Both the position numbers and the translations under genes were made by a program. Below, piece after piece: positions 1 through 64,000 of a stretch of DNA of 64,000 nucleotides. The stretch comes from Apostichopus japonicus (Eukaryota > Echinodermata > Holothuroidea > Aspidochirotida > Stichopodidae). The notes under the pieces were generated by a model that searched no databases, was not told where the DNA came from, and worked only from the letters and a program-made list of their open reading frames with translations. Within the stretch, counting starts at the first letter, position 1; the number at the start of each line of letters is the position of its first letter. The stretch is taken from positions 11,598,013-11,662,012 of the forward strand of contig NC_092577.1 in assembly GCF_037975245.1 (NCBI RefSeq), written 5' to 3'.

Positions 1-1592
1 ACCTGCATGACGTAACTGAAATAGCAGAACGTGAAAGAAAATTACTGAAACAAGAACATGCTGAACTAACAAAATACAAAGGTAAGCTTTACGAATTGCC
101 AACGAAAATACAAATTACTCAACAGAAGCTGAATGAAAATGCCACGAAAAAGACAGAAAGATTGATAAATCAGCACCAGCGGCAGACACACAAGATTAAA
201 GATAAACTTGCGGATTGTACTAAGGAACGAAAGAGGGGTTTAGAGGACATCGGAAGCAGAAAAAGTGATAACGACCGTCAGATCACTCTTAATTTGGAAA
301 TAGAATTGGAACAAGTGAGACAGAAATATGATACAATCAGGAAAACAGCAAATCAAGAATATGGCAACGAATCTGAAGAGTTTATAAAGAAATGTGATGA
401 AACCGAGGACGCCCTCTTTAAAAAACTTCGCAGCCTAGCTGCTAACTTGAGGAATTTGACAACAGCAAAAGACCTGCTTGTAGGGCAAAATGAAGATGAG
501 CTAAAACAATTAAGAGAATGTTGCGAACAGATGATTAAACGATACGAGAACCTCACAGCAACGACATCATCTATTCTTGCTTCTAAAGACGATTGGACAA
601 ACGCTCAGTGTATTCCTGATATTAGAGTAGCATGTGAACACCTCATAAAAGAAATGAAAAAAGAATTCCCAGAGGTAGAACCTCTATCTGATTTCGATAT
701 AAGTGATATAACGAAGGTTATTAGAGATAACGTCAATATTGCTCAGCATAAAGAGTCAGTGGTTGATGTTGCTGGAATCAAAGTTAACGGTGGATCCATC
801 ACGGATATTACAAGCAGAGGAGATGTCAAGACTGTTATCACTTATAAGGCAACTGAAGGTTACTCATACATTTCTGTGTTGAACAGTAACGGTGAAATAC
901 AACGACAGGATCAGATCGACATTGATATGGACATACCCATCTGCGGTCTGTTTTCTGAGTCCAAAGCTGTTACATGGGATGGTTGGTATGAAATCGGTAC
1001 TTACGATGTACGTGATGGTACATATAGCAAGAAGAACATTCGTGACATCATTAGTTTATGGTCATCTGTTCAGTACGTGAGTTGTGTTACCACTGATCCT
1101 GTGGAGAATCATATTATTGTTGGTACTGACAGCAGAAATGTGTATGTATATACTGATCAAATGAATTTCAGTTACATGCATACACTACCAGCTGTAATCG
1201 GTGCAGCGTATGATATCGCTGTACATAGAAGTAGTATCCTGGTCTGTGACAACTCGCGTGGCAGATCATATGCAGTCACCATGGAGGAATCACAGAGTAA
1301 GCTAATGTATGAATTCATCAAACCAGATCTTGATGGATTGGACTGGGGTCCTATCAGTGTCTGCACAGACAAGAATTGTTTCATCTACATGCTATGGAAA
1401 TCAGCCATCTCATATCAGCGGAGATGTATTCTGGTACAATACGGCCAGGATGGCCGACAATTACTCACAACAAGAATAGTAGATGATAATGTTCACCGTG
1501 TGTCAACATTAGAAGAGAACGGGACGGAGAAACTTCTAATAGCAACAAAGAGATGGGGAGAGTTGTACACGTACGGCCTAGTAGTGACGTAG
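1..1592 (+). CDS. TRIM-like protein, C-terminal part (5' end outside window)
   Basis: The frame is open from the first bases of the window, with codons in phase from position 3, to a TAG at 1590-1592, giving about 529 visible residues. The first residues (LHDVTEIAERERKLLKQ) match the end of B-box 2 and start of the coiled coil in the complete copy at 46616-48778, so RING and B-boxes must lie upstream of the window. A Lys/Glu-rich coiled coil of about 170 residues follows. Next is a C-terminal region of repeated strand-turn units (ITVFN/ISVLN-type, HIIVGTDSR, SILVCDNSRG, CILVQYGQDGRQLL) that looks like a beta-propeller of NHL/WD type. TRIM proteins are usually E3 ubiquitin ligases, many in innate immunity; that role is inferred from the family. 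No stop or frameshift is visible. The 3' flank is shared with the other TRIM copies. Confidence 0.85.
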   Translation, partial: LHDVTEIAERERKLLKQEHAELTKYKGKLYELPTKIQITQQKLNENATKKTERLINQHQRQTHKIKDKLADCTKERKRGLEDIGSRKSDNDRQITLNLEIELEQVRQKYDTIRKTANQEYGNESEEFIKKCDETEDALFKKLRSLAANLRNLTTAKDLLVGQNEDELKQLRECCEQMIKRYENLTATTSSILASKDDWTNAQCIPDIRVACEHLIKEMKKEFPEVEPLSDFDISDITKVIRDNVNIAQHKESVVDVAGIKVNGGSITDITSRGDVKTVITYKATEGYSYISVLNSNGEIQRQDQIDIDMDIPICGLFSESKAVTWDGWYEIGTYDVRDGTYSKKNIRDIISLWSSVQYVSCVTTDPVENHIIVGTDSRNVYVYTDQMNFSYMHTLPAVIGAAYDIAVHRSSILVCDNSRGRSYAVTMEESQSKLMYEFIKPDLDGLDWGPISVCTDKNCFIYMLWKSAISYQRRCILVQYGQDGRQLLTTRIVDDNVHRVSTLEENGTEKLLIATKRWGELYTYGLVVT

Positions 1593-2800
1593 ATTTAGGA
1601 AATTATTTCAACCCATTACTAGAAGCAACCTTAGAACTTCAGAGTGCTCTCAGCCTAAATATACAGACATTTATTCATCGAGAAATATTTCTTCTTAAGT
1701 ATATATTACAATGTTTGATATATTTGATATCTTGATTAATTAGATCGGACAGATAATTTCTATGATCAGCATCATCATGACTAATACTTTGTTAATATAT
1801 TTCAAAAGCTGGTCGGAATAGTGATATCCAAGTCTTATCTTCCTGGTAAAATATTTCTTCTGGTTAGGGCAGCTCCTTGGTTGGAGTCTCTGATATAAAG
1901 TTGTTTCCGAGAATATTCCATTTGTGGAGGTGAGCCCCTCTTGAATGTAGACCATGGCAAAGGCAAATATGTACTTAACGAGATAAAGCAACTCACCGAG
2001 GTATTTATGACAGGAATACACTAAAACAGTGAATGACTATTTAAAAATTAATTCTTGTAAAAGAGTATCGTTTACATGCACCTCTGACTGTACCTGACTG
2101 TCTATCAAATTAAATAATGTGAGATAAATGTTTAGGTTAAATTTATTTTTCACATACATTTCTGTATATTATTCATTTAAAGCAATATATCAATAAACAC
2201 TCTTAGGTTGTTTTGTTTGTAACTTTATACTTTTTTAGAATGATATTCCTTCCAACTTTTTTGTTTGTGATTCTTTCTCTATATATCTGAACAAATCTTG
2301 GCGACTTGTAAATCGTAAATATGATTGACATTGATTTTACTTACAAATATTGTCTTTTTCTTCTGTGCATTGCGTCAGTTTTAGGGTTGCCGTGGGGGGG
2401 GGGGAGGGGGGTGGGCGAGGAGGAGGTTACCGTTAGATGTCTGCTGTAGCGAAAAATAGAGATGTATTTGCATCCCCTTTCAAATCCAACAGGTTCTATT
2501 TTAACTAATTGAGCTGCTGTCATGGTTATGCGTCTCTCTGTCTGTTGTTGAAATTCATTTATTTCATTTTATGAAAATAAAAGTCTTATAGTCTTATCGA
2601 GGCCACATAATGTCAAGAATTTAAATAAAGGGCTCTGATGTGACATATGTATACTCACAATGTGACTTTAGTGAGGCACAATTAAGCAGAAAATTTGTTG
2701 AACTAGACCTTTTTGGAGCAGAATTTAGTTTACAAAAAAATAATTCAACTGCTGCTCATATTCTTTTATTTGGAAACGATCTGTATATATTTGTCATCTT
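1593..2800 (+). repeat. TRIM 3'-flank repeat module (copy 1)
   Basis: This non-coding stretch is closely repeated downstream of the TRIM gene at 21932-24055 (24056-25460), inverted next to the TRIM gene at 46616-48778 (45230-46615), and at 62540-63560. Shared landmarks are a short antisense frame containing CHKYLGELL at about 1878-2021, a G-rich tract at 2394-2412, and an AATTAAGCAGAAAATTTGTTG block near 2680. The repetition shows that the gene and its flank were duplicated together. In this copy the antisense frame has lost the TGA shared by the others and reads on towards 1740. Confidence 0.75.
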
Positions 2801-2861
2801 TATATTACATTGAATGACAAACAAAAAGATGATCAGCCACATAAGGTACATACATACAGTG

Positions 2862-2967
<106 letters not shown>

Positions 2968-3448
2968 ACCATGCACATATAATCTCTTTTGAAGGTAAGT
3001 TTCCCAAGATTTATATATTGATTTTTACATTATGTTACACGCTAGCCAAATACAAATGTATATAGCTATAAATGGAAAGCAAAGAAAATTTATTTTTATC
3101 GACAGCATCGACGTAATCTACCACACATGTTTACTTTTTAATAACGAGCCCTGGAGGCAAGGACTAGTTCTATTGATATGACTATATAATACACGGCGTC
3201 ATAGATGAATGTAGACAATAGGGAAACTGGTAATGAATGTTACATACAACATCGATCCAATTTCCAGTGACCAAGACAACCGACGAGTTCTACAAAGATG
3301 AAAGTTAATTTATTACTTTATATGGTTTTCTGAAAATAGAAATGAATAAACAACGATAAGACATTGTTGTAATGTCAGACTCAAGCTATATCTATATATT
3401 ATCGATTTCTATCTCATTATGCTGCAGAAACTCAATAGTCAACATTGG

Positions 3449-3450
<2 letters not shown>

Positions 3451-3504
<54 letters not shown>
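3451..3504. repeat. (AT)n microsatellite
   Basis: 54 bp of pure AT dinucleotide, ending in GTGTGT. Confidence 0.95.
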
Positions 3505-3510
<6 letters not shown>

Positions 3511-3596
3511 TAGACATGCAGCACATTTGAGCACATCATGAGGAGTTATTTCATGAAAAATTGGATATTAAAATATAATTTATTTCAATGTTAATT

Positions 3597-3600
<4 letters not shown>

Positions 3601-3636
<36 letters not shown>
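3601..3636. repeat. (AT)n microsatellite
   Basis: 36 bp of pure AT dinucleotide. Confidence 0.95.
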
Positions 3637-3638
<2 letters not shown>

Positions 3639-3786
3639 ACTATGCTATGCATTAACACTACATATGCTTTCATTAATAATAACACCCGATTTATCATGGT
3701 AACTGATTAACTAGCTGAAGATCAGTCAGCTATCCTCAACAAAGATATGATTACACAATGTATCATGTGTTCTGCAAATACCTTAA

Positions 3787-6151
3787 AGACCAACTATGGA
3801 GACTTTTCGCTGAACATAAAATCCCACCATTTTGCATGTATGTAATCCTTAACTCACTCCAATTACATCGCTGTAATTCACTTTACCCATTTCGAACGTT
3901 AAATACGTGAAAAATGGGAAGAAAAGTCAGCTTTTTATGAAACCTGTTTCAGACATTCCTGAAACATTCCGAAGACATCAGGTGACCATGTGACGTCACT
4001 GTTTGTATACCTCACTCACAACAATACTTTTAGTGTGTAAAGTTGTATACTTGAGCTGCCAAAAACATCAACGATATTACTCCTTTTCCCCCGAAATGCC
4101 ACAATTCTGTGTTGTTGGAGGTTGCAGTTATACCTCATCCAACAAAAGCATCAGCTTTTTTAGATTTCCGAGTAAAAGAACCGACGTAAAACGCCGCAGA
4201 CTTTGGATCAATTTTTGAGATCCACGCGGAAAGATTTTTCAGCACTCGGAGTATCTCATGCCCATGAGTCCACATGCATGACCCTGCCTCTGTGTAAGCT
4301 GCAAATGTCTCATTCTGCGAAAGTTATATTCTGTCGATAGCTGTGTCGGACCATGGCCGGACATAGCTAATGTGAAATTGACCGTAAACAAGCTCTGGGG
4401 GTGCCCCCTCCCCTTTTGAAATTTTTTCCCAATCCTGGAAAGGCCTACATGCAAAATGGTGGCATTTAGCGAGGCTTTTGTCACCTGAAAATTTCTCCAA
4501 AAATATGCATTTTTTTGTGAGTAACTTTAGTCAAATTAGAATGGAAGATACCAATTCACAGTTTTCGTATCACTAAAATATTACCTGCTGTGAAAGATCC
4601 AATTCCTTTGCTCAATTATTATATCGCGCTCTCTGACACAACTCCTGTTTTAGTCTGTATACACGCTGTTTGTGAAACGCACACGACATTGCTGTATGAG
4701 AACAAAATTCATCAAAATTTCCATTGACCATTGTAGCACTGCGTTATGGCTGACAAAATTTGGGTAGGCTATATTGTTTGAATGAGTTTTTGTTTGTTTG
4801 CCTATTTCAGTTGGGGGGGGCTAATGGGGGGCTGACTACTTCAGTGGGGGGGCTAAAGCCCCCCCCCCCCTTGGCGCCGCCACTGCTCTGGACGTCCTTA
4901 CATGTAACATTATATCACGCAATTGACAGTATAATATTTACCGTAAGAGATAACCGTGTATACACCGTGCCTATAGGGTAGCATTGTTAGTACATGCATG
5001 GAGCTATAGCTCCATGGTACATGTATGGCTCACAGCATGAGTAAATAGTCATGCTATAGGATTTCATCACATTTATCTATTTCCTTTGTTGTATTCCAGT
5101 ATCGTGAGTTCGTGATACATTGTGTTATATTGTCCGTTATGTTTATTCCGGCATCTGCATGGTCCAAGGAGTTGAATAAAAACGGTTCTATGTAGCGATC
5201 GGACGTTTTATTTCGTTAGTGACTGTCTTGTGATTGTAGGATGTAACTGGTCAAGGCCTGTTTCAACTAGACCTAACTCTATGGAATTACACATAGTCAC
5301 GGTAGTATTTCGCCCAGGATTGAACGAGAAACGTGGATTTGGATATTCACTGCTAAATTTTGTTTATTGAAAGGATACTTTTTCTGTGTTTGTACTTTTG
5401 GATATTAAAACGAGTAAGTACTATGTTCAGCTGAAGCTTAGTCATTTATATGCTACCCTGGTCGATTCGGGTCAGCGTCTTCTGGTAGTTGTTCGATTAT
5501 GTTTAGTGTCTTTTTGGTAATTCGTTGACAGTAACGTAAGCCATTTTCCCGTCACATATCACGCATGAGGCATCTTTTAGGTCTATTCTTCTGTTCAGTT
5601 TACGGTATCTTGCGATCAAACTGTATTACGGAATCGCCAAGCTGCTTGCATGTTCTACAGTATATTGTACCGTATACGGACCTATTGACGCTCCGCTATG
5701 TAAAAGATGCTTCCATTTGAGTGGAAATTTTGCTAATGAATTAACCAATTTAACTAAAATTTCTGCTTATAATTGTCTTAAAACTAGTTGTTAACCTTCA
5801 TGTGTTCTTGTTTTAAGCTAACAGCTTTTCAAACGCTCGAAATTGGAAGTCAAAAACAGTACAATTGATCGCTATATGTGTACAAACAGTGCCTATATCA
5901 GCGTTTGATTTTCGCGGTATACAAACAATGACGTCACACGGTGACCAGAGGCTCCTTTGGGTCAATCTCTGTTTTCAGACATTCCAGAGGTTCATGTCAC
6001 GTGACTACCCAAAATGTCCATTTTCGTGATCGTTTTTTGATGGGTTATAGTAGGTTTCGAAGATTATTTTTTACACATGTTGATTATGGGTATGTAAACT
6101 CCTAAATTAATGGAAAATCCCCCCCAAAAAAATTGCCTCCATAGTTGGTCT
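3787..6151 (+). mobile_element. TTAA-type DNA transposon with THAP remnant (Kolobok-like)
   Basis: The left end begins after TTAA (3783-3786) with AGACCAACTATGGAG. The right end, read on the other strand, begins AGACCAACTATGGAG at 6151 and is followed on the + strand by TCAA, one base away from TTAA. Further in, the ends still mirror each other imperfectly: near 3985-4012 there is GGTGACCATGTGACGTCAC followed by GTTTGTATACC, and near 5915-5945 GGTATACAAACAATGACGTCAC then GGTGACC. So the terminal inverted repeat extends for some 150-200 bp with gaps. A THAP-type zinc finger frame starts at 4096. TTAA targets plus a THAP-domain transposase are the known combination for the Kolobok superfamily; piggyBac also uses TTAA but lacks THAP. 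The rest is too decayed to show a transposase. A C/G homopolymer stretch lies at 4813-4871. Confidence 0.65.
4096..4284 (+). pseudogene. THAP zinc-finger domain remnant of transposase
   Basis: The ATG at 4096 opens MPQFCVVGGC, then SFFRFP and RRRLWINF. This is the start of a THAP C2CH zinc finger: first Cys pair, then aromatic/FP, then the invariant Trp. TGA at 4216-4218 stops the frame where a residue of the FV/FVDP segment is expected. The same frame continues with DPRGKIFQHSEY, which looks like the normal continuation of such a domain, but the final Cys and His are not in place. It is therefore a decayed DNA-binding domain, either of the transposon at 3787-6151 or of a gene captured by it. 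Confidence 0.6.
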
Positions 6152-7290
6152 TCAAATGTATGAATTTGAGAATTGTACAATATAGCTTACATACATAAAA
6201 ATGGAATCTAAAACTTGATTTTCCTTTGTAAATTATAAGTTTAAGTTGATCAGTAGCATGCTTAAAAAATTAAAAATTTCAGAGGCTTTCATCCTAGTGT
6301 AACCAGAGCAAAACCTGGTCAATTTTTTGTTGTTGTGTATGTTAATCGTTTTCTTTCACTTTCCTACTTTTGTTTTTATTTAATTGATCATTCCTTTAAT
6401 TTTCTTATTTTGTTTTTATTCATTGGATAAAGAATTACTTTAGATTGAGAAGTTCCCTAAATTTTAACTTTTATTGCTAACTACTTCATGGCAACAGTTT
6501 GTGGTCAGGTGGCCCTGTGTGACCTGCCAATTTTTTTTATCGAAGTAATTTTTATGTGTGGTCCTTGTTTACTAGGAATACATGTGCTAGCTTCAAGAGT
6601 ATATCTGAGTTTCCAATAGTTATATGATAATGGAGAAGGGATTAGGTTAGAGATGCTGGTGCACCAGATTAACATATTTTCTTAGACTAACAACATAGTT
6701 AGAATAGAGGATCTGTATTATCCTATGATCAAAGTTAAGTCAACACTTAAAACTCTTTACCCATGCATGTTGGTTTCATCCTGTATTTAGAAGCTTAGTG
6801 AACACCTTGAGCTGTTTAATTCATGAAGATTTTATTGAGAATAAACGTTTACTGATCACCCAAAGCAATACTTGAGTTTTGAGTTTGTAGCATATTTTGG
6901 GAGTGATACGGGTGATTGTCAGGTGTGTATCATTATCAACATATTCAATTTGTTTTGATTGATACAACAGCTACGAAAATTGAGATGTATTCATCTTCAT
7001 ATATGTAGCATTGCTCCACCCCCCTCCAACCGCACCATGATGAAATGTTTTAATGTTTATGTGGGACATTTTCTCAGTACAAGCCAAATTGAAAGAAGCT
7101 GTAGGTAATCATTCCATATAGTATAGATTAAAATGCTGTGGGCTAACATTGTTCAAACTCTGGGCCGAAATATGCACGTCACTGATTGCTGTTGAAGATG
7201 GACTTGGTGAAACAGGGCAAGGCGTTACCAGCGCATGCGCTAACATCTACACCATCCCAAGGAAGATCTTTCAAAACGTGAGCAATATTA
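6152..7290. other. no gene recognised
   Basis: AT-rich, non-coding in appearance, with stops in all frames. I see no domain, tRNA or terminal repeat. Confidence 0.5.
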
Positions 7291-7294
7291 TAAT

Positions 7295-8469
7295 CTGTCA
7301 TGGTAAACTTAACAGCTAGGGTTAATATTTGATAGCCTCAAGAAAACAAGTTGAGGTTCGCTAAGTAGTTTGGTGTGCACATGAATTCAAAGCTGGGGAA
7401 TTGGGCAACGGGGTGAAAATGTCCCCCAACTGTTTCGGGTATAATTCTGAACATTTTTGGAATACATAGAATCAGTTTAAAACGTCAAATGGTTGAATTC
7501 TGAGGCATAAATTCAGGTAGATACAACTAGCTCTTAATGTAAGTTTGTGCTAATGAAAAAAAAAACTCGAAAATTTCCCCGACTGAATTAGATAGTGACA
7601 TGATCCCCCACCCTTCGGAAAGAAAATTAAACTTTAGACGTCAACTGGTGCATTCTGAGACATATCTAGACTATATGTCTATAGAAGCAGGAGGTTTTGC
7701 TACTAAATGATTTGAGATTACAAAGGGAGGTGGGAGCGAAGGGTACATACGTAGTAGTGGTCCTATTCTTCCCCAGAAGAAATGCAAAATTCCCCAACCA
7801 TGAACCGTTTCCCCCCGAATGACGACATTTGTGCAGCTGGTTGTTATTCATTTTCTCACCCAGCCTTCTTTGGGAAGTGGAAAGTTTCAGAAACTAAGCA
7901 GAATTATATTGTTACATTTCGGTAAATTAAACAGTGCGCAGCATCTTCGTATTACGGAACATGGTAATAATTGTGCAACTTTGGTACACAGTCATTTTGG
8001 GTTTAAATTATAAAATGTTTCCTTCTAAAATGTTAACCAATAATTCTCTTTTGCGGAATATACAGAATATTTTGTAGCATATATCCTTCTCAAACTGAAA
8101 TAAATATTTAGCACGTCTACGACACGTGAAACGTGTCATACAATCGGTATATAGACTATGAAAAATCGTTGATCCATGACACGCCCACCTGTATTTGCAT
8201 ATTGTCACTTTTTTCAGGAATTCCCCAGTATGTTAACAACTTCTTTTGATCGTGACCTCGAGGTTACTTTGTGATACATCACATTTGGGCCGTTTCGAGT
8301 TGTATTATACTTGCATATACACAGAGTACCGTGTAACGACACGTGGGATACCGGTAATTCATACAAGAAAAATTGGTGCAAACTGTGTTATGTGCAGTTG
8401 TTGTTATATTGTTTTGAAGTACAATATTTTTTACATCAACCTTTGGGTGAGATCTTTACGATAAATTAG
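7295..8469 (+). repeat. Direct duplicate module, copy 1 (ends at donor-like site)
   Basis: This segment is closely repeated in the same orientation at 10198-11364. Landmarks are AACAGCTAGGGTTAATATTT, AAGTTGAGGTTCGCTAAGTAG, TACATACGTAGTAGTGGTCC, the octamer ATTTGCAT, GGAATTCC and TTTACGATA-AATTAGGT. The similarity stops at the G of ATTAG|GT, where copy 2 has GTAAGT but copy 1 switches abruptly to the palindrome array at 8470. Its central part (about 7.9-8.15 kb) also matches, inverted, the sequence around 32.2-32.6 and 61.15-61.6 kb. Confidence 0.8.
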
Positions 8470-8471
8470 GT
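8193..8471 (+). promoter_or_regulatory. Promoter-like module with octamer and kappaB-type site
   Basis: An exact octamer ATTTGCAT (8193-8200) lies 16 bp before GGAATTCCCC (8217-8226), the complement of the kappaB consensus form GGGGAATTCC. About 245 bp further on, the conserved block GAGATCTTTACGATA-AATTAG runs into GT (8470-8471), where other copies have the splice donor GTAAGT. The same order occurs at 11.1, 17.5, 20.2 and (inverted) 55.4 kb. I infer a promoter plus untranslated exon of the TRIM family. This copy is cut at the donor and may be dead. Confidence 0.45.
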
Positions 8472-8702
8472 CACTCTAAAAACAAGAGTGGATTTTCACT
8501 CGTTTGGAGTGAATTCTCACTCTTTCTGAGAGTGTAGTAGGTGATCACTCCATGAAGAGTGCAATTCACTCTTCTAAAAGAGTGAGAATGTTCACTCATT
8601 CAAAGAGTGAGTTTTTCACTCTAAAAGAGTGGGCTGTTTCACTCTATAAAGAGTGAGAATCACTCTTTTAAAAGAGTAAATTTCACTCTTTAAAGAGTTA
8701 AT
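8470..8702. repeat. Array of ten consecutive short palindromes (CACTC...GAGTG)
   Basis: Ten head-to-tail hairpin units with a period of about 22-24 bp, each of form (T)TCACTCT, 2-8 bp of A/T-rich loop, AGAGTG(A). Examples are CACTCTAAAAACAAGAGTG, CACTCTTCTAAAAGAGTG, CACTCTATAAAGAGTG and the closing CACTCTTTAAAGAGT. Arms are conserved while loops vary, and some units carry compensating or single changes (CACTCGTTTGGAGTG). No unit encodes a protein. It is not a CRISPR array: there are no equal spacers and the repeats are themselves palindromic. It begins exactly where paralogy with 11364 ends. Confidence 0.9.
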
Positions 8703-9847
8703 GATATTTTACTGCTGATTTTGATTAACGGGATTGATAGAATGAGTTTATGACTCAATGGGAAGGCCCTATCTATTCACAGAAATATGGCTATTGTACA
8801 AGGATGCATCCAAAGATCAAGACAATTGAAGGGACTACTACACTAGATTTGGACACTGTTAAAAAAATATAAAAAAGACAAAGACAACAATTTATGGTAT
8901 TAAATATATATTAAACAGTGAAAAAGATACCAAATTTCACATACAAACACAGACTGAAGCAAAATTACAAACGTACAAAGGCACAAAAATATGCAATGAA
9001 TGATTCACTCACCCCACTTGTATGTTCCTCTTATACAAATGTGATTTTCTTATAATTAAAAATAATTCTAGTTACGTCCATGAAACATGTATCAAAGTGT
9101 GCTGGCAATACCTCAAAAATGTTTTTACAAATAACGCAATCTTACAATTTCAATTTGCTATATGCAAACATTGATCATTTTCGAACTCGTTTTTGCGCCT
9201 TCATAAATCTGTGAAAAATATATGAAGAGCAACAATCACACTGGGATACTACTGTCTATGAACGGTGAAACGAATATGTTACAGCACAATGGTAAATTCC
9301 TGACAGATAGAAATTAAACGCTCCGTCCTATGTACATCTAAACCCGTCAACCCTCTGGGTGGCAAAACTTTTAGGTTTAGAATAGTAATTTATGCAAACA
9401 TTTGAAAGGAAATTAACTACTATAAATTCATATTAAGGCACTAGTAAATATATTTAAATAATTTTTTTTTTTTTTAAATATCTTTAACTATGGGAATTGG
9501 ATCACAACTATTCAATTTGGTTTTGCAAACAATCCCCTCCCAAAAGAATTTCCTATGATAGGGTACTCATAACTGAGTTTTAAAGTTCAAAATAATGGTG
9601 GCGTCTGAAAACCATCTAGCAGTGTCCAATTTTTAAACAGATGCATTGGGACCATGTAAAGTAATAATGTAATTAAAATGAATGAAAATATCAAAATAGA
9701 AAGTGAGTCTAGTGGTATAAACTTGGAGTTCATACTATGCTATTGAATAAATCCTTTACAAAGAATGCATAATCTATTAAAGGTTATATATATTACAGGT
9801 TATATATATATTAAGGTTATATTATATATTATATTATACATTATAAG

Positions 9848-9927
<80 letters not shown>

Positions 9928-10197
9928 GGGGGGGGGGTAGGTCTATGATATTTCAACTGAAGTAATAGCTACCTGTCTACATACCTTTAATCTTTGAAAT
10001 GTATGAATGCTCACACATTTGCCAGAGAAACATTTGCCAGAGACCTAACTTGTGGAGTTACCTCATATGGTCTTACCATGTACCTTAAATATAAGCTCTT
10101 CAAAAATATTTTAAAATGTTGTGTCCACAGCCTACCTGAAACGACAAAGTTATTTCAAAACATTATTACCCAGTTTAATAGAGCAATATTTAATCTG
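8703..10197. other. No gene recognised; spacer between duplicate modules
   Basis: Found only in copy 1 of the 7.3/10.2-kb duplication. It is AT-rich, with a poly-T run at 9462-9475 and (TA)n at 9851-9924 followed by a run of about ten G at 9927-9936. If the palindrome array at 8470 is the left end of an inserted element, the other end should lie here, but I found no matching inverted end. Confidence 0.5.
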
Positions 10198-11370
10198 TTA
10201 TGGTAGGCTTAACAGCTAGGGTTAATATTTGATAGCCTCAAGAAAACAAGTTGAGGTTCGCTAAGTAGTTTGGTGTGCACAGGATTTCAAAGCTGGGGAA
10301 TTTTAGCCGGGGATTTAAAATGTCCCCCAACTGTTTTGGGTATAGGTCTGAACATTTGTGGAATAAATAGAATCAGTTTAAAACGTCAAATGGTGAACAC
10401 AAGTAGCTGTCAAAGTAAGTTTGTGCAAATGAAAAAAAAACTCGAAAATTTCCCCGACTGATTTAGATAGTGACATGATCCCCCACCCTTCGGAAAGAAA
10501 ATTAAACTGTACACGTCACCATCCTGGTGCGTCCTGAGGCATATCTAGACTATTTGTCTATAGAAGCAGGAGGTTTTGCTACCAAATACTTTGAGGTTAC
10601 AAAGGGAGGTGGGTGGGAAGGTACATACGTAGTAGTGGTCCTATTCTTCCCCAGCAGAAATGCAAAAGTCCCCCAACTGAACCGTCCCCCCTCCCCCAAC
10701 TGATGACATTTGTAAAGCTGGTTGTTATTCATTTTCTCACTCAGCCTTGTTTGAAAATTCGAAAGTTTTCAGAGACTAAGCAGAATTATATTGTTATATT
10801 TCGGTAAATTGAACAGTGCGCAGCATCTACGTATTACGGAACATGGTAATAATTGTGCAACTCTGGTACACAGTCATTTTGGGTTTAAATCAAAAAATGT
10901 TTCCTTCTAAAATGTTAACCAATAATTATTCTTTGCAGAATATACAGAATACATTATAGCATACAGCCTTCTCAATCTGAAAGAAATATTTAGCACGTCG
11001 ACGACGCGTGAAAAGTTCCATACTATCGGTAAATAGACTATGAAAAATCGTTGATCCGTGACACGCCCACCTGTATTTGCATATTGTCACCTTTCTTTCA
11101 GGAATTCCACTCTATGGTGACAACTTCTTTTGATCGTTGCATCAATGATTACTTTATAATACATCACAAAAGGACCGTTTCGAGTTGTATTATACTTGCA
11201 TATAGACAGGGTACAGTTTAACAACACGTCATGTAAAGGAGATACCGGTAATTCATACAAGAAAAATGGTTGTAAACTGTGTTATGTGCAGTTGTCGTTA
11301 TTTTGTTTTGAAGCACATTATTTGTGACATCAACCTTTGGGTGAGATCTTTACGATAGAATTAGGTAAGT
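10198..11370 (+). repeat. Direct duplicate module, copy 2 (donor intact)
   Basis: Second copy of 7295-8469, offset by about 2.9 kb and differing by scattered substitutions and small indels. It retains ATTAG|GTAAGT at 11361-11370, followed by the GAGCATTCACTCCAATATAT sequence that also follows the donor-like site at 17.74 and 20.49 kb. Confidence 0.8.
11075..11370 (+). promoter_or_regulatory. Promoter-like module, kappaB site mutated
   Basis: The octamer ATTTGCAT is at 11075-11082. GGAATTCCAC at 11101-11110 is the kappaB position, but one C of the run has become A, so the site is weakened in this copy. The donor-like ATTAG|GTAAGT ends at 11370. No coding exon with the TRIM acceptor follows nearby, so this may be an orphan promoter. 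Confidence 0.4.
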
Positions 11371-13075
11371 GAGCATTCACTCCAATATATTGTTTTAATG
11401 TCTGCCTTTGTCCATTTGCTATGAAATAGAAATCGTTCGATATATGCAATGGCTAGTAAGTACTTCCTCATTGGGAGTCTCTACATTGGGTTCCATTGTA
11501 ACTGCCGTATTCTATATTGTAGCGCGTTATATAATTATGTTTGTAATGCCTGCAGCTCCATACTTAAATATTTCAATCATAATGATGGAGTACAGTTTTT
11601 CAGCAATTTGATGAATTGAAAATCATTGACTTCTAATAGACTGCCAAAATAATGACTCTGGTAACTACTGAAAATTTAAACTTCAGTATAAGTCCAAATC
11701 AGAACTAAAACAACTGTATTTGTATACAAGCAAGTGTCATTTTAGAGCACGGTGAAGGTGAAAGATAGTTAGTTGTTGATGTTCAACGGAGGGAGTCTTA
11801 GTTACTGCAACCCCTTTGAAGTTATTTCGGTCACGAAGAAACCAGTTAGGTGTTTGGTCCTCTAACGTAGACCAAAGCTAGGCTATATTGTGTGATGTTT
11901 ATAAACAGTACTCTAGCTACCATGTACCTGCAATATAAACAAAGAAATGATGACTAAAACCATCACAGATTAACCGGACAACCAGGCTGCCATCACGAAT
12001 CACGCCTGTTTCGGACGTGACAGAGAATAAACTGAGCCCTGGTCATATTGAACAACATGTTAACGTTACTGTATTCTCGCTGCCAGTTGGCGAAAATGTA
12101 TAACATACGGTGCTTTACACCGAAGAACTAATGCACTATTAACCTAACGAAAAATGCACACATGTCACACTCTCCGGTCTATTAAACACTGCTTGGTCAA
12201 TTTCCTGGACCTGCCAGAATATTATGCCATACACGGCCAACCGTATACGTACGAAGTAGCTACCTGCGGAAACTATCACTGTGTGGTATATAATTGCACC
12301 ATGCACCATGTTTTTTATCAGTGATGCATTACTCTTGTAGAGCTTGCAACTTGAAGCAATATAGTACATCACAACTTGCATATGTTGGGTAGTTAAAGCA
12401 GTATATAGTCAATATTATTTTGTTTAGTATTTTGTTGTTGTAATTGGTACACGTGCCAATGGCGTAATGGTCGCAACTACTTGTACTTTAAATATTGTAC
12501 TACAATGGATAAACACCACTGGTCGTTGAATTGTTAATATGTCATAATGATGCCCATTGTATGTTTCCTTTTGGAATTGGTTTTAAGTGATGATAACATT
12601 GTCTCTGAGATGTGTAGATAGTGTATCGTTGTTTTATTTGTCTTAGTATTGTTTATTTTCATTAATTAACCTTTGCGCAAATAGTCCGTTGACAATTTAT
12701 AGCCACTGCTCAGAGCTTGATTATGCTTTTACTTTGATTTGATCTTGAACTATGTAGTTGCATGTTTAAATGCATGGCGCCACCAAACAAGAGTGGTAAG
12801 ATATAAAACACCGCTTCTTTGTATTTCTTCCACGACATCCTTACACAAATATAATGTTCCCATGCGTCATAGTTGCACATTAATGTTTGAGAGGACAAAA
12901 TGGTGGCAACTTCCCCATACTGATGAGTAAAAAATAGAATATATTGCCAAGTCTGCACATATGATCAAGGACATTTAAATACTCGTTGTAAATTGATATT
13001 GATACCTTTCCTTCATTTCATGTACATAAAAGTCTTATCAAGGCCACACAATGTCAACAATCTAAATAGATGTCG
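11371..13075. other. No gene recognised
   Basis: About 130 bp after the donor is still similar to the sequence following the donors at 17.74 and 20.49 kb (TCTGCC, CGATATATGCAATGGCTAG). Beyond about 11.65 kb the sequence is unique in the window, and I see no domain, repeat array or RNA gene. Confidence 0.5.
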
Positions 13076-13885
13076 CTGAAACAGCGCTAAAACATTTCCT
13101 CCCCCAGAATATACTCAGAATGCTTTATCAAACTTAAATAGCACTGCATTTATGATGCTGCTTGATTATTTGGTCTGGTACAAAACAGTTCACCTTTAAG
13201 CCACAACAGAAGTGTGCAATACGTCATATATCTCACACAGCATCGTGTGAACATATACTACTCACTAGCCCATATTTTGTAAGAACTCGATTTATTGAGA
13301 TTAGATGATATCATAAAAGTTAATTTTGCGACATTTACATACAAGGTTTGGAATGGTTTATTTACCAAACAGTTTTTTAAATAGCAACCGAGAGTTCCAT
13401 AATCATCATGCAAGAACGGTTAGTAACGCACATTGTAACTTATATTATGCACGCAGTGTTATGCTCAGCATAATATACCGTGCAATCTAAACATGGAACT
13501 CACTATCAAATGCTTTCAAAACTAAGAAATCAAGCTCCATACTTAGAAAATGCCTTATCAAAGAACTTATTATTCCTTATTTACTATTAATTAGTGGTAA
13601 CTGAAACATATACATATTATTATCATTATTTTCACCTTTTTTTCTTTCTTCTCACTGGGAGTAGCCTTTTCTGTGTTGTTAAACCAGTATAGGCTTTTCA
13701 GAAGACTTCCCTATACATTGCAAATATTTACGTGAAAAAACAAATACATAAACAAACAAACAAACAGACTATGAACCAGAATGCAAAAATGCATTGTATT
13801 TTTCGATGATGTAACATGAGAAGTTTTCTTCATAAATCTGACGTGATGTATAGTGAGGGTGTACATATTTACAAGGGTTTCACGA

Positions 13886-14470
13886 TTTGACCTTTGATGA
13901 CCCCAAATGACCTTTAACCTCCACCAAATACAATATGCTTCTTTAACTAAATGTGGTACTTCTACACACTAAATTAGAGATCGGCCCAAGCTTTTCTTCT
14001 TGAGATGTCGTGTTTAAAAGGTTTTCATAATTTGACCCCGGGTGACTCCAAATGACCCTTGCCCTCCACCAAAAACAGTAGGTTTCTTTTATACAATGTG
14101 GTACTCCTACACCACAAATATGAGGTCTGCCGATGATTCCCTTCTTGAGATATCGTGTGACCAAGGTTTTCACAATTTGACCCCTGGTAACCCCAAATGA
14201 CCTTCGACCTCCACCAAAAACAATATACCACTTGTACTGAATGTGGTACTTCTACATATCAAATATGAATTTGGTCTGATCTTCTCTTCTTGAGATATCG
14301 TATTTACAAGGTTTCCATAATTTGACCCCTGGTGATCCCAAATGACATCGACCTCCACCAAAAACAATAGGCTTCTTGTACTTAATGTGGTACTTTTACA
14401 CACTAAATATGAAATTGGTCTGATCTTCTTTTCTTGAGATATCGTGTTTACAAGCTGGGCGACACAAACA
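13886..14470 (+). repeat. Satellite-like tandem repeat, about 145-bp period
   Basis: Four units beginning TTTGACC at 13886, 14031, 14175 and 14321. Each has TTTGACCCCTGGTGACCCC, AAATGACC, CTCCACCAAAAACAATA, AATGTGGTACTTCTACAC and TTCTTGAGATATCGTG. Because 145 is not a multiple of three, long open frames pass through the units in shifted frames; these are not proteins. An inverted copy, split by a LINE, lies at 57237-57736 and 58745-58850. Confidence 0.85.
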
Positions 14471-15489
14471 CACTCACAAATACACACACACACATACGCC
14501 ATGGAGTAAACAATAAACAATTAACTTCACTCTTATACGTTGTACTGGACGACAATTAAAACAGAGCAGTTCCTTGTCACAGCAAGATGATAACATAATT
14601 AAACACATTATTAAGAACCAGAATGTGTTGGCTGAAGTAATATAGGTATGTCCGAAGAATATTTTACAGTTGCTTGATTCTAAATCAGCGTATTTTTCGA
14701 AAAAACAACAAATTTATGTTGTGATAAACGTAATTTAAATAAATGCATTTTTAAACACTGTCCGTCTCCTGAAGTCCCCCGAAATAATAACACAAACGCG
14801 GCGCGGGTAAACCAAATACAAAGTCGTGAAATATAGTTGCTTCTTTGGGTTACTTTCGGGGCAGGTTCACTCTGTTGGGCGACGTCTCTGGGGTAGGTTA
14901 GCTCAATGGACGGCTCTAGACTAGCTTGTTCTTTCTCTCCCTGGTATCTGGGGTCCATTGACCTATCAGCTGTCAATTACGTTACTAAATAATTACCAGA
15001 CATATTACTTAACCTCGTATCTAAACTTATAAATGGGTCTCATCAGTGTCCTTCAATCAATTTGAAGATACACAACCATCACCGAGAATATTCCCACCAA
15101 AACAAAATAGTTTTTAAGCTGTATATTTCTCCCACAGTTCTCAAAAGTGATAGAGGCTTGGAGCCAGCACATGTATTCCTACAAAACAAGGACCACACAA
15201 AACAATTACTTTGTTTAAAAAACACAAAGGTCACACAGGCCAACTTGACACTTTAGGGAACTCCTCAGTCTACGAAAGTAAGTTACTCATTGTCATTTGA
15301 TAAAACAAAATAAGAAATGGTAAGGAAAAGATCAAATGAATAAAAAAATTGGAAAATGAAAGAAAATGATGAACATAAACAACAACAAAACATTAACCAG
15401 GTTATGGTTTGGTTACAAAAACAATCCTTTCTGAGTTATATGACTTCCTCGTCACTGACAACATGACCAACACCCAAATCCAATTGCTT

Positions 15490-15720
15490 ATAGGAAGAAG
15501 TAGTCTTCCTCTATGATGTGTAAACAGAATGTCTTGGGCAATAGCATTTTCATCCTTTCATCACATCTCTGTTCAGCAGCTTCTTTTAGCTGTTTTTCAG
15601 CATCTCGTGTCAGACACTGAGACAGCTGTTCTGTCTGCCCGCTACCACATCTTCAGGCTTTCAGAAACTTGAGCCCTGATTTTCCACAAGTTTTTGTTGT
15701 GCCAGAAAAAGCTCTGGAGA
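15490..15720 (-). pseudogene. Remnant of Cys-rich domain shared with 51.0 and 56.3 kb
   Basis: Read on the minus strand this encodes, with breaks, TCGKSGLKF, then EQLSQCLTRDAEK and LKEAAEQRCDERM. That matches the open frames at 56265-56585 (inverted duplicate) and 51037-51491. The pattern (CGK, then a basic segment, E-L-QC-T-DAE, L..AA, DE) occurs in many uncharacterised marine invertebrate proteins, some linked to transposons; this is from memory. The copy has lost the first Cys context and the C-terminal YH..CY part. Confidence 0.4.
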
Positions 15721-15889
15721 GGAAGCACCGCAAATATCCTTTTCTTTGGCGCTGATGGGCCTGCACTTTCATCTGCAACAAATCGAAACCAAATTTGTTT
15801 GGTTGATACAGTATTTTAAATTTTCCTGTCGATCACACTATGGTTCACATTAATTGTCTACGCTTGAACTCAACTGACTAATAAGCCAC

Positions 15890-17060
15890 CTGATATTCCA
15901 TTTATTTCAGTGTAGGCCCCCAAATATGTAGGTGGGGGATATAATATCTAATATCCCCCTAATATTTGGTGGCATAGTTATTTTTGTGGCTATAAATAGA
16001 AAATAATGCCTGAGATTATTTATCCAAATCGTATTTGGCGGTGGCTAAAACTTCATCCAACACATGCTGCACAAGGTAAATGACTCTTCGTGGTAGGTTC
16101 TGTGATCTTTGACCGTATAGCATGTTGTCACTCAAGATTAATATCATAATGTCTGTACATTTCTTGTGTATGAGTGTACTTTAAGTACGTATAATCATAT
16201 ATATGTTTCACATCGATGTGGGTTCACTGGGTTTCCATTTGGCCTGTTTCTACAAGATTTCTAACCGCAGGTGCGTAGCCAAGGGAAGGGGGCGAAGGGG
16301 GAAACCACCCCCTCCCTCGAACATATTTTTGTATTATTTTTTATGATATCGAAGTTTTATAGTGGCTGTTATAAGAAGTTTTAATATTTGTACACCAATA
16401 AATTAACTGTGTCTGAATTTTCGAAACTTCCCTGACCAACATTCTTCATTCTTCAACATTCATCAAAATTCCCGCTACTCGTGCAATTTTGACCAGTCTG
16501 TTAGGGGTTGAAGGTTTTTTTTTCTATATTGATTTTCCATGGATGAAATTTTGTGCAACATTATGGGTATGTTTTGAAGTGAATTAATTTTTCAAATTCT
16601 GACAGATAATGAGCTTAAAACCTTGAAAAGTAGGGCTGACGGGTATTGTGGGCCGTCACGGAGGTCGAACATGATGTGTGACTGGTGGAAATCTTGAAAA
16701 AGGTTATGGATGAAAAAAACAATATAGGGAAAAACTTGGTTCTCAGACAAAAATGTACATCTGGTTGGTCATTTTCAAGCCTGAGAAATGCCATTTCCGG
16801 TCATCTGGGGGGGGGGGGCTATAAAAACCAGAAATTTTCTTGTACGCTGCTCGCCAACCAATGGTGGCGCTCCGCTTTGATTGTTATTTATGTATATATA
16901 CATACATCACAAAAGTTCACCTCTAAGTATCATAACCAAATTCACCAGATTGATTTATTTTCTCTAGGAAGTTGATGGAAATTTGCCACTCTCAATACTG
17001 CTTCAAATCTCGGCACATTTGACGTCGGCTTGCCAACTGTTGGCTGCAAATTTCGTTAGA
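15890..17060. other. No gene recognised
   Basis: Contains a short imperfect palindrome near 15905-15975 (GGGGGATATAATATCTAATATCCCCC at its core) and G or C runs at 16290-16315 and 16807-16818. No coding signal. Confidence 0.45.
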
Positions 17061-17064
17061 CTTT

Positions 17065-18340
17065 CAGCCATCGTTGTCTTGTTATGCAGTACGTTATGCA
17101 GACGAATTGTAAAAACGTACAAACGTCACATACACCAGGGAGCTGTTCCCTGCATATACACAGTATTTGCATGTACATAACGCCGAGCCAAGCAGTTTCT
17201 GTATCAGCTGACATATCACATGACACACAAAAAGGATTTTGATTAGCTCTTAACTAAAAATATCAAAGTGGACTAAATGAGTCCGTCTTAAACTGCTGTT
17301 AACTCCTAAAACAAAACAAAAAAACACTTCCCTAACGATCCAACATCGAGAATTGTAATTAGCATATGAAAAAACAACATAATATGTGGTCAAACCTTGG
17401 TACTAAATATATGAAACCACAGTGAACGATATCGAGCCTAGAACGAAAGATTATTGCCGCTTTTTTCAGGAATTCCCCTCTTAGTTGCAACTTCCCTAAC
17501 CTCAGCTAACCTCAGTGATTACTTTCTATAGTACGTCAATACACGCTGTGTTGAATTGTCCTATACGTGCATATAGACAGAGTATAGTACTGAATATAGC
17601 CGCATGTAAATGGATACCAGTAACTTGTACAAGAAAATTATTGTAAACTGTGTTTTGTGACAGTTGTTGTTATCTTTTGTGAAGCATATTATTTTTGACA
17701 TCAACCTTTGTAGGAGATCTGTACGATAGAATTAGGTAAGTAAACATTCACTGCAATATATGTCTGCCATTTGTCATTTGCCATGGAACAGAAATCATTC
17801 GATATATGCAATTGCAAGCAAGTAGATCCTCATTGGGAATCTGTACATTGTGTTCCATTGTAACGGCCGTATTCCATAATGTAGCGCGGAATTGGCTAGA
17901 CTAGGGTTTCTGTTTGTACTGCCTCCAGCTGTCATACTAATAACATTTCAATCATGATGGTGCAGAACAGATTTCCGCAATTTGATGAATTTAAAATCAT
18001 CGATTTCTTACAGATTTTCAAGAGAATGAATCTGGTACCTACGGAAGTTTGAAACTTCAGTTTAAGTACAAATCTGAATTTTAATACCTTTCTTGAGTTG
18101 ATCATAAACGGGCAAAGTTTCATTTCAAAACATAATTAAACAAAATTTAAGTGTTCTAGGCTAATTCAAAATCACATCTATCTGGTGAAAGACATATTGA
18201 GGGTTGAATATAATCAAATGTTTTACGAGGGAAAGCACAATTAACAGTCACTAAATTGACAATGAAACGAAACTGCAGTCATACTGTACTTACATGGGGC
18301 AGTGAGCCTTCATTTGACGGGTATAGCCTGTCTGCTGTGT
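17065..18340 (+). repeat. Tandem module in left arm, copy 1
   Basis: Repeated in direct orientation at about 19830-21105 (offset about 2.75 kb). Both contain GTTATGCAGACGAATT, TTTCTGTATCAGCTGACATA, the kappaB-type site, the GTAAGT donor, and AAACTGCAGTCATACTGTAC near the end. The inverted right arm has only one copy (53.9-55.8 kb), so the duplication occurred in this arm or was lost in the other. Confidence 0.7.
17469..17741 (+). promoter_or_regulatory. Promoter-like module with kappaB-type site and donor
   Basis: GGAATTCCCC at 17469-17478, then a conserved stretch (CATATAGACAG, TTGTAAACTGTG, TTTTTGACATCAACCTTTG) ending GAATTAG|GTAAGT at 17731-17741. The layout equals the copy at 20.22-20.49 kb. 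I infer an alternative or orphan first exon for the TRIM gene at 21932. Confidence 0.45.
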
Positions 18341-19829
18341 GATTTGTGTACAATGTATACGTGATAAACAAAATCGAAGCAAGATTTGCATCAACACAAA
18401 GATTATACTTTTGTAAAGATAAAAGTAAGTGTAAAGTATTATTATATACCTTTGAGTATTAAATGCTGAAGAATACATTCAGCCTATTAATCGTTAATAA
18501 AACGGTCCCTTTTAGCGGCATCAATAGCAAGAAGTGTGATCAATTTAATACACTTTGAGTAAATATTGGTAAAATACTAACGCAATGCAAACATTGTGTC
18601 TTTAGATTTTCTAAAAACGGGAATGACATTTTTCTTTATTACAAGCATTTTTCGTGAAGAAACTAGATAAAATAGGGGTGTAAGTTATAGTAGGGGTATA
18701 ATATTGTACGTCTTCCGGTTACAGAGTTGTTGACAATTCATAATCATAGATGTTAAATACGAATCTAAGAGACTGACTTCGGTCAGCTTGAGGCTTTGAC
18801 AAGCCAATGAAGCTTCTTCGCGAGTTCCTGCTTGCAGGAGGATCTAAAATACATACTATTCATACATACATATAATGTATGCTGAAATCGAAGTTATTCA
18901 TAAACTCCAAATTACGTAGCTAGGCGCATGGCTAGGGTGTTCAACCGTATTTGATTGAGCAAAACTTTATGTTTACAGCTAAATATGGACCTTTTTATAA
19001 TCTAAATATGACTCACAACACATCATTTGATGCATATTGGTTGATTTTGCTGGGGAAGGAACCCCAGCAGCCCTACATGTGAGAGTCTGTTTTAATGACC
19101 CAAGTACCTTATGACCCTAATGACCCTTCCTTTGTCCTTCATTCGCGTTTGGTCCTTCCACATGGTACCAGCCCCTATATGTAAATCAGTCAGGGGATTT
19201 TACATTTGGAAAGGGGGGGGGTGCAATTATTATGAACAAAAAGAACTATCGGTAGGTGATAGTCTCTAACAACGAGAAAAATGGCCTTTGTTTACCAGAT
19301 AATAAGAAAAAACACGATATCTTTCTGTAATACATAGATGATATAGTTGTAACTGTAGTACGAGGATATTGTGGACACAACAGTAGCATAAAGATTTTAT
19401 GGTGCGTAAACTCAGTTTGCAGTAAGCGGAAAATATGCTGTTAGTATTTTGCGCTATATACGGATTTAATTGATAAGTTGTTATACACAGAAACTGTGCG
19501 TTGACTAGTTTATACTTTACAATGAATGGATCGTACTGTTAACACGCGGTTATTGTTATGAAACAAATGATGGTGCTTCATGGATATATGAAGACCTTCC
19601 TCTTTAGCACAGTGGCGTTTCTAGAACGATATCGGCTAAGGGTGTCGACGCAAAATGTTGCTATCATCCATTGTAACTACATTTGTGTATACCATATTTG
19701 CATTCTAAAGGAAAACCATTTTGAAATTAAATCCAATTATAGATATCTGAACTTAATTAAAGATCTCTACAATTAATTAGAGATATCTAAACTTAAATTC
19801 GTTCGAGTGTTATCACATTTTAGCCATTG

Positions 19830-21105
19830 TTTTCTTGTAATGCAGTGCGTTATGCAGACGAATTTTAAACACGTACAAACGTAACATACACACAGTATTT
19901 GCATGTACATCACGCCGAGCCAAGCAGTTTCTGTATCAGCTGACATATCACATGACACACAATAAGGATTTTGATTAGCTCTTTACTGAAAAAAAGTCGC
20001 TGCGTCGGAAAAGTCCTAACAACGCTGGGCGGACCAAATGAGTCCGTCTTAAACTGCTGTTCACTCTTCAAATAACACTTACCGAACCATCCAACATCAA
20101 AGATTGTAATTAACATATGAAAACACGTCAGAATATGTAGTCAAACCTTAGTACTAAATATGTGCAACGACAGTGAACGATATCGAGCCTACCCCGATGG
20201 AGTATTGCCACCATTTTCAGGAATTCCCCTTCATGTTGCAACTTCCTTAGATTCCTGACCTCAGTGATTACTAGTGTAATAAGTCAATACAGGCTGTATT
20301 GAAATGTACAATACTTGCATATAGACAGTACAGTTCTTAGTTTAGCCGCATGTAAATTGATACCGGTAATTCGTACAAGAAAGATTATTGTAAACTGTGC
20401 TTTGTTGCAATTGTGTTACCATTTTTGAAGCATTTTATTTTGGACATCAACCTAGCTTTGTGTGAGATCTTGACGATAGAATTAGGTAAGTGAACATTCA
20501 CCCCAATATATGTCTGCCATTTGTCTTTTGCCATGAAACAGAAATCGTTCGATATATGCAATTGCTAGCAAGTAGATCCTCATAGGGAATATGTACTTTA
20601 TGTTCCATTGTAACGGCCGTATTCCATAATGTAGCGCGGAATTATCTAGACTAGGTTTCTGTTTGTACTGCCTACAGCTGCCATACTAATAACATTTCAA
20701 TCATGATGGTACAGAACAGTTTTTGATGAATTGAAAATCATTGATTTCTTGCAGATTTTCAAGAGAATGAATCTGGTATAACTACGGAAATTTGAAACTT
20801 CAGTATAAGTACAAATCTGAATTTAAGTACCTTTCTTTAGTTTATCATGCGCGGGCAACGTTTCATTTCAAAACATAATTGGAACAACATTTGAAGTGTT
20901 CTAGGCTAATTCATCAATCATCACATGTTTCTGGCTAAAGACATATTGAGGGTTTAATATAATCAAATGTTTTACGAGGGAAAACACAATTAACAGTCAC
21001 TAAATTAACGTTGAAACGAAACTGCAGTCATACTGTACGAACTTGGGGCAGTGAGCCTTCATTTGACGGGTAAAGCCTGTCTGCTGTGGGGTTTGTGTAC
21101 AATGT
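19830..21105 (+). repeat. Tandem module in left arm, copy 2 (TRIM-proximal)
   Basis: Second copy of 17065-18340. The sequence after it (21110-21370) repeats 19554-19800 (ATGAAACAAATGATGGTGCT at 21117 and 19558), so the duplicated unit was larger and the 18340-19553 stretch is missing from copy 2. Confidence 0.7.
20220..20491 (+). promoter_or_regulatory. Putative promoter and 5' UTR exon of the TRIM gene at 21932
   Basis: GGAATTCCCC at 20220-20229 is a full kappaB-type match. The conserved block ends in GACGATAGAATTAG|GTAAGT, with the donor GT at 20486-20487. The first acceptor-like site before the TRIM ATG is TTGCAG at 21907-21912, which would give an intron of about 1.43 kb and leave 19 untranslated bases before the ATG. 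That acceptor is conserved before the paralogous ATG at 48778. The splice pairing is inference from conserved signals only. Confidence 0.5.
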
Positions 21106-21931
21106 AATTGTTATGAAACAAATGATGGTGCTTCATGGATATATGAAGACCTTCCTCTTTAGCACATTGGCCTTTCTAGAACGATATCGGCTAGGGTTGT
21201 AGACGCAAAATGTTGCTTTTATTCCATTGTAACTACATATGTGTATACCACATTTGCATTCTTAAGGAAAACCATTTTGAAATTAAGTCCACAATTTCAG
21301 ACATCTGAACTTTATTAAAGATTTTTACAATTAATAAGAGATATGTAAACTTAAATTCGTGCGAGTGTTATAAGATTTAAGCAATTGGAAGAACATTTCC
21401 GAAATAACTTTGACCGAGTGGAGGGAAGGGACACGTGAGCATTAACTAAATGGATATTGCCTTGTATTAAATAAGATATCGAGTATTCACAATAGCATAG
21501 CAGAAATGTAGGTCAGTGCACACAAGTATCTAATATATCTTCATTTTTGGCTCAAATTGAGATGTTGTGTTTATATTAATGACGACAATTAAGTTTGCAT
21601 GATGTGCATTTATAATGTTCAGAGAAATGTTGTTCTTTTGATATGTTTTAAGAAGAAAACGTTATGAGTACCGTAGATCAATTGCTGGTGTAGAACAAGT
21701 CGTCTAATACTAATAAATGTCTTTGAACAAAAAGTTTACCCTTTACAATACTCACTCCCACCTCGCCAACAATCCCGGTAATTAATTGAATGAATTATGA
21801 TATAGCTAGAGATTTGCACTAAACATCTAATTTAATTAATGTTTAGTCTTACTCATTCTCACAACGACTACAGCAGTATTTGTAAATTTCTTTATTATTT
21901 TGTAAATTGCAGAATCTCGTCATCAAGACAA

Positions 21932-24055
21932 ATGGCTTCGTCAACTCCTCTTACTAATCTGGGAGAGAAATTCTTCGTGTGTTATGATTGCCAGGAAATA
22001 TGTAGAGAACTGACATTTCATATGTATTTTAAAAATCGCTGGAAGTGTCCATTGTGTAAACAGGAATTCGTTATACCAAAGGAATGGGTTGACAATTTCA
22101 AGACCGACTTCCATATGAACAGTGTGCTTCAGTTCATACAATTGAAAAAGTCTTTTGAAGAATTAAAGAAATGTTCTCTCTGTTTAAAGAAAACAAAAGT
22201 TTCAGCTTATTGTTTTAAGTGCAGAGATTACTTGTGTAAACAATTTTACAAGGTTCAAGTCGGCAGTAAAATGTTTACAGATCTCAAAACCTACATTCTG
22301 AGCTTGGATAATATAGAAGCAAAGAATATGACACTGGATAAATTAACATCACTAATGGAAGATCCCAGGTGCCATATCCATGACAAAAAAGAAGCGCAAT
22401 TGTGCTGCAGTTCTTGCAGAAATATACCTGTGTGCTCGGCTTGTACATATCATGAGCATAAAGGTCATGACCTGCATAACGTAACTGAAATAGCAGAACG
22501 TGAAAGAAAATTACTGAAACAAGAACTTGCTGAACTAAACAAATACAAAGATCAACTATACGAATTGCCAATGAAAATAAAAATTACTCAACAGAAGCTG
22601 AATGAAAATGCCATGAAAAAGACAGAAGGATTTATAAATGAGCACCAGCAGCAGACACACAAGATTAAAGATCAACTTGCGGAATGTACTAAGGAACGAA
22701 AAAGAGGTTTAGAGGACATCGGAAGCAGAAAAAGAGATAACGACCGTCAGATCACTCTTAATTTGAAAAAGGAGTTGAGACAAGTAAGAGAGAAATATGA
22801 TAAAATCAGGAAAACAGCAAATCAAGAATATGACAACGAATCTGAAGAGTTAATAAACAAATGTGATGAAACCGAGGGCGCACTCTTAAAAAAACTTGGA
22901 AGCCTAGATGTTAACTTGAAGAATTTTACATCAGCAAAAGACCTGCTTGTAGGGCAAAATGAAGATGAACTAAAACCATTAAGAGAATATCGCGAACAGA
23001 TTATTAAACGATACGAGAACCTCACAGCAACGACCTCATCTATTCTTGCTACTAAAGACGATTGGACACACGCTCAGTGTATTCCTGATATTAGAGTAGC
23101 ATGTGAACCCCTGATAGAAGAAATGAAAAAGAAATATCCAGAGGTAGAATATTTATCTGATTTCGATATCAGTGATATAATGAAGGCTATGAAAGACAAC
23201 GTCACGATTGCTCAGCATCAAGAGTCCGTGGTTGATGTTGCAGGAATCAAAGTTAAAGGTGGATGTTTCAATGATATTAAAAGCAGAGGAAATATCAAGA
23301 TTGTCATAATTCATAAGCCAACTGAAGGGTACTCACATATCACTGTGTTCAACAGAAAAGGTGAAATACAACGACAGGATCAGATTGAGATGGATAAGGG
23401 CATTCCAATATGCGGTCTATTGTATGGGTTCAAAGCTGTAACATGGAATCTTTGGTGTAAAATCGGTATATATGATGTACGTGATGGCACATATATCACA
23501 AAGGACTGTCTTAACTTCATTACTAGTTGGCCATCCGCTCACGACGTGATTTGTGTAACTACGGATCCTGTAAAGAATCATATTATTGTTGGTACTGACA
23601 GCAGAGATGTGTACGTATTTACTGATCAAATGAAATACAGCCACATGATTACACTACCAGATGTTATATATGAAACGTATGATATAACTGTTCATAGAGG
23701 TAGTCTCCTGGTATGTGGCAACTATATTGAGAGAGCAGCATATGCAGTCACCATGGAGGAATCACAGAGTAAACTGATGTATGAATTCACCAAACCAGAT
23801 CTTGATGGATTGGACTGGAAACCCGCCAGAGTCTGCACAGACAAGAATGAGTTCATCTACATGCTATGGAAAGCAGGCATCTTACATCGGAGATGTATTC
23901 TGGTACAATACGGCCAGGATGGCCGACAGTTATTGACAAGAACAGTAGATAATGACGTTGACCGTGTGTCAACATTTGAAGAGAACGGTATAGAAAAACT
24001 CTTGATGACCACAACGATGGGATCTTTCTACACGTTCGACCTAGTAGTGACGTAG
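21932..24055 (+). CDS. TRIM-like protein with eroded RING and B-box 1
   Basis: The start ATG at 21932 is chosen because MASSTPLT is shared with the paralogue at 48778 and a conserved acceptor (TTGCAG) lies 19 bp before it; the in-frame codons upstream look like intron. The product is 707 residues. Compared with the complete paralogue, the RING keeps C17, C20 and the last pair C39, C42 but lacks the middle C-x-H-x2-C-x2-C and is 16 residues shorter. B-box 1 has lost one Cys and several His ligands (CKQFYKVQ where the paralogue has CEQCYKVH). B-box 2 (CHIHD...CC..C...VC..C.YHEHKGH) is intact, followed by a Lys/Glu-rich coiled coil of about 165 residues and a propeller-like C-terminus. The frame is uninterrupted. 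E3 ligase activity is therefore doubtful, but B-box, oligomerisation and C-terminal binding could remain. Confidence 0.85.
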   Translation: MASSTPLTNLGEKFFVCYDCQEICRELTFHMYFKNRWKCPLCKQEFVIPKEWVDNFKTDFHMNSVLQFIQLKKSFEELKKCSLCLKKTKVSAYCFKCRDYLCKQFYKVQVGSKMFTDLKTYILSLDNIEAKNMTLDKLTSLMEDPRCHIHDKKEAQLCCSSCRNIPVCSACTYHEHKGHDLHNVTEIAERERKLLKQELAELNKYKDQLYELPMKIKITQQKLNENAMKKTEGFINEHQQQTHKIKDQLAECTKERKRGLEDIGSRKRDNDRQITLNLKKELRQVREKYDKIRKTANQEYDNESEELINKCDETEGALLKKLGSLDVNLKNFTSAKDLLVGQNEDELKPLREYREQIIKRYENLTATTSSILATKDDWTHAQCIPDIRVACEPLIEEMKKKYPEVEYLSDFDISDIMKAMKDNVTIAQHQESVVDVAGIKVKGGCFNDIKSRGNIKIVIIHKPTEGYSHITVFNRKGEIQRQDQIEMDKGIPICGLLYGFKAVTWNLWCKIGIYDVRDGTYITKDCLNFITSWPSAHDVICVTTDPVKNHIIVGTDSRDVYVFTDQMKYSHMITLPDVIYETYDITVHRGSLLVCGNYIERAAYAVTMEESQSKLMYEFTKPDLDGLDWKPARVCTDKNEFIYMLWKAGILHRRCILVQYGQDGRQLLTRTVDNDVDRVSTFEENGIEKLLMTTTMGSFYTFDLVVT

Positions 24056-25460
24056 ATGTAGGGAATTTTTTTAAGTCATTAATAATAGCAACCTTAGAAC
24101 TTCAGGGTGCTCTCAGCCTACATATATTGACATTAATTGATCGAGAAATACTACTTCTTCAGTTTATATTACAATGTGTGATATATTTAATATTTTGATT
24201 ATTTAGATCGGACAGATAATCTCTATAAACAGCATCAGCATCACTAATACGTTTATATATTTTTAAACAGCTGTTCGGAATAGTGATATCCAAGTCTTAT
24301 CTTCCTGGTAAAATATTTCATCTGGTTATGGCAGCTCCTTGGTGGCAATCACTGATATAAATTTGCTTCCGAGAATATTCCATTTGTGGAGGTGCGCCCC
24401 TCTTGAATGTAGACCATGGCAAAGGCAAATATGTACTTAACGAGATAAAGTAACTCAACGAGGTATTTATGACAGGAATACTAAAACAGTGAAAGACTGA
24501 TTAAAAATTAAATATTGAAAAAAAGAGTATCGTTGTACCTTAACCTCTGGCTGTTCCTGACTGTCTATCAAATTGACTGTCTATCAAATTAAATAATGTG
24601 AGATAAATGTTTAGGTTAAATTTATCTTGCATATATACTTCTGTATATTATTACTTTAAAGGAATATATCAATATACACTCTTAGGTTGTTTTGTTTGTA
24701 AATATTTACTTTTTTTGGAATTTTATTTCATCCAACTGTACAGTTGATAAAGTATAAACATTCAAATATCCGAACCAAAATCTGTTACACATATTTAAAA
24801 AACAAAATTAACATATAAGAAATCGTTTTCATCATCATTTTTAATCATCTTTCAAAAACAATTTTGTTTGTGATTTTTTCTTCTCTATCAATCTGAACTA
24901 ATCTTGGCAACTTGTAAATCGTAAATATGACTGACATTTATTTTTCTCACAAATATCGTCTTTTCTTCTCTGCATTACGTCAGTTTTGGGGTTGGTGTGT
25001 CGGGGGGGGGGGGGGTATCGTAATATGTCTGTTGTAGCAAAGAGAGATGTATATGCATCTCCTTTCAGATCCAACAGGTCCTTTTTAACTAATTGAGCTG
25101 ATGTTATGGTTAAGCGTCTCTCTTTGTTGTTAAAATTAATTTATTTCATTTTATGAATATAAAAGTCTTATCAAGGTCACATAATGTCAAGATTTTAAAT
25201 AAAGGGCTCTGATGTGGCATAGGTGTACTCCTAATTTGACTTTAGTGTGGCACAATTAAGCAGAAAATTTGTTGTACTAGACCCTTTAGGAGCATAATTT
25301 AGTTTAGAAAGAAATAATCCAATCGCTGCTGATTCTCTTTTATTTGGACACGATCTGTATATATTTGCCATCTTAATATTACATTGAATGACATACAAAA
25401 GGCATCCAAATATGATTAGCAACATTAGGTACATACACAGTGATATACATGTATACATAT
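24056..25460 (+). repeat. TRIM 3'-flank module (copy 2)
   Basis: Matches 1593-2860 in the same orientation and 46615-45230 inverted. It contains the antisense frame with CHKYLVELLYLVKY ending in TGA (about 24340-24480, minus strand) and a run of G at 24991-25003. The right end enters (TA)n, into which the LTR at 25465 has inserted. Confidence 0.75.
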
Positions 25461-25464
25461 ATAT

Positions 25465-26536
25465 TGTTACGAGAAAGCAACCTAATTTTCTCGTGTGTAC
25501 GTATTTTCTATCTTGCCTGTTTCACCGTACTAAAATTATGTTTAAGCTAGGAGGTCTCTAGTTAGTGTAACTTGAGTATCGTTTTATAGCTGGCTGCGAG
25601 AGTTGGTTCTTCCTTGGAGGTAAAAACAGATCCATGGTTCTTCCTGCCGGGGCCTTATGTAAACAGTCCGGTGGACAAGCCCCCCTTCGTTCTTAGTATA
25701 CAGGGAATTATTATGGGTGCATAGACAGTGGGGCGGAGTTAACTCACATTCGTATAGCGCCGTACAGAGCGTTGACCGGCTGTAATTGGGTTATGGCGGT
25801 TGTAAATCTTACTGGCTATTTCTTTATTGGTCAGTTAATCGTGTATAGGATTCAACACAGTTACGAGGTCGTTTATAATGCCGTGCAAGGAGCGTTTTTA
25901 GGCATTACGTTAGGGTATATTTAGAGTAAGTCGCTAGGCAGAATCTATGCCGAATTTGTAGGTTGTTTTAGGGACTTAAATTATTTTTGGCTTGTGCAGA
26001 AAATCGAGTAATGCACTCTGCAGCTGCGCTGCGTAACTGCTTGTGCCTGCATGCATTCTGTAGCTGCGCTGCGTAACTGCTTGTGCCTGCGCAAGGTCGT
26101 CGCAGTATAGGGTTCGCGGGCTAACGAACGTCATCGTTAGCTGCGTTGTCCTTACGCTGCGTCGCCCTTGACGCAGTACCGATATTTTGCCTGCGTTGTT
26201 CCTGCGATGTCTTCGACGCAGCGCCTAGTTAGCAGTGCTGCTAGGCAGCTTACATATTAGGGATTAGTTTGCCTTGACAGGGCTAGTTAATGAACGCCAC
26301 CCTTGTTATTGCGTTAAGGTTTTATTGTATCACTTTCTGTATATATTATTTGGTTATTACTTAACGAAAGATGTACGGCAGGTACATTGTTTATCTAATT
26401 ATACTTTTTAAACTCTTAATGCACTGTTAGTGTACTTCTTTTCAACGGTGTCCTCGAGTCTCTCTCTGTACAACCCCCTTCCTCACGTGTCGACTGGGTA
26501 CTTCACCATACCACCGAAGCGGAAAGCGTTACAACA
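25465..26536 (+). mobile_element. Solo LTR of an LTR retrotransposon (orientation uncertain)
   Basis: A 1,072-bp block interrupts a (TA)n tract. It starts TGTTACGAGAAAG and ends AAAGCGTTACAACA, giving the TG...CA ends expected of an LTR, with TATAT on both sides; that duplication is weak evidence inside a TA repeat. It is visibly richer in G+C than its surroundings and has no coding frame. The (TA)n sites at the same place in the paralogous flanks (2.86 and 41.7 kb) lack it. It contains a 40-bp tandem duplication at 26013-26092. A non-autonomous element with TG/CA ends is the alternative. Confidence 0.55.
26013..26092 (+). repeat. 40-bp tandem duplication inside the solo LTR
   Basis: GCACTCTGCAGCTGCGCTGC at 26013 recurs with two changes at 26053. 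Each unit continues GTAACTGCTTGTGCCTGC. Nearby sequence to about 26220 is also built of CTGCG-rich words. Confidence 0.8.
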
Positions 26537-26559
26537 TATATATATATATATATGTATAG

Positions 26560-27116
26560 TTTATGTTAGTACCAAAACGTGCCCATAATTTCTTAATGCC
26601 TCTTTGTATGTCATTCAACGTAATGTTAAGATTGCATGTAGACACAAATCGTTTGCAAATAAAAGAGAGCGGGCTGGAATTGTCAAACTATTGTCTACAT
26701 TGTTATTATTAAGTATTAATTTGTGATACAAAGTGAAGAGTCAAAGAGTAGCAAGAATTAAATAAACCCAAATTACTTTCACCACCCTATAAGAGATTGA
26801 GCTTAATTTGGCCATGGTAACTATGAAGACAGAACTTAAATATGTCCCTAAATGTTGACTACCAGTAAATTGAATGGAATACTGCGGTTGCACTGTTTTT
26901 TTAAAAAATTTTAATTTTTTTTATGATGAGGTAGGGGACGGACAATGGCAGGTTGTGTCATGGGTTGGGTTATTTCTTTCTAAATTACATTCTGCTTTAA
27001 ATATATCTATCACAAAATATTTTCTGCTTAATTGTTCCCCCCTGAGGTCAAATTGGGAGTACAACTTTGCCACCACGGCGCTCCCGATTTTTATTGTTTA
27101 CATTGTTTGGATATGA
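26560..27116 (-). repeat. Inverted partial copy of TRIM 3'-flank, with empty TTAA site
   Basis: Matches 41889-42031 plus 45226-45500 in direct orientation and 25000-25460 inverted. So a flank copy is folded back around the (TA)n/solo LTR. The TTAA at 26803-26806 is the unoccupied equivalent of the TTAA pair that flanks the 42032-45225 element. Confidence 0.7.
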
Positions 27117-27149
27117 GATGTATCATCAAACAAATATACAATTTTCGAA

Positions 27150-27375
27150 ACTTTGAAGACACGTTTCCTGCTTTGTGCCATGGCCTAGACTGCTGTCAAT
27201 AGTTAATAAAGACTTCATGCTAATATCAATGACAGAAACCTCTTGACCATATACAGCTCACAGTCACATGGCATTATGAGCGGGCTTTAATTACGGAGGC
27301 GTTTTGGTTTCATAAATAAAACGTGAGCCAGGAAGATAACGTGTTGCATCAATTGTACTGTATAACAGCCAATAC
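27150..27375 (+). repeat. Direct repeat pair, copy 1 (copy 2 at 28165-28390)
   Basis: Shared strings are CATGCTAATATCAA, CAGAAACCTCTTGACCATA, ATTATGAGCGGGCTTTAAT, AAACGTGAGCCAG and AACGTGTTGCATC. No function is evident. Confidence 0.75.
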
Positions 27376-27379
27376 TTAA

Positions 27380-27446
27380 GGAGTGTTAGCTCAGCGTTTA
27401 ACGCCAGTGCCGTTCAAACATAAGGTCCCGAGTTCGAGTCACTCCA
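27380..27446 (+). repeat. tRNA-like sequence (SINE head or tRNA remnant)
   Basis: GTTAGCTCAGCGTTTAACGCC resembles an A box/D arm, and CGAGTTCGAGTC a B box/T arm. GGAGTG at the start could pair with CACTCC at the end, but that leaves no room for a separate T stem, so it cannot fold as a functional tRNA. Confidence 0.35.
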
Positions 27447-28164
27447 AGATTAAAGTATATCGTCCAGTTTCAGAGTTGTTGACAATAGCCAATTCATAAT
27501 CATGGAAGTTAAATATGAATGTAAGAGACTGACTTCGGCCAGCTTGCGGCTTTGATAAGCCAATGATGGCTTCTTCGGGAGTTCCTGCTTGCAGAAGGAT
27601 CTAATAATATATATACATACTCATAGCTGGTAGAGCAATTTACTTTTCTTCTTACACCCGTGCATCAATATTTACTCATTTATGTTCGTAACACAGTAAC
27701 ATGTGTTACAGGTGGCACTGTAACAACTGCAAAGTTGTTCATCTATTCTCGTGTAAGACAACTAACTGTGCGACTGGACAAGGAGCCTTTTAAGACACTG
27801 TAACACTTGATTCTAGTTCACACTTCTCGAAGAAAGGCCATGTTCAGGTATATCCATAGGCATTCTTATAGCATAAAACGACTAGATACGACCTCATTTT
27901 AGAAATGCGTATAAATGAACTCGAACTAAAAGTTGGTACAGCAACTACTGTTCATGTCCCTAAACCTTGCAACAGTAATTACTACTTTGTGTTCATAAAT
28001 GAAACTAATATATCAAGATTAATTTATAGAATGAAGCTCTCGTTGATATGATGTGCAGAATTGGCAGTTTACTATATTTATGTATCATCGGTATGGGGAA
28101 TTGGCAACATTATTCCAAAATCTACAATTTTTGTGTAGTGTCCATGATGTTGCAACGAAAGACA

Positions 28165-28390
28165 ACTTTTAAGTCACTTTTCTTGCTATATCCCACGGCC
28201 GAGACATCTTTCATAAGTTACTTAAGACGTCATGCTAATATCAAAGGCAGAAACCTCTTGACCATACACAACGCACGGACACACGACATTATGAGCGGGC
28301 TTTAATCACAGAGTCATTGTTTCGTTTCATTGGATTCATTAATGAAACGTGAGCCAGAAAGACAACGTGTTGCATCGATTGTGCTGTGTA
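28165..28390 (+). repeat. Direct repeat pair, copy 2 (copy 1 at 27150-27375)
   Basis: See the first copy; offset about 1,015 bp. The sequence between them holds a second repeat (27455-27615, AGAGACTGACTTCGG) also found at 18750 and, inverted, near 54090. Confidence 0.75.
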
Positions 28391-28399
28391 AAGACAATG

Positions 28400-30084
28400 G
28401 AGCCTAGATTTGGAATTTTTCTGTTGGGTGGGATGTGACTTACTAGCTGACCTGAGGAACTCCACATGACCACTGACCTGCAGATCAACAACACCATCTT
28501 ATAATAACGGAGAATGATTTTTCACCACACCACATGAAAAGAGCTGATGGTTGATATTTGTTGACCGTATATGAACTTTAAACTTAAGATTAAGTACAAA
28601 CTTAAGAAACCATTATCTTGATATTGACTGGACCAAAGGTTGATGGTCATCAAACATAAACCTATAATTGGGTAAGAAATCTGTCATTTTCACTCAACTT
28701 TGATCATTTTGGCCCCAAATGACATTCAACCTGAAAGTAAAGTACAACTTTTAGAACTCATCAATGGTTGACTAGTATGACCAAGTTTGACCAAAATCAG
28801 AAACATGAACGCAAGCAGTTGTATTCCTTTATAAAATATGGTTTGTCTGATTTATTTGCTTTTTACATTTCATAAGGTACAACTTTTACGACCAGTCTTA
28901 TATTAATCACTATCATCAAGTGTGATGGACATCAAACATAAACTATAGTATAACTAACGGACCAACAGACAGAGAGACCCATTACCATGACAACAGCTCA
29001 ACTAGATATAAAAAGGAACTGTACATGTGGAAGGTTATGGAGCTGTAACAAATTCCTTTTTCGTTGCCTCAGACATTTTACAGTAACAGCTCCGTACACA
29101 CACACGCCCACACCAAACCCAAAGTTGACGTGTTCATATTTTTAAAATATAGGTAACTGGTTTTGGCTCTGAAGTTTTACATTTTATGTTTCATCAATTT
29201 TACAGTTGGATAGAATAACATTCAATAAACGTATAAAGTTACAAACAGGACAACATGTTCCTTCAAAGGACTAATATACAGTAAATAGAAATGTATATGA
29301 AAGCTAATATTAGCTTAAGCATTTATCTCATATATTTTAATTTGATGGAAAATTGATATCTGTTAATCACCTTATGTGTTAGTGTTATGTACGTATTAAT
29401 TCCTATATCGATCTGTTTGTACGTGACTATCAAGTACTACGGATATGATGTACTTTTTAATTTTTTACAGGTACAGACAGCGGTGGATATAACTACGAAG
29501 AGATGTTCTTTGCAATACGTAGTTTAAAATAGTTATGTGTGTATCAAGTACTGGGGATTGGTTTATATGTGTATCAAGTAATATGTATAGTTTTATGTGT
29601 ATGCCGGTATAGTCTAACAGGTACAGTCAAAGGTGCATGTGCAAAACACTCTCTTTCAATAATTAGTTGTGATTGGTTTTGTGTGTGTATCAAGTACTGT
29701 GGACATGATCTATCGGTTTAGGTACAGTCAACGGTGTTGATGCCAATAAAACCGAAAATGCTCGGAAACAACTTGGAAGTTAAAATCAATGACTTTCAAA
29801 TGTGAGCTATGTAATTCTCACCAGGAAGATACTGCTTGTGTATCACTACTTCAAACCAGCTGCTGAAGTACATTTACTAAGTATAATTCATACTTATGTT
29901 ATTTTTGGATATAATCTGTCAGTCAGGAAATAAAACCACAAGTAACAAAACAAATAAAATAAGGCAAACATTGCGATAGAAAATTAAAGTCATATTTCTT
30001 GATGAATAAATGTCTGTATTTAAGCTGAGAGCGCCCTGAAGTTCTAAGGTGGCCTCTAATAATGACTTGAAATAATTTCTTACA
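28400..30084. other. No gene; degenerate TRIM 3'-flank from about 29.15 kb
   Basis: 28.4-29.15 kb shows no gene. Around 29150-30080 the sequence resembles, more distantly, the TRIM 3' flank on the side of the broken TRIM copy (AGTTACAAACAGGACAAC, TTATCTCATATATTTTAATTTGAT, GTGTATCACTACTTC-AACCAGCTG). It is interrupted at 29400-29720 by a few degenerate units containing GTGTATCAAGTACT and GGTACAGTCA. Confidence 0.45.
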
Positions 30085-31494
30085 TTACGTCACGACTATG
30101 TCGTACGTGTAAAACCTTCCCGCTTTCCATGTTGCTATTAGAAGTTTTTCCATACCGTTCTCTTCTAATGTTGATACATAGCGAACGCTATCATATATTC
30201 TTCTTGTTGTGAGTAACTCTCGGCCATCCTGACTGTATTGTACCAGAATACATTTCTGCTGATGTAAGATGGCTGCTTTCCATAGCATGTAGATGAACTC
30301 ATTTGTGTCTGTGCAGACACTGAAAGGACTCCAATCCAATCCATCAAGATCTGGTTTGGTGAATTCATACATCAGCTTACTCTGTGATTCATCCATGGTG
30401 ACTGCATATGATATACCACGCGAGTTGTCACAGACCAGGAGACTATCTCTATGTACAGTGATATCCTTCGAGCAATTGATTACATTTGGTAGTGTAATCA
30501 TGTGACTGCAATTTATCTGATCAGTAAGTACACATGCATCTCTTATGTTAATACCAACGATAATATGATTCTTCACAGGATCTGTAGTTATACAATTGAC
30601 GTACCAATCAAGTGGCCAACTAGTAATGACGTTAAGAATGCTTTGCTTGGTAAATGCACCATCACGTACATCGTAAATACCGATTTCATAAGGCAAAAGA
30701 ACTGTAATGATAACTTTGAACTCAGATAACAAACCGCAGATGATCACGCCCAAATCACTTTTGATCTGATCCTGTCGTTGTATTTCACCTTTTCTGTTAA
30801 ACACAGTGATGTATAAATACCTTTTAGATGCCTTATGAATTATTGCAATCTTGACATCTTCTCTGCTTAAAATATCAGTGAAATGTTCACCTTTAACTTT
30901 GATTTCTGCAACATCAACCGCGGACTCTTTATGCTGAGCAATCTTGACGTTGTCTTTAAAAGCCTTCGTTATATCACTGATGATAGAGTCTAACTCTGGG
31001 ATTTTTTTCTTTATTTCTTCTATCAGAGGTCCACATGCTACCGTAATATTAGGAATACGCTGAGCGTCTATCCAATCGTCTTTAGAAGCAAGAATAGTTG
31101 AGGTCGTTGTTGTGATGTTCTCGTATCTTTTAATAATTTCTTCTCAATATTCTCTTGATTGGTTTAGTTCATCTTCATTTTGCCCTACAAGCAGGTGTTT
31201 TGCTGTTGTCAAATTCTTCAGGTTAACAACTAGGCTGCCAAACTATGTTAAGAGTGCGCCCTCGGTTCCATCACATAAACTCTTCAGATTCGTTGTCATA
31301 TTCTTGATTTGCTGATTTCCTGATTTTATCATATTTCTCTCTTACTTGTCCCAATTCCTTTTCCAAATTAAGAGTGATCCGACGGTGGTTATCTCTTTTC
31401 CTGCTTCCGATGCCTTCTAAACCCCTCTTTCGTTCCTTAGTAGGCCTACATTCCGCAATTTGATCTTTAATCTTGTGTGTCTTCTGTTCTTTTT
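30085..31494 (-). pseudogene. TRIM-like pseudogene, 5'-truncated, with frameshift and two stops
   Basis: Minus-strand homologue of the coiled coil and propeller-like parts. The last frame (open from about 31143 to 30085) is intact to the usual VVT end. In-frame TAG at 31243-31245 and TGA at 31144-31146 replace sense codons of the paralogues. A deletion of about 7 bp near 31278 (after the SEEF residues) shifts the frame, and a 6-bp insertion (AGGCCT near 31441-31446) adds two residues. RING, B-boxes and the start of the coiled coil are missing: similarity ends near 31494, where LINE-derived sequence shared with 60.45 kb begins. It could still be transcribed but cannot make a TRIM protein. Confidence 0.85.
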
Positions 31495-31840
31495 CCATTT
31501 TATCGTATATAATGAGTTTTGTCTTATGAGGGGTTTTAACAAGAAAGGATAAAGCCAGAAACCAGGAATTGAGAAACAGTACATGCGTTTTGGATATTAT
31601 CCAAGTCATAAAGCAAAAGAAGTTGAGATAGGTGGGTCATTTAGCTAGATGTCAGGATAAGAGATGGACACATAACTTGACAGATTGGACACCAAGGGGT
31701 TATTTTAGAGGCAGAGGTAGGCATGACATAAGAGAATATGGTGGGGTCACATGGAAGAGAAGAGCTCAGGACAGAGTTAATTGGAAAATTGGTGAAGAGG
31801 CCTTCCTTCTGCAGTGGAGCGAAATAGGCTAGATAAGAAT
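31495..31840 (+). mobile_element. LINE fragment, C-terminal end of the reverse-transcriptase ORF
   Basis: On the plus strand this reads, with breaks, like the C-terminal tail of a non-LTR retrotransposon polyprotein: VLDIIQVIKQKK, then GHLARCQDKRWTHNLTDWTP, a RGRGRHDIREYGGVTW segment, RAQDRVNWK, and EAFLLQW before a stop. The order (GH-AR..D.RW...L..W.P, RGR, W, A.DR..W) is familiar from jockey/RTE-like LINE ends. A near copy lies at 60455-60785. Its end abuts minus-strand LINE sequence, so it is nested. Confidence 0.6.
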
Positions 31841-32157
31841 TGAGTTTAGTCTACATTAAGTGATAACTTATTAGCAGCAAACCAGTCAGAAAATGTATTT
31901 AATTCAGTAGAGACAGCAATCTGTATTCTATGTGCGTTTTCCAACTTGAAGAAAATATAGGTGTCATCGGCAAACAAAATAGTATTGGCAATTGTCATTG
32001 ACATATATAATGAGTAACAGTGGTCCTAATATTGAGCTCTTCGGAACACCACAACGGGTTTCAGCGTGTTCGGATTTGGGGTTGATATATGATATATATT
32101 GTTATCTTTTTGATATATAGCTGCTTAACCAGTCAAGAGTTGTTTCTCTTACGCCAA
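31841..32157 (-). mobile_element. LINE reverse-transcriptase fragment
   Basis: Minus-strand reading shows TTLDWLSSYIS..., CGVPKSSILGPLLLIIYVND, then (after a short deletion) NTILFADDTYIFF and FSDWFAANKLSLNVD followed by a stop. The GVP..S-LGPLL and FADD motifs are core reverse-transcriptase blocks of CR1/jockey-type LINEs. The fragment is 5'-truncated at about 32157, where sequence similar to the 8.15-kb module begins. The related copy at 60785-61125 has FAYDT in place of FADDT. Confidence 0.7.
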
Positions 32158-32223
32158 TTTACCGATTGTATGGAAATGTTTACGTATCGTCTACGTGTTA
32201 AATGTTCACTTCAGATTGAAAAA

Positions 32224-32337
32224 GTTATATTCTGGAACACATTCTGTTATATTCTGGAATATATTCTGGAATATATTCTGTTATATTCTGGAATATATTC
32301 TGCTATATTCTGGAATATATTCTGTTATATTCTTTAA
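32224..32337 (+). repeat. 22-bp minisatellite (ATTCTGTTATATTCTGGAATAT type)
   Basis: Several units of about 22 bp built from two half-units, ATATTCTGTT and ATATTCTGGA. The homologous positions at 8055 and 10935 (inverted) hold only one GGAATATACAGAATAT-type unit, so the array grew after duplication. A sister array lies at 61195-61330. Confidence 0.8.
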
Positions 32338-32833
32338 ATTCTGTAAAGAAGTATTTTGGGTTAACATTTTAGAAGGAAATATTTTATGATTTAAGCCAAA
32401 AATTACTGTGTACCAAATTTCTCCAGTTGAACTTTTGCACCACAAGAATGGGTTTGCCTTCTTTGCATAATTTTAGACAAAATTTGCAAAATGATTTTCC
32501 TGTTCCGTAATGCTTAGATGCTTCGTACTGTTTAACTTACCAAAATAGAACGTAATAACTCTGTTTAGTTTCTGAAAATGTTCCACTCTCAAAGCAGGCG
32601 GAGTGAGAGAATTAGTACAGGTCTGCACAAATGTTTGAATGCAGTCTTTGGGCCTTAGAAATTATCAAATTGGCTTTACGTATACTGTCAAGTTACAGCA
32701 AATATATACAGCGAATATTGCCTATAAAAATGTAGTAATTCCATGTACATTGTCAGATTCAATAGCACAAATGTGCACTCTGTGCAAGTATTACACGTGC
32801 GTAATACGCTCTCATTGACAGTTATACAATGTC

Positions 32834-33398
32834 TATAACTGAAGCCATCAAAAAGGACCGAGTCTTCTACGGAAGGTTGCTCTTTAATTTATTCTTCTTC
32901 TTTTGTTCTTTACCTTCGTGAAAACTACAAATACAAATACAAATAATAATGATACAAACAACTACAAAGTGCACATTCGATAAAATACATATACAATGGG
33001 ACAGGAAGAAGCTTTTAGGTCCTGGGTAAACTTATAACATTAAACCATAATATAAATTAACATACCTCTTTGGACTCTTGAAAAAATAACGGCTTAGTTG
33101 GTAGTCTTAAGTTAAGGAGTGGCAAAATTTTTATCTGAACAGCATGCATGGTTGTGGTCTGTACAAAGACTTTTCAGTATGTGAGGAATATGCCCAGTCC
33201 GAGACGTCTCGGCTTCTTACACAAAACAATTTAAACTAACTATTGTGCGGTGCTGTCATGCGAAGAATTTCGCATCTGGGAATGGTTGCCATGCAAGATT
33301 GCACGAGAATGCTGCAGAGCTTACAAATTATAAATACGAACAGGTTTAAATATCAATGAATATATTTTACGCGTAGAAATTGTGAATCAACCTTTACA
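32834..33398 (-). repeat. 3' LTR of the BEL/Pao element
   Basis: By eye no difference from 40351-40915. Preceded (in element orientation) by the purine-rich TTTTGAGGGGCCA, whose complement lies at 33399-33411 and which is the likely plus-strand primer tract. It contains a perfect 14-bp palindrome CCGAGACGTCTCGG (33199-33212). Confidence 0.95.
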
Positions 33399-33747
33399 TG
33401 GCCCCTCAAAATGATACTTTCATTTTTTAACCACGAAACCTGATATTTGATTCACATCACAAATACTATACTACACGTATCGAAAATTAAGCTAGTGTCA
33501 CAATTACCCTTTCACATAGCCTAACTATCCATAGATATTAAAACATGGACATATTATCAAAGATGGGAATATGCACATTACACAAATAATATGATCGATA
33601 TATATAACCAATAATAAATACCTACAATTACAAAACCTAGCAATCATTTCACAAAAAAAGATCAACGTAGTACATAAAACACGTTATGGCCCCTCATGGG
33701 GAACCAAGGTGCGAAACACAAATTGTCCCTCGTGAACGCACTTTGGA

Positions 33748-36700
33748 TTACTCCGTACTTTCCACAAGAACAACTAATTTGTGAATAGGTCTTTCCAAAC
33801 ATACTACGGGACCTGTACGTTTGCCCCTTTTATCTAGAGTAGAACTCATATTAATCTTAACCTTACGTACACGACCATCATGATCGACAATTGTTTGACT
33901 GATTCTAGCTAATTGCCAGCGGTTTCTCGGGGTATTTTTGTCCTCAACAATCACAATGTCACCTACTTTCATGTTACGAGTATGGGAAACCCATTTTTGC
34001 CGTGGCTGTAGACTCAATAGGTATTCTTTTCTCCAGCGGGTCCAAAATTCATTGACCAAGTATTGTACTCGACGCCATCTTTTACGACAATATAAGTCGG
34101 CTGACTGAAACGCACCGGGAGGGGGAAGTAAGACCTTAGATTTCTGTGTGAGTAAGTGATTGGGAGTTAAGGGTTCTAAAGACCTGGGATCGTTCAAATT
34201 ATCAGTGGTGAGAGGCCGACTGTTGACAATAGCAGCCACCTCATATACGAAGGTCCTCAAACTCTCATCATCTAATTGTGTACCCATACCATCGATCATA
34301 GAAGCTAGCACACTCCGCACAGTGCGAATCTGGCGCTCCCAAACGCCACCCATGTGGCTCGCATCTGGTACGTTTAACTTGAATGCAAAGAAATCGCAAT
34401 CATGCTCCAGAAGAAAATGCTTTATTTTACTATTATCCATCTCATTTAAAGCTTTCTGGAGCTCGTTTCTTGCCCCAATGAAGTTAGTACCTTGATCGGA
34501 ACGAAGCTGTTTAATAGGCCCTCGTATGGCTAAAAAACGCCGTAACGCATTCAGAAAGGAATCTGTGGTAAGGGAATTCGCTATTTCAATATGGATAGCT
34601 CTGGATGCCATGCAGGTAAACAGCGCACCATAACGCTTCAGTTCCTTTCGACCCTCTTTAACAAAGAAAGGCCCAAAATAATCTACACCACAATAGGTAA
34701 AGGGGGTGGATGGATCTACCCTATCCGATGGTAAGTCGGCCATTTTCTGTACTTGAGCCTTACCACGCAGTTTTATACACGTTACACATCTGTGGATATG
34801 GCTAGATACTGCAGAACTGCAACCAATTATCCAGTACCCGTTACTCCTTATCTCGTTCGTGGTAATACCACGTCCCTGGTGCTTGACCCTTTCATGAAAG
34901 TAACGAATCAATAAATTGGTTATATGATGTTTACGAGGTAGAACAATTGGGTGCTTAAATGTAATAGAGACGTGAGCCCTACCTAAACGCCCCCCTACAC
35001 GTATAATACCATCCTCGCCGATGAATGGGTCGAGGCGATATAAAAGACTGGACCCTTTCAACACCTTGCCAGTTTCTTGGGTCTTACTAGTTAGGCTTTT
35101 GAATTCACTTACAAAATATCTCATTTGAACTGCCCTGACAATTTCTAATTCAGCCTGAAGAAAATCGTTTGCTGTTAGCTGCTTATGGAGGGGAGCAGAC
35201 TGAATTTTTGAGTCATTTCGTAATCTCAACCGAGACTTCAATTTCAAACAGAGCGCAACTGCTTGTTTTGCTCTATACCAATTAGAAATATGATTCAGAC
35301 GCTCGGGTTCAAAGAAGCTGGGGGAGTTATCAGAGCGTGTAATTAAAACCTGTGCATTTGCCAGTTCTTGGTCAGTACTAATTATTTCTGGCAAGCGCTG
35401 TGGTGCATTGGGTATATCCCTCGCCCAGAGAAAGGAGGGCCCTGTAAACCAATTGGATTCACATGTCAATTGAACGGTAGTGAGCCCTCTAGAGGCAACA
35501 TCTGCGGGGTTATCAGTGGTACTAACGTACCTCCACTGTTCTGGGCTGGAATGATCCCGTATTTGTTGTACCCGATTTGCAACAAACACCTTAAACCTCC
35601 TTGCGTCATTTTGGATGTACCCCAATACAACTTGACTATCCGTCCAGAAATACTCTGAAATATCTTCAAATTCGAGTTCTCGAACCAAGTGAGAACTAAT
35701 CTTAACGGACAACAAAGCAGCTGTTAATTCTAGACGGGGCATAGTAATGGGTTTGAGTGGCACGACTCTAGACTTTCCCATAACTAATGAACAGTGAACC
35801 CTGCCCTCGAAATCTTTCAAACGTAGGTATGAACACTGGCCATATCCTGTTGTACTTGCATCGGAAAAATGATGCAATTCGACCGATTGGACTACAAAAT
35901 TGGGTGGTTTGAAACATCTTTTGACCTCAAGATTTTCCAATCGGTACAAGCTGTTTCTCCACCTTTCCCAACGAGGTCTTAGGGCACTGGGGAGGGGAGA
36001 ATCCCAGTCTAAATGCTCACTGCACATCTCCTGAAGTATTTGTTTCCCTACTAACACAACGGGAGCTAAAAACCCTAATGGGTCGTAAACCGAGCTTACA
36101 GTGGAAAGGATACCTCTCCTAGTGAGTGGTTTATCCTGTAAGGAAATTCGAAACTGGAACGTATCTGATTCTACGCACCAGTACACACCCAAGGCTCTCT
36201 CTATATTACTACTGTTGTACATTACATTAAGGTCCTTAACACCCTTAGAGTGTTCTTCAGGGGGGAGGGTACCCATAACCTTCGTGGAATTTGATGTGAA
36301 CTTGTGCAGTTTCAGACCAACACGTTGACACAGTAATTTTGACCTATTAATCAAATGGGCTGCCTCATCTTCAGTGGCAACGGACTTAAGTCCGTCATCG
36401 ACGTAGAAATTATGGCGGATGAAGTCACCAACATCAGACCCATATTCCTTCTCGTGATCAATAGCACTTTGTTTCAACCCAAAATTAGCACAGCCTGGAG
36501 AGGATGTTGCACCAAACAGGTGAACCCTCATTCTATACTCGACTGGATCTGACTGGAGATCCCCATTCTCCCACCATAGGAATCTTAAGAAGTCTCTGTG
36601 CTCCGGGTTTACACTGAACTGGTGAAACATGGCCTTAATATCACACATGAAAGCGACTGGTTCATGTCTAAAACGACACAGGACCCCAATAAGAGTATTC

Positions 36701-39700
36701 GTAAGATTAGGACCCTGGAGCAAATACTGATTAAGGCACTGACCTTTGAACCTTGCACTACAATCAAACACAACTCTAAGTTTGTCAGGTTTTTTGGGGT
36801 GATACACTCCATGGTGTGGAATGTAATTAATTCCACCATTTGTCCCCACAATTTCCTCCTGGGGAACCCTTTCGGCATACCGTTCACTTAGAAGGTCTTT
36901 CATGAAGGCTTCGTACTTTGCCCTATACTTTGTATCTAATCTAAAGCGCCGCTCAAGCCGCCGCAAGAAATGAAGCGCTAGATCTTTGTTGTCAGGAAGT
37001 CGGGGGTTTGAGGTTTTAAATGGCAAAGGCATCTCATAATGACCATCAGCAGTCTGATGAATCCCATCTCTTAATTTTGAGAGGAACTTGAAATCGTCCT
37101 GAGAATACGCTACTGTATTAAAACTTCTTTCACTAAAATCTGATTCAAGTAATTTCACAATATGGGCGGGGTCGATTTCCTTAATTGAGGACTGAAAACA
37201 TATTTCAATTTTATTTGGCGCGCAATTCTCAAATGACGTTTGACTTGCATTTTGAAATGTGTAGGAAGGGACGTCATAACTCAGAATGCGATGACTAAAA
37301 CCGATTGGGTCAGATGATCTATTTTCAACTTGGGTTGGGTCAATAAGTCCAACTATACCCCATCCAATATCAGTTTTCTGCCCGTATGGGCCATCCCCGA
37401 CTGGGGGTATTACTTCCCTAGGTAATAAGGCTTTAGGACAATTATATCCAATTAGCAACCCGATTTCGCAGTCCTGTAAGGGGACTAATTCAGAGGAAAT
37501 TTGATGCAAATGAGGCCACTGTTCAGCCATCTCAGGGGTCGGGATGTGACATTTATTGGCTGGAATAATATTTCTTGAAAAAGTTACAGGTAGCTCGATC
37601 TTGTAGGAACTGTTGTAACCACGTATCGCAAGTCCCTCAAACCGTGTGGTATCAATAGCTTGGTTCTTGGACACCATTGTTGACAGCAATATTTTGGTAT
37701 GATTTCCAACTACTCCTAATTCATTGGGTATACTATCGAGGACGAATGTAGTATCGGACTGTGTGTCCAAAAGGGCATATGTTAGGATCTCCCTTTGAGG
37801 GTTACCACAATGTGACAACCAAACTGGTACTGTAAGGGAACTTTTGCTAATCTCTTTAGTGTTATTCAATTGAGTTACACTAACATTACCATTAAGTGAA
37901 ATGTTTGCTTGGACCCCTTTATCAACGCTCTCAACATTGGGCTTTGGACTTTCCACTATATCCCGATGGAGTGAGGAAGGATGATTTTTCTTACACATTT
38001 TGCAATCCATTTTCTTCCGACAATCATGAACTCTATGTCCCCGCTTAAGACATCCATAGCAAAGTCCCTTTTCCCTGACGAAAGCATTTCTTTCGTGCAA
38101 CGTCATTTCTAGAAAAGTTTTACAGTCATCAATGTGATGCCTTTTTCCACACAGAAAACATTTTAGTTCGTAGAAGTTCCCATTTTGAATTGAATTTTGG
38201 GTAACACTCGTAGAAAATGCATTCGCCCCAGCCTTACTACGGTCATTCTTGATCATTCCTTGATTACCCCTTAACGCCTGAATTGAAATCACTGGATCGC
38301 AACTGATATTTGATTCTGTAACCATAAAATCCTTAAATTCTCTGAATGGTGGGAACCCTCTACCCTCCCTTCTTCGTTCGGAAACCTTTCTACCCCATCT
38401 CGTAATTAACCAATCGGGTAACTTGGAGAGCATTTTGCGATTTTCTCTTACATCATTGAGGACGTTTAAACTATTGGTGATGCGCATGGCACTTTCGCAT
38501 TGTCTCAGAAAGTCTGAAAACTTTCTAAGGGCTTCACCATCGCGGGGAGGAATTTTTGGCCAAGTGTCTAACTTATCCCTAAAGGCATTGGCTATCACGA
38601 ACGGATCTCCATAACGTTGATCCAGTAGTTGTTTTGCTTCCCCATAGGCCTGGTCAGTACATAAAAGGAAATACCCTTCTACAGCTTCCCTAGCTAGACC
38701 ACCCAGGTATTTTTTCAGGTAATGCATTCTTTCTACATGGGGGATGGATCTATGATCAATAAGGCTTTCAAAGGCACTCTTCCACCCCAGATACTTTAAG
38801 GGATCCCCACAAAATATACCAGGTTCAGGAGGGGGTAGGCGATTCAATGAAGCCTGTTCGCCAAATGCTCTAGCCAAACTCCTCATTTCAGTTCCCGATT
38901 CTTCCTGTTCCCGATTTACCGTTCTGTGACGATTTGTTTCAAAACTAGGCAAACCAAGGGGGTAACACCATGTATTTTGAGTGTTTGCATTTGAATTCGG
39001 GGGATTAGGCCTAGGAGCTGGCTGTGTTGACATATGATTGAATATTTCTGAGCCCATGGTAGTCGTAGGAGGACAAGGTATATCCATTAGGGGTTTAAAT
39101 TCAACAATTGGGTCCTTTGAGTAGGACTCTACTGGTTTAGTTTCTGCTATAGGATTATATGATGAGTGGGATACTAAGTAATCTTGAACATACTGCCCTT
39201 TATTCTCACTCTGGTCAGGGATATCCTCTAATGAAACCTTTGACTCTTGTTCAACCTTTGCAATCGCATCCAATTTAGCTTGAGCCATTTCAATTTCTCT
39301 CATAGTTTGTATTTTTTTCAATGCAGCATTTTGCTTCTCCTCTTGTTCGATGTATTTAAGTTTCGCTTGCAAGGCTGCTCTATGACCTTCGAGATCTGCC
39401 TTTTTAGAAGCGGTGGACCTTTGAGAAGAGCGCAAGCTGCGAGATGACCGGGAAGATTTGTGACTACTAGACCTATATGACTTTCGATCTTCGATTTCTT
39501 TAATGAGTGCAGCAACGCGTTTGAGTAGATGGTAGTTTTCTGCCTCAACGTTTTCAAATTTAGAGTAATCATTAGGCTTCTCTGCTATGGTTAGGATTTG
39601 ATTATAGTCTTCACTAGCGGCTGCAACATCATTCATTATTTGGTCTAGTGAATCGCGCTCTTGTTTCAGGACAGAAACATCCCTAGGATCTGCCATTAAG

Positions 39701-39948
39701 CTTTCAATTTTGATTGCGCAACGCCGCCATTTTGAAACCTTATCCCTCAAACGCCGTTGCCTCTCATCAATTTCATATAAAAGACCCTTTTCTGAATATT
39801 GTCTTTTACGAGAACTAGAGCGCAAAGCAGTTTCATTTGTCGAACCCTCTAAAGTTCCGGGTATGCCTTGAGCTAGGGGTGGCTGTAAACTGCTCTGGTC
39901 AACTAGGGGAGGGGTTAGGACTAGTTGTGTTTCACTGTGAGTACTCAT
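33748..39948 (-). CDS. BEL/Pao Gag-Pol polyprotein
   Basis: The preferred start is ATG at 39948 (context GGCACCATGAG, strong Kozak), giving 2,066 residues beginning MSTHSETQL. The frame is open to another ATG at 40017, which would add 23 hydrophobic residues; that is odd for Gag, and these may be leader. Approximate positions counted from 40017: charged coiled-coil-like N-terminus 70-290; DUF1759 Gag segment 395-520; three zinc knuckles near 620-680 (CFLCGKRHHIDDC, CYGCLKRGHRVHDC, CKMCKKNHPSSLH); aspartic protease (DUF1758) near 752 with ALLDTQSDTTF, active D-T; reverse transcriptase from about 1065 with FYVDD near 1204; RNase H from about 1380 (FSDAS, LELTAALL, WTDSQVVL, NPADVASRG); integrase HHCC about 1695-1745; core D, D, E at GVDYFGPF (about 1778), RSDQGTNF (about 1840) and WERQIR (about 1890); DUF5641 at about 1990-2030. 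No stop or frameshift, so it may be active. Confidence 0.95.
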   Translation of the reverse strand: MSTHSETQLVLTPPLVDQSSLQPPLAQGIPGTLEGSTNETALRSSSRKRQYSEKGLLYEIDERQRRLRDKVSKWRRCAIKIESLMADPRDVSVLKQERDSLDQIMNDVAAASEDYNQILTIAEKPNDYSKFENVEAENYHLLKRVAALIKEIEDRKSYRSSSHKSSRSSRSLRSSQRSTASKKADLEGHRAALQAKLKYIEQEEKQNAALKKIQTMREIEMAQAKLDAIAKVEQESKVSLEDIPDQSENKGQYVQDYLVSHSSYNPIAETKPVESYSKDPIVEFKPLMDIPCPPTTTMGSEIFNHMSTQPAPRPNPPNSNANTQNTWCYPLGLPSFETNRHRTVNREQEESGTEMRSLARAFGEQASLNRLPPPEPGIFCGDPLKYLGWKSAFESLIDHRSIPHVERMHYLKKYLGGLAREAVEGYFLLCTDQAYGEAKQLLDQRYGDPFVIANAFRDKLDTWPKIPPRDGEALRKFSDFLRQCESAMRITNSLNVLNDVRENRKMLSKLPDWLITRWGRKVSERRREGRGFPPFREFKDFMVTESNISCDPVISIQALRGNQGMIKNDRSKAGANAFSTSVTQNSIQNGNFYELKCFLCGKRHHIDDCKTFLEMTLHERNAFVREKGLCYGCLKRGHRVHDCRKKMDCKMCKKNHPSSLHRDIVESPKPNVESVDKGVQANISLNGNVSVTQLNNTKEISKSSLTVPVWLSHCGNPQREILTYALLDTQSDTTFVLDSIPNELGVVGNHTKILLSTMVSKNQAIDTTRFEGLAIRGYNSSYKIELPVTFSRNIIPANKCHIPTPEMAEQWPHLHQISSELVPLQDCEIGLLIGYNCPKALLPREVIPPVGDGPYGQKTDIGWGIVGLIDPTQVENRSSDPIGFSHRILSYDVPSYTFQNASQTSFENCAPNKIEICFQSSIKEIDPAHIVKLLESDFSERSFNTVAYSQDDFKFLSKLRDGIHQTADGHYEMPLPFKTSNPRLPDNKDLALHFLRRLERRFRLDTKYRAKYEAFMKDLLSERYAERVPQEEIVGTNGGINYIPHHGVYHPKKPDKLRVVFDCSARFKGQCLNQYLLQGPNLTNTLIGVLCRFRHEPVAFMCDIKAMFHQFSVNPEHRDFLRFLWWENGDLQSDPVEYRMRVHLFGATSSPGCANFGLKQSAIDHEKEYGSDVGDFIRHNFYVDDGLKSVATEDEAAHLINRSKLLCQRVGLKLHKFTSNSTKVMGTLPPEEHSKGVKDLNVMYNSSNIERALGVYWCVESDTFQFRISLQDKPLTRRGILSTVSSVYDPLGFLAPVVLVGKQILQEMCSEHLDWDSPLPSALRPRWERWRNSLYRLENLEVKRCFKPPNFVVQSVELHHFSDASTTGYGQCSYLRLKDFEGRVHCSLVMGKSRVVPLKPITMPRLELTAALLSVKISSHLVRELEFEDISEYFWTDSQVVLGYIQNDARRFKVFVANRVQQIRDHSSPEQWRYVSTTDNPADVASRGLTTVQLTCESNWFTGPSFLWARDIPNAPQRLPEIISTDQELANAQVLITRSDNSPSFFEPERLNHISNWYRAKQAVALCLKLKSRLRLRNDSKIQSAPLHKQLTANDFLQAELEIVRAVQMRYFVSEFKSLTSKTQETGKVLKGSSLLYRLDPFIGEDGIIRVGGRLGRAHVSITFKHPIVLPRKHHITNLLIRYFHERVKHQGRGITTNEIRSNGYWIIGCSSAVSSHIHRCVTCIKLRGKAQVQKMADLPSDRVDPSTPFTYCGVDYFGPFFVKEGRKELKRYGALFTCMASRAIHIEIANSLTTDSFLNALRRFLAIRGPIKQLRSDQGTNFIGARNELQKALNEMDNSKIKHFLLEHDCDFFAFKLNVPDASHMGGVWERQIRTVRSVLASMIDGMGTQLDDESLRTFVYEVAAIVNSRPLTTDNLNDPRSLEPLTPNHLLTQKSKVLLPPPGAFQSADLYCRKRWRRVQYLVNEFWTRWRKEYLLSLQPRQKWVSHTRNMKVGDIVIVEDKNTPRNRWQLARISQTIVDHDGRVRKVKINMSSTLDKRGKRTGPVVCLERPIHKLVVLVESTE

Positions 39949-40350
39949 GGTGCCAATGGTATAAAATAGGATAACAATGTAAATTAATAATGCAATTAGA
40001 GGTAATCTTAACAACATTTCAGAGTGGCCATACGAGGTTACAAGAATGGTCTGTCAAACGGCTGGAAGGGACTCACTGGTGTAAAAACGATTATGTACTC
40101 TCACCGTTATCGTCCAGTTGATACCACCAGAGCGCTGGGGTTGTTCTTCAATCCGTGATGGATGGTCTCAGGTCTGGATCCCCCTTTACTGGTACTGTGG
40201 CTGGTGGAGGGCGAATAATCGTCGATGTCCGTGGTGGTTTACTCCGGCGACGCTGGCGAAGTCGGGACCGTCGCTTTCCGATCTTCAAAGGGAGTGGCTG
40301 ACAGCCCGTCTTGTAGTCTACGACTCTCTTAGGTGGTCAAGAGTTTTCAC
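39949..40350 (-). other. BEL/Pao 5' leader (primer-site region)
   Basis: Lies between the 5' LTR and the preferred Gag start. No TGG-starting tRNA primer site is obvious in the first 30 bases after the LTR (element orientation GTGAAAACTCTTGACC...). An open frame on the opposite strand at 40118-40438 runs into the LTR and is not supported as a gene. Confidence 0.6.
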
Positions 40351-40915
40351 TATAACTGAAGCCATCAAAAAGGACCGAGTCTTCTACGGAAGGTTGCTCT
40401 TTAATTTATTCTTCTTCTTTTGTTCTTTACCTTCGTGAAAACTACAAATACAAATACAAATAATAATGATACAAACAACTACAAAGTGCACATTCGATAA
40501 AATACATATACAATGGGACAGGAAGAAGCTTTTAGGTCCTGGGTAAACTTATAACATTAAACCATAATATAAATTAACATACCTCTTTGGACTCTTGAAA
40601 AAATAACGGCTTAGTTGGTAGTCTTAAGTTAAGGAGTGGCAAAATTTTTATCTGAACAGCATGCATGGTTGTGGTCTGTACAAAGACTTTTCAGTATGTG
40701 AGGAATATGCCCAGTCCGAGACGTCTCGGCTTCTTACACAAAACAATTTAAACTAACTATTGTGCGGTGCTGTCATGCGAAGAATTTCGCATCTGGGAAT
40801 GGTTGCCATGCAAGATTGCACGAGAATGCTGCAGAGCTTACAAATTATAAATACGAACAGGTTTAAATATCAATGAATATATTTTACGCGTAGAAATTGT
40901 GAATCAACCTTTACA
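40351..40915 (-). repeat. 5' LTR of the BEL/Pao element
   Basis: Identical by eye to 32834-33398. In element orientation it starts TGTAAAGG at 40915 and ends AGTTATA at 40351. Confidence 0.95.
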
Positions 40916-41567
40916 ATGTCATTAATACGTATTCACACCAGTAGAATCACTGTGGCCGAGTGGCACGGACTTAGGTCTGCACTGAACAATGGATACATTA
41001 CAGGTTAGTATAGAGTATACAGTTAATTTACGAGTGACGCACCTTTCAATATATTGGGGTCCTCAAGAGAGGAGGAGGGAGGGATATTTTGACTTCCGTG
41101 CATGAAGAGCAATAAGAAAGCGGAACTTGAAATCGATGGCGCCCTACCAAAATACAAAGTTGCCCAAATGCAGCTATCGATCAAATAGTAGTAGCTGGGA
41201 GCAACTAAATAGCAAAACTTCCGACTTTCTATCTGCAATATATATGTACAAGAGTGCTACATTCAGCAACATGGTGTGCTTTAACAAATATATTTTGACA
41301 TGACATTATAGACGAAATAATTTAAAGAGACGTTCACACTGACAAACCATTCTGTATCTTCACAGTTTACTTAAAAGTAATTGGTTTTGTTCCTACAGAG
41401 TGGCTGAAGGATACAAAGTCAATAATGGCGTACGCAATGGTACAACATTATGTCAGCATTACAAGTTTGATCAAAAACAAAACTAGTATTTTTCGATGCA
41501 GCTGGCAAACGCCTACAGTGGAATTGCGTCGATCCTTGCCGGTTTCGAACCTCTGGACATACAATCA
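40916..41567 (+). repeat. Segment continuing the duplicated host sequence of 31.5-32.8 kb
   Basis: With 31495-32833 it forms one host segment split by the BEL/Pao insertion. It matches 61667-62090 in direct orientation (ACTGTGGCCGAGTGGCACGG, GTTAATTTACGAGTGACGCA, GGAAAGCGGAACTTG or close variants). No gene seen. Confidence 0.75.
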
Positions 41568-41667
41568 GCGTCCATAGCCTAGTTGATTAGGGTGTCCGCA
41601 TATAAAGCGTGAGGCCTGTGTTCGAATCCCGGTGGAGGCTGAAGTGTTTTTCACTGTTGTAAAATTT
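41568..41667 (+). repeat. tRNA-like SINE, copy 1
   Basis: The first 73 bases (41568-41640) can be drawn as a tRNA. Acceptor GCGTCCA pairs 6 of 7 with TGGAGGC; the D-arm region is TAGCCTAGTTGATTAGGG; there is an anticodon-like CCGC/GCG stem and a T arm with TTCGAATCC. Several mismatches and no clear anticodon identity argue against a working tRNA. A tail GAAG-TTTTTCACTGTT...TTTCCAACTCATTACG is shared with the copies at 62060-62160 and 62410-62512, as expected for a SINE. Confidence 0.55.
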
Positions 41668-41735
41668 CCAACTCATTACGTTTTCAATTATATATATATA
41701 TAAAATGAAAATCGTAATGAGTTGGAAAATCTACA
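41668..41735. repeat. Inverted repeat hairpin with (TA)n loop
   Basis: TTCCAACTCATTACGTTTTC, a TA loop of about 20 bp, then GAAAATCGTAATGAGTTGGAA. The arms pair almost completely. The left arm is the SINE tail, so this may be two SINE tails facing each other. Confidence 0.75.
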
Positions 41736-41755
41736 TAAAAAATATATATAAATAA

Positions 41756-41756
<1 letters not shown>

Positions 41757-41808
<52 letters not shown>

Positions 41809-41813
41809 AATAA

Positions 41814-41882
<69 letters not shown>
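41757..41882. repeat. (TA)n microsatellite
   Basis: About 125 bp of TA dinucleotide broken by AAATAAATAAA. Corresponds to the TA tracts at 2862 and 25440 in the other flank copies. Confidence 0.9.
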
Positions 41883-41887
<5 letters not shown>

Positions 41888-42389
41888 TCTATGTTAATAG
41901 CTAATGTTGCTCATCTTCTCTTGATGCCTTTTTGTATGTCACTCGGTGTAATATAAAGATTTCAAATATATACAAATCGTTTCCAAATCAAAGAGAATCG
42001 TAATTATCCCCGTATAAGAAGTTAAGCTTAAAGAGGCCATGACACGAAAAATCCAACTCATCGAGAGTAACTTCCTCTGAATCTATGAGAAAATCTATGT
42101 TCAAAACTATCCTCAACACCTTGAAAACCTCAAGGACTAATTAGTAATTAACGTTTTAATATTCGCATCCGAAAATAGATATCTGAGAATGCGATTTCAC
42201 AACAAGACAATGATGACGTCATGTTAGGAACACACGTGCAAAGCCCAGGCATGTATCGGATGCGCGACGATCATACCGTTCCATATACATATACACGCAC
42301 ATTTACACTGAGAGAACAACCACTGTATTACGCTATATCGTTAGAAATTTCAAGTTTGTTTTACAACTGTTATAAACTATCCGAGAGAA

Positions 42390-42626
42390 ATGCCGGTCCG
42401 TTGTGTTGTTGGGGGCTGCATAAATATCATTACCCATGCAAGTAGCCTTCATCCATGGCTGAAGGACGAAAAAAACACGGCGATTATGACCAAGTTAGTG
42501 CACAACACCAGCGCCGATTTCACTGGGCCTAGCCAGTATGCAGCTCCGAATGAAGCGAACACTTCACGGAAGCATACTACTTTTTGTTATGAAATAAAAC
42601 AAATGGACTTTAACGGTTCGACATAA
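42390..42626 (+). pseudogene. THAP-like domain remnant
   Basis: MPVRCVVGGC opens the frame, then SLHPWLKDEKNTA, MTKLVHNTSADFTGPSQY. This follows the THAP order (Cys pair, H-F-P-like, W/KLV, GPS-Y), but the invariant Trp is gone and the closing Cys/His segment is lost (YAAPNEA), so zinc binding is unlikely. The frame ends 78 residues after the ATG. It lies 358 bp inside the left end of the 42-kb transposon. Confidence 0.55.
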
Positions 42627-43920
42627 AAGAGTCACTATTCTGTCAAGTTATCCACAAAAAACTACTCTGAAGACCAGATCGGGGAACAGGAAACCTTCAA
42701 TGGGGCAAGTGGCGATCCTTAGGAGGTAGCGCGCCGAGCACTAGTAGTACTATAGTATTAGCGTTACTACACTGAAGTCGCAATAGACGAAGAGATTTTA
42801 CTGTATCATCTAAATTAACACCCCCTTCATTGCTCTATTGTATACTAATAAGCTATGAGGTTAGCTTCAGAAGCGATGGGTTACATCTTCTTGTGAACAA
42901 ATCTCAGTGCCCCAATTTATTTCTGGAATATGCTGGATCAGTTATAGCAATAATTTCTTATTCCTATTCCAGGAAAACCATTTTTTATGTTGTGGAAGGA
43001 ATGGGGGTAATGGGGATGGGTCAAATTAGGTAGGTAAAAAGATTTTATTCCAAAGGGTGTTTAATTAAATCTCAAAGCGATTTATTTTAAAGTCACAGAG
43101 CCAAAAATTCACACAACATAGTTCAAGTGTTAAATCATTGAACAAAATTTATTCAATATCAGTTCTACACAGTCATTCTGGACAATCTGAACTAACATTA
43201 ACAACAATCATTGTATTATATGACATAAAAGTAAAACTGTACTTTCCATAAACATTATCATTCTTAAATTACACTAATGTAATTTGTGACATCAAAGGAG
43301 GTTAAAAGAAAACAACTTACATGAATTTTTTTGCGTTAAGCCTACAAAGCAGTTGCATGTCCATCGCTATCAATCGTTGTTGTGACAAATTAATTAGAAT
43401 AATCCAGAAGCAAATACAATAAAGGGTTATTTAAACCAAGAAACACTGCACAAAGTAACTCACATGCAAAAATGTTACACAAGCACGACGACACGTACAA
43501 CACTGATGGGCAATGTGAAACACAGCATCACACGCATTAAAACAATCGAAGACCATTAACAGGGTGTACTGCTGAGTTTTTGAAGAAAGACTACAAAACA
43601 AACCAACTGCTGCTGAAGAAACAAAGTCTAAACATTCAAGAGTTCTGCTGCCTCCATTGGTCTTTATTATGACTTTTCTGTCAAATCATTGGTGATATGG
43701 ATATTTTGGCTTCCAGATTAAAGGTACGAATCAAACGTCTGGGAGGTAAATGCCACTAAAAAGGTCAATGCCCGTTCCCTTATGCACATACTATATGACA
43801 TCACGGTCACGCCAATACTTGTGTCCAAATGCTTCAAAACATGCCTTTTCTTTCATTGTTGATGTTGGGTCTGGAAAATAACCTTTTCATCCTGAATTAA
43901 AAGTCTTGAATTTCAATATA

Positions 43921-44190
43921 TCAACACTGAGGGAACCCTGACGGATTGATAATCCAACACAATCGTAGTTTAGAAAAGGTGTTTCTGGAGGAATTTCTCA
44001 ACCAAGGCTTCCTATACAATGAGTTTTCTCCTGGCAACTTGAATCCAGTGTAATGACCATTGGCTGGAAAATCACTTCTGATCTTTTGGACTGCACATGA
44101 TGGTAGCACAACCCTGACGTGTCTTGCTAGGAACCCCAAGTATCATTGAACCTGTTGACCGTAGGCTATGTATCTGTACTGCCTGGGAAA
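43921..44190 (-). pseudogene. P2X7 intracellular-domain-like exon remnant
   Basis: Minus-strand reading is YRYIAYGQQVQ, a TGA where Trp is usual, then YLGFLARHVRVVLPSCAVQ and KIRSDFPANGHYTGF. This strongly recalls the domain named after the P2X7 receptor intracellular region, which has a V(L/I)PSC.V..IR..FP....Y.GF core and occurs in many invertebrate proteins unrelated to receptors. The TGA marks it as broken. It probably belonged to the same gene as the exon at 44611-44883. Confidence 0.55.
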
Positions 44191-44610
44191 AAAATTATGA
44201 AAGTTGAAAATGTATTAATATTGGCCATGATGTCCACAATAACAAGCAGGCATACAATGTAGAGTTATGGTTACATTTGTTGTGATTTTACACCTTCCAT
44301 GTATCATGAAACATTCTTTTGTTTCAGAAAATTGATTTGCAAAACTCCAGGCCAAAGTACTAGCCAAGTAATAATGAGTATGAAATAACACATATGCCTA
44401 CCTAGCATGGCTGCATAATGCAACTTACATCCCCGAGCCAAACATTCAGTATGCAACCAACCCTACTAGTACTACACACTCTACATAGGGGTTGTAAGTT
44501 ACCGTAACACAACGCACAATACGGTTTAGGGTGTTCCGCGAATTCCAACAACACATGCACAAAATGGACTGGATTTTGTTTTGAAATGCTTCGTTAATAA
44601 ATTCTTACCA

Positions 44611-44883
44611 CGTTGTATGTTCCTTGCAATGGTTTCGAACGGATTTCTTCTTCGATATGTTGTGGAGCTTCAATTTCGGCTCGTTTAACAGGCTCGAACT
44701 GATACGGTTTTAACACCTCCGCTCCACCCTCAACGTTCGGTTCAATATTGGAATGATCATCGCCTTCACTCTCTGCTTCGAATATGAGAAAGGGCACTCT
44801 AATTATAGCCCAATTTCACTGCCTAGTGAAGAACCATTATCACTTTGAACTTCGGTTGCCGCAATTGGTTCTGGATCCGCCAT
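44611..44883 (-). pseudogene. Acidic N-terminal exon of the transposon-borne gene, frameshifted
   Basis: ATG at 44883 opens MADPEPIAATEVQSDNG and hits TAA after IGL. In another frame the exon continues ESEGDDHSNIEPNVEGG, then VLKPYQFEPVKR, and ends at a donor-like CGTG|GTAAGA at 44611-44612. Acidic N-termini with PYQFEP-like motifs precede the P2X7-C-type domain in many marine invertebrate proteins (from memory). Two-frame reading shows decay. Confidence 0.45.
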
Positions 44884-45225
44884 TTCACAGGAAATTTTGA
44901 TTTGATATCGCACTTGTGATCGGTGTTTTGTTTAGTAACTACTAGTGGTATGTGTACTTGTCTACTGTGTACGTGAATGGTATGTTCGGAGGATCGTAAG
45001 TAGCGACAACAAATGTGTTCAAAACGTGACGTCACATGACGTCATGAGAATCGGAAAATTTTCGAGTAAACAAAGTTTCAAACGCCGAAAGGGTAAATTC
45101 ATTCTCAATTTTCGACTTGAAAAATCAAGTTTTAAGCTGGCAGATTGGTTGATACATGTTCTAGAGAACATTCTTTGATGGATCCCAAAAATATAGGACT
45201 TTGAAATTTTCGTGTCATGGCCACT

Positions 45226-46610
45226 TTAATTTGACCATGGTAATTATGACGACACAAAGTGTATATATCCTTTATTGAAAGTAAATTGAAGGTAATACCG
45301 ACGTTGCACTTCGACTGCTTTTTTATGATGGGTAATGGAGGAGACAGGGGTTGGTTTTCCTACTTTTTAAACTACATTCCGCTCCAAATAGGTCTAGTAC
45401 AACATATTTTCTGCTTAATGGTGCCTTCCTTAAGTCAAATTGGGAGTATAACTTTGTCCCATCAGAACCCTCTATTAAATTCTTGGCATTGTGTGGCCTT
45501 GATAAGACTTTTATGTTTATAAAATGAAAGACATTTATTACCACAACAGACAGACTGACGCATTGCCACGAAGGTAGTTCAAGTAGTTAAGAAAGAACCT
45601 TTGGATCTGAAAGGAGATGCAACTACATCTCCCTTTTTTGCTGCAGCAGACATCTTACAGTAATCACTCCCTCAACCCCCCCCCCCCCACCCACCCCCGC
45701 CCACACCAACCCCAAAGCTGACGTTATGCGAAGAAGAAAACTACCATATTTGTGAGCAGAATGAATGTCAGTCATATTTATGATTAACAAGTCGCCAAGA
45801 ATTTTTCAGATATATAGAGAAGAAATAATCACAAACAATATGTTTTTAAATGATGACTAAAACGCAATTTATTATATGTTAATTTTTCTTTTTAATATGT
45901 GTAACATATTTTGGGGTATGAGGTTTGGGATGTTTATGCTTTTTCAATTGTGCAATTGGATGTTATAACATTCAAAAAATGTATAAAGTTACAAACAATA
46001 CAACCTAAGAGTGTATATCGATATATTCCTTTAAAGGAATAATATACAGAAATGTATAACAAAAATAAACCTAAACATTTATCTCACATTATTTAATTTG
46101 ATAGACAGTCAGGTACAGTCAGAGGTGCATGTACAACTCGATTCTTTTTCAATAATTAAATTTTAATTTTTCATTCATTGTTTTAGTGTATACCTGTCAT
46201 AAATACCTCGGTGAGTTGCTATATCTCGTTAAGAACATATTAGCCTATGCAATGGTCTACATTCAAGATGGGCTCAGCTCCACAAATGGAATATTCTCGG
46301 AAACAACTTTATATCAGTGACTCCCACCAAGGAGCTGTCCTAACCAGATGAAATATTTTACCAGGAAGATAAGACTTGGATATCACTACTTCCAACCAGC
46401 TGTTGAAATATATTAACAAAGTATTAGTCATGCTGATGCTGTTTATAGAGATTATCTGTCCGATCGAAATAATCAAGAATTCAAATATATCAAACATTGT
46501 AAAATAAACTTAAGAAGTAACATTTCTCGAAGAATAAATGTCTGTATATTTAGGCTGAGTGCACCCTGCAGTTCTAAGGTTGCATCTATTAATGACGTGA
46601 AAAAAATTCC
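45226..46610 (-). repeat. TRIM 3'-flank module (copy 4)
   Basis: Inverted relative to 24056-25460 and in the same orientation as 62540-63560. It holds the plus-strand frame CHKYLGELLYLVKN ending TGA at 46318-46320, preceded by TTGTTTTAG. A C-rich run at 45676-45688 matches the G-rich runs of the other copies. Confidence 0.75.
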
Positions 46611-46615
46611 TACAT

Positions 46616-48778
46616 CTACGTCACTACTAGGTCGAACGTGTGGAACGATCCCACCGTTGTTGTCATCAAGAGTTTTTCCGTCCCGTTCTCTTCTAATGTT
46701 GACACGCGGTAAACGTTATGGTTAACTATTCTTGTTGTGAGTAACTGTCGGCCATCCTGACTGTATTGTACCAGAATAGGTCTACGCTGATATGAGGTGG
46801 CTGTTTGCCATAGCATATATATGAATTCATTTTTATCTGTGCAGACACTGGTAGGATTCCAGTCCAATCCATCAAGATCTGGTTTGGTGAATTCATAAAT
46901 CAGCTTACTCTGTGATTCCTCAATGGTAACTGCATATGATCTACCACGCGAGTTGTCACAGACCAGGAGACTATCTCTATGTACAGTGATATCATCAGAT
47001 GCATCGATTACAGCTGGTAGTGTAATCATGTGACTGTAATTCATTTGATCAGTATATACATACACATTTCTTCTGTTAGTACCAACAATAATATGATTCT
47101 TCACAGGATCAGTGGTAACACAACTCACGTACTGAACAGATGACCACCTAGTAATGATGTCACGAATGTTCTTCTTGCTATATGTACCATCACGTACATC
47201 GTAAATACCGAATCCATACCAATACTCCCATGTTACAGCTTTGGACTCAGATAACAGACCGCAGATGGGTATGTCTATACCAATGATTATCTGATCCTGT
47301 CGTTGTATTTCACCTTTTCTGTTGAACACAGTGATATGTGAGTACTCCTCGAGTGGATTATGAGTTATGACAATCTTAACATCTCCCCTGCTTGTAATAT
47401 CAGTGATATGCCAACCTTTAACTTTGATTCCTGACTCTTGATGCTGAGCAATCGTTACTTCAATATTAAACTTCGTTATCTCACAGATAACGAAATCAGA
47501 TAACGATTCTAACTCTGGATATTCCTTTTTCATTTCTACCATCAGAGGTTCACAGGCTGCTCTAATATCAGGGATACACTGAGCGTCTGTCCAATCGTCT
47601 TTAGAAGCAATGACAGATGAGGTTGTTGCTTTAACGTTCTCGTACCGTTTAATAACCTGTTCGCAATATTCTCTTATTTGCTTTAGTTCATCTTCATTCC
47701 TATTAACAAGCAGGTCTTTTGCTGTTGTCAAATTCTTTAAGTTAGCATCTAGGCTGCGAAGTTTTTCATCAAGTTCGCTCTCAGTTTTATCACATTTGTT
47801 TATAAACTCTTCAGATTCTTTGTCATCTCCTTGATTCGCTGTTTTCCTGAATTTATCATATTTCTTTCTCACTTCTCTCGACCCCTTTTCCAAATTAAGA
47901 GTGATTTGACCGTCGTTAACTCTTCTTCTGCATTCGATGTCCTCTAAACCCCTCTTTCGTTCCTTAGTACATTCCGCAATTTTATCTTTAATCCTGTCTG
48001 CTTGCTGCTTGTGCTGATTTATCAATCTTTCTGTCCTTTTCTCTGCATTTTCATGCAGCTTCTGTTTAGTACTTTGTATTTTCGTTAGTAAACCGTATAG
48101 TTTATCTTGGAATTTGTTTAGTTCAGCATGTTCTTGTTTCAGTAATTTTCTTTCACGTTCTGCTATTTCAGTTACGTCATGCAGGTCATGACCTTTGTGC
48201 TTATTATATGTACAAATCATGCACACTGGTACATTTCCACAAGAACTGCAGCATAATTGCGCTTCTTTTTTGTCATGGATATGGCACCTGGGGTCTTCTG
48301 TTAGTGATGTTAATTTATCCAGTGTCATATTCTTTGCTTCCATTTTATCCAAGCTCAGAATGTGGGTTTTGTGATCTGTAAACATTCTACTGGTGACGTG
48401 AACCTTGTAACATTGTTCACACAAGTAGTCTCTGCACTTAAAACAATAAGCTGAAGCTTTTTTATTCTTCAAACAGCTAACACATTTCTTTAATTCTTTA
48501 TTTTCAAAAGACTTTTGCAATTGTATGAGCGCAAGCACACTCTTCATATGGAAGTCGGTCTTGAAATCGTCAACCCCTCCCTCTGGTATCACGTATTCCT
48601 GTTTACATAATGGACAATTAAGCTTTCCATCATAGTTTCCTTGAATGAGTGCCTTTAAGCAATTTCTACAATATCGGTGAAGACATGGTAACCGTTTCGG
48701 TTCTTTAAATTGATCCAGGCAAACAGAACACATGAAGAAGTTCTCTGCCAGATCCGTGAGAGGAGTTGACGAAGCCAT
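46616..48778 (-). CDS. TRIM-like RING/B-box protein, complete copy
   Basis: 720 residues from ATG at 48778; a conserved acceptor TTGCAG lies 19 bp before it. The RING is full C3HC4: C17, C20, C32, H34, C37, C40, C55, C58. B-box 1 has C99, C102, C112, C115, C120, C123 and His ligands around 127-139. B-box 2 has C165, H168, C177, C180, C186, C189, H194, H197. A Lys/Glu-rich coiled coil spans about 205-370, then a linker and a propeller-like region at about 430-715 ending FDLVVT. The arrangement is that of a TRIM E3 ubiquitin ligase with an NHL/WD-like rather than SPRY C-terminus, probably cytoplasmic. It is the only copy in the window with every zinc ligand, so it is the best candidate for activity. 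The upstream first exon is proposed at 55.15-55.42 kb. Innate-immune function is a family inference. Confidence 0.93.
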   Translation of the reverse strand: MASSTPLTDLAENFFMCSVCLDQFKEPKRLPCLHRYCRNCLKALIQGNYDGKLNCPLCKQEYVIPEGGVDDFKTDFHMKSVLALIQLQKSFENKELKKCVSCLKNKKASAYCFKCRDYLCEQCYKVHVTSRMFTDHKTHILSLDKMEAKNMTLDKLTSLTEDPRCHIHDKKEAQLCCSSCGNVPVCMICTYNKHKGHDLHDVTEIAERERKLLKQEHAELNKFQDKLYGLLTKIQSTKQKLHENAEKRTERLINQHKQQADRIKDKIAECTKERKRGLEDIECRRRVNDGQITLNLEKGSREVRKKYDKFRKTANQGDDKESEEFINKCDKTESELDEKLRSLDANLKNLTTAKDLLVNRNEDELKQIREYCEQVIKRYENVKATTSSVIASKDDWTDAQCIPDIRAACEPLMVEMKKEYPELESLSDFVICEITKFNIEVTIAQHQESGIKVKGWHITDITSRGDVKIVITHNPLEEYSHITVFNRKGEIQRQDQIIIGIDIPICGLLSESKAVTWEYWYGFGIYDVRDGTYSKKNIRDIITRWSSVQYVSCVTTDPVKNHIIVGTNRRNVYVYTDQMNYSHMITLPAVIDASDDITVHRDSLLVCDNSRGRSYAVTIEESQSKLIYEFTKPDLDGLDWNPTSVCTDKNEFIYMLWQTATSYQRRPILVQYSQDGRQLLTTRIVNHNVYRVSTLEENGTEKLLMTTTVGSFHTFDLVVT

Positions 48779-51036
48779 TCGTCTTGATGACGAGATTCTG
48801 CAATTTACAAAATAATATAGAAATTTAAAAATACTGCTGTAGTCGTCACGAGCATGAGTAAGACTAAAACATTAATTAAATTATATGTTTAGTGCAATCC
48901 TCTAGTTGTATCATAATGCACTTATTCAATCACCGGGATGGGAGGTGGGGTGGGAGTGAGTATTATCAAAAGAAAACTTTTGTTCAAAGACTTGTATTAG
49001 TATCAGTTTTAGTGGAGGCACTTCTATAATGCTTTGAAAAGAAGTAATGCAAATACCGGAAAGAGTGGGGGTGTTATAATTAAAAAGACTAACACTTTTT
49101 TCCAAAGTGTTGCGGTGGGAGTGAAAAGATGAACAATGTCGGAGTCAGCGGCAGTAGCCTGAATGATCCTGACCACTCCCTTTTCCTTACAGAAAAATAC
49201 TGAACGAAATGAGGATTGCAAAGACGTTGGCCAAGTACAAAATAAGTAGCCATGATATATTTAATACTTGGTAGATGACTAATTCTATACCAGCATTTGA
49301 TCAACAGTAATCATAACGTTTTCTTGTTAAACCAAATTAGCAAACAACAACATATCTCTGAACTTGTTAATTGTGATTCATTGAATGGCACTTTTAGTCA
49401 ACTCTCCGAACATCATGCAAACTTGATCGTCGTCATAAATATAAACACAACATCCTTATTTGAGCCAAAACGTAAAGATATATGAGATACTTGAAACGAG
49501 TTACTTTTCGAGAAAGCAAGCGTTAAATAGGTACTAATTTATACCTGAGTACGTTCTGATACTGTCAAATCACACCTTCCTCGCGTACAATGTTGACGTT
49601 TTAAGCCAATGGCTAACGGCAGTTTGTGTCTCGTGAACATATCACCTGATGCTATAGAAGGGTTTTGTTGTTGTTTTCACCTTAATTCGATCAATGGATG
49701 AATGTGTTTGCCATTCTCGAGCAAATAATACTGATAAATTGACAAAATATTCCGCAAAAAAGCTGGAAACCCTTCAGAACCTGAGCGAAGCAGTGGAGAG
49801 ATATCGGCCATTGCCGATTCAGCATCATTGCCATTCAATCGGAGGGTATTTGGACAGGGAATCGATAGTACGATCGTTTCTTTATCACAGAGGTTGCTAC
49901 TAAGTACTACGACTTCACAAATAAAACGAAAATCTGTAAAGCAAGGAAATCTCTTGATACTACTTCTGAAGGTGACCTTCATGAATATGACTGATTATTT
50001 CTATTACTGAACATATATCCCATTAATTGATAAATCATAATTTTTACCCGTCTTTTTACTGACACTTTTAGAGGCCTGTAATGATAGGCCCAGGCTTTTT
50101 CGAAACGTGCATCTGTAGGCCTAGTGATTTATAACGTTACGAGTGCCTGGAGTATTTGTAAGACTAACGTTAGGCTACGAACTTTGGGGCATACTGTAAA
50201 CACCTGGGCTGTCGTAACCAATTCAGCTCATACTTTGAATCCGAACATCAGCTTTTGTAGTGCAAAATGGCTTCCTTTTTTAACTTTACATTCTGTTCTT
50301 CCTGACTGTGTAGGTCTACTGCTTCTTGTGTTTATATACATTTTTAGAACAATGAATTTCAAGAGAGATGGGGGTAGGGTGGACCATTGAGTTGCAGGAC
50401 AACAGCCATATAGTATGTGTACTTACTTGAACACCCCCAGTTGGCTGCAGTTACTCAATATGTAGATGTTTTATTAATATGGTTGGTACGCTGGCCCGAG
50501 TTTATCTTGTTTTCTTCAGCGGAGGCTACAACATAGTCTTCTATGAAACAATATATATGATAGTTGAATTATAAAATAGGCTTCTTGTTTGTCCATTATA
50601 TCATATTTTTCATCAGCGACAGTTAAGTGTTGAAATTTTTTACTTACATTCGTTGTTGTTTCAATTGGTCATTGTGATTTTTAAATTTTAACCATCATCT
50701 GTCATTTATGGGTAAAAGTGGTTCCTTTAATTGCTTAATGAGGGAGATGGTGACAGCATCTCCTATAAGTGTACGTTTGTGGCAGCTAGTAGGTTCAGTG
50801 GGTGGGTGGTAATTCATGTTTGTGTTAGATGGATAAGGGGGAGAAATTCCATGTGAATGTTTTGGTATTCTAAACAAATAGATATACTGTAGTACTATAG
50901 TACTTGAAAAACTTGTACTATTTTTAACATAGCCTCTGCATAACCATAGTTTTCAAAGGAAAAAGCATTGTTTAATTCTGTAACCATATGTATAGTTAGG
51001 CATTTTTAAGTACTTGTTCCTATTTGGTATTTTCAG

Positions 51037-51491
51037 ATGAAACAACTGATGCTCCACCGGCTACCAAGAGGCAACGACGTTCGCTCTCCCAATCCGGCCA
51101 ACCATCTGCGACCAGAATACTACCACGTGAATGTATTTTCCATCTGGTATCAAAATCAAAACTTTGTGGCAAAAGTGGTCACAAATTTACCAGAGACAGA
51201 AAAACTGGCAGCCGAAAACAGGAAAAACTTTTCCAATGCTTAACTTTGGATGCAGAAAGACGATTAAAGTTAGCAGCTGTGCAGAACAATGATGAAAAGT
51301 TATTGTTTCATATAATAGATAAAGATTTGATTGCTGTTGAAGTTTGTTACCACAGGAACTGTTATTCTTCATACGTTTGCACAAATGGAAATGTTAATAG
51401 AACTATAGTAACCGGCAATCAGCAGAAAATCAATATAATGACGATGAAGCTTTTGAGGATCATGCTCTGTTTGTGGAAGAAACAGTCATAG
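51037..51491 (+). CDS. Uncharacterised Cys/His-rich domain exon (partial gene)
   Basis: An exon-like frame begins after an acceptor TATTTTCAG at 51028-51036: DETTDAPPATKRQRR, then RECIFHLVSKSKLCGKSGHKF, EKLFQCLTLDAERRL, AAVQNNDEKLLFHIIDKDLIA, VEVCYHRNCYSSYVC. Paired Cys and a YH..CY motif suggest zinc binding. This domain occurs in many uncharacterised marine invertebrate proteins. The last 30 residues before the stop at 51491 are low complexity and may be intron or decayed. Relatives in the window are the remnants at 15490-15720 and 56265-56620. The upstream exon is not certain. Confidence 0.45.
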
Positions 51492-51794
51492 TGAAGGGGG
51501 AAGTTTTGAAAATTCAAAACTTATGGAACTATGACGTCATCCAATTTTAAACATTGTTAGGAATTCAGCAGACTATCAAAAATTGAATCACTTGTGAGCG
51601 TGGTCATCGCAACTTCAGTCGAATCAACAATCAGGATTGTACTATAAGGAGTCTTACTGCTGTGCAAACATATTGTCACTTAAAATGTAGCCTTTAATGC
51701 CACTGATTTTATTTAGCTTATATGTTAATTAGTTGTTCTGCTGATAAATCATGTTTATTAAAGATAGATTGCAAATTTAAGTATAATTTATCAA

Positions 51795-51886
51795 TGCAAT
51801 GTACCTTTTTTTAGTAATACCAGGATCAAGGTATGTCAAGTGCAATGTACCTTTTTCTTGTTATACCAGGATCAAGGTATGTCAAG
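51795..51886 (+). repeat. 46-bp tandem duplication
   Basis: Two adjacent units starting TGCAATGTACC at 51795 and 51841, each containing ATACCAGGATCAAGGTATGT. Confidence 0.9.
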
Positions 51887-54800
51887 TTCCTCAAGTTGAG
51901 ACAACTTATGAACAAAATTGATGAGTTTTTAGCAGTGGCTAAAAGGTTACAATAATTTTCCACATTTTTGAAATATGCCCTTGATGCTGCTACAAACACG
52001 TGTTTTTTGTTGTATTTACACCTTGACGTTTTCCAGAAAGTGTTTTCTTTTTCTTTCTTTTTTTGGGGGAGGGGGGGGGTGACAAGGGTATAAAAATTCA
52101 AGTGATGAAAAACAGATCCAAAACGTTAATCGTTATTAAATTGCGACCATGATATTCTTCCCAAATTTCAACGCCTTTTAATATTGTATATGGATGATAC
52201 TTTTTTTGGGGGTCTTATGAAATCAATGTTTTTAACAATTCTCAGGGGGTTCTGACCCCCTTTGGATCTTCTCTGTCATGGTTCATTTATATTTACAAAG
52301 GAATACACTCATTAAGTGAACTATTTAGCCAATGTATTTAATTGTTTAACAAATCTCAGTATTCCCCCTCACAGATTGAGTTAAACAAGAAACTACATGA
52401 AACATATTTTACAAAAACATAGCACAAGTCCTATTGGTGGCATCCGTTAATACGCAACACAACTCATTTTAAGTTTCAAATAATACTTCTAAACACTTTG
52501 TCTTTTTCGCAAACTATTTTGTTATATTTCATATCATTTAATATATTTAATTTCAAGTCAAGGCCGTGGACGAATGCTTTTTTGCAAAGAAATAAAATGC
52601 AATTGTTTTCAAAATAATAAAATATCCATGAATATTAATGTAAAATTTCCAAAAGTTAAGTATCCCTTTATATCATAACATTCGTCTTTTGCATTTTCTG
52701 TCCATGTTCTGGTCATTCGTATATTTCATTGTCTGCAGTTATCATAAACATTGCATGAACTTTGATTTTTCAGTAAAAAATAAATAGCAGAACTACTATA
52801 TGGCGTTACAGTTTGTGGATTTCCCTCCTCCAAATCCTTTAGTTTCTTAAAATGTAACTCGTTTTTCACTGGACAACAAGTGAAAACATATTGTTCAGGT
52901 GTTCCTCTACCATACCCAACCATCAAACCTTAGTGACTAAAGAGTGCAACAGATGCAATTTTTTAAGCATATTTTTGGGGTTCGGTCCACTGACTATACC
53001 CACATTTACTGCTATGCTCTTGTGAATGCTCGATATCCTTATTTAATACAAGGCCATATCCGTTTAGCTAATGTTCATGTACTTCCCTCCCCTTGGTCAA
53101 ACTTCCTTCGTAAATGTTCTTCCAATTGCTTAAATCTTATAACACTCGAACGAATTTAATTTTAGATATCTCTAATTAATTGTAGAGATCTTTAATAAAG
53201 TTCAGATATCTGAAATTGTGAATTTAATTTCAAAATGGTTTTCCTTAAGAATGCAAGAGTGGCATACACAAATGTAGTTAGAATGGAATGCTGGAAACAT
53301 TTACGTCTACACCCCTAGCAGATATCCTTCTAGACACGACACTGTGCTAAAGAGGCACCATTATTTGTTTCATAAAACTATCCGCGTATTAACAGTATTA
53401 TCCATGCATTGTACGGTATAAACTAGTAACGCACAGTTTTGTGTGTATATATATAACAACTTAGTGCCAATTATATCCGTATATAGCGCATAATGCCAAC
53501 AGCATATCTTCCGCCAACTGCAAATTGAGTTTACGCACCATATAATCTGTATGCTACCGTAGTGTCCACAATATCCTCGTAGTACAGTTACAACTAATTC
53601 ATCTATGTATTACAGAAAGATATCGTGTTTTTTCGTATTATGTGGAAACAAGCGCCATTTCTTCTCGTTGGTAGAGCCTATCACCTACCGTTAGTTCTTT
53701 ATGTTCATAATAATTGCACCACCCCTCCCCTTCCAAATGATCCCTTGACTGATTTACATATAGGGACTGGAACTATGTGGAAGGACCAAAGGCGAACGAA
53801 GGATAAAAGAAGGGATGGGTCATTAAAACAGACTCACACATATAGGGCTTATGGGGTTCCTTCCCCAGCAAAATAAACCAATAAACATCAACTGATGTGT
53901 TGTGAGTCATATTTAGAATATAAAAAGGTCCATATTTAGCTGTAAACATAAAGTTTTGCCTAGCTACGTAATTTGGAGTTCATTAATAACTTCGATTTCA
54001 GCATACATTATATGTATTCATGAAAAGTATGTATTTTAGATCTACGCGAAGAAGCCTTATTGGCTTATCAAAGCCGCAAGCTGACTGAAGTCAGTGTCTT
54101 AGATTCTTACTTAACGTCTATGATAATGAATTGTCAATTGTCAACAACTCTAAAACCGGAAGATATACAATACAATACCCCTACTATAACTTATACCCCT
54201 TTTTTATCTAGTTTCTACACGAAAGATGCTTGTAGTAAGAAAGTGTCATTCCCGTTTTTAGAAAATCTAAAGACACAATGTTTGCATTGGGTTAGTATTT
54301 TACCAATATTTACTCAAAATGTATTAAATTGATCACACTTCTTGCTATATATGCCGCTAAAAGAGACCGTTTTATATCGGCTAGATGAACTCCATTTGTT
54401 CTTCAGCATTTAATACACAAAGGTATATAATAATAATTTACACTTACTTTCATCTTTACAAAAGTATAGTCTTTGTGTTGATGCAAATCTTGCTTCGAGT
54501 TTGTTTATCACGTATACATTGTAGCCTACACAAACCCCACAACAGACAGGCTATATCCGTCAAATGAAGGCTCACTGCCCCATGTAAGTACAGTATGACT
54601 GCAGTTTCGTTTCATTGTCAATTTAGTGACTGTTAATTATGTTTTCGCTCGTAAAACATTTGATTATATTCAACCCTCAATATGCCTTTAACCAGATAGA
54701 TTTGATGTTGAATTAGCCTAGAACACTTCAAATTGTGTTCCAATTATGTTTTGAAATCAAACTTTGCCCGTTTATGATAAACTCAAGAAAGGTACTTAAA

Positions 54801-55145
54801 TTCAGATATGTACTTATACTGAAGTTTCAAATTTCAGTAGGTACCAGATTCATTCTGTTGTAAATCTATAAGAAATCGATGATTTTCAATTCATCAAATT
54901 GCGGAAAACTGTTCTGCTCCATCATGATTGAAATGTTATTAGTATGGCAGCTGCTGGCAGTACAAAAGGAAATCCCAGTCTAGCCAATTCCGCGCTACAT
55001 TATGGAATACCTCCGTTACAATGGAACACAATGTACACATTCCCAATGAGGATCTACTTGCTAGCAATTGCATATATCGAGCGACTTATGTTCCATTGCA
55101 AATGACCAATGGCAGAAATTAACAAATATATTGGAGTGAATGTTT

Positions 55146-55416
55146 ACTTACTAATTCTATCGTAAAGATCTCACACAAAGGTTGATGTCAAAAATAATAT
55201 GCTTCACAAAAGATAACAACAACTGTCACAAAACACAGTTTACAATAATTTTTCTTGTACGAATTACTGGTATCCATTTACATGCGGCTATATTCAGTAA
55301 TATACTCTGTCTATATGCACGTAAAGTACAATTCAATACAGCCTGTATTGACGTACTATAGAAAGTAATCACTGAGGTCAGGGGTCTAAGGAAGTTGCAA
55401 CATAGAGGGGAATTCC
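55146..55416 (-). promoter_or_regulatory. Putative promoter and 5' UTR exon of the TRIM gene at 48778
   Basis: The kappaB-type GGGGAATTCC is at 55407-55416. On the minus strand it precedes the same conserved block as in the left arm and ends at the donor-like GAATTA|GTAAGT (55151-55146), which has one G fewer than other copies. The conserved acceptor before the TRIM ATG is at 48798-48799, implying an intron of about 6.35 kb that contains the 49.49-52.98 kb insertion. Confidence 0.45.
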
Positions 55417-56264
55417 TGAAAATGGCGGCAATCATCAATCGTGGTAGGCTCGATATCGTTCACTGTCGTTGCACATATATAAAACCAAGGTTGAATACCC
55501 CCCTTTCTGTTGTGTTTTCAAATTCTAATTACAATTCTCGATGTATATGGTTCGGTAAGTGTCATTTTAAGAGTGAACAGCAGTTAAAGACGGACTCATT
55601 TAGTCCGCTTTGCTTTGTTAGGAATTTTCCGACGCAGCCATTTTTTCAGTAAACAGCTAATCAAATCCTTATTGTGTGTCATGTTTTATGTCAGCTGGTG
55701 CTGAAACTGCTTGGCTCGGCGTGAGGTACATGCAAACACTGTGTGTATGTGACGTTTGTACGTGTTTACAATCCGTCTGCATAACGTACTGCTGGTAGTA
55801 CTGGCGCACACACAAACAAATGTAGCGTGTAATGTAGCTTATATACAGGCCGCTAAGTGTATAGGCCTAGGCAATGCTACGTTATTGCCTAGTCTCAGAT
55901 CCCTTCGTGTATTTTGTACACCTAACAAAGCGACTTGGCATTAGTAAGTTTAGAGCTATTTAGCGTCAGTATGACACTCGATTTAGTAACACCTAGTCTT
56001 ATTACAACTCTTTAAAAATGTGGAATAAATTATTTCATATCAAAGCATCTTGCAAGGTTTACTTTCTTGATGCATGTATGGTGAGGCCTTCTTTTAGGAT
56101 GGAAAATCATGTCAAGTAGGCTAGGGTTGCATGTGTTCTCAAACCTTTGTAGTGTGTGGGTTTGTAACTATGCCCTACCAAGCACATGGCTGCATGCTTA
56201 CACTGAAATGAATGGCATATCAGATGGCTTATTAGTCAGTTGAGTTCCAGTGTAGACAATTAAT

Positions 56265-56620
56265 GTGAACCACAGTGTGGTCGACAGGACAAATCAAAAT
56301 ACTGTTTCAACCAAGCAAATTAGGTTCGATTTGCTGCAGATCAAAGTGCATGCCCATCGGCGCCAAAGAAAAGGATCTTTGCAGTTCTTCCTCTCCAGAG
56401 ATTTCACTGGCACAGCAAAAACTTGTGGAAAATCAGGGCTCAAGTTTTCGACAGCAAGAAAATCTGGAAGCGGGCATACAGAACAGCTGTCTCAGTGTCT
56501 GACACGAGATGCTGAAAAACGGCTCAAAGAAGCTGCTGAACAGAGATGTGATGAAAGGATGAAAATGCTATTGCCCAAGACGTAGACGTCCTTGTTAGAC
56601 GTAACAGCTCTGGTCAGATA
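56265..56620 (+). pseudogene. Remnant of Cys-rich domain
   Basis: CGKSGLKFSTARKSG, TEQLSQCLTRDAEKRLKEAA, EQRCDERMK, then a stop after LLPKT. A second frame continues AIAQDVDVLVRRNSSG, so a small shift has broken it. Inverted duplicate of 15490-15860. The YH..CY part seen at 51.3 kb is absent. Confidence 0.45.
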
Positions 56621-57236
56621 TGTAAGTTACCCATTTATATCATGTACATATTTCTTTCAGTTTTAAGTGACCACACTGTTTTTAACATCAGACTCATGTG
56701 CATGGCAAACCTACTATTTTTCCTTAATATGTATATTTTTGTGTCGCTACGCCTTTTCAAGTTGTCCCCACAATCTCAGAGTTATCCGACTCTACTTTCA
56801 TGGGAAGGTACTACTTGTAATTTTCCCAAACCTAAACAGATATATTTTTGCCTGGTCACTGCGTTTTTGACCAGCTACATTTGCGTTAAAGGTGAGTCTC
56901 GAGGCAGAATTCAGGAGATGGACAGTGTTAGAAAATGCATTTATTCAAATTATGTTTATCACAACATATATTTGTTGTTTTCTTCGAAAAATTCGCTGCT
57001 TTAGAATCCAGCAACTGTAAAATATTCTTCGGACACGCCTATATTACTTCAGCCAACACATCCTGGTTCTTAATAATGTGTTTAGTTGTGTTATCATCTT
57101 GCTGTGGCAAGGAACTAATCTGTTTTAATCGTCGAACAGTACTACGTGTAAGAGTGACGTTATTTGTTTATTGTTTACTCCATGGCGTAAGTGTGTACGT
57201 TTGTATGTATGGGTGAGCGCGTTTGCGATGCCCAGC

Positions 57237-57736
57237 TTGTAAACACGATATATCAAGAAAAGAAGATCAGAGCAATTTCATATTTAGTGTGTAAAAGTAC
57301 CACATTAGGTACAAGAAGCCTATTGTTTTTGGTGGAGGTCAAAGTCATTTGGGATCACCAGGGGTCAAATTATGAAAACCTTGTATATACGATATCTCAA
57401 GAAGAGAAGATCAGACCAAATTCATATTTGATGTGTAGAAGTGCCACATTCAGTACAAGTAGTATATTATTTTTGGTAGAGGTCGAAGGTCATTTGGGGT
57501 CACCAGGGGTCAAATTGTGAAAACCTTGGTCACACGATATCCCAAGAAGGGAATCATCGGCAGACCTCATATTTGTGGGGTAGGAGTACCACATTGTTTA
57601 AAAGAAACCTATTGTTTTTGGTGGAGGGCAAGGGTCATTTGGTGTCAGCCGGGGTCAAATAATGTAAACCCTTTAAACACGACATCTCAAGAAGAAAACC
57701 TTGGGCCGATCTCTAGTTTAGTGTGTAGAAGTACCA
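57237..57736 (-). repeat. 145-bp satellite, inverted copy, first part
   Basis: Inverted match to 13.95-14.47 kb. Units contain GAGGTCAAAGTCATTTGGG-type and CCAGGGGTCAAATTATGAAA-type words. The array is broken at 57736 by the LINE and resumes at 58745. Confidence 0.85.
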
Positions 57737-58744
57737 TTATTCATTCATTCATTCATTCATTCATTCATTCCTTCATTCATTCATTCATTCATTCATTATT
57801 CATTATTTATTTGATCCAAGACATAAAAAAATACAAACATTACAAAAGACAAATAGGATCTGGATGAACAGATGAAGGAAACTAAATTCCTATAGACCAC
57901 TGGCCTGTGCACCCAAAAACACAAACACAAAAAAATAACAAAACAAACTATAAATTAAGAACTATGAGATAAAGATAAAAAATGAATCTTAATGCCATTC
58001 TTGAATGAATGGAGGGAGCCAAAGAGGAGCAACTCTCTTATATTAAGCGGCAGAGTGGACCACACGCTGGGGAAAGTATTAATAAAATTTGTTCTCAGAA
58101 GATTGGTCCTGGCATGTAAATAATTGGACAAAAGGACTTCACTATGACGAGTGTTAATAGATATTGAGTTAGAAATAGTAGAACAAACAAAATTGCCATA
58201 TAAACATTTGGCAACAAACATAACTAGTAGGAGATTACACCTATTAGAAAAGGAATACCAATTTATATTTTGTAACCGAATAATATAATTCATCTCACGC
58301 CTTTCTGGCCCAAAATCGAGAGGCGCTCTTCTGGACCCCTTCCAGTCTATTCTCTTGAGTCAGATTATGTGGCCCCCAGGCAGGTAACACATACTCTAGT
58401 ACAGGAACAACAAGGGATTTAAAAAGCAAAAGGTGGACTTCCTTATTCAGACCAGCTGAAACGGAACGTAAAAAACCAAGCAATTTATACGCTTTAGTGG
58501 CAATCGTGTTACAATGAAGACTCCAGGAGAGTTGGCTGTCAAAGGTTATACCAAGGTGTTTATGGGATGACAGTGTCCAGTTGAAAACCGTTAACAGAGT
58601 AGTGCTGGTTTGGGACATGCTTCCTCCGAGAAAGTCGCATGTGTTTACTCTTGTCAACATTGATTTTCATTTTATTACTGTGGCACCAGTCACGGACTTT
58701 ATGCAGATCGTCTTGCAGTCTCCTGGGATCTTCATTGTTAGAAA
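57737..58744 (-). mobile_element. 5'-truncated LINE with (AATG)n tail
   Basis: Minus-strand reading starts NNEDPRRLQDDLHKVRDWC, HSNKMKINVDKSKHM, then (after a frameshift near 58560) KHLGITFDSQLSWSLHCNTI, KAYKLLGFLRSV, VPVLEYVLPAWGP, RLEGVQKSASRF. A 1-bp shift near 58294 leads into MNYIIRLQNINWYSFSNRCN to a stop at 57955. These are the reverse-transcriptase thumb and C-terminus of a CR1/jockey-like LINE. The 3' end is the microsatellite (ATTC)n on the plus strand (about 57740-57797), as LINE tails often are. It sits in a satellite unit whose uninterrupted version is at about 13.94-13.97 kb; only a 2-bp target repeat (CA) is apparent. Confidence 0.8.
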
Positions 58745-58850
58745 CACATTTAGTTAAAGAAGCATATTGTATTTGGTTAAGGTTAAAGGTAATTTGGGGT
58801 CATCAGAGGTCAAATCGTAAAACCCTTGTAAATATGTACACCCTCACTAT
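58745..58850 (-). repeat. 145-bp satellite, inverted copy, part after the LINE
   Basis: CACATTTAGTTAAAGAAGCATATTG continues the unit cut at 57736. Its reverse complement is the intact 13.87-13.95 kb sequence. Confidence 0.8.
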
Positions 58851-59649
58851 ACATTACGTCAGGTTTATGAAGAAAACTGCTCATGTCACATCAGCGAAAA
58901 CACAATGCATTTTTGCATGCTGGTTAATAGTCTGTTTGTTTGTTTTTCATGTATTTTTTCACGTAAATATTTGCAATGTATAGGGAAGTCTCCTGAAAAG
59001 CCTATACTGGCTTAACAAGACAGAAAACTCCCAGAGAGAAGAGAGAAAAAGTTAAAGTTATGATAATAATATGTATATGTTTCAATTACCACTAATTCAT
59101 AGTTAATAAGAAATCATAATTTCTTAGATAAGGCATTTTCTAAGTATAGAGCTTGATATCTTAGTTTTGAAAGCATATGATAGTGAGTTCCATGTTTAGA
59201 TTGCACGGTATATTATGCTTAGCATAACAGTGCGTGCATAACATAAGTTATAATCTGCGTTGCTAACCGTTCTTGCATTATGATTATGGAACTCTCGGTT
59301 GCTATTTATAAAATTTCGGAAACTGTTTGTAATAAACCATTCCAAACCTTGTATGTAAATGTCGCAAAATTAACTTTTATGATATTATCTAATCTCAATA
59401 AATCGAATTTCCTACATAAAATGGGCTAGTAAGTAGTATGTTCACGCGATGCTACGTGTGATATATGAAGTATTGCACACTTTTGTAGTGGCTTAAAAGT
59501 GAACTGTTTGTACCAGACCAAATAATCAAGCAGTATCATAAATGCAGTGCTATTTAAGTTTGATAAAGCAATCTTAGTATATACTGGGGGAGGAAATATT
59601 TTAGCTATGCTAAAATTCCAATACCTCTTACGACGCTGGAGCAACCTTT

Positions 59650-60322
59650 TGTAATATGGTCACTCCATGAAAGTCTACTATTGTTATGAAATAGTAATAC
59701 TGCCTCTTTGGTGCTCCCGAAAAACTCCATCGAGACACCGAACAAGCCCCTTATATATTTATCTAGGTCGAGGATTCTCCACGAGAAGTTTTAACTATCT
59801 TATTGAATCATGTCACAGGGCCTTTTCCCAAAATAGATCCATTGTGTCTGTGGAACATTCGAGAAGGTTCTTCTCACGTGGTATGGAAGTTTCCATAAAA
59901 ATGGGGTGGACTTCCAAACTCCCAACCAATCAGGGCAGATCAGTGCCAACACAATGATTTTTATATCGTTAAGTTAATGCAGGATGAGCAGGTTATTGGC
60001 TGCCTTCTGACTATGCGCAGTGGGATTTTCGGTGTTTTAATCTATAAAAGGCGGCATGGGTTTCGCAAGTTTATCACTTCGTCACTCCTTTGAGTACGTA
60101 ATTGACGGAGTCAAATCATTGTAATTTTGTTTTGTTTGTAAGAGAATCGACAGGGAAGAAATTATACCGAATCACTAATCAAATCCTATCTAGTCAATTT
60201 TTTTTCTGAGAACTCATTGTTTTCTTCTATCTTCCGTTCGAGACGTCTCCTGAAGAAGCGTAGAATACGGCATCAAGATACTCCAGTACCTCTTCTCTCG
60301 CGAGTCCTGATATAATATTACA
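59650..60322 (+). mobile_element. LTR (or truncated LTR element) with TATA box
   Basis: Starts TGTAATATGG and ends ATAATATTACA, so the ends are TG...CA with an inverted TGTAATAT/ATATTACA pair. TATAAAAGGCGG at 60043-60054 is a good core promoter. It is followed by CGATGGAGGAGCCGGG, which resembles a primer-site/leader start, and then a second TATAATATTACA at 60344-60355, where LINE sequence begins. I could not find a matching target duplication, so the boundaries are tentative. Confidence 0.45.
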
Positions 60323-60349
60323 CGATGGAGGAGCCGGGCTCGTTATAAT

Positions 60350-61125
60350 ATTACACTATCAATAGTAATCCCTAGAAATTTAGTAGTTGATACTTCCTTA
60401 ATTTGTTTACCGTCCATTAATACATCATTATTCCAATAATGTGTTCTTCTTCCATTTTATCGTATATAGTGAGTTTTGTCTTATGAGGGGTGTAACAAGA
60501 AAGGATAGAGCCAGAAACCAGGACTTGAGAAACAGTACATGCGTTTTGGATATTATCCAAGTCATTAGGCAAAAGAAGTGGAGATAGGTGGAGCATTTAA
60601 CTAGATGTCAGGATAAGAGATGGACACATAAATTGACAGATTGGACACCAGGAGGAGATGGATAGATGACATATAAGAGGATATGGTGGGGTCACACGGA
60701 AGAGAACATCTCAGGACAGAGTTAATTAGAAAACTGGTGAAGAGGCCTTCATTCTGCAGTGGAGCGAAATAGGCTAGATAAGAAGTGAGTTTTGTCTACA
60801 TTAAGTGATAACTTATTAGCAGCAAACCAGTCAGAAAATGTATTTAATTCAGTAGAGACAGCATTCTGTATTCTATGTGCGTTTTCCAGCTCGAAGAAAA
60901 TATAGGTATCATAGGCAAACAAAATAGTATTAACAATTTATGCCACTTTGCAAATGTCATTGACATATAGAATGGATAACAGTGGTCCTTATAAGAGCCC
61001 TGCGGAACACCATAACGGGTGTCAGCGTGTTCGGATTTGGGGTTGATATATGATATATATTGATATCTATTTGATATATAGCAGCTTAACCAGTCAAGAG
61101 TTGTTTCTCTTACGCCTATTTACCG
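60350..61125 (-). mobile_element. LINE reverse-transcriptase fragment, interrupted by another LINE
   Basis: Minus strand: ETTLDWLSSYISNRYQYISY, ADTRYGVPQG, NTILFAYDTYIF, FSDWFAANKLSLNVDKTHF, then a gap occupied by the plus-strand LINE fragment (60455-60785), then NNDVLMDGKQIKEVSTTKFL and GITIDS at the 60350 end. A broken GVPQG...LGPLL block and FAYDT (normally FADDT) show it is dead. It is a duplicate of 31841-32157. Confidence 0.65.
60455..60785 (+). mobile_element. LINE C-terminal fragment nested in the minus-strand LINE
   Basis: Plus-strand reading with breaks: RARNQDLRNSTCVLDIIQ, VEHLTRCQDKRWTHKLTDWT, RWIDDI, EDMVG, RTELIRKL. Same family and position as 31495-31840. Confidence 0.55.
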
Positions 61126-61194
61126 ATTGTATGGACATTTTCACGTATCGTCTACGTGTTAAAGGTTCAATTCAGTTTGAAAAGGTTATATTTT

Positions 61195-61330
61195 GTAAGA
61201 TATTCTGTTATATTCTGGTATATATTCTGTTATATTCTGGTATATATTCTGTTATATTCTGGTATATATTCTGTTATAATCTGGAATATATTTTGTAATA
61301 TTCTGTATTATATTCTGTTTTATTCTGTAT
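61195..61330 (+). repeat. 22-bp minisatellite, sister of 32224-32337
   Basis: At least three near-identical units of ATTCTGTTATATTCTGGTATAT followed by degenerate units. Flanks (CGTATCGTCTACGTGTTAAA before, TTGGTTAACATTTTAGAAGG after) match the other array and, inverted, the single-unit loci near 8.05 and 10.94 kb. Confidence 0.85.
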
Positions 61331-61639
61331 ATTTTGTAAAGAAGTACTTTTGGTTAACATTTTAGAAGGAAATATTTTATGATTTAAGCCAAAAATTACT
61401 GTGTACCAAATTTCTACAGGTGAAAAATTGCACCAAAAGAATGAATTTGCTTTCTTTGCATAATTTTAAAAAGAAATTGCAAAATGATGTTCCATAATGC
61501 GTAGATGCTTCGCACTGTTTAATTTACCAAAATAAAACTTGTTTGTTGTGAGAATATTTCCTATAAAAATGTGGTAATTCCATGTACATTGTACATTCTA
61601 CATGTACAATGTGCCCTCTGTAAAAGTATTACACGTGGG

Positions 61640-62059
61640 TAATACGCTCTCATTGACAGTTATACAATGCCATTAATACGCATTCACACCGTCCAGTAGA
61701 ATCACTGTGGCCGAGTGGCACGGACTTAGGTCTGCACTGAACAATGGATAATTACAGGTTAGTATAGAGTATAGAGTTAATTTACGAGTGACGCACCTTT
61801 CAACATATGGGGGCCTCAAGAGAGGAGGAGAGAGGGATATTGTGACTTTCGTGCATGAAGAGCACTAGGAAAGCGGAACTTGAATCGATGACGCCCTACT
61901 AAAATACAAAGTAGCCCAAATGCTTGGAAGTAAGCAAGTAGTCGTAACTAGCGATCAAATAGTATTAGCTGGGAGCAATTAAATAACATTGGACTTCCGA
62001 CTTGCTATCAGCGATATATATATGTATAAGAGTGTTACATTCAGCATATGCGTTGAGAT
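61640..62059 (+). repeat. Paralogous segment with the empty BEL/Pao site
   Basis: CATTGACAGTTATACAATG, then CCATTAATACGCATTCACAC, reads straight through the position that is ATGTC-BEL-ATGTC at 32829-40920; here the five target bases are ATGCC at 61667-61671. The match continues through ACTGTGGCCGAGTGGCACGG to the SINE. Confidence 0.85.
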
Positions 62060-62160
62060 GGAAAATCAAGAACAGTGAAAAAACTTCCAGCCTCCACCGG
62101 GATTCGAACCCTTGCCTCTCGCTCTGTACGCGGACACCCTAACCACTAAGCTATGGACGC
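62060..62160 (-). repeat. tRNA-like SINE, copy 2
   Basis: Minus strand GCGTCCATAGCTTAGTGGTT, AGGGTGTCCGC, AAGGGTTCGAATCCCGG, TGGAGGCT. Its T arm is better paired than in copy 1. The tail GGAAGTTTTTTCACTGTTC is followed by TTGATTTTCC. No CCA and unclear anticodon. Confidence 0.6.
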
Positions 62161-62409
62161 TGATTGTACGTCCAAAGGTTCGAAACCGATAAGGAAGGTT
62201 GTAATTCCACTGTATGCGTTTGTCACTTGTATCAAACAATACTAGTTCTGTTTTTGGTGACATATTTTGCCTTACTCTAGAGATCAAACATGATGCTAAC
62301 CAACTCGAAAGTCATTTGTGATTCCTAAGCCGGATCTCGAAATAGATACTTTGAACATACTTTATGCTAATGAAATGGAGGTTAACGACAAAGGCTAATG
62401 AATATGTAT

Positions 62410-62512
62410 AATTGAAAATCGTAATGAATTGGAAAATCAAGAACAGTAAAAAAACTTCCAGCCTCCACCGGGATCCGAACACGGGTCTCCCGCTTTGCAC
62501 GCGGACACCCGC
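62410..62512 (-). repeat. tRNA-like SINE, copy 3 (5'-damaged)
   Basis: Same tail and T arm (GGATCCCGGTGGAGGC with one change), and GGTGTCCGCGTGCAAAGCGG in the anticodon region. The D arm and acceptor 5' strand are replaced by a repeat of GTCCGCGTAAAGAGCGG. Confidence 0.55.
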
Positions 62513-62539
62513 TCTTTACGCGGACATAACTTTGCCACA

Positions 62540-63560
62540 TCAGCGCCCTCTTTAAATTTCTTGGCATTGTGTGGCCTTGATAAGACTTTTATGTTCATAA
62601 TGAAAGACATTTATTACCACAACAGACAAACTGACGCATTACCACGACGATAGCTCAAGTAGTTAAGAAAGAACCTTTGGATCTGAAAGGAGATGCAACT
62701 ACATCTCCCTGTTTTGCTGCAGCAGACATCTTACAGTAATCACTCCCTCACCCCCCTCCCCCGCCCACACCAATCCCAAAGCTGACGTAATGCAAAGAAG
62801 AAAAAGACAATATTTTTGAGAAAAATAAATGTCAGTCATATTTATGATTAACAAGTCGACAAGAATTTTTCAGATTAATAGAGAAGAAAGAATCACAAAC
62901 AATATTTTTTTAAATGATGACTAAAACGTTTTGCAATTTCTGTTATGTTAATTTTTCTTTTTAATATGTTTAACATATTTTCGTTCTGAAGTTTGGAATG
63001 TTTATGCTTTATCAATGGCACAAGTGGATGAAATAACATTTAAAAAAGTATAAAGTTACAAACAAAACTACCTAAGAGTGTATATTGATATATTCCTTTA
63101 AAGGAATAATATACAGAACTGTATATGGAAAATAAATTTAACCTAAACATTTATCTCACATTATTTAATTTGATAGACAGTCAGGTACATTCAGAGGTGC
63201 ATGTACAACGCTATTCTTTTTCAATATTTAATTTTCAATTCTTCTTTCATTGTTTTAGTGTATTCCTGTCATAAATACCTCGGTGAGTTGCTAAATCTCG
63301 TTAAGTACATATTAGCCTACGCAATGGTGTACATTCAAGAGGTGCTCACCTCCACAAATGGAATATTATCGGAAACAACTTTATATCAGTGACTCCCACC
63401 AAGGAGATGTCCTAACCAGATGAAATATTTTACCAGGAAGATAAGACTTGGATATCACTACTTCCAACCAGCTGTTGAAATATATTAACAAAGTATTAGT
63501 CATGCTGATGCTGTTTATAGAGATTATCTGTCCGATCGAAATAATCAAGAAATCAAATAT
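62540..63560 (-). repeat. TRIM 3'-flank module (copy 5), gene not in window
   Basis: Direct match to 45450-46480, including the frame CHKYLGELLNLVKYILAY ending TGA at about 63392. The match stops at AATCAAGAAATCAAATATAT (63541-63560), about 130 bp before the TRIM stop codon would be expected. Either the gene is deleted or an insertion begins here and the gene lies beyond 64000. Confidence 0.75.
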
Positions 63561-64000
63561 ATATAAAAATCATTTCTGCAGCCATTTTTGGTTTCAAATA
63601 TACTATAAACATTAGGCTCTGGGTTATGTACATTTTTTCCAACTATACCATGTTCTTCTACACAAAAATATGAACATGACTAATGTTCATTTTTGAGGAA
63701 ATATTAGAGAAAATAATATGGATATTTCAAAGTCTCAGATTGCCATATTTGAAAGCACCCTAAATAAATTTGATATATTTGTATTGGTAGTGCAGTAAGT
63801 AATTTATAAAAATTATATTACAATTCCCCAACAAAATTTTGGTTGGTAGGCATATGGCTGTAACGACACAGAGCTGATTTGAGAGCGTAATGCGAGTTAC
63901 CGAGAGACCAAGGTTTTTTTTTTTAAATCACTGGAGCAGATAATTTCCTGCCTTTTCATATTATGTTTCTAGCCAAAGTAAAGAGAATAATAATAGTTGA
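63561..64000. other. No gene recognised
   Basis: AT-rich, with no similarity to the other TRIM loci and no domain or terminal repeat seen before the window ends. Confidence 0.5.

Follow-up and report, generated by a model that had tools for sequence, protein, structure and literature searches.

The row of ten CACTC...GAGTG palindromes in the analysed stretch of Apostichopus japonicus DNA (64,000 nucleotides, referred to as the window) is very likely the terminus of a dispersed, non-autonomous cut-and-paste transposon, in which the palindromes would be bound by a transposon protein. With this assignment, an odd hairpin array becomes a member of a recognisable class with testable ends. Points that count against it include three pairs of element ends with unequal flanks, the failure to find an element that combines these ends with a transposase, and the observation that in some comparisons other parts are better kept than the palindrome arms. 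The relevant features of the window are the following.

7280-8471, forward strand: copy 1 of the promoter-like module, into which the element has inserted, 86.7% identical to 10181-11366
8470-8471, forward strand: GT flank within the former GTAAGT, either the left member of a duplicated 2-bp GT target or a remnant of TA minus one A
8472-~10178, forward strand: right-truncated non-autonomous terminal-inverted-repeat DNA transposon, assigned by identity to relatives
8472-8501, forward strand: left terminal inverted repeat, CACTCTAAAAACAAGAGTGGATTTTCACTC in the window and CACTCTAAAAACAAAAGAGTGAATTTTCACTC in most relatives, whose mirror image, differing by one base, closes L102, L103, L104 and L106 on the right
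8472-8699, no strand: ten CACTC...GAGTG palindromes forming a subterminal array at the left element end; relatives have this array at their left ends too
8472, 8497, 8518, 8546, 8567, 8593, 8617, 8640, 8661, 8684: starts of the palindrome units, 21-28 bp from start to start
9785-9938, no strand: AT-rich microsatellite inside the element
10178-10181, no strand: putative deletion junction where the interiors of the element and of the next module meet, the right element end being missing
10181-11704, forward strand: module copy 2, intact past a donor-like GTAAGT at 11365-11370 and truncated upstream

The palindrome array and its dispersed family

The initial annotation had described ten back-to-back palindromes at this place, and the description held far beyond shuffle expectation. 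Both arms are exact in eight of the ten units at 8472-8699, and the final two units end in GAGTA and GAGTT. Dinucleotide shuffling of this segment (2000 runs) gave a mean of 0.007 exact units and a maximum of one, and no exact unit was found elsewhere in the window in 231-bp segments sampled every 50 bp. Folded as single-stranded DNA, the array reaches -55.4 kcal/mol, whereas shuffled versions average -24.7 (z = -8.75). Such strong folding, together with a setting that resembles a gene leader, would suit a host regulatory or structural feature (a transcription-factor array, RNA hairpins or a cruciform) recruited at the promoter-like module. We consider this very unlikely, since an insertion brought the array here and many further sites carry it; the window copy alone may have a secondary host role.

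In the genome (671.6 Mb, 35 contigs), matches to the array pattern number 376 (189 forward and 187 reverse, with several per element), compared with five (four forward, one reverse) for the reversed control. A search with window positions 8460-8900 scored 40 places among 59 candidates, one of them being the window itself. At 29 of the 39 other places the left edge lies within one base of window position 8472, while three begin 5-9 bp before it and seven begin later. In the aligned copies, the flanks are unrelated up to the equivalent of 8472 and the sequence is common thereafter. Because of this shared edge and the unrelated flanks, 8472 is the terminus of an element. The initial annotation had been correct about the array, but it had missed that, instead of a 233-bp feature, an element of ~1.7 kb starts at 8472 and extends to ~10178. 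Incomplete copies are common; L101, for one, retains only the first ~155 bp. Contig C16 holds 14 of the 39 non-window places. Many transposase matches are found on C16, C17 and C12, which are perhaps repeat-rich or unusual chromosomes.

Over the aligned part of its first 430 bp, the window copy is 82-90% identical to eight of eleven copies and 75-77% identical to L093, L094 and L095. Its homology ends at ~10175-10178, and the relatives extend beyond this point. A 1.5-kb insertion at GTTAA is present in L104 (element position 2095-3622) at the same position as the break of the window copy, which is possibly a coincidence.

Element ends, target duplications and the insertion site

The full-length copies L102, L103, L104 and L106 stop jointly at ...CACTCTTTTGTTTTTAGAGTG, which is the mirror image of the left end (with changes in L104). 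The inverted repeat consists of CACTCTAAAAACAAAAGAGTGAA, a one-base difference and then TTTTCACTC, and the base preceding TTCACTC is A in most left ends and G in right ends. Further palindromes accompany the right end, three in L102, L103 and L106 and two in L104. The right-end pattern gave 24 + 19 matches compared with 0 + 0 for its control; with one mismatch allowed, it also matches left ends. End pairs were picked by hand from 100 of 283 end-pattern matches, 43 right-end matches and the flanks of two ends (L104 and L106). Equal 2-bp flanks were found in 20 of the 23 candidate pairs, namely 18 TA, one TT and one TG, with TA flanks being favoured among the ends found because one end-search pattern contains TA. 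Since equal TT and TG flanks occur as well, the flank is a duplication and not element sequence. The pairs that deviate from TA/TA are listed below.

C16:25142492-25151683: equal flanks, TT/TT
C22:17370948-17377846: equal flanks, TG/TG
C9:12511542-12516535: unequal flanks, TA/TT
C3:1788293-1798405: unequal flanks, TA/GA
C14:1908217-1976023: unequal flanks, TA/AA; the ends are 67.8 kb apart and may not be a pair

The 23 pairs do not include C3:18887048-18891143, where the left end is degenerate, the L095 pair on C2 (TA/TA) and ends without a partner. The C18 pair contains an additional end between its two ends. For 21 pairs, the span between the ends is 2.7-12.6 kb, plus one of 40.3 kb (C16:19682529-19722797), and nested retroelement-like frames recognised by eye in L105 and L108 explain part of this spread.

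An empty site is available for L095, a relative that differs in its interior and sits in a 57-bp satellite. The neighbouring satellite unit is uninterrupted and reads ...TTTTATTA directly followed by GTTGGGC, whereas the filled site reads ...TTTTATTA, element, TAGTTGGGC; one TA is thus present in the empty site and TA on both sides of the element in the filled one. The direct repeats that flank L095 are units of this satellite. Mirror-image fixed termini, along with a short target duplication and an empty site in the relatives, characterise a terminal-inverted-repeat transposon. A Helitron is excluded, as terminal inverted repeats and 2-bp duplications are present.

Among the roles that had been suggested for the array, subterminal repeats of an unrecognised mobile element proved to be right, given the dispersed copies, the fixed edge, the partner ends and the target duplications. 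The genome search proposed along with it for sharp boundaries, a partner end and target duplications was positive. Local slippage or growth from a donor-adjacent CACTCC seed, with no mobile element involved, would be in keeping with the ATTCACTCC that some paralogs carry a few bases past the donor and with a unit number that varies within the family. Its probability is negligible, since the same array and edge occur at many sites together with mirror-image partner ends and target duplications, and local expansion without an element was rejected in view of the dispersed copies and these partner ends. Growth from the nearby seed, as put forward earlier, is unsupported, because the array arrived with the insertion and has the same edge at many unrelated insertions. 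Replication slippage is likewise unsupported as the origin of the array at the window locus, although a slippage-like change in unit number is seen within the family (L102 compared with L105).

The window copy is preceded by GT and its right end is gone, so that its own target duplication is not visible. We aligned seven uninterrupted paralogs of the module, four from the window and three of five that were fetched; L122 and L124 were dropped as the search motif was not found in them. Six of the seven read ATTAGGTAAGT and one reads ATTAGTAAGT, while in copy 1 ATTAGGT is directly followed by CACTC. The first base of the array is hence exactly the point of divergence between copy 1 and its paralogs, as had been noted before for copy 1 against copy 2. 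Since the seven paralogs are uninterrupted at this position, the element landed in a donor-like site. Judged from its sequence, GTAAGT is a putative working splice donor; of the lost donor claimed initially, the donor-like site stands as the insertion target, and the donor function is predicted from sequence only. The transposon interrupts the donor-like GTAAGT of one module in a duplicated cluster, where the duplicated pair may be GT, with no further change needed, or TA, with one A lost. A later deletion would have taken the right end of the element and the start of the next module.

Modules related to these two are found at C17:11.12-11.89 Mb (search with window 7240-7700). Thirteen other C17 matches begin at window 7241-7244 (query base 2-5), whereas copy 2 begins at base 41, which corresponds to 7280; the remaining C17 matches are partial and begin at query base 199 or later. 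Because the 13 matches extend upstream of the equivalent of 7280, copy 2 itself has been cut. The simplest account is a single deletion that took out the right-hand portion of the element together with what remained of paralog 1 and the upstream portion of paralog 2. It is hardly credible that the 1190-bp direct repeats (7280-8471 and 10181-11366) are the giant target duplication of a different mobile element, an idea suggested by copy 1 ending at the element start and copy 2 beginning at the element end. The relatives have 2-bp duplications, and the 13 upstream-extending matches place the start of copy 2 at a breakpoint. As the deletion explains the exact abutment of modules and element, a giant target duplication is not needed.

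Based on their position in the window, the modules probably serve TRIM-like genes. TRIM-like frames lie beside them at 21836-24055, 30085-31143, 31271-31636 and 46616-48871, and the one frame that was tested contains a RING and a B-box. Insertion into a donor-like site of a tandem gene cluster with an apparent deletion represents one route by which members of such a cluster can be lost. A second element end, similar to that of L095, is located in the same cluster region (L125, C17:11275390-11275412). The window also contains an LTR element at 32833-40915, BEL/Pao-like by eye, which is probably a very recent insertion because its 566-bp LTRs are identical and its 2101-aa frame is uninterrupted. 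A 145-bp tandem repeat forms two inverted blocks at 13868-14454 and 57236-57736 within longer inverted duplicated segments.

Coding capacity and affiliation

The longest open segments within the ends of L102, L103, L104 and L106 are 97, 98, 107 and 124 aa, respectively. No transposase-like frames were recognised by eye in these four copies, and no Pfam families were detected in three sets of selected L103 pieces. Since the open segments are this short and Pfam families were absent, the element was taken as non-autonomous. A transposase may be split over many small exons within the element. L117 and L118, which are single-ended and combine the same ends with other interiors, gave no Pfam families for one frame each. 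In L118, a 164-aa open frame without Pfam families runs towards the element end (element positions ~30-520); its far part gives the impression of resembling a host membrane protein exon and is possibly captured host sequence.

The location of transposase matches in the genome was compared by eye with 21 of the 23 end pairs (without C3:1788293-1798405 and C14:1908217-1976023). None of the 20 matches to Transposase_21 (PF02992), 15 of which are over the cut-off, lies inside these pairs. The same holds for all 45 matches to DDE_3 (PF13358), all 33 to DDE_1 (PF03184) and all 117 to DDE_Tnp_4 (PF13359; PIF/Harbinger-ISL2EU), the best candidates having been scored for these three families. None of three PF02992 loci (L110, L116 and L119) has a CACTC array, each showing one chance-level near-match in a stretch of 7.5-9.9 kb that may not reach the element ends. 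A transposase gene has been amplified in tandem at C9:37375603-37459054, where fourteen equally scoring DDE_3 matches have open frames of 273-384 aa and mostly follow one another at ~5.7 kb.

A non-autonomous Tc1/mariner (IS630-type) element with a TA target, CA...TG ends and a DDE_3 or DDE_1 transposase is an unlikely source of the family. TA flanks 18 of the 20 equal-flank pairs, where the search pattern favours TA, and both DDE_3 and DDE_1 are present in the genome. However, the targeting of TA by Tc1/mariner elements is close to strict, and here one TT/TT and one TG/TG pair occur and none of the DDE_3 or DDE_1 matches falls inside the 21 pairs. To our knowledge, large palindrome arrays are not usual in Tc1/mariner elements.

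It is somewhat better than an even chance that the family belongs to an animal lineage of the CACTA/EnSpm type (CMC) that makes 2-bp duplications and whose autonomous partner is undetected or extinct here. The available part of one source describes the CMCT group by CA...TG ends and 2-5 bp duplications, and includes in it the TA-duplicating ESTA (PMC12730594); such ends and duplications are found in our family, as is a repeated subterminal motif at both ends. Furthermore, a 2-bp repeat accompanies 7 of 14 copies of the animal CACTA-type element SmTRC1 according to the accessible sections of its description (PMC1636069), a soybean CACTA element has subterminal repeats that form stem-loops in the portion of text available (PMC2613891), and Transposase_21 is present in the genome. 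This assignment is opposed by the location of all Transposase_21 matches outside the 21 pairs, by the three loci that lack the array and by an inverted-repeat core of CACTC instead of CACTA. The element works like a CACTA element and is not filed as one.

It is possible, if doubtful, that the family represents an undescribed animal transposon lineage, defined by a common palindromic array with differing interiors, a single protein that reads CACTCTTTNAAAGAGTG-like palindromes, a transposase outside the four Pfam families tested and an array that evolves by gain and loss of single hairpins. The families of differing interior comprise the window type, the L095 type, the L117/L118 type and a second array-carrying repeat.

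Conservation and putative role of the array

The array region is better kept between subfamilies than the interior that follows it. Between L105, of the main subfamily, and L108, identity amounts to 72/80 in the arms, 75/78 in the spacers, 39/52 in the loops and 343/490 in the adjacent interior, and between L105 and L109 the respective values are 69/80, 62/78, 40/52 and 254/490. That the arms are better kept than the loops does not hold for every pair, as the loops (46/52) exceed the arms (63/80) between L108 and L109, with spacers at 63/78. In the close copy L100, the arms (69/80) are below the interior (447/490). L095, L117, L118 and L125 have other interiors, yet their ends and similar palindromes are kept. 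The unit number also differs, L102 being one unit longer than L105, which indicates gain or loss of a single unit. The array region is thus kept between subfamilies while the interiors change.

Most likely, a transposon protein binds to the array, much as happens in CACTA/En-Spm elements. The palindromes would be repeated sites, probably for a dimer, of a transposon-encoded protein that is supplied in trans and would assemble at the two ends ahead of excision, in the manner of TNPA on the En/Spm subterminal repeats, and the array would gain and lose single units of ~23 bp. The En/Spm subterminal motif contains CACTCTTA. In the part of the literature available to us, the element-encoded TNPA of En/Spm is described as recognising subterminal repeats needed for excision, and the subterminal repeats of soybean Tgmt* as forming 12 stem-loops on the right and two on the left (PMC2613891). 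The family resembles CACTA/En-Spm elements, and especially Tgmt*, in its CAC-initial terminal inverted repeats, its short duplication and its asymmetric direct and inverted subterminal repeats in stem-loop rows (PMC2613891). In contrast to CACTA/En-Spm elements as portrayed in these excerpts, the duplication is 2 bp instead of 3 bp, the termini have CACTC instead of CACTA, the host is an animal and no transposase was found. In its layout, the array is an animal counterpart to the subterminal stem-loop arrays of plant CACTA elements.

Other elements share some of these traits, as far as the accessible text of the respective sources goes. The EnSpm-like ESTA has the TA duplication and CA...TG ends of the CMCT type, but it is fungal and carries transposase and TET/JBP genes (PMC12730594); the word 'subterminal' is absent from that paper (PMC12730594). 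SmTRC1 and the animal TRC elements of the CACTA superfamily have 2-bp duplications and terminal inverted repeats in an animal host, and SmTRC1 has an internal tandem-repeat region; unlike our family, SmTRC1 has a CCC core in its terminal inverted repeats, encodes Transposase_21 and has no palindrome array in the sections available (PMC1636069). A further partial source on animal CACTA-type elements is PMC4298943. The Aedes ATon elements are likewise non-autonomous, have terminal inverted repeats, target a dinucleotide and lack a known autonomous partner, and one of their families has subterminal stem-loops, but in the excerpts their target is AT and not TA, their stem-loops are single and their ends are unrelated (PMC3422177). 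In partial descriptions, Foldback, Galileo and Tetris likewise have terminal regions made of internal repeats; their inverted repeats are long and internally repetitive, whereas the window family has a short one with short palindromes.

Non-autonomous terminal-inverted-repeat transposons with subterminal repeats are well known as a kind, and an animal element that bears ten hairpins in tandem on one side is an unusually elaborate example. Our literature search found no published description of the ten-palindrome array, and the family may be catalogued in Repbase or Dfam. It belongs in a repeat library for this genome. A scan of a viral collection (76 stretches) yielded no evident relative, the best 14 including few real arrays and those of other sequences. 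In the viral contigs L043, L022 and L040, the arrays consist of palindromes resembling CACTCTGGAAACCAGAGTG and ACACTCTAGAACTAGAGTGT and are unrelated to the one in the window.

The second array-carrying repeat of the sea cucumber genome (L111-L115; C1, C2 and C3) has its similar palindrome array embedded in longer repeat sequence. Its five copies share most of 1.9 kb, with pieces that are 89-97% alike. This repeat, with AACACTCTAAAAACAAATGAGTG, accounts for 31 of the 34 two-mismatch places among the matches listed, of 217, and probably comprises ~200 copies.
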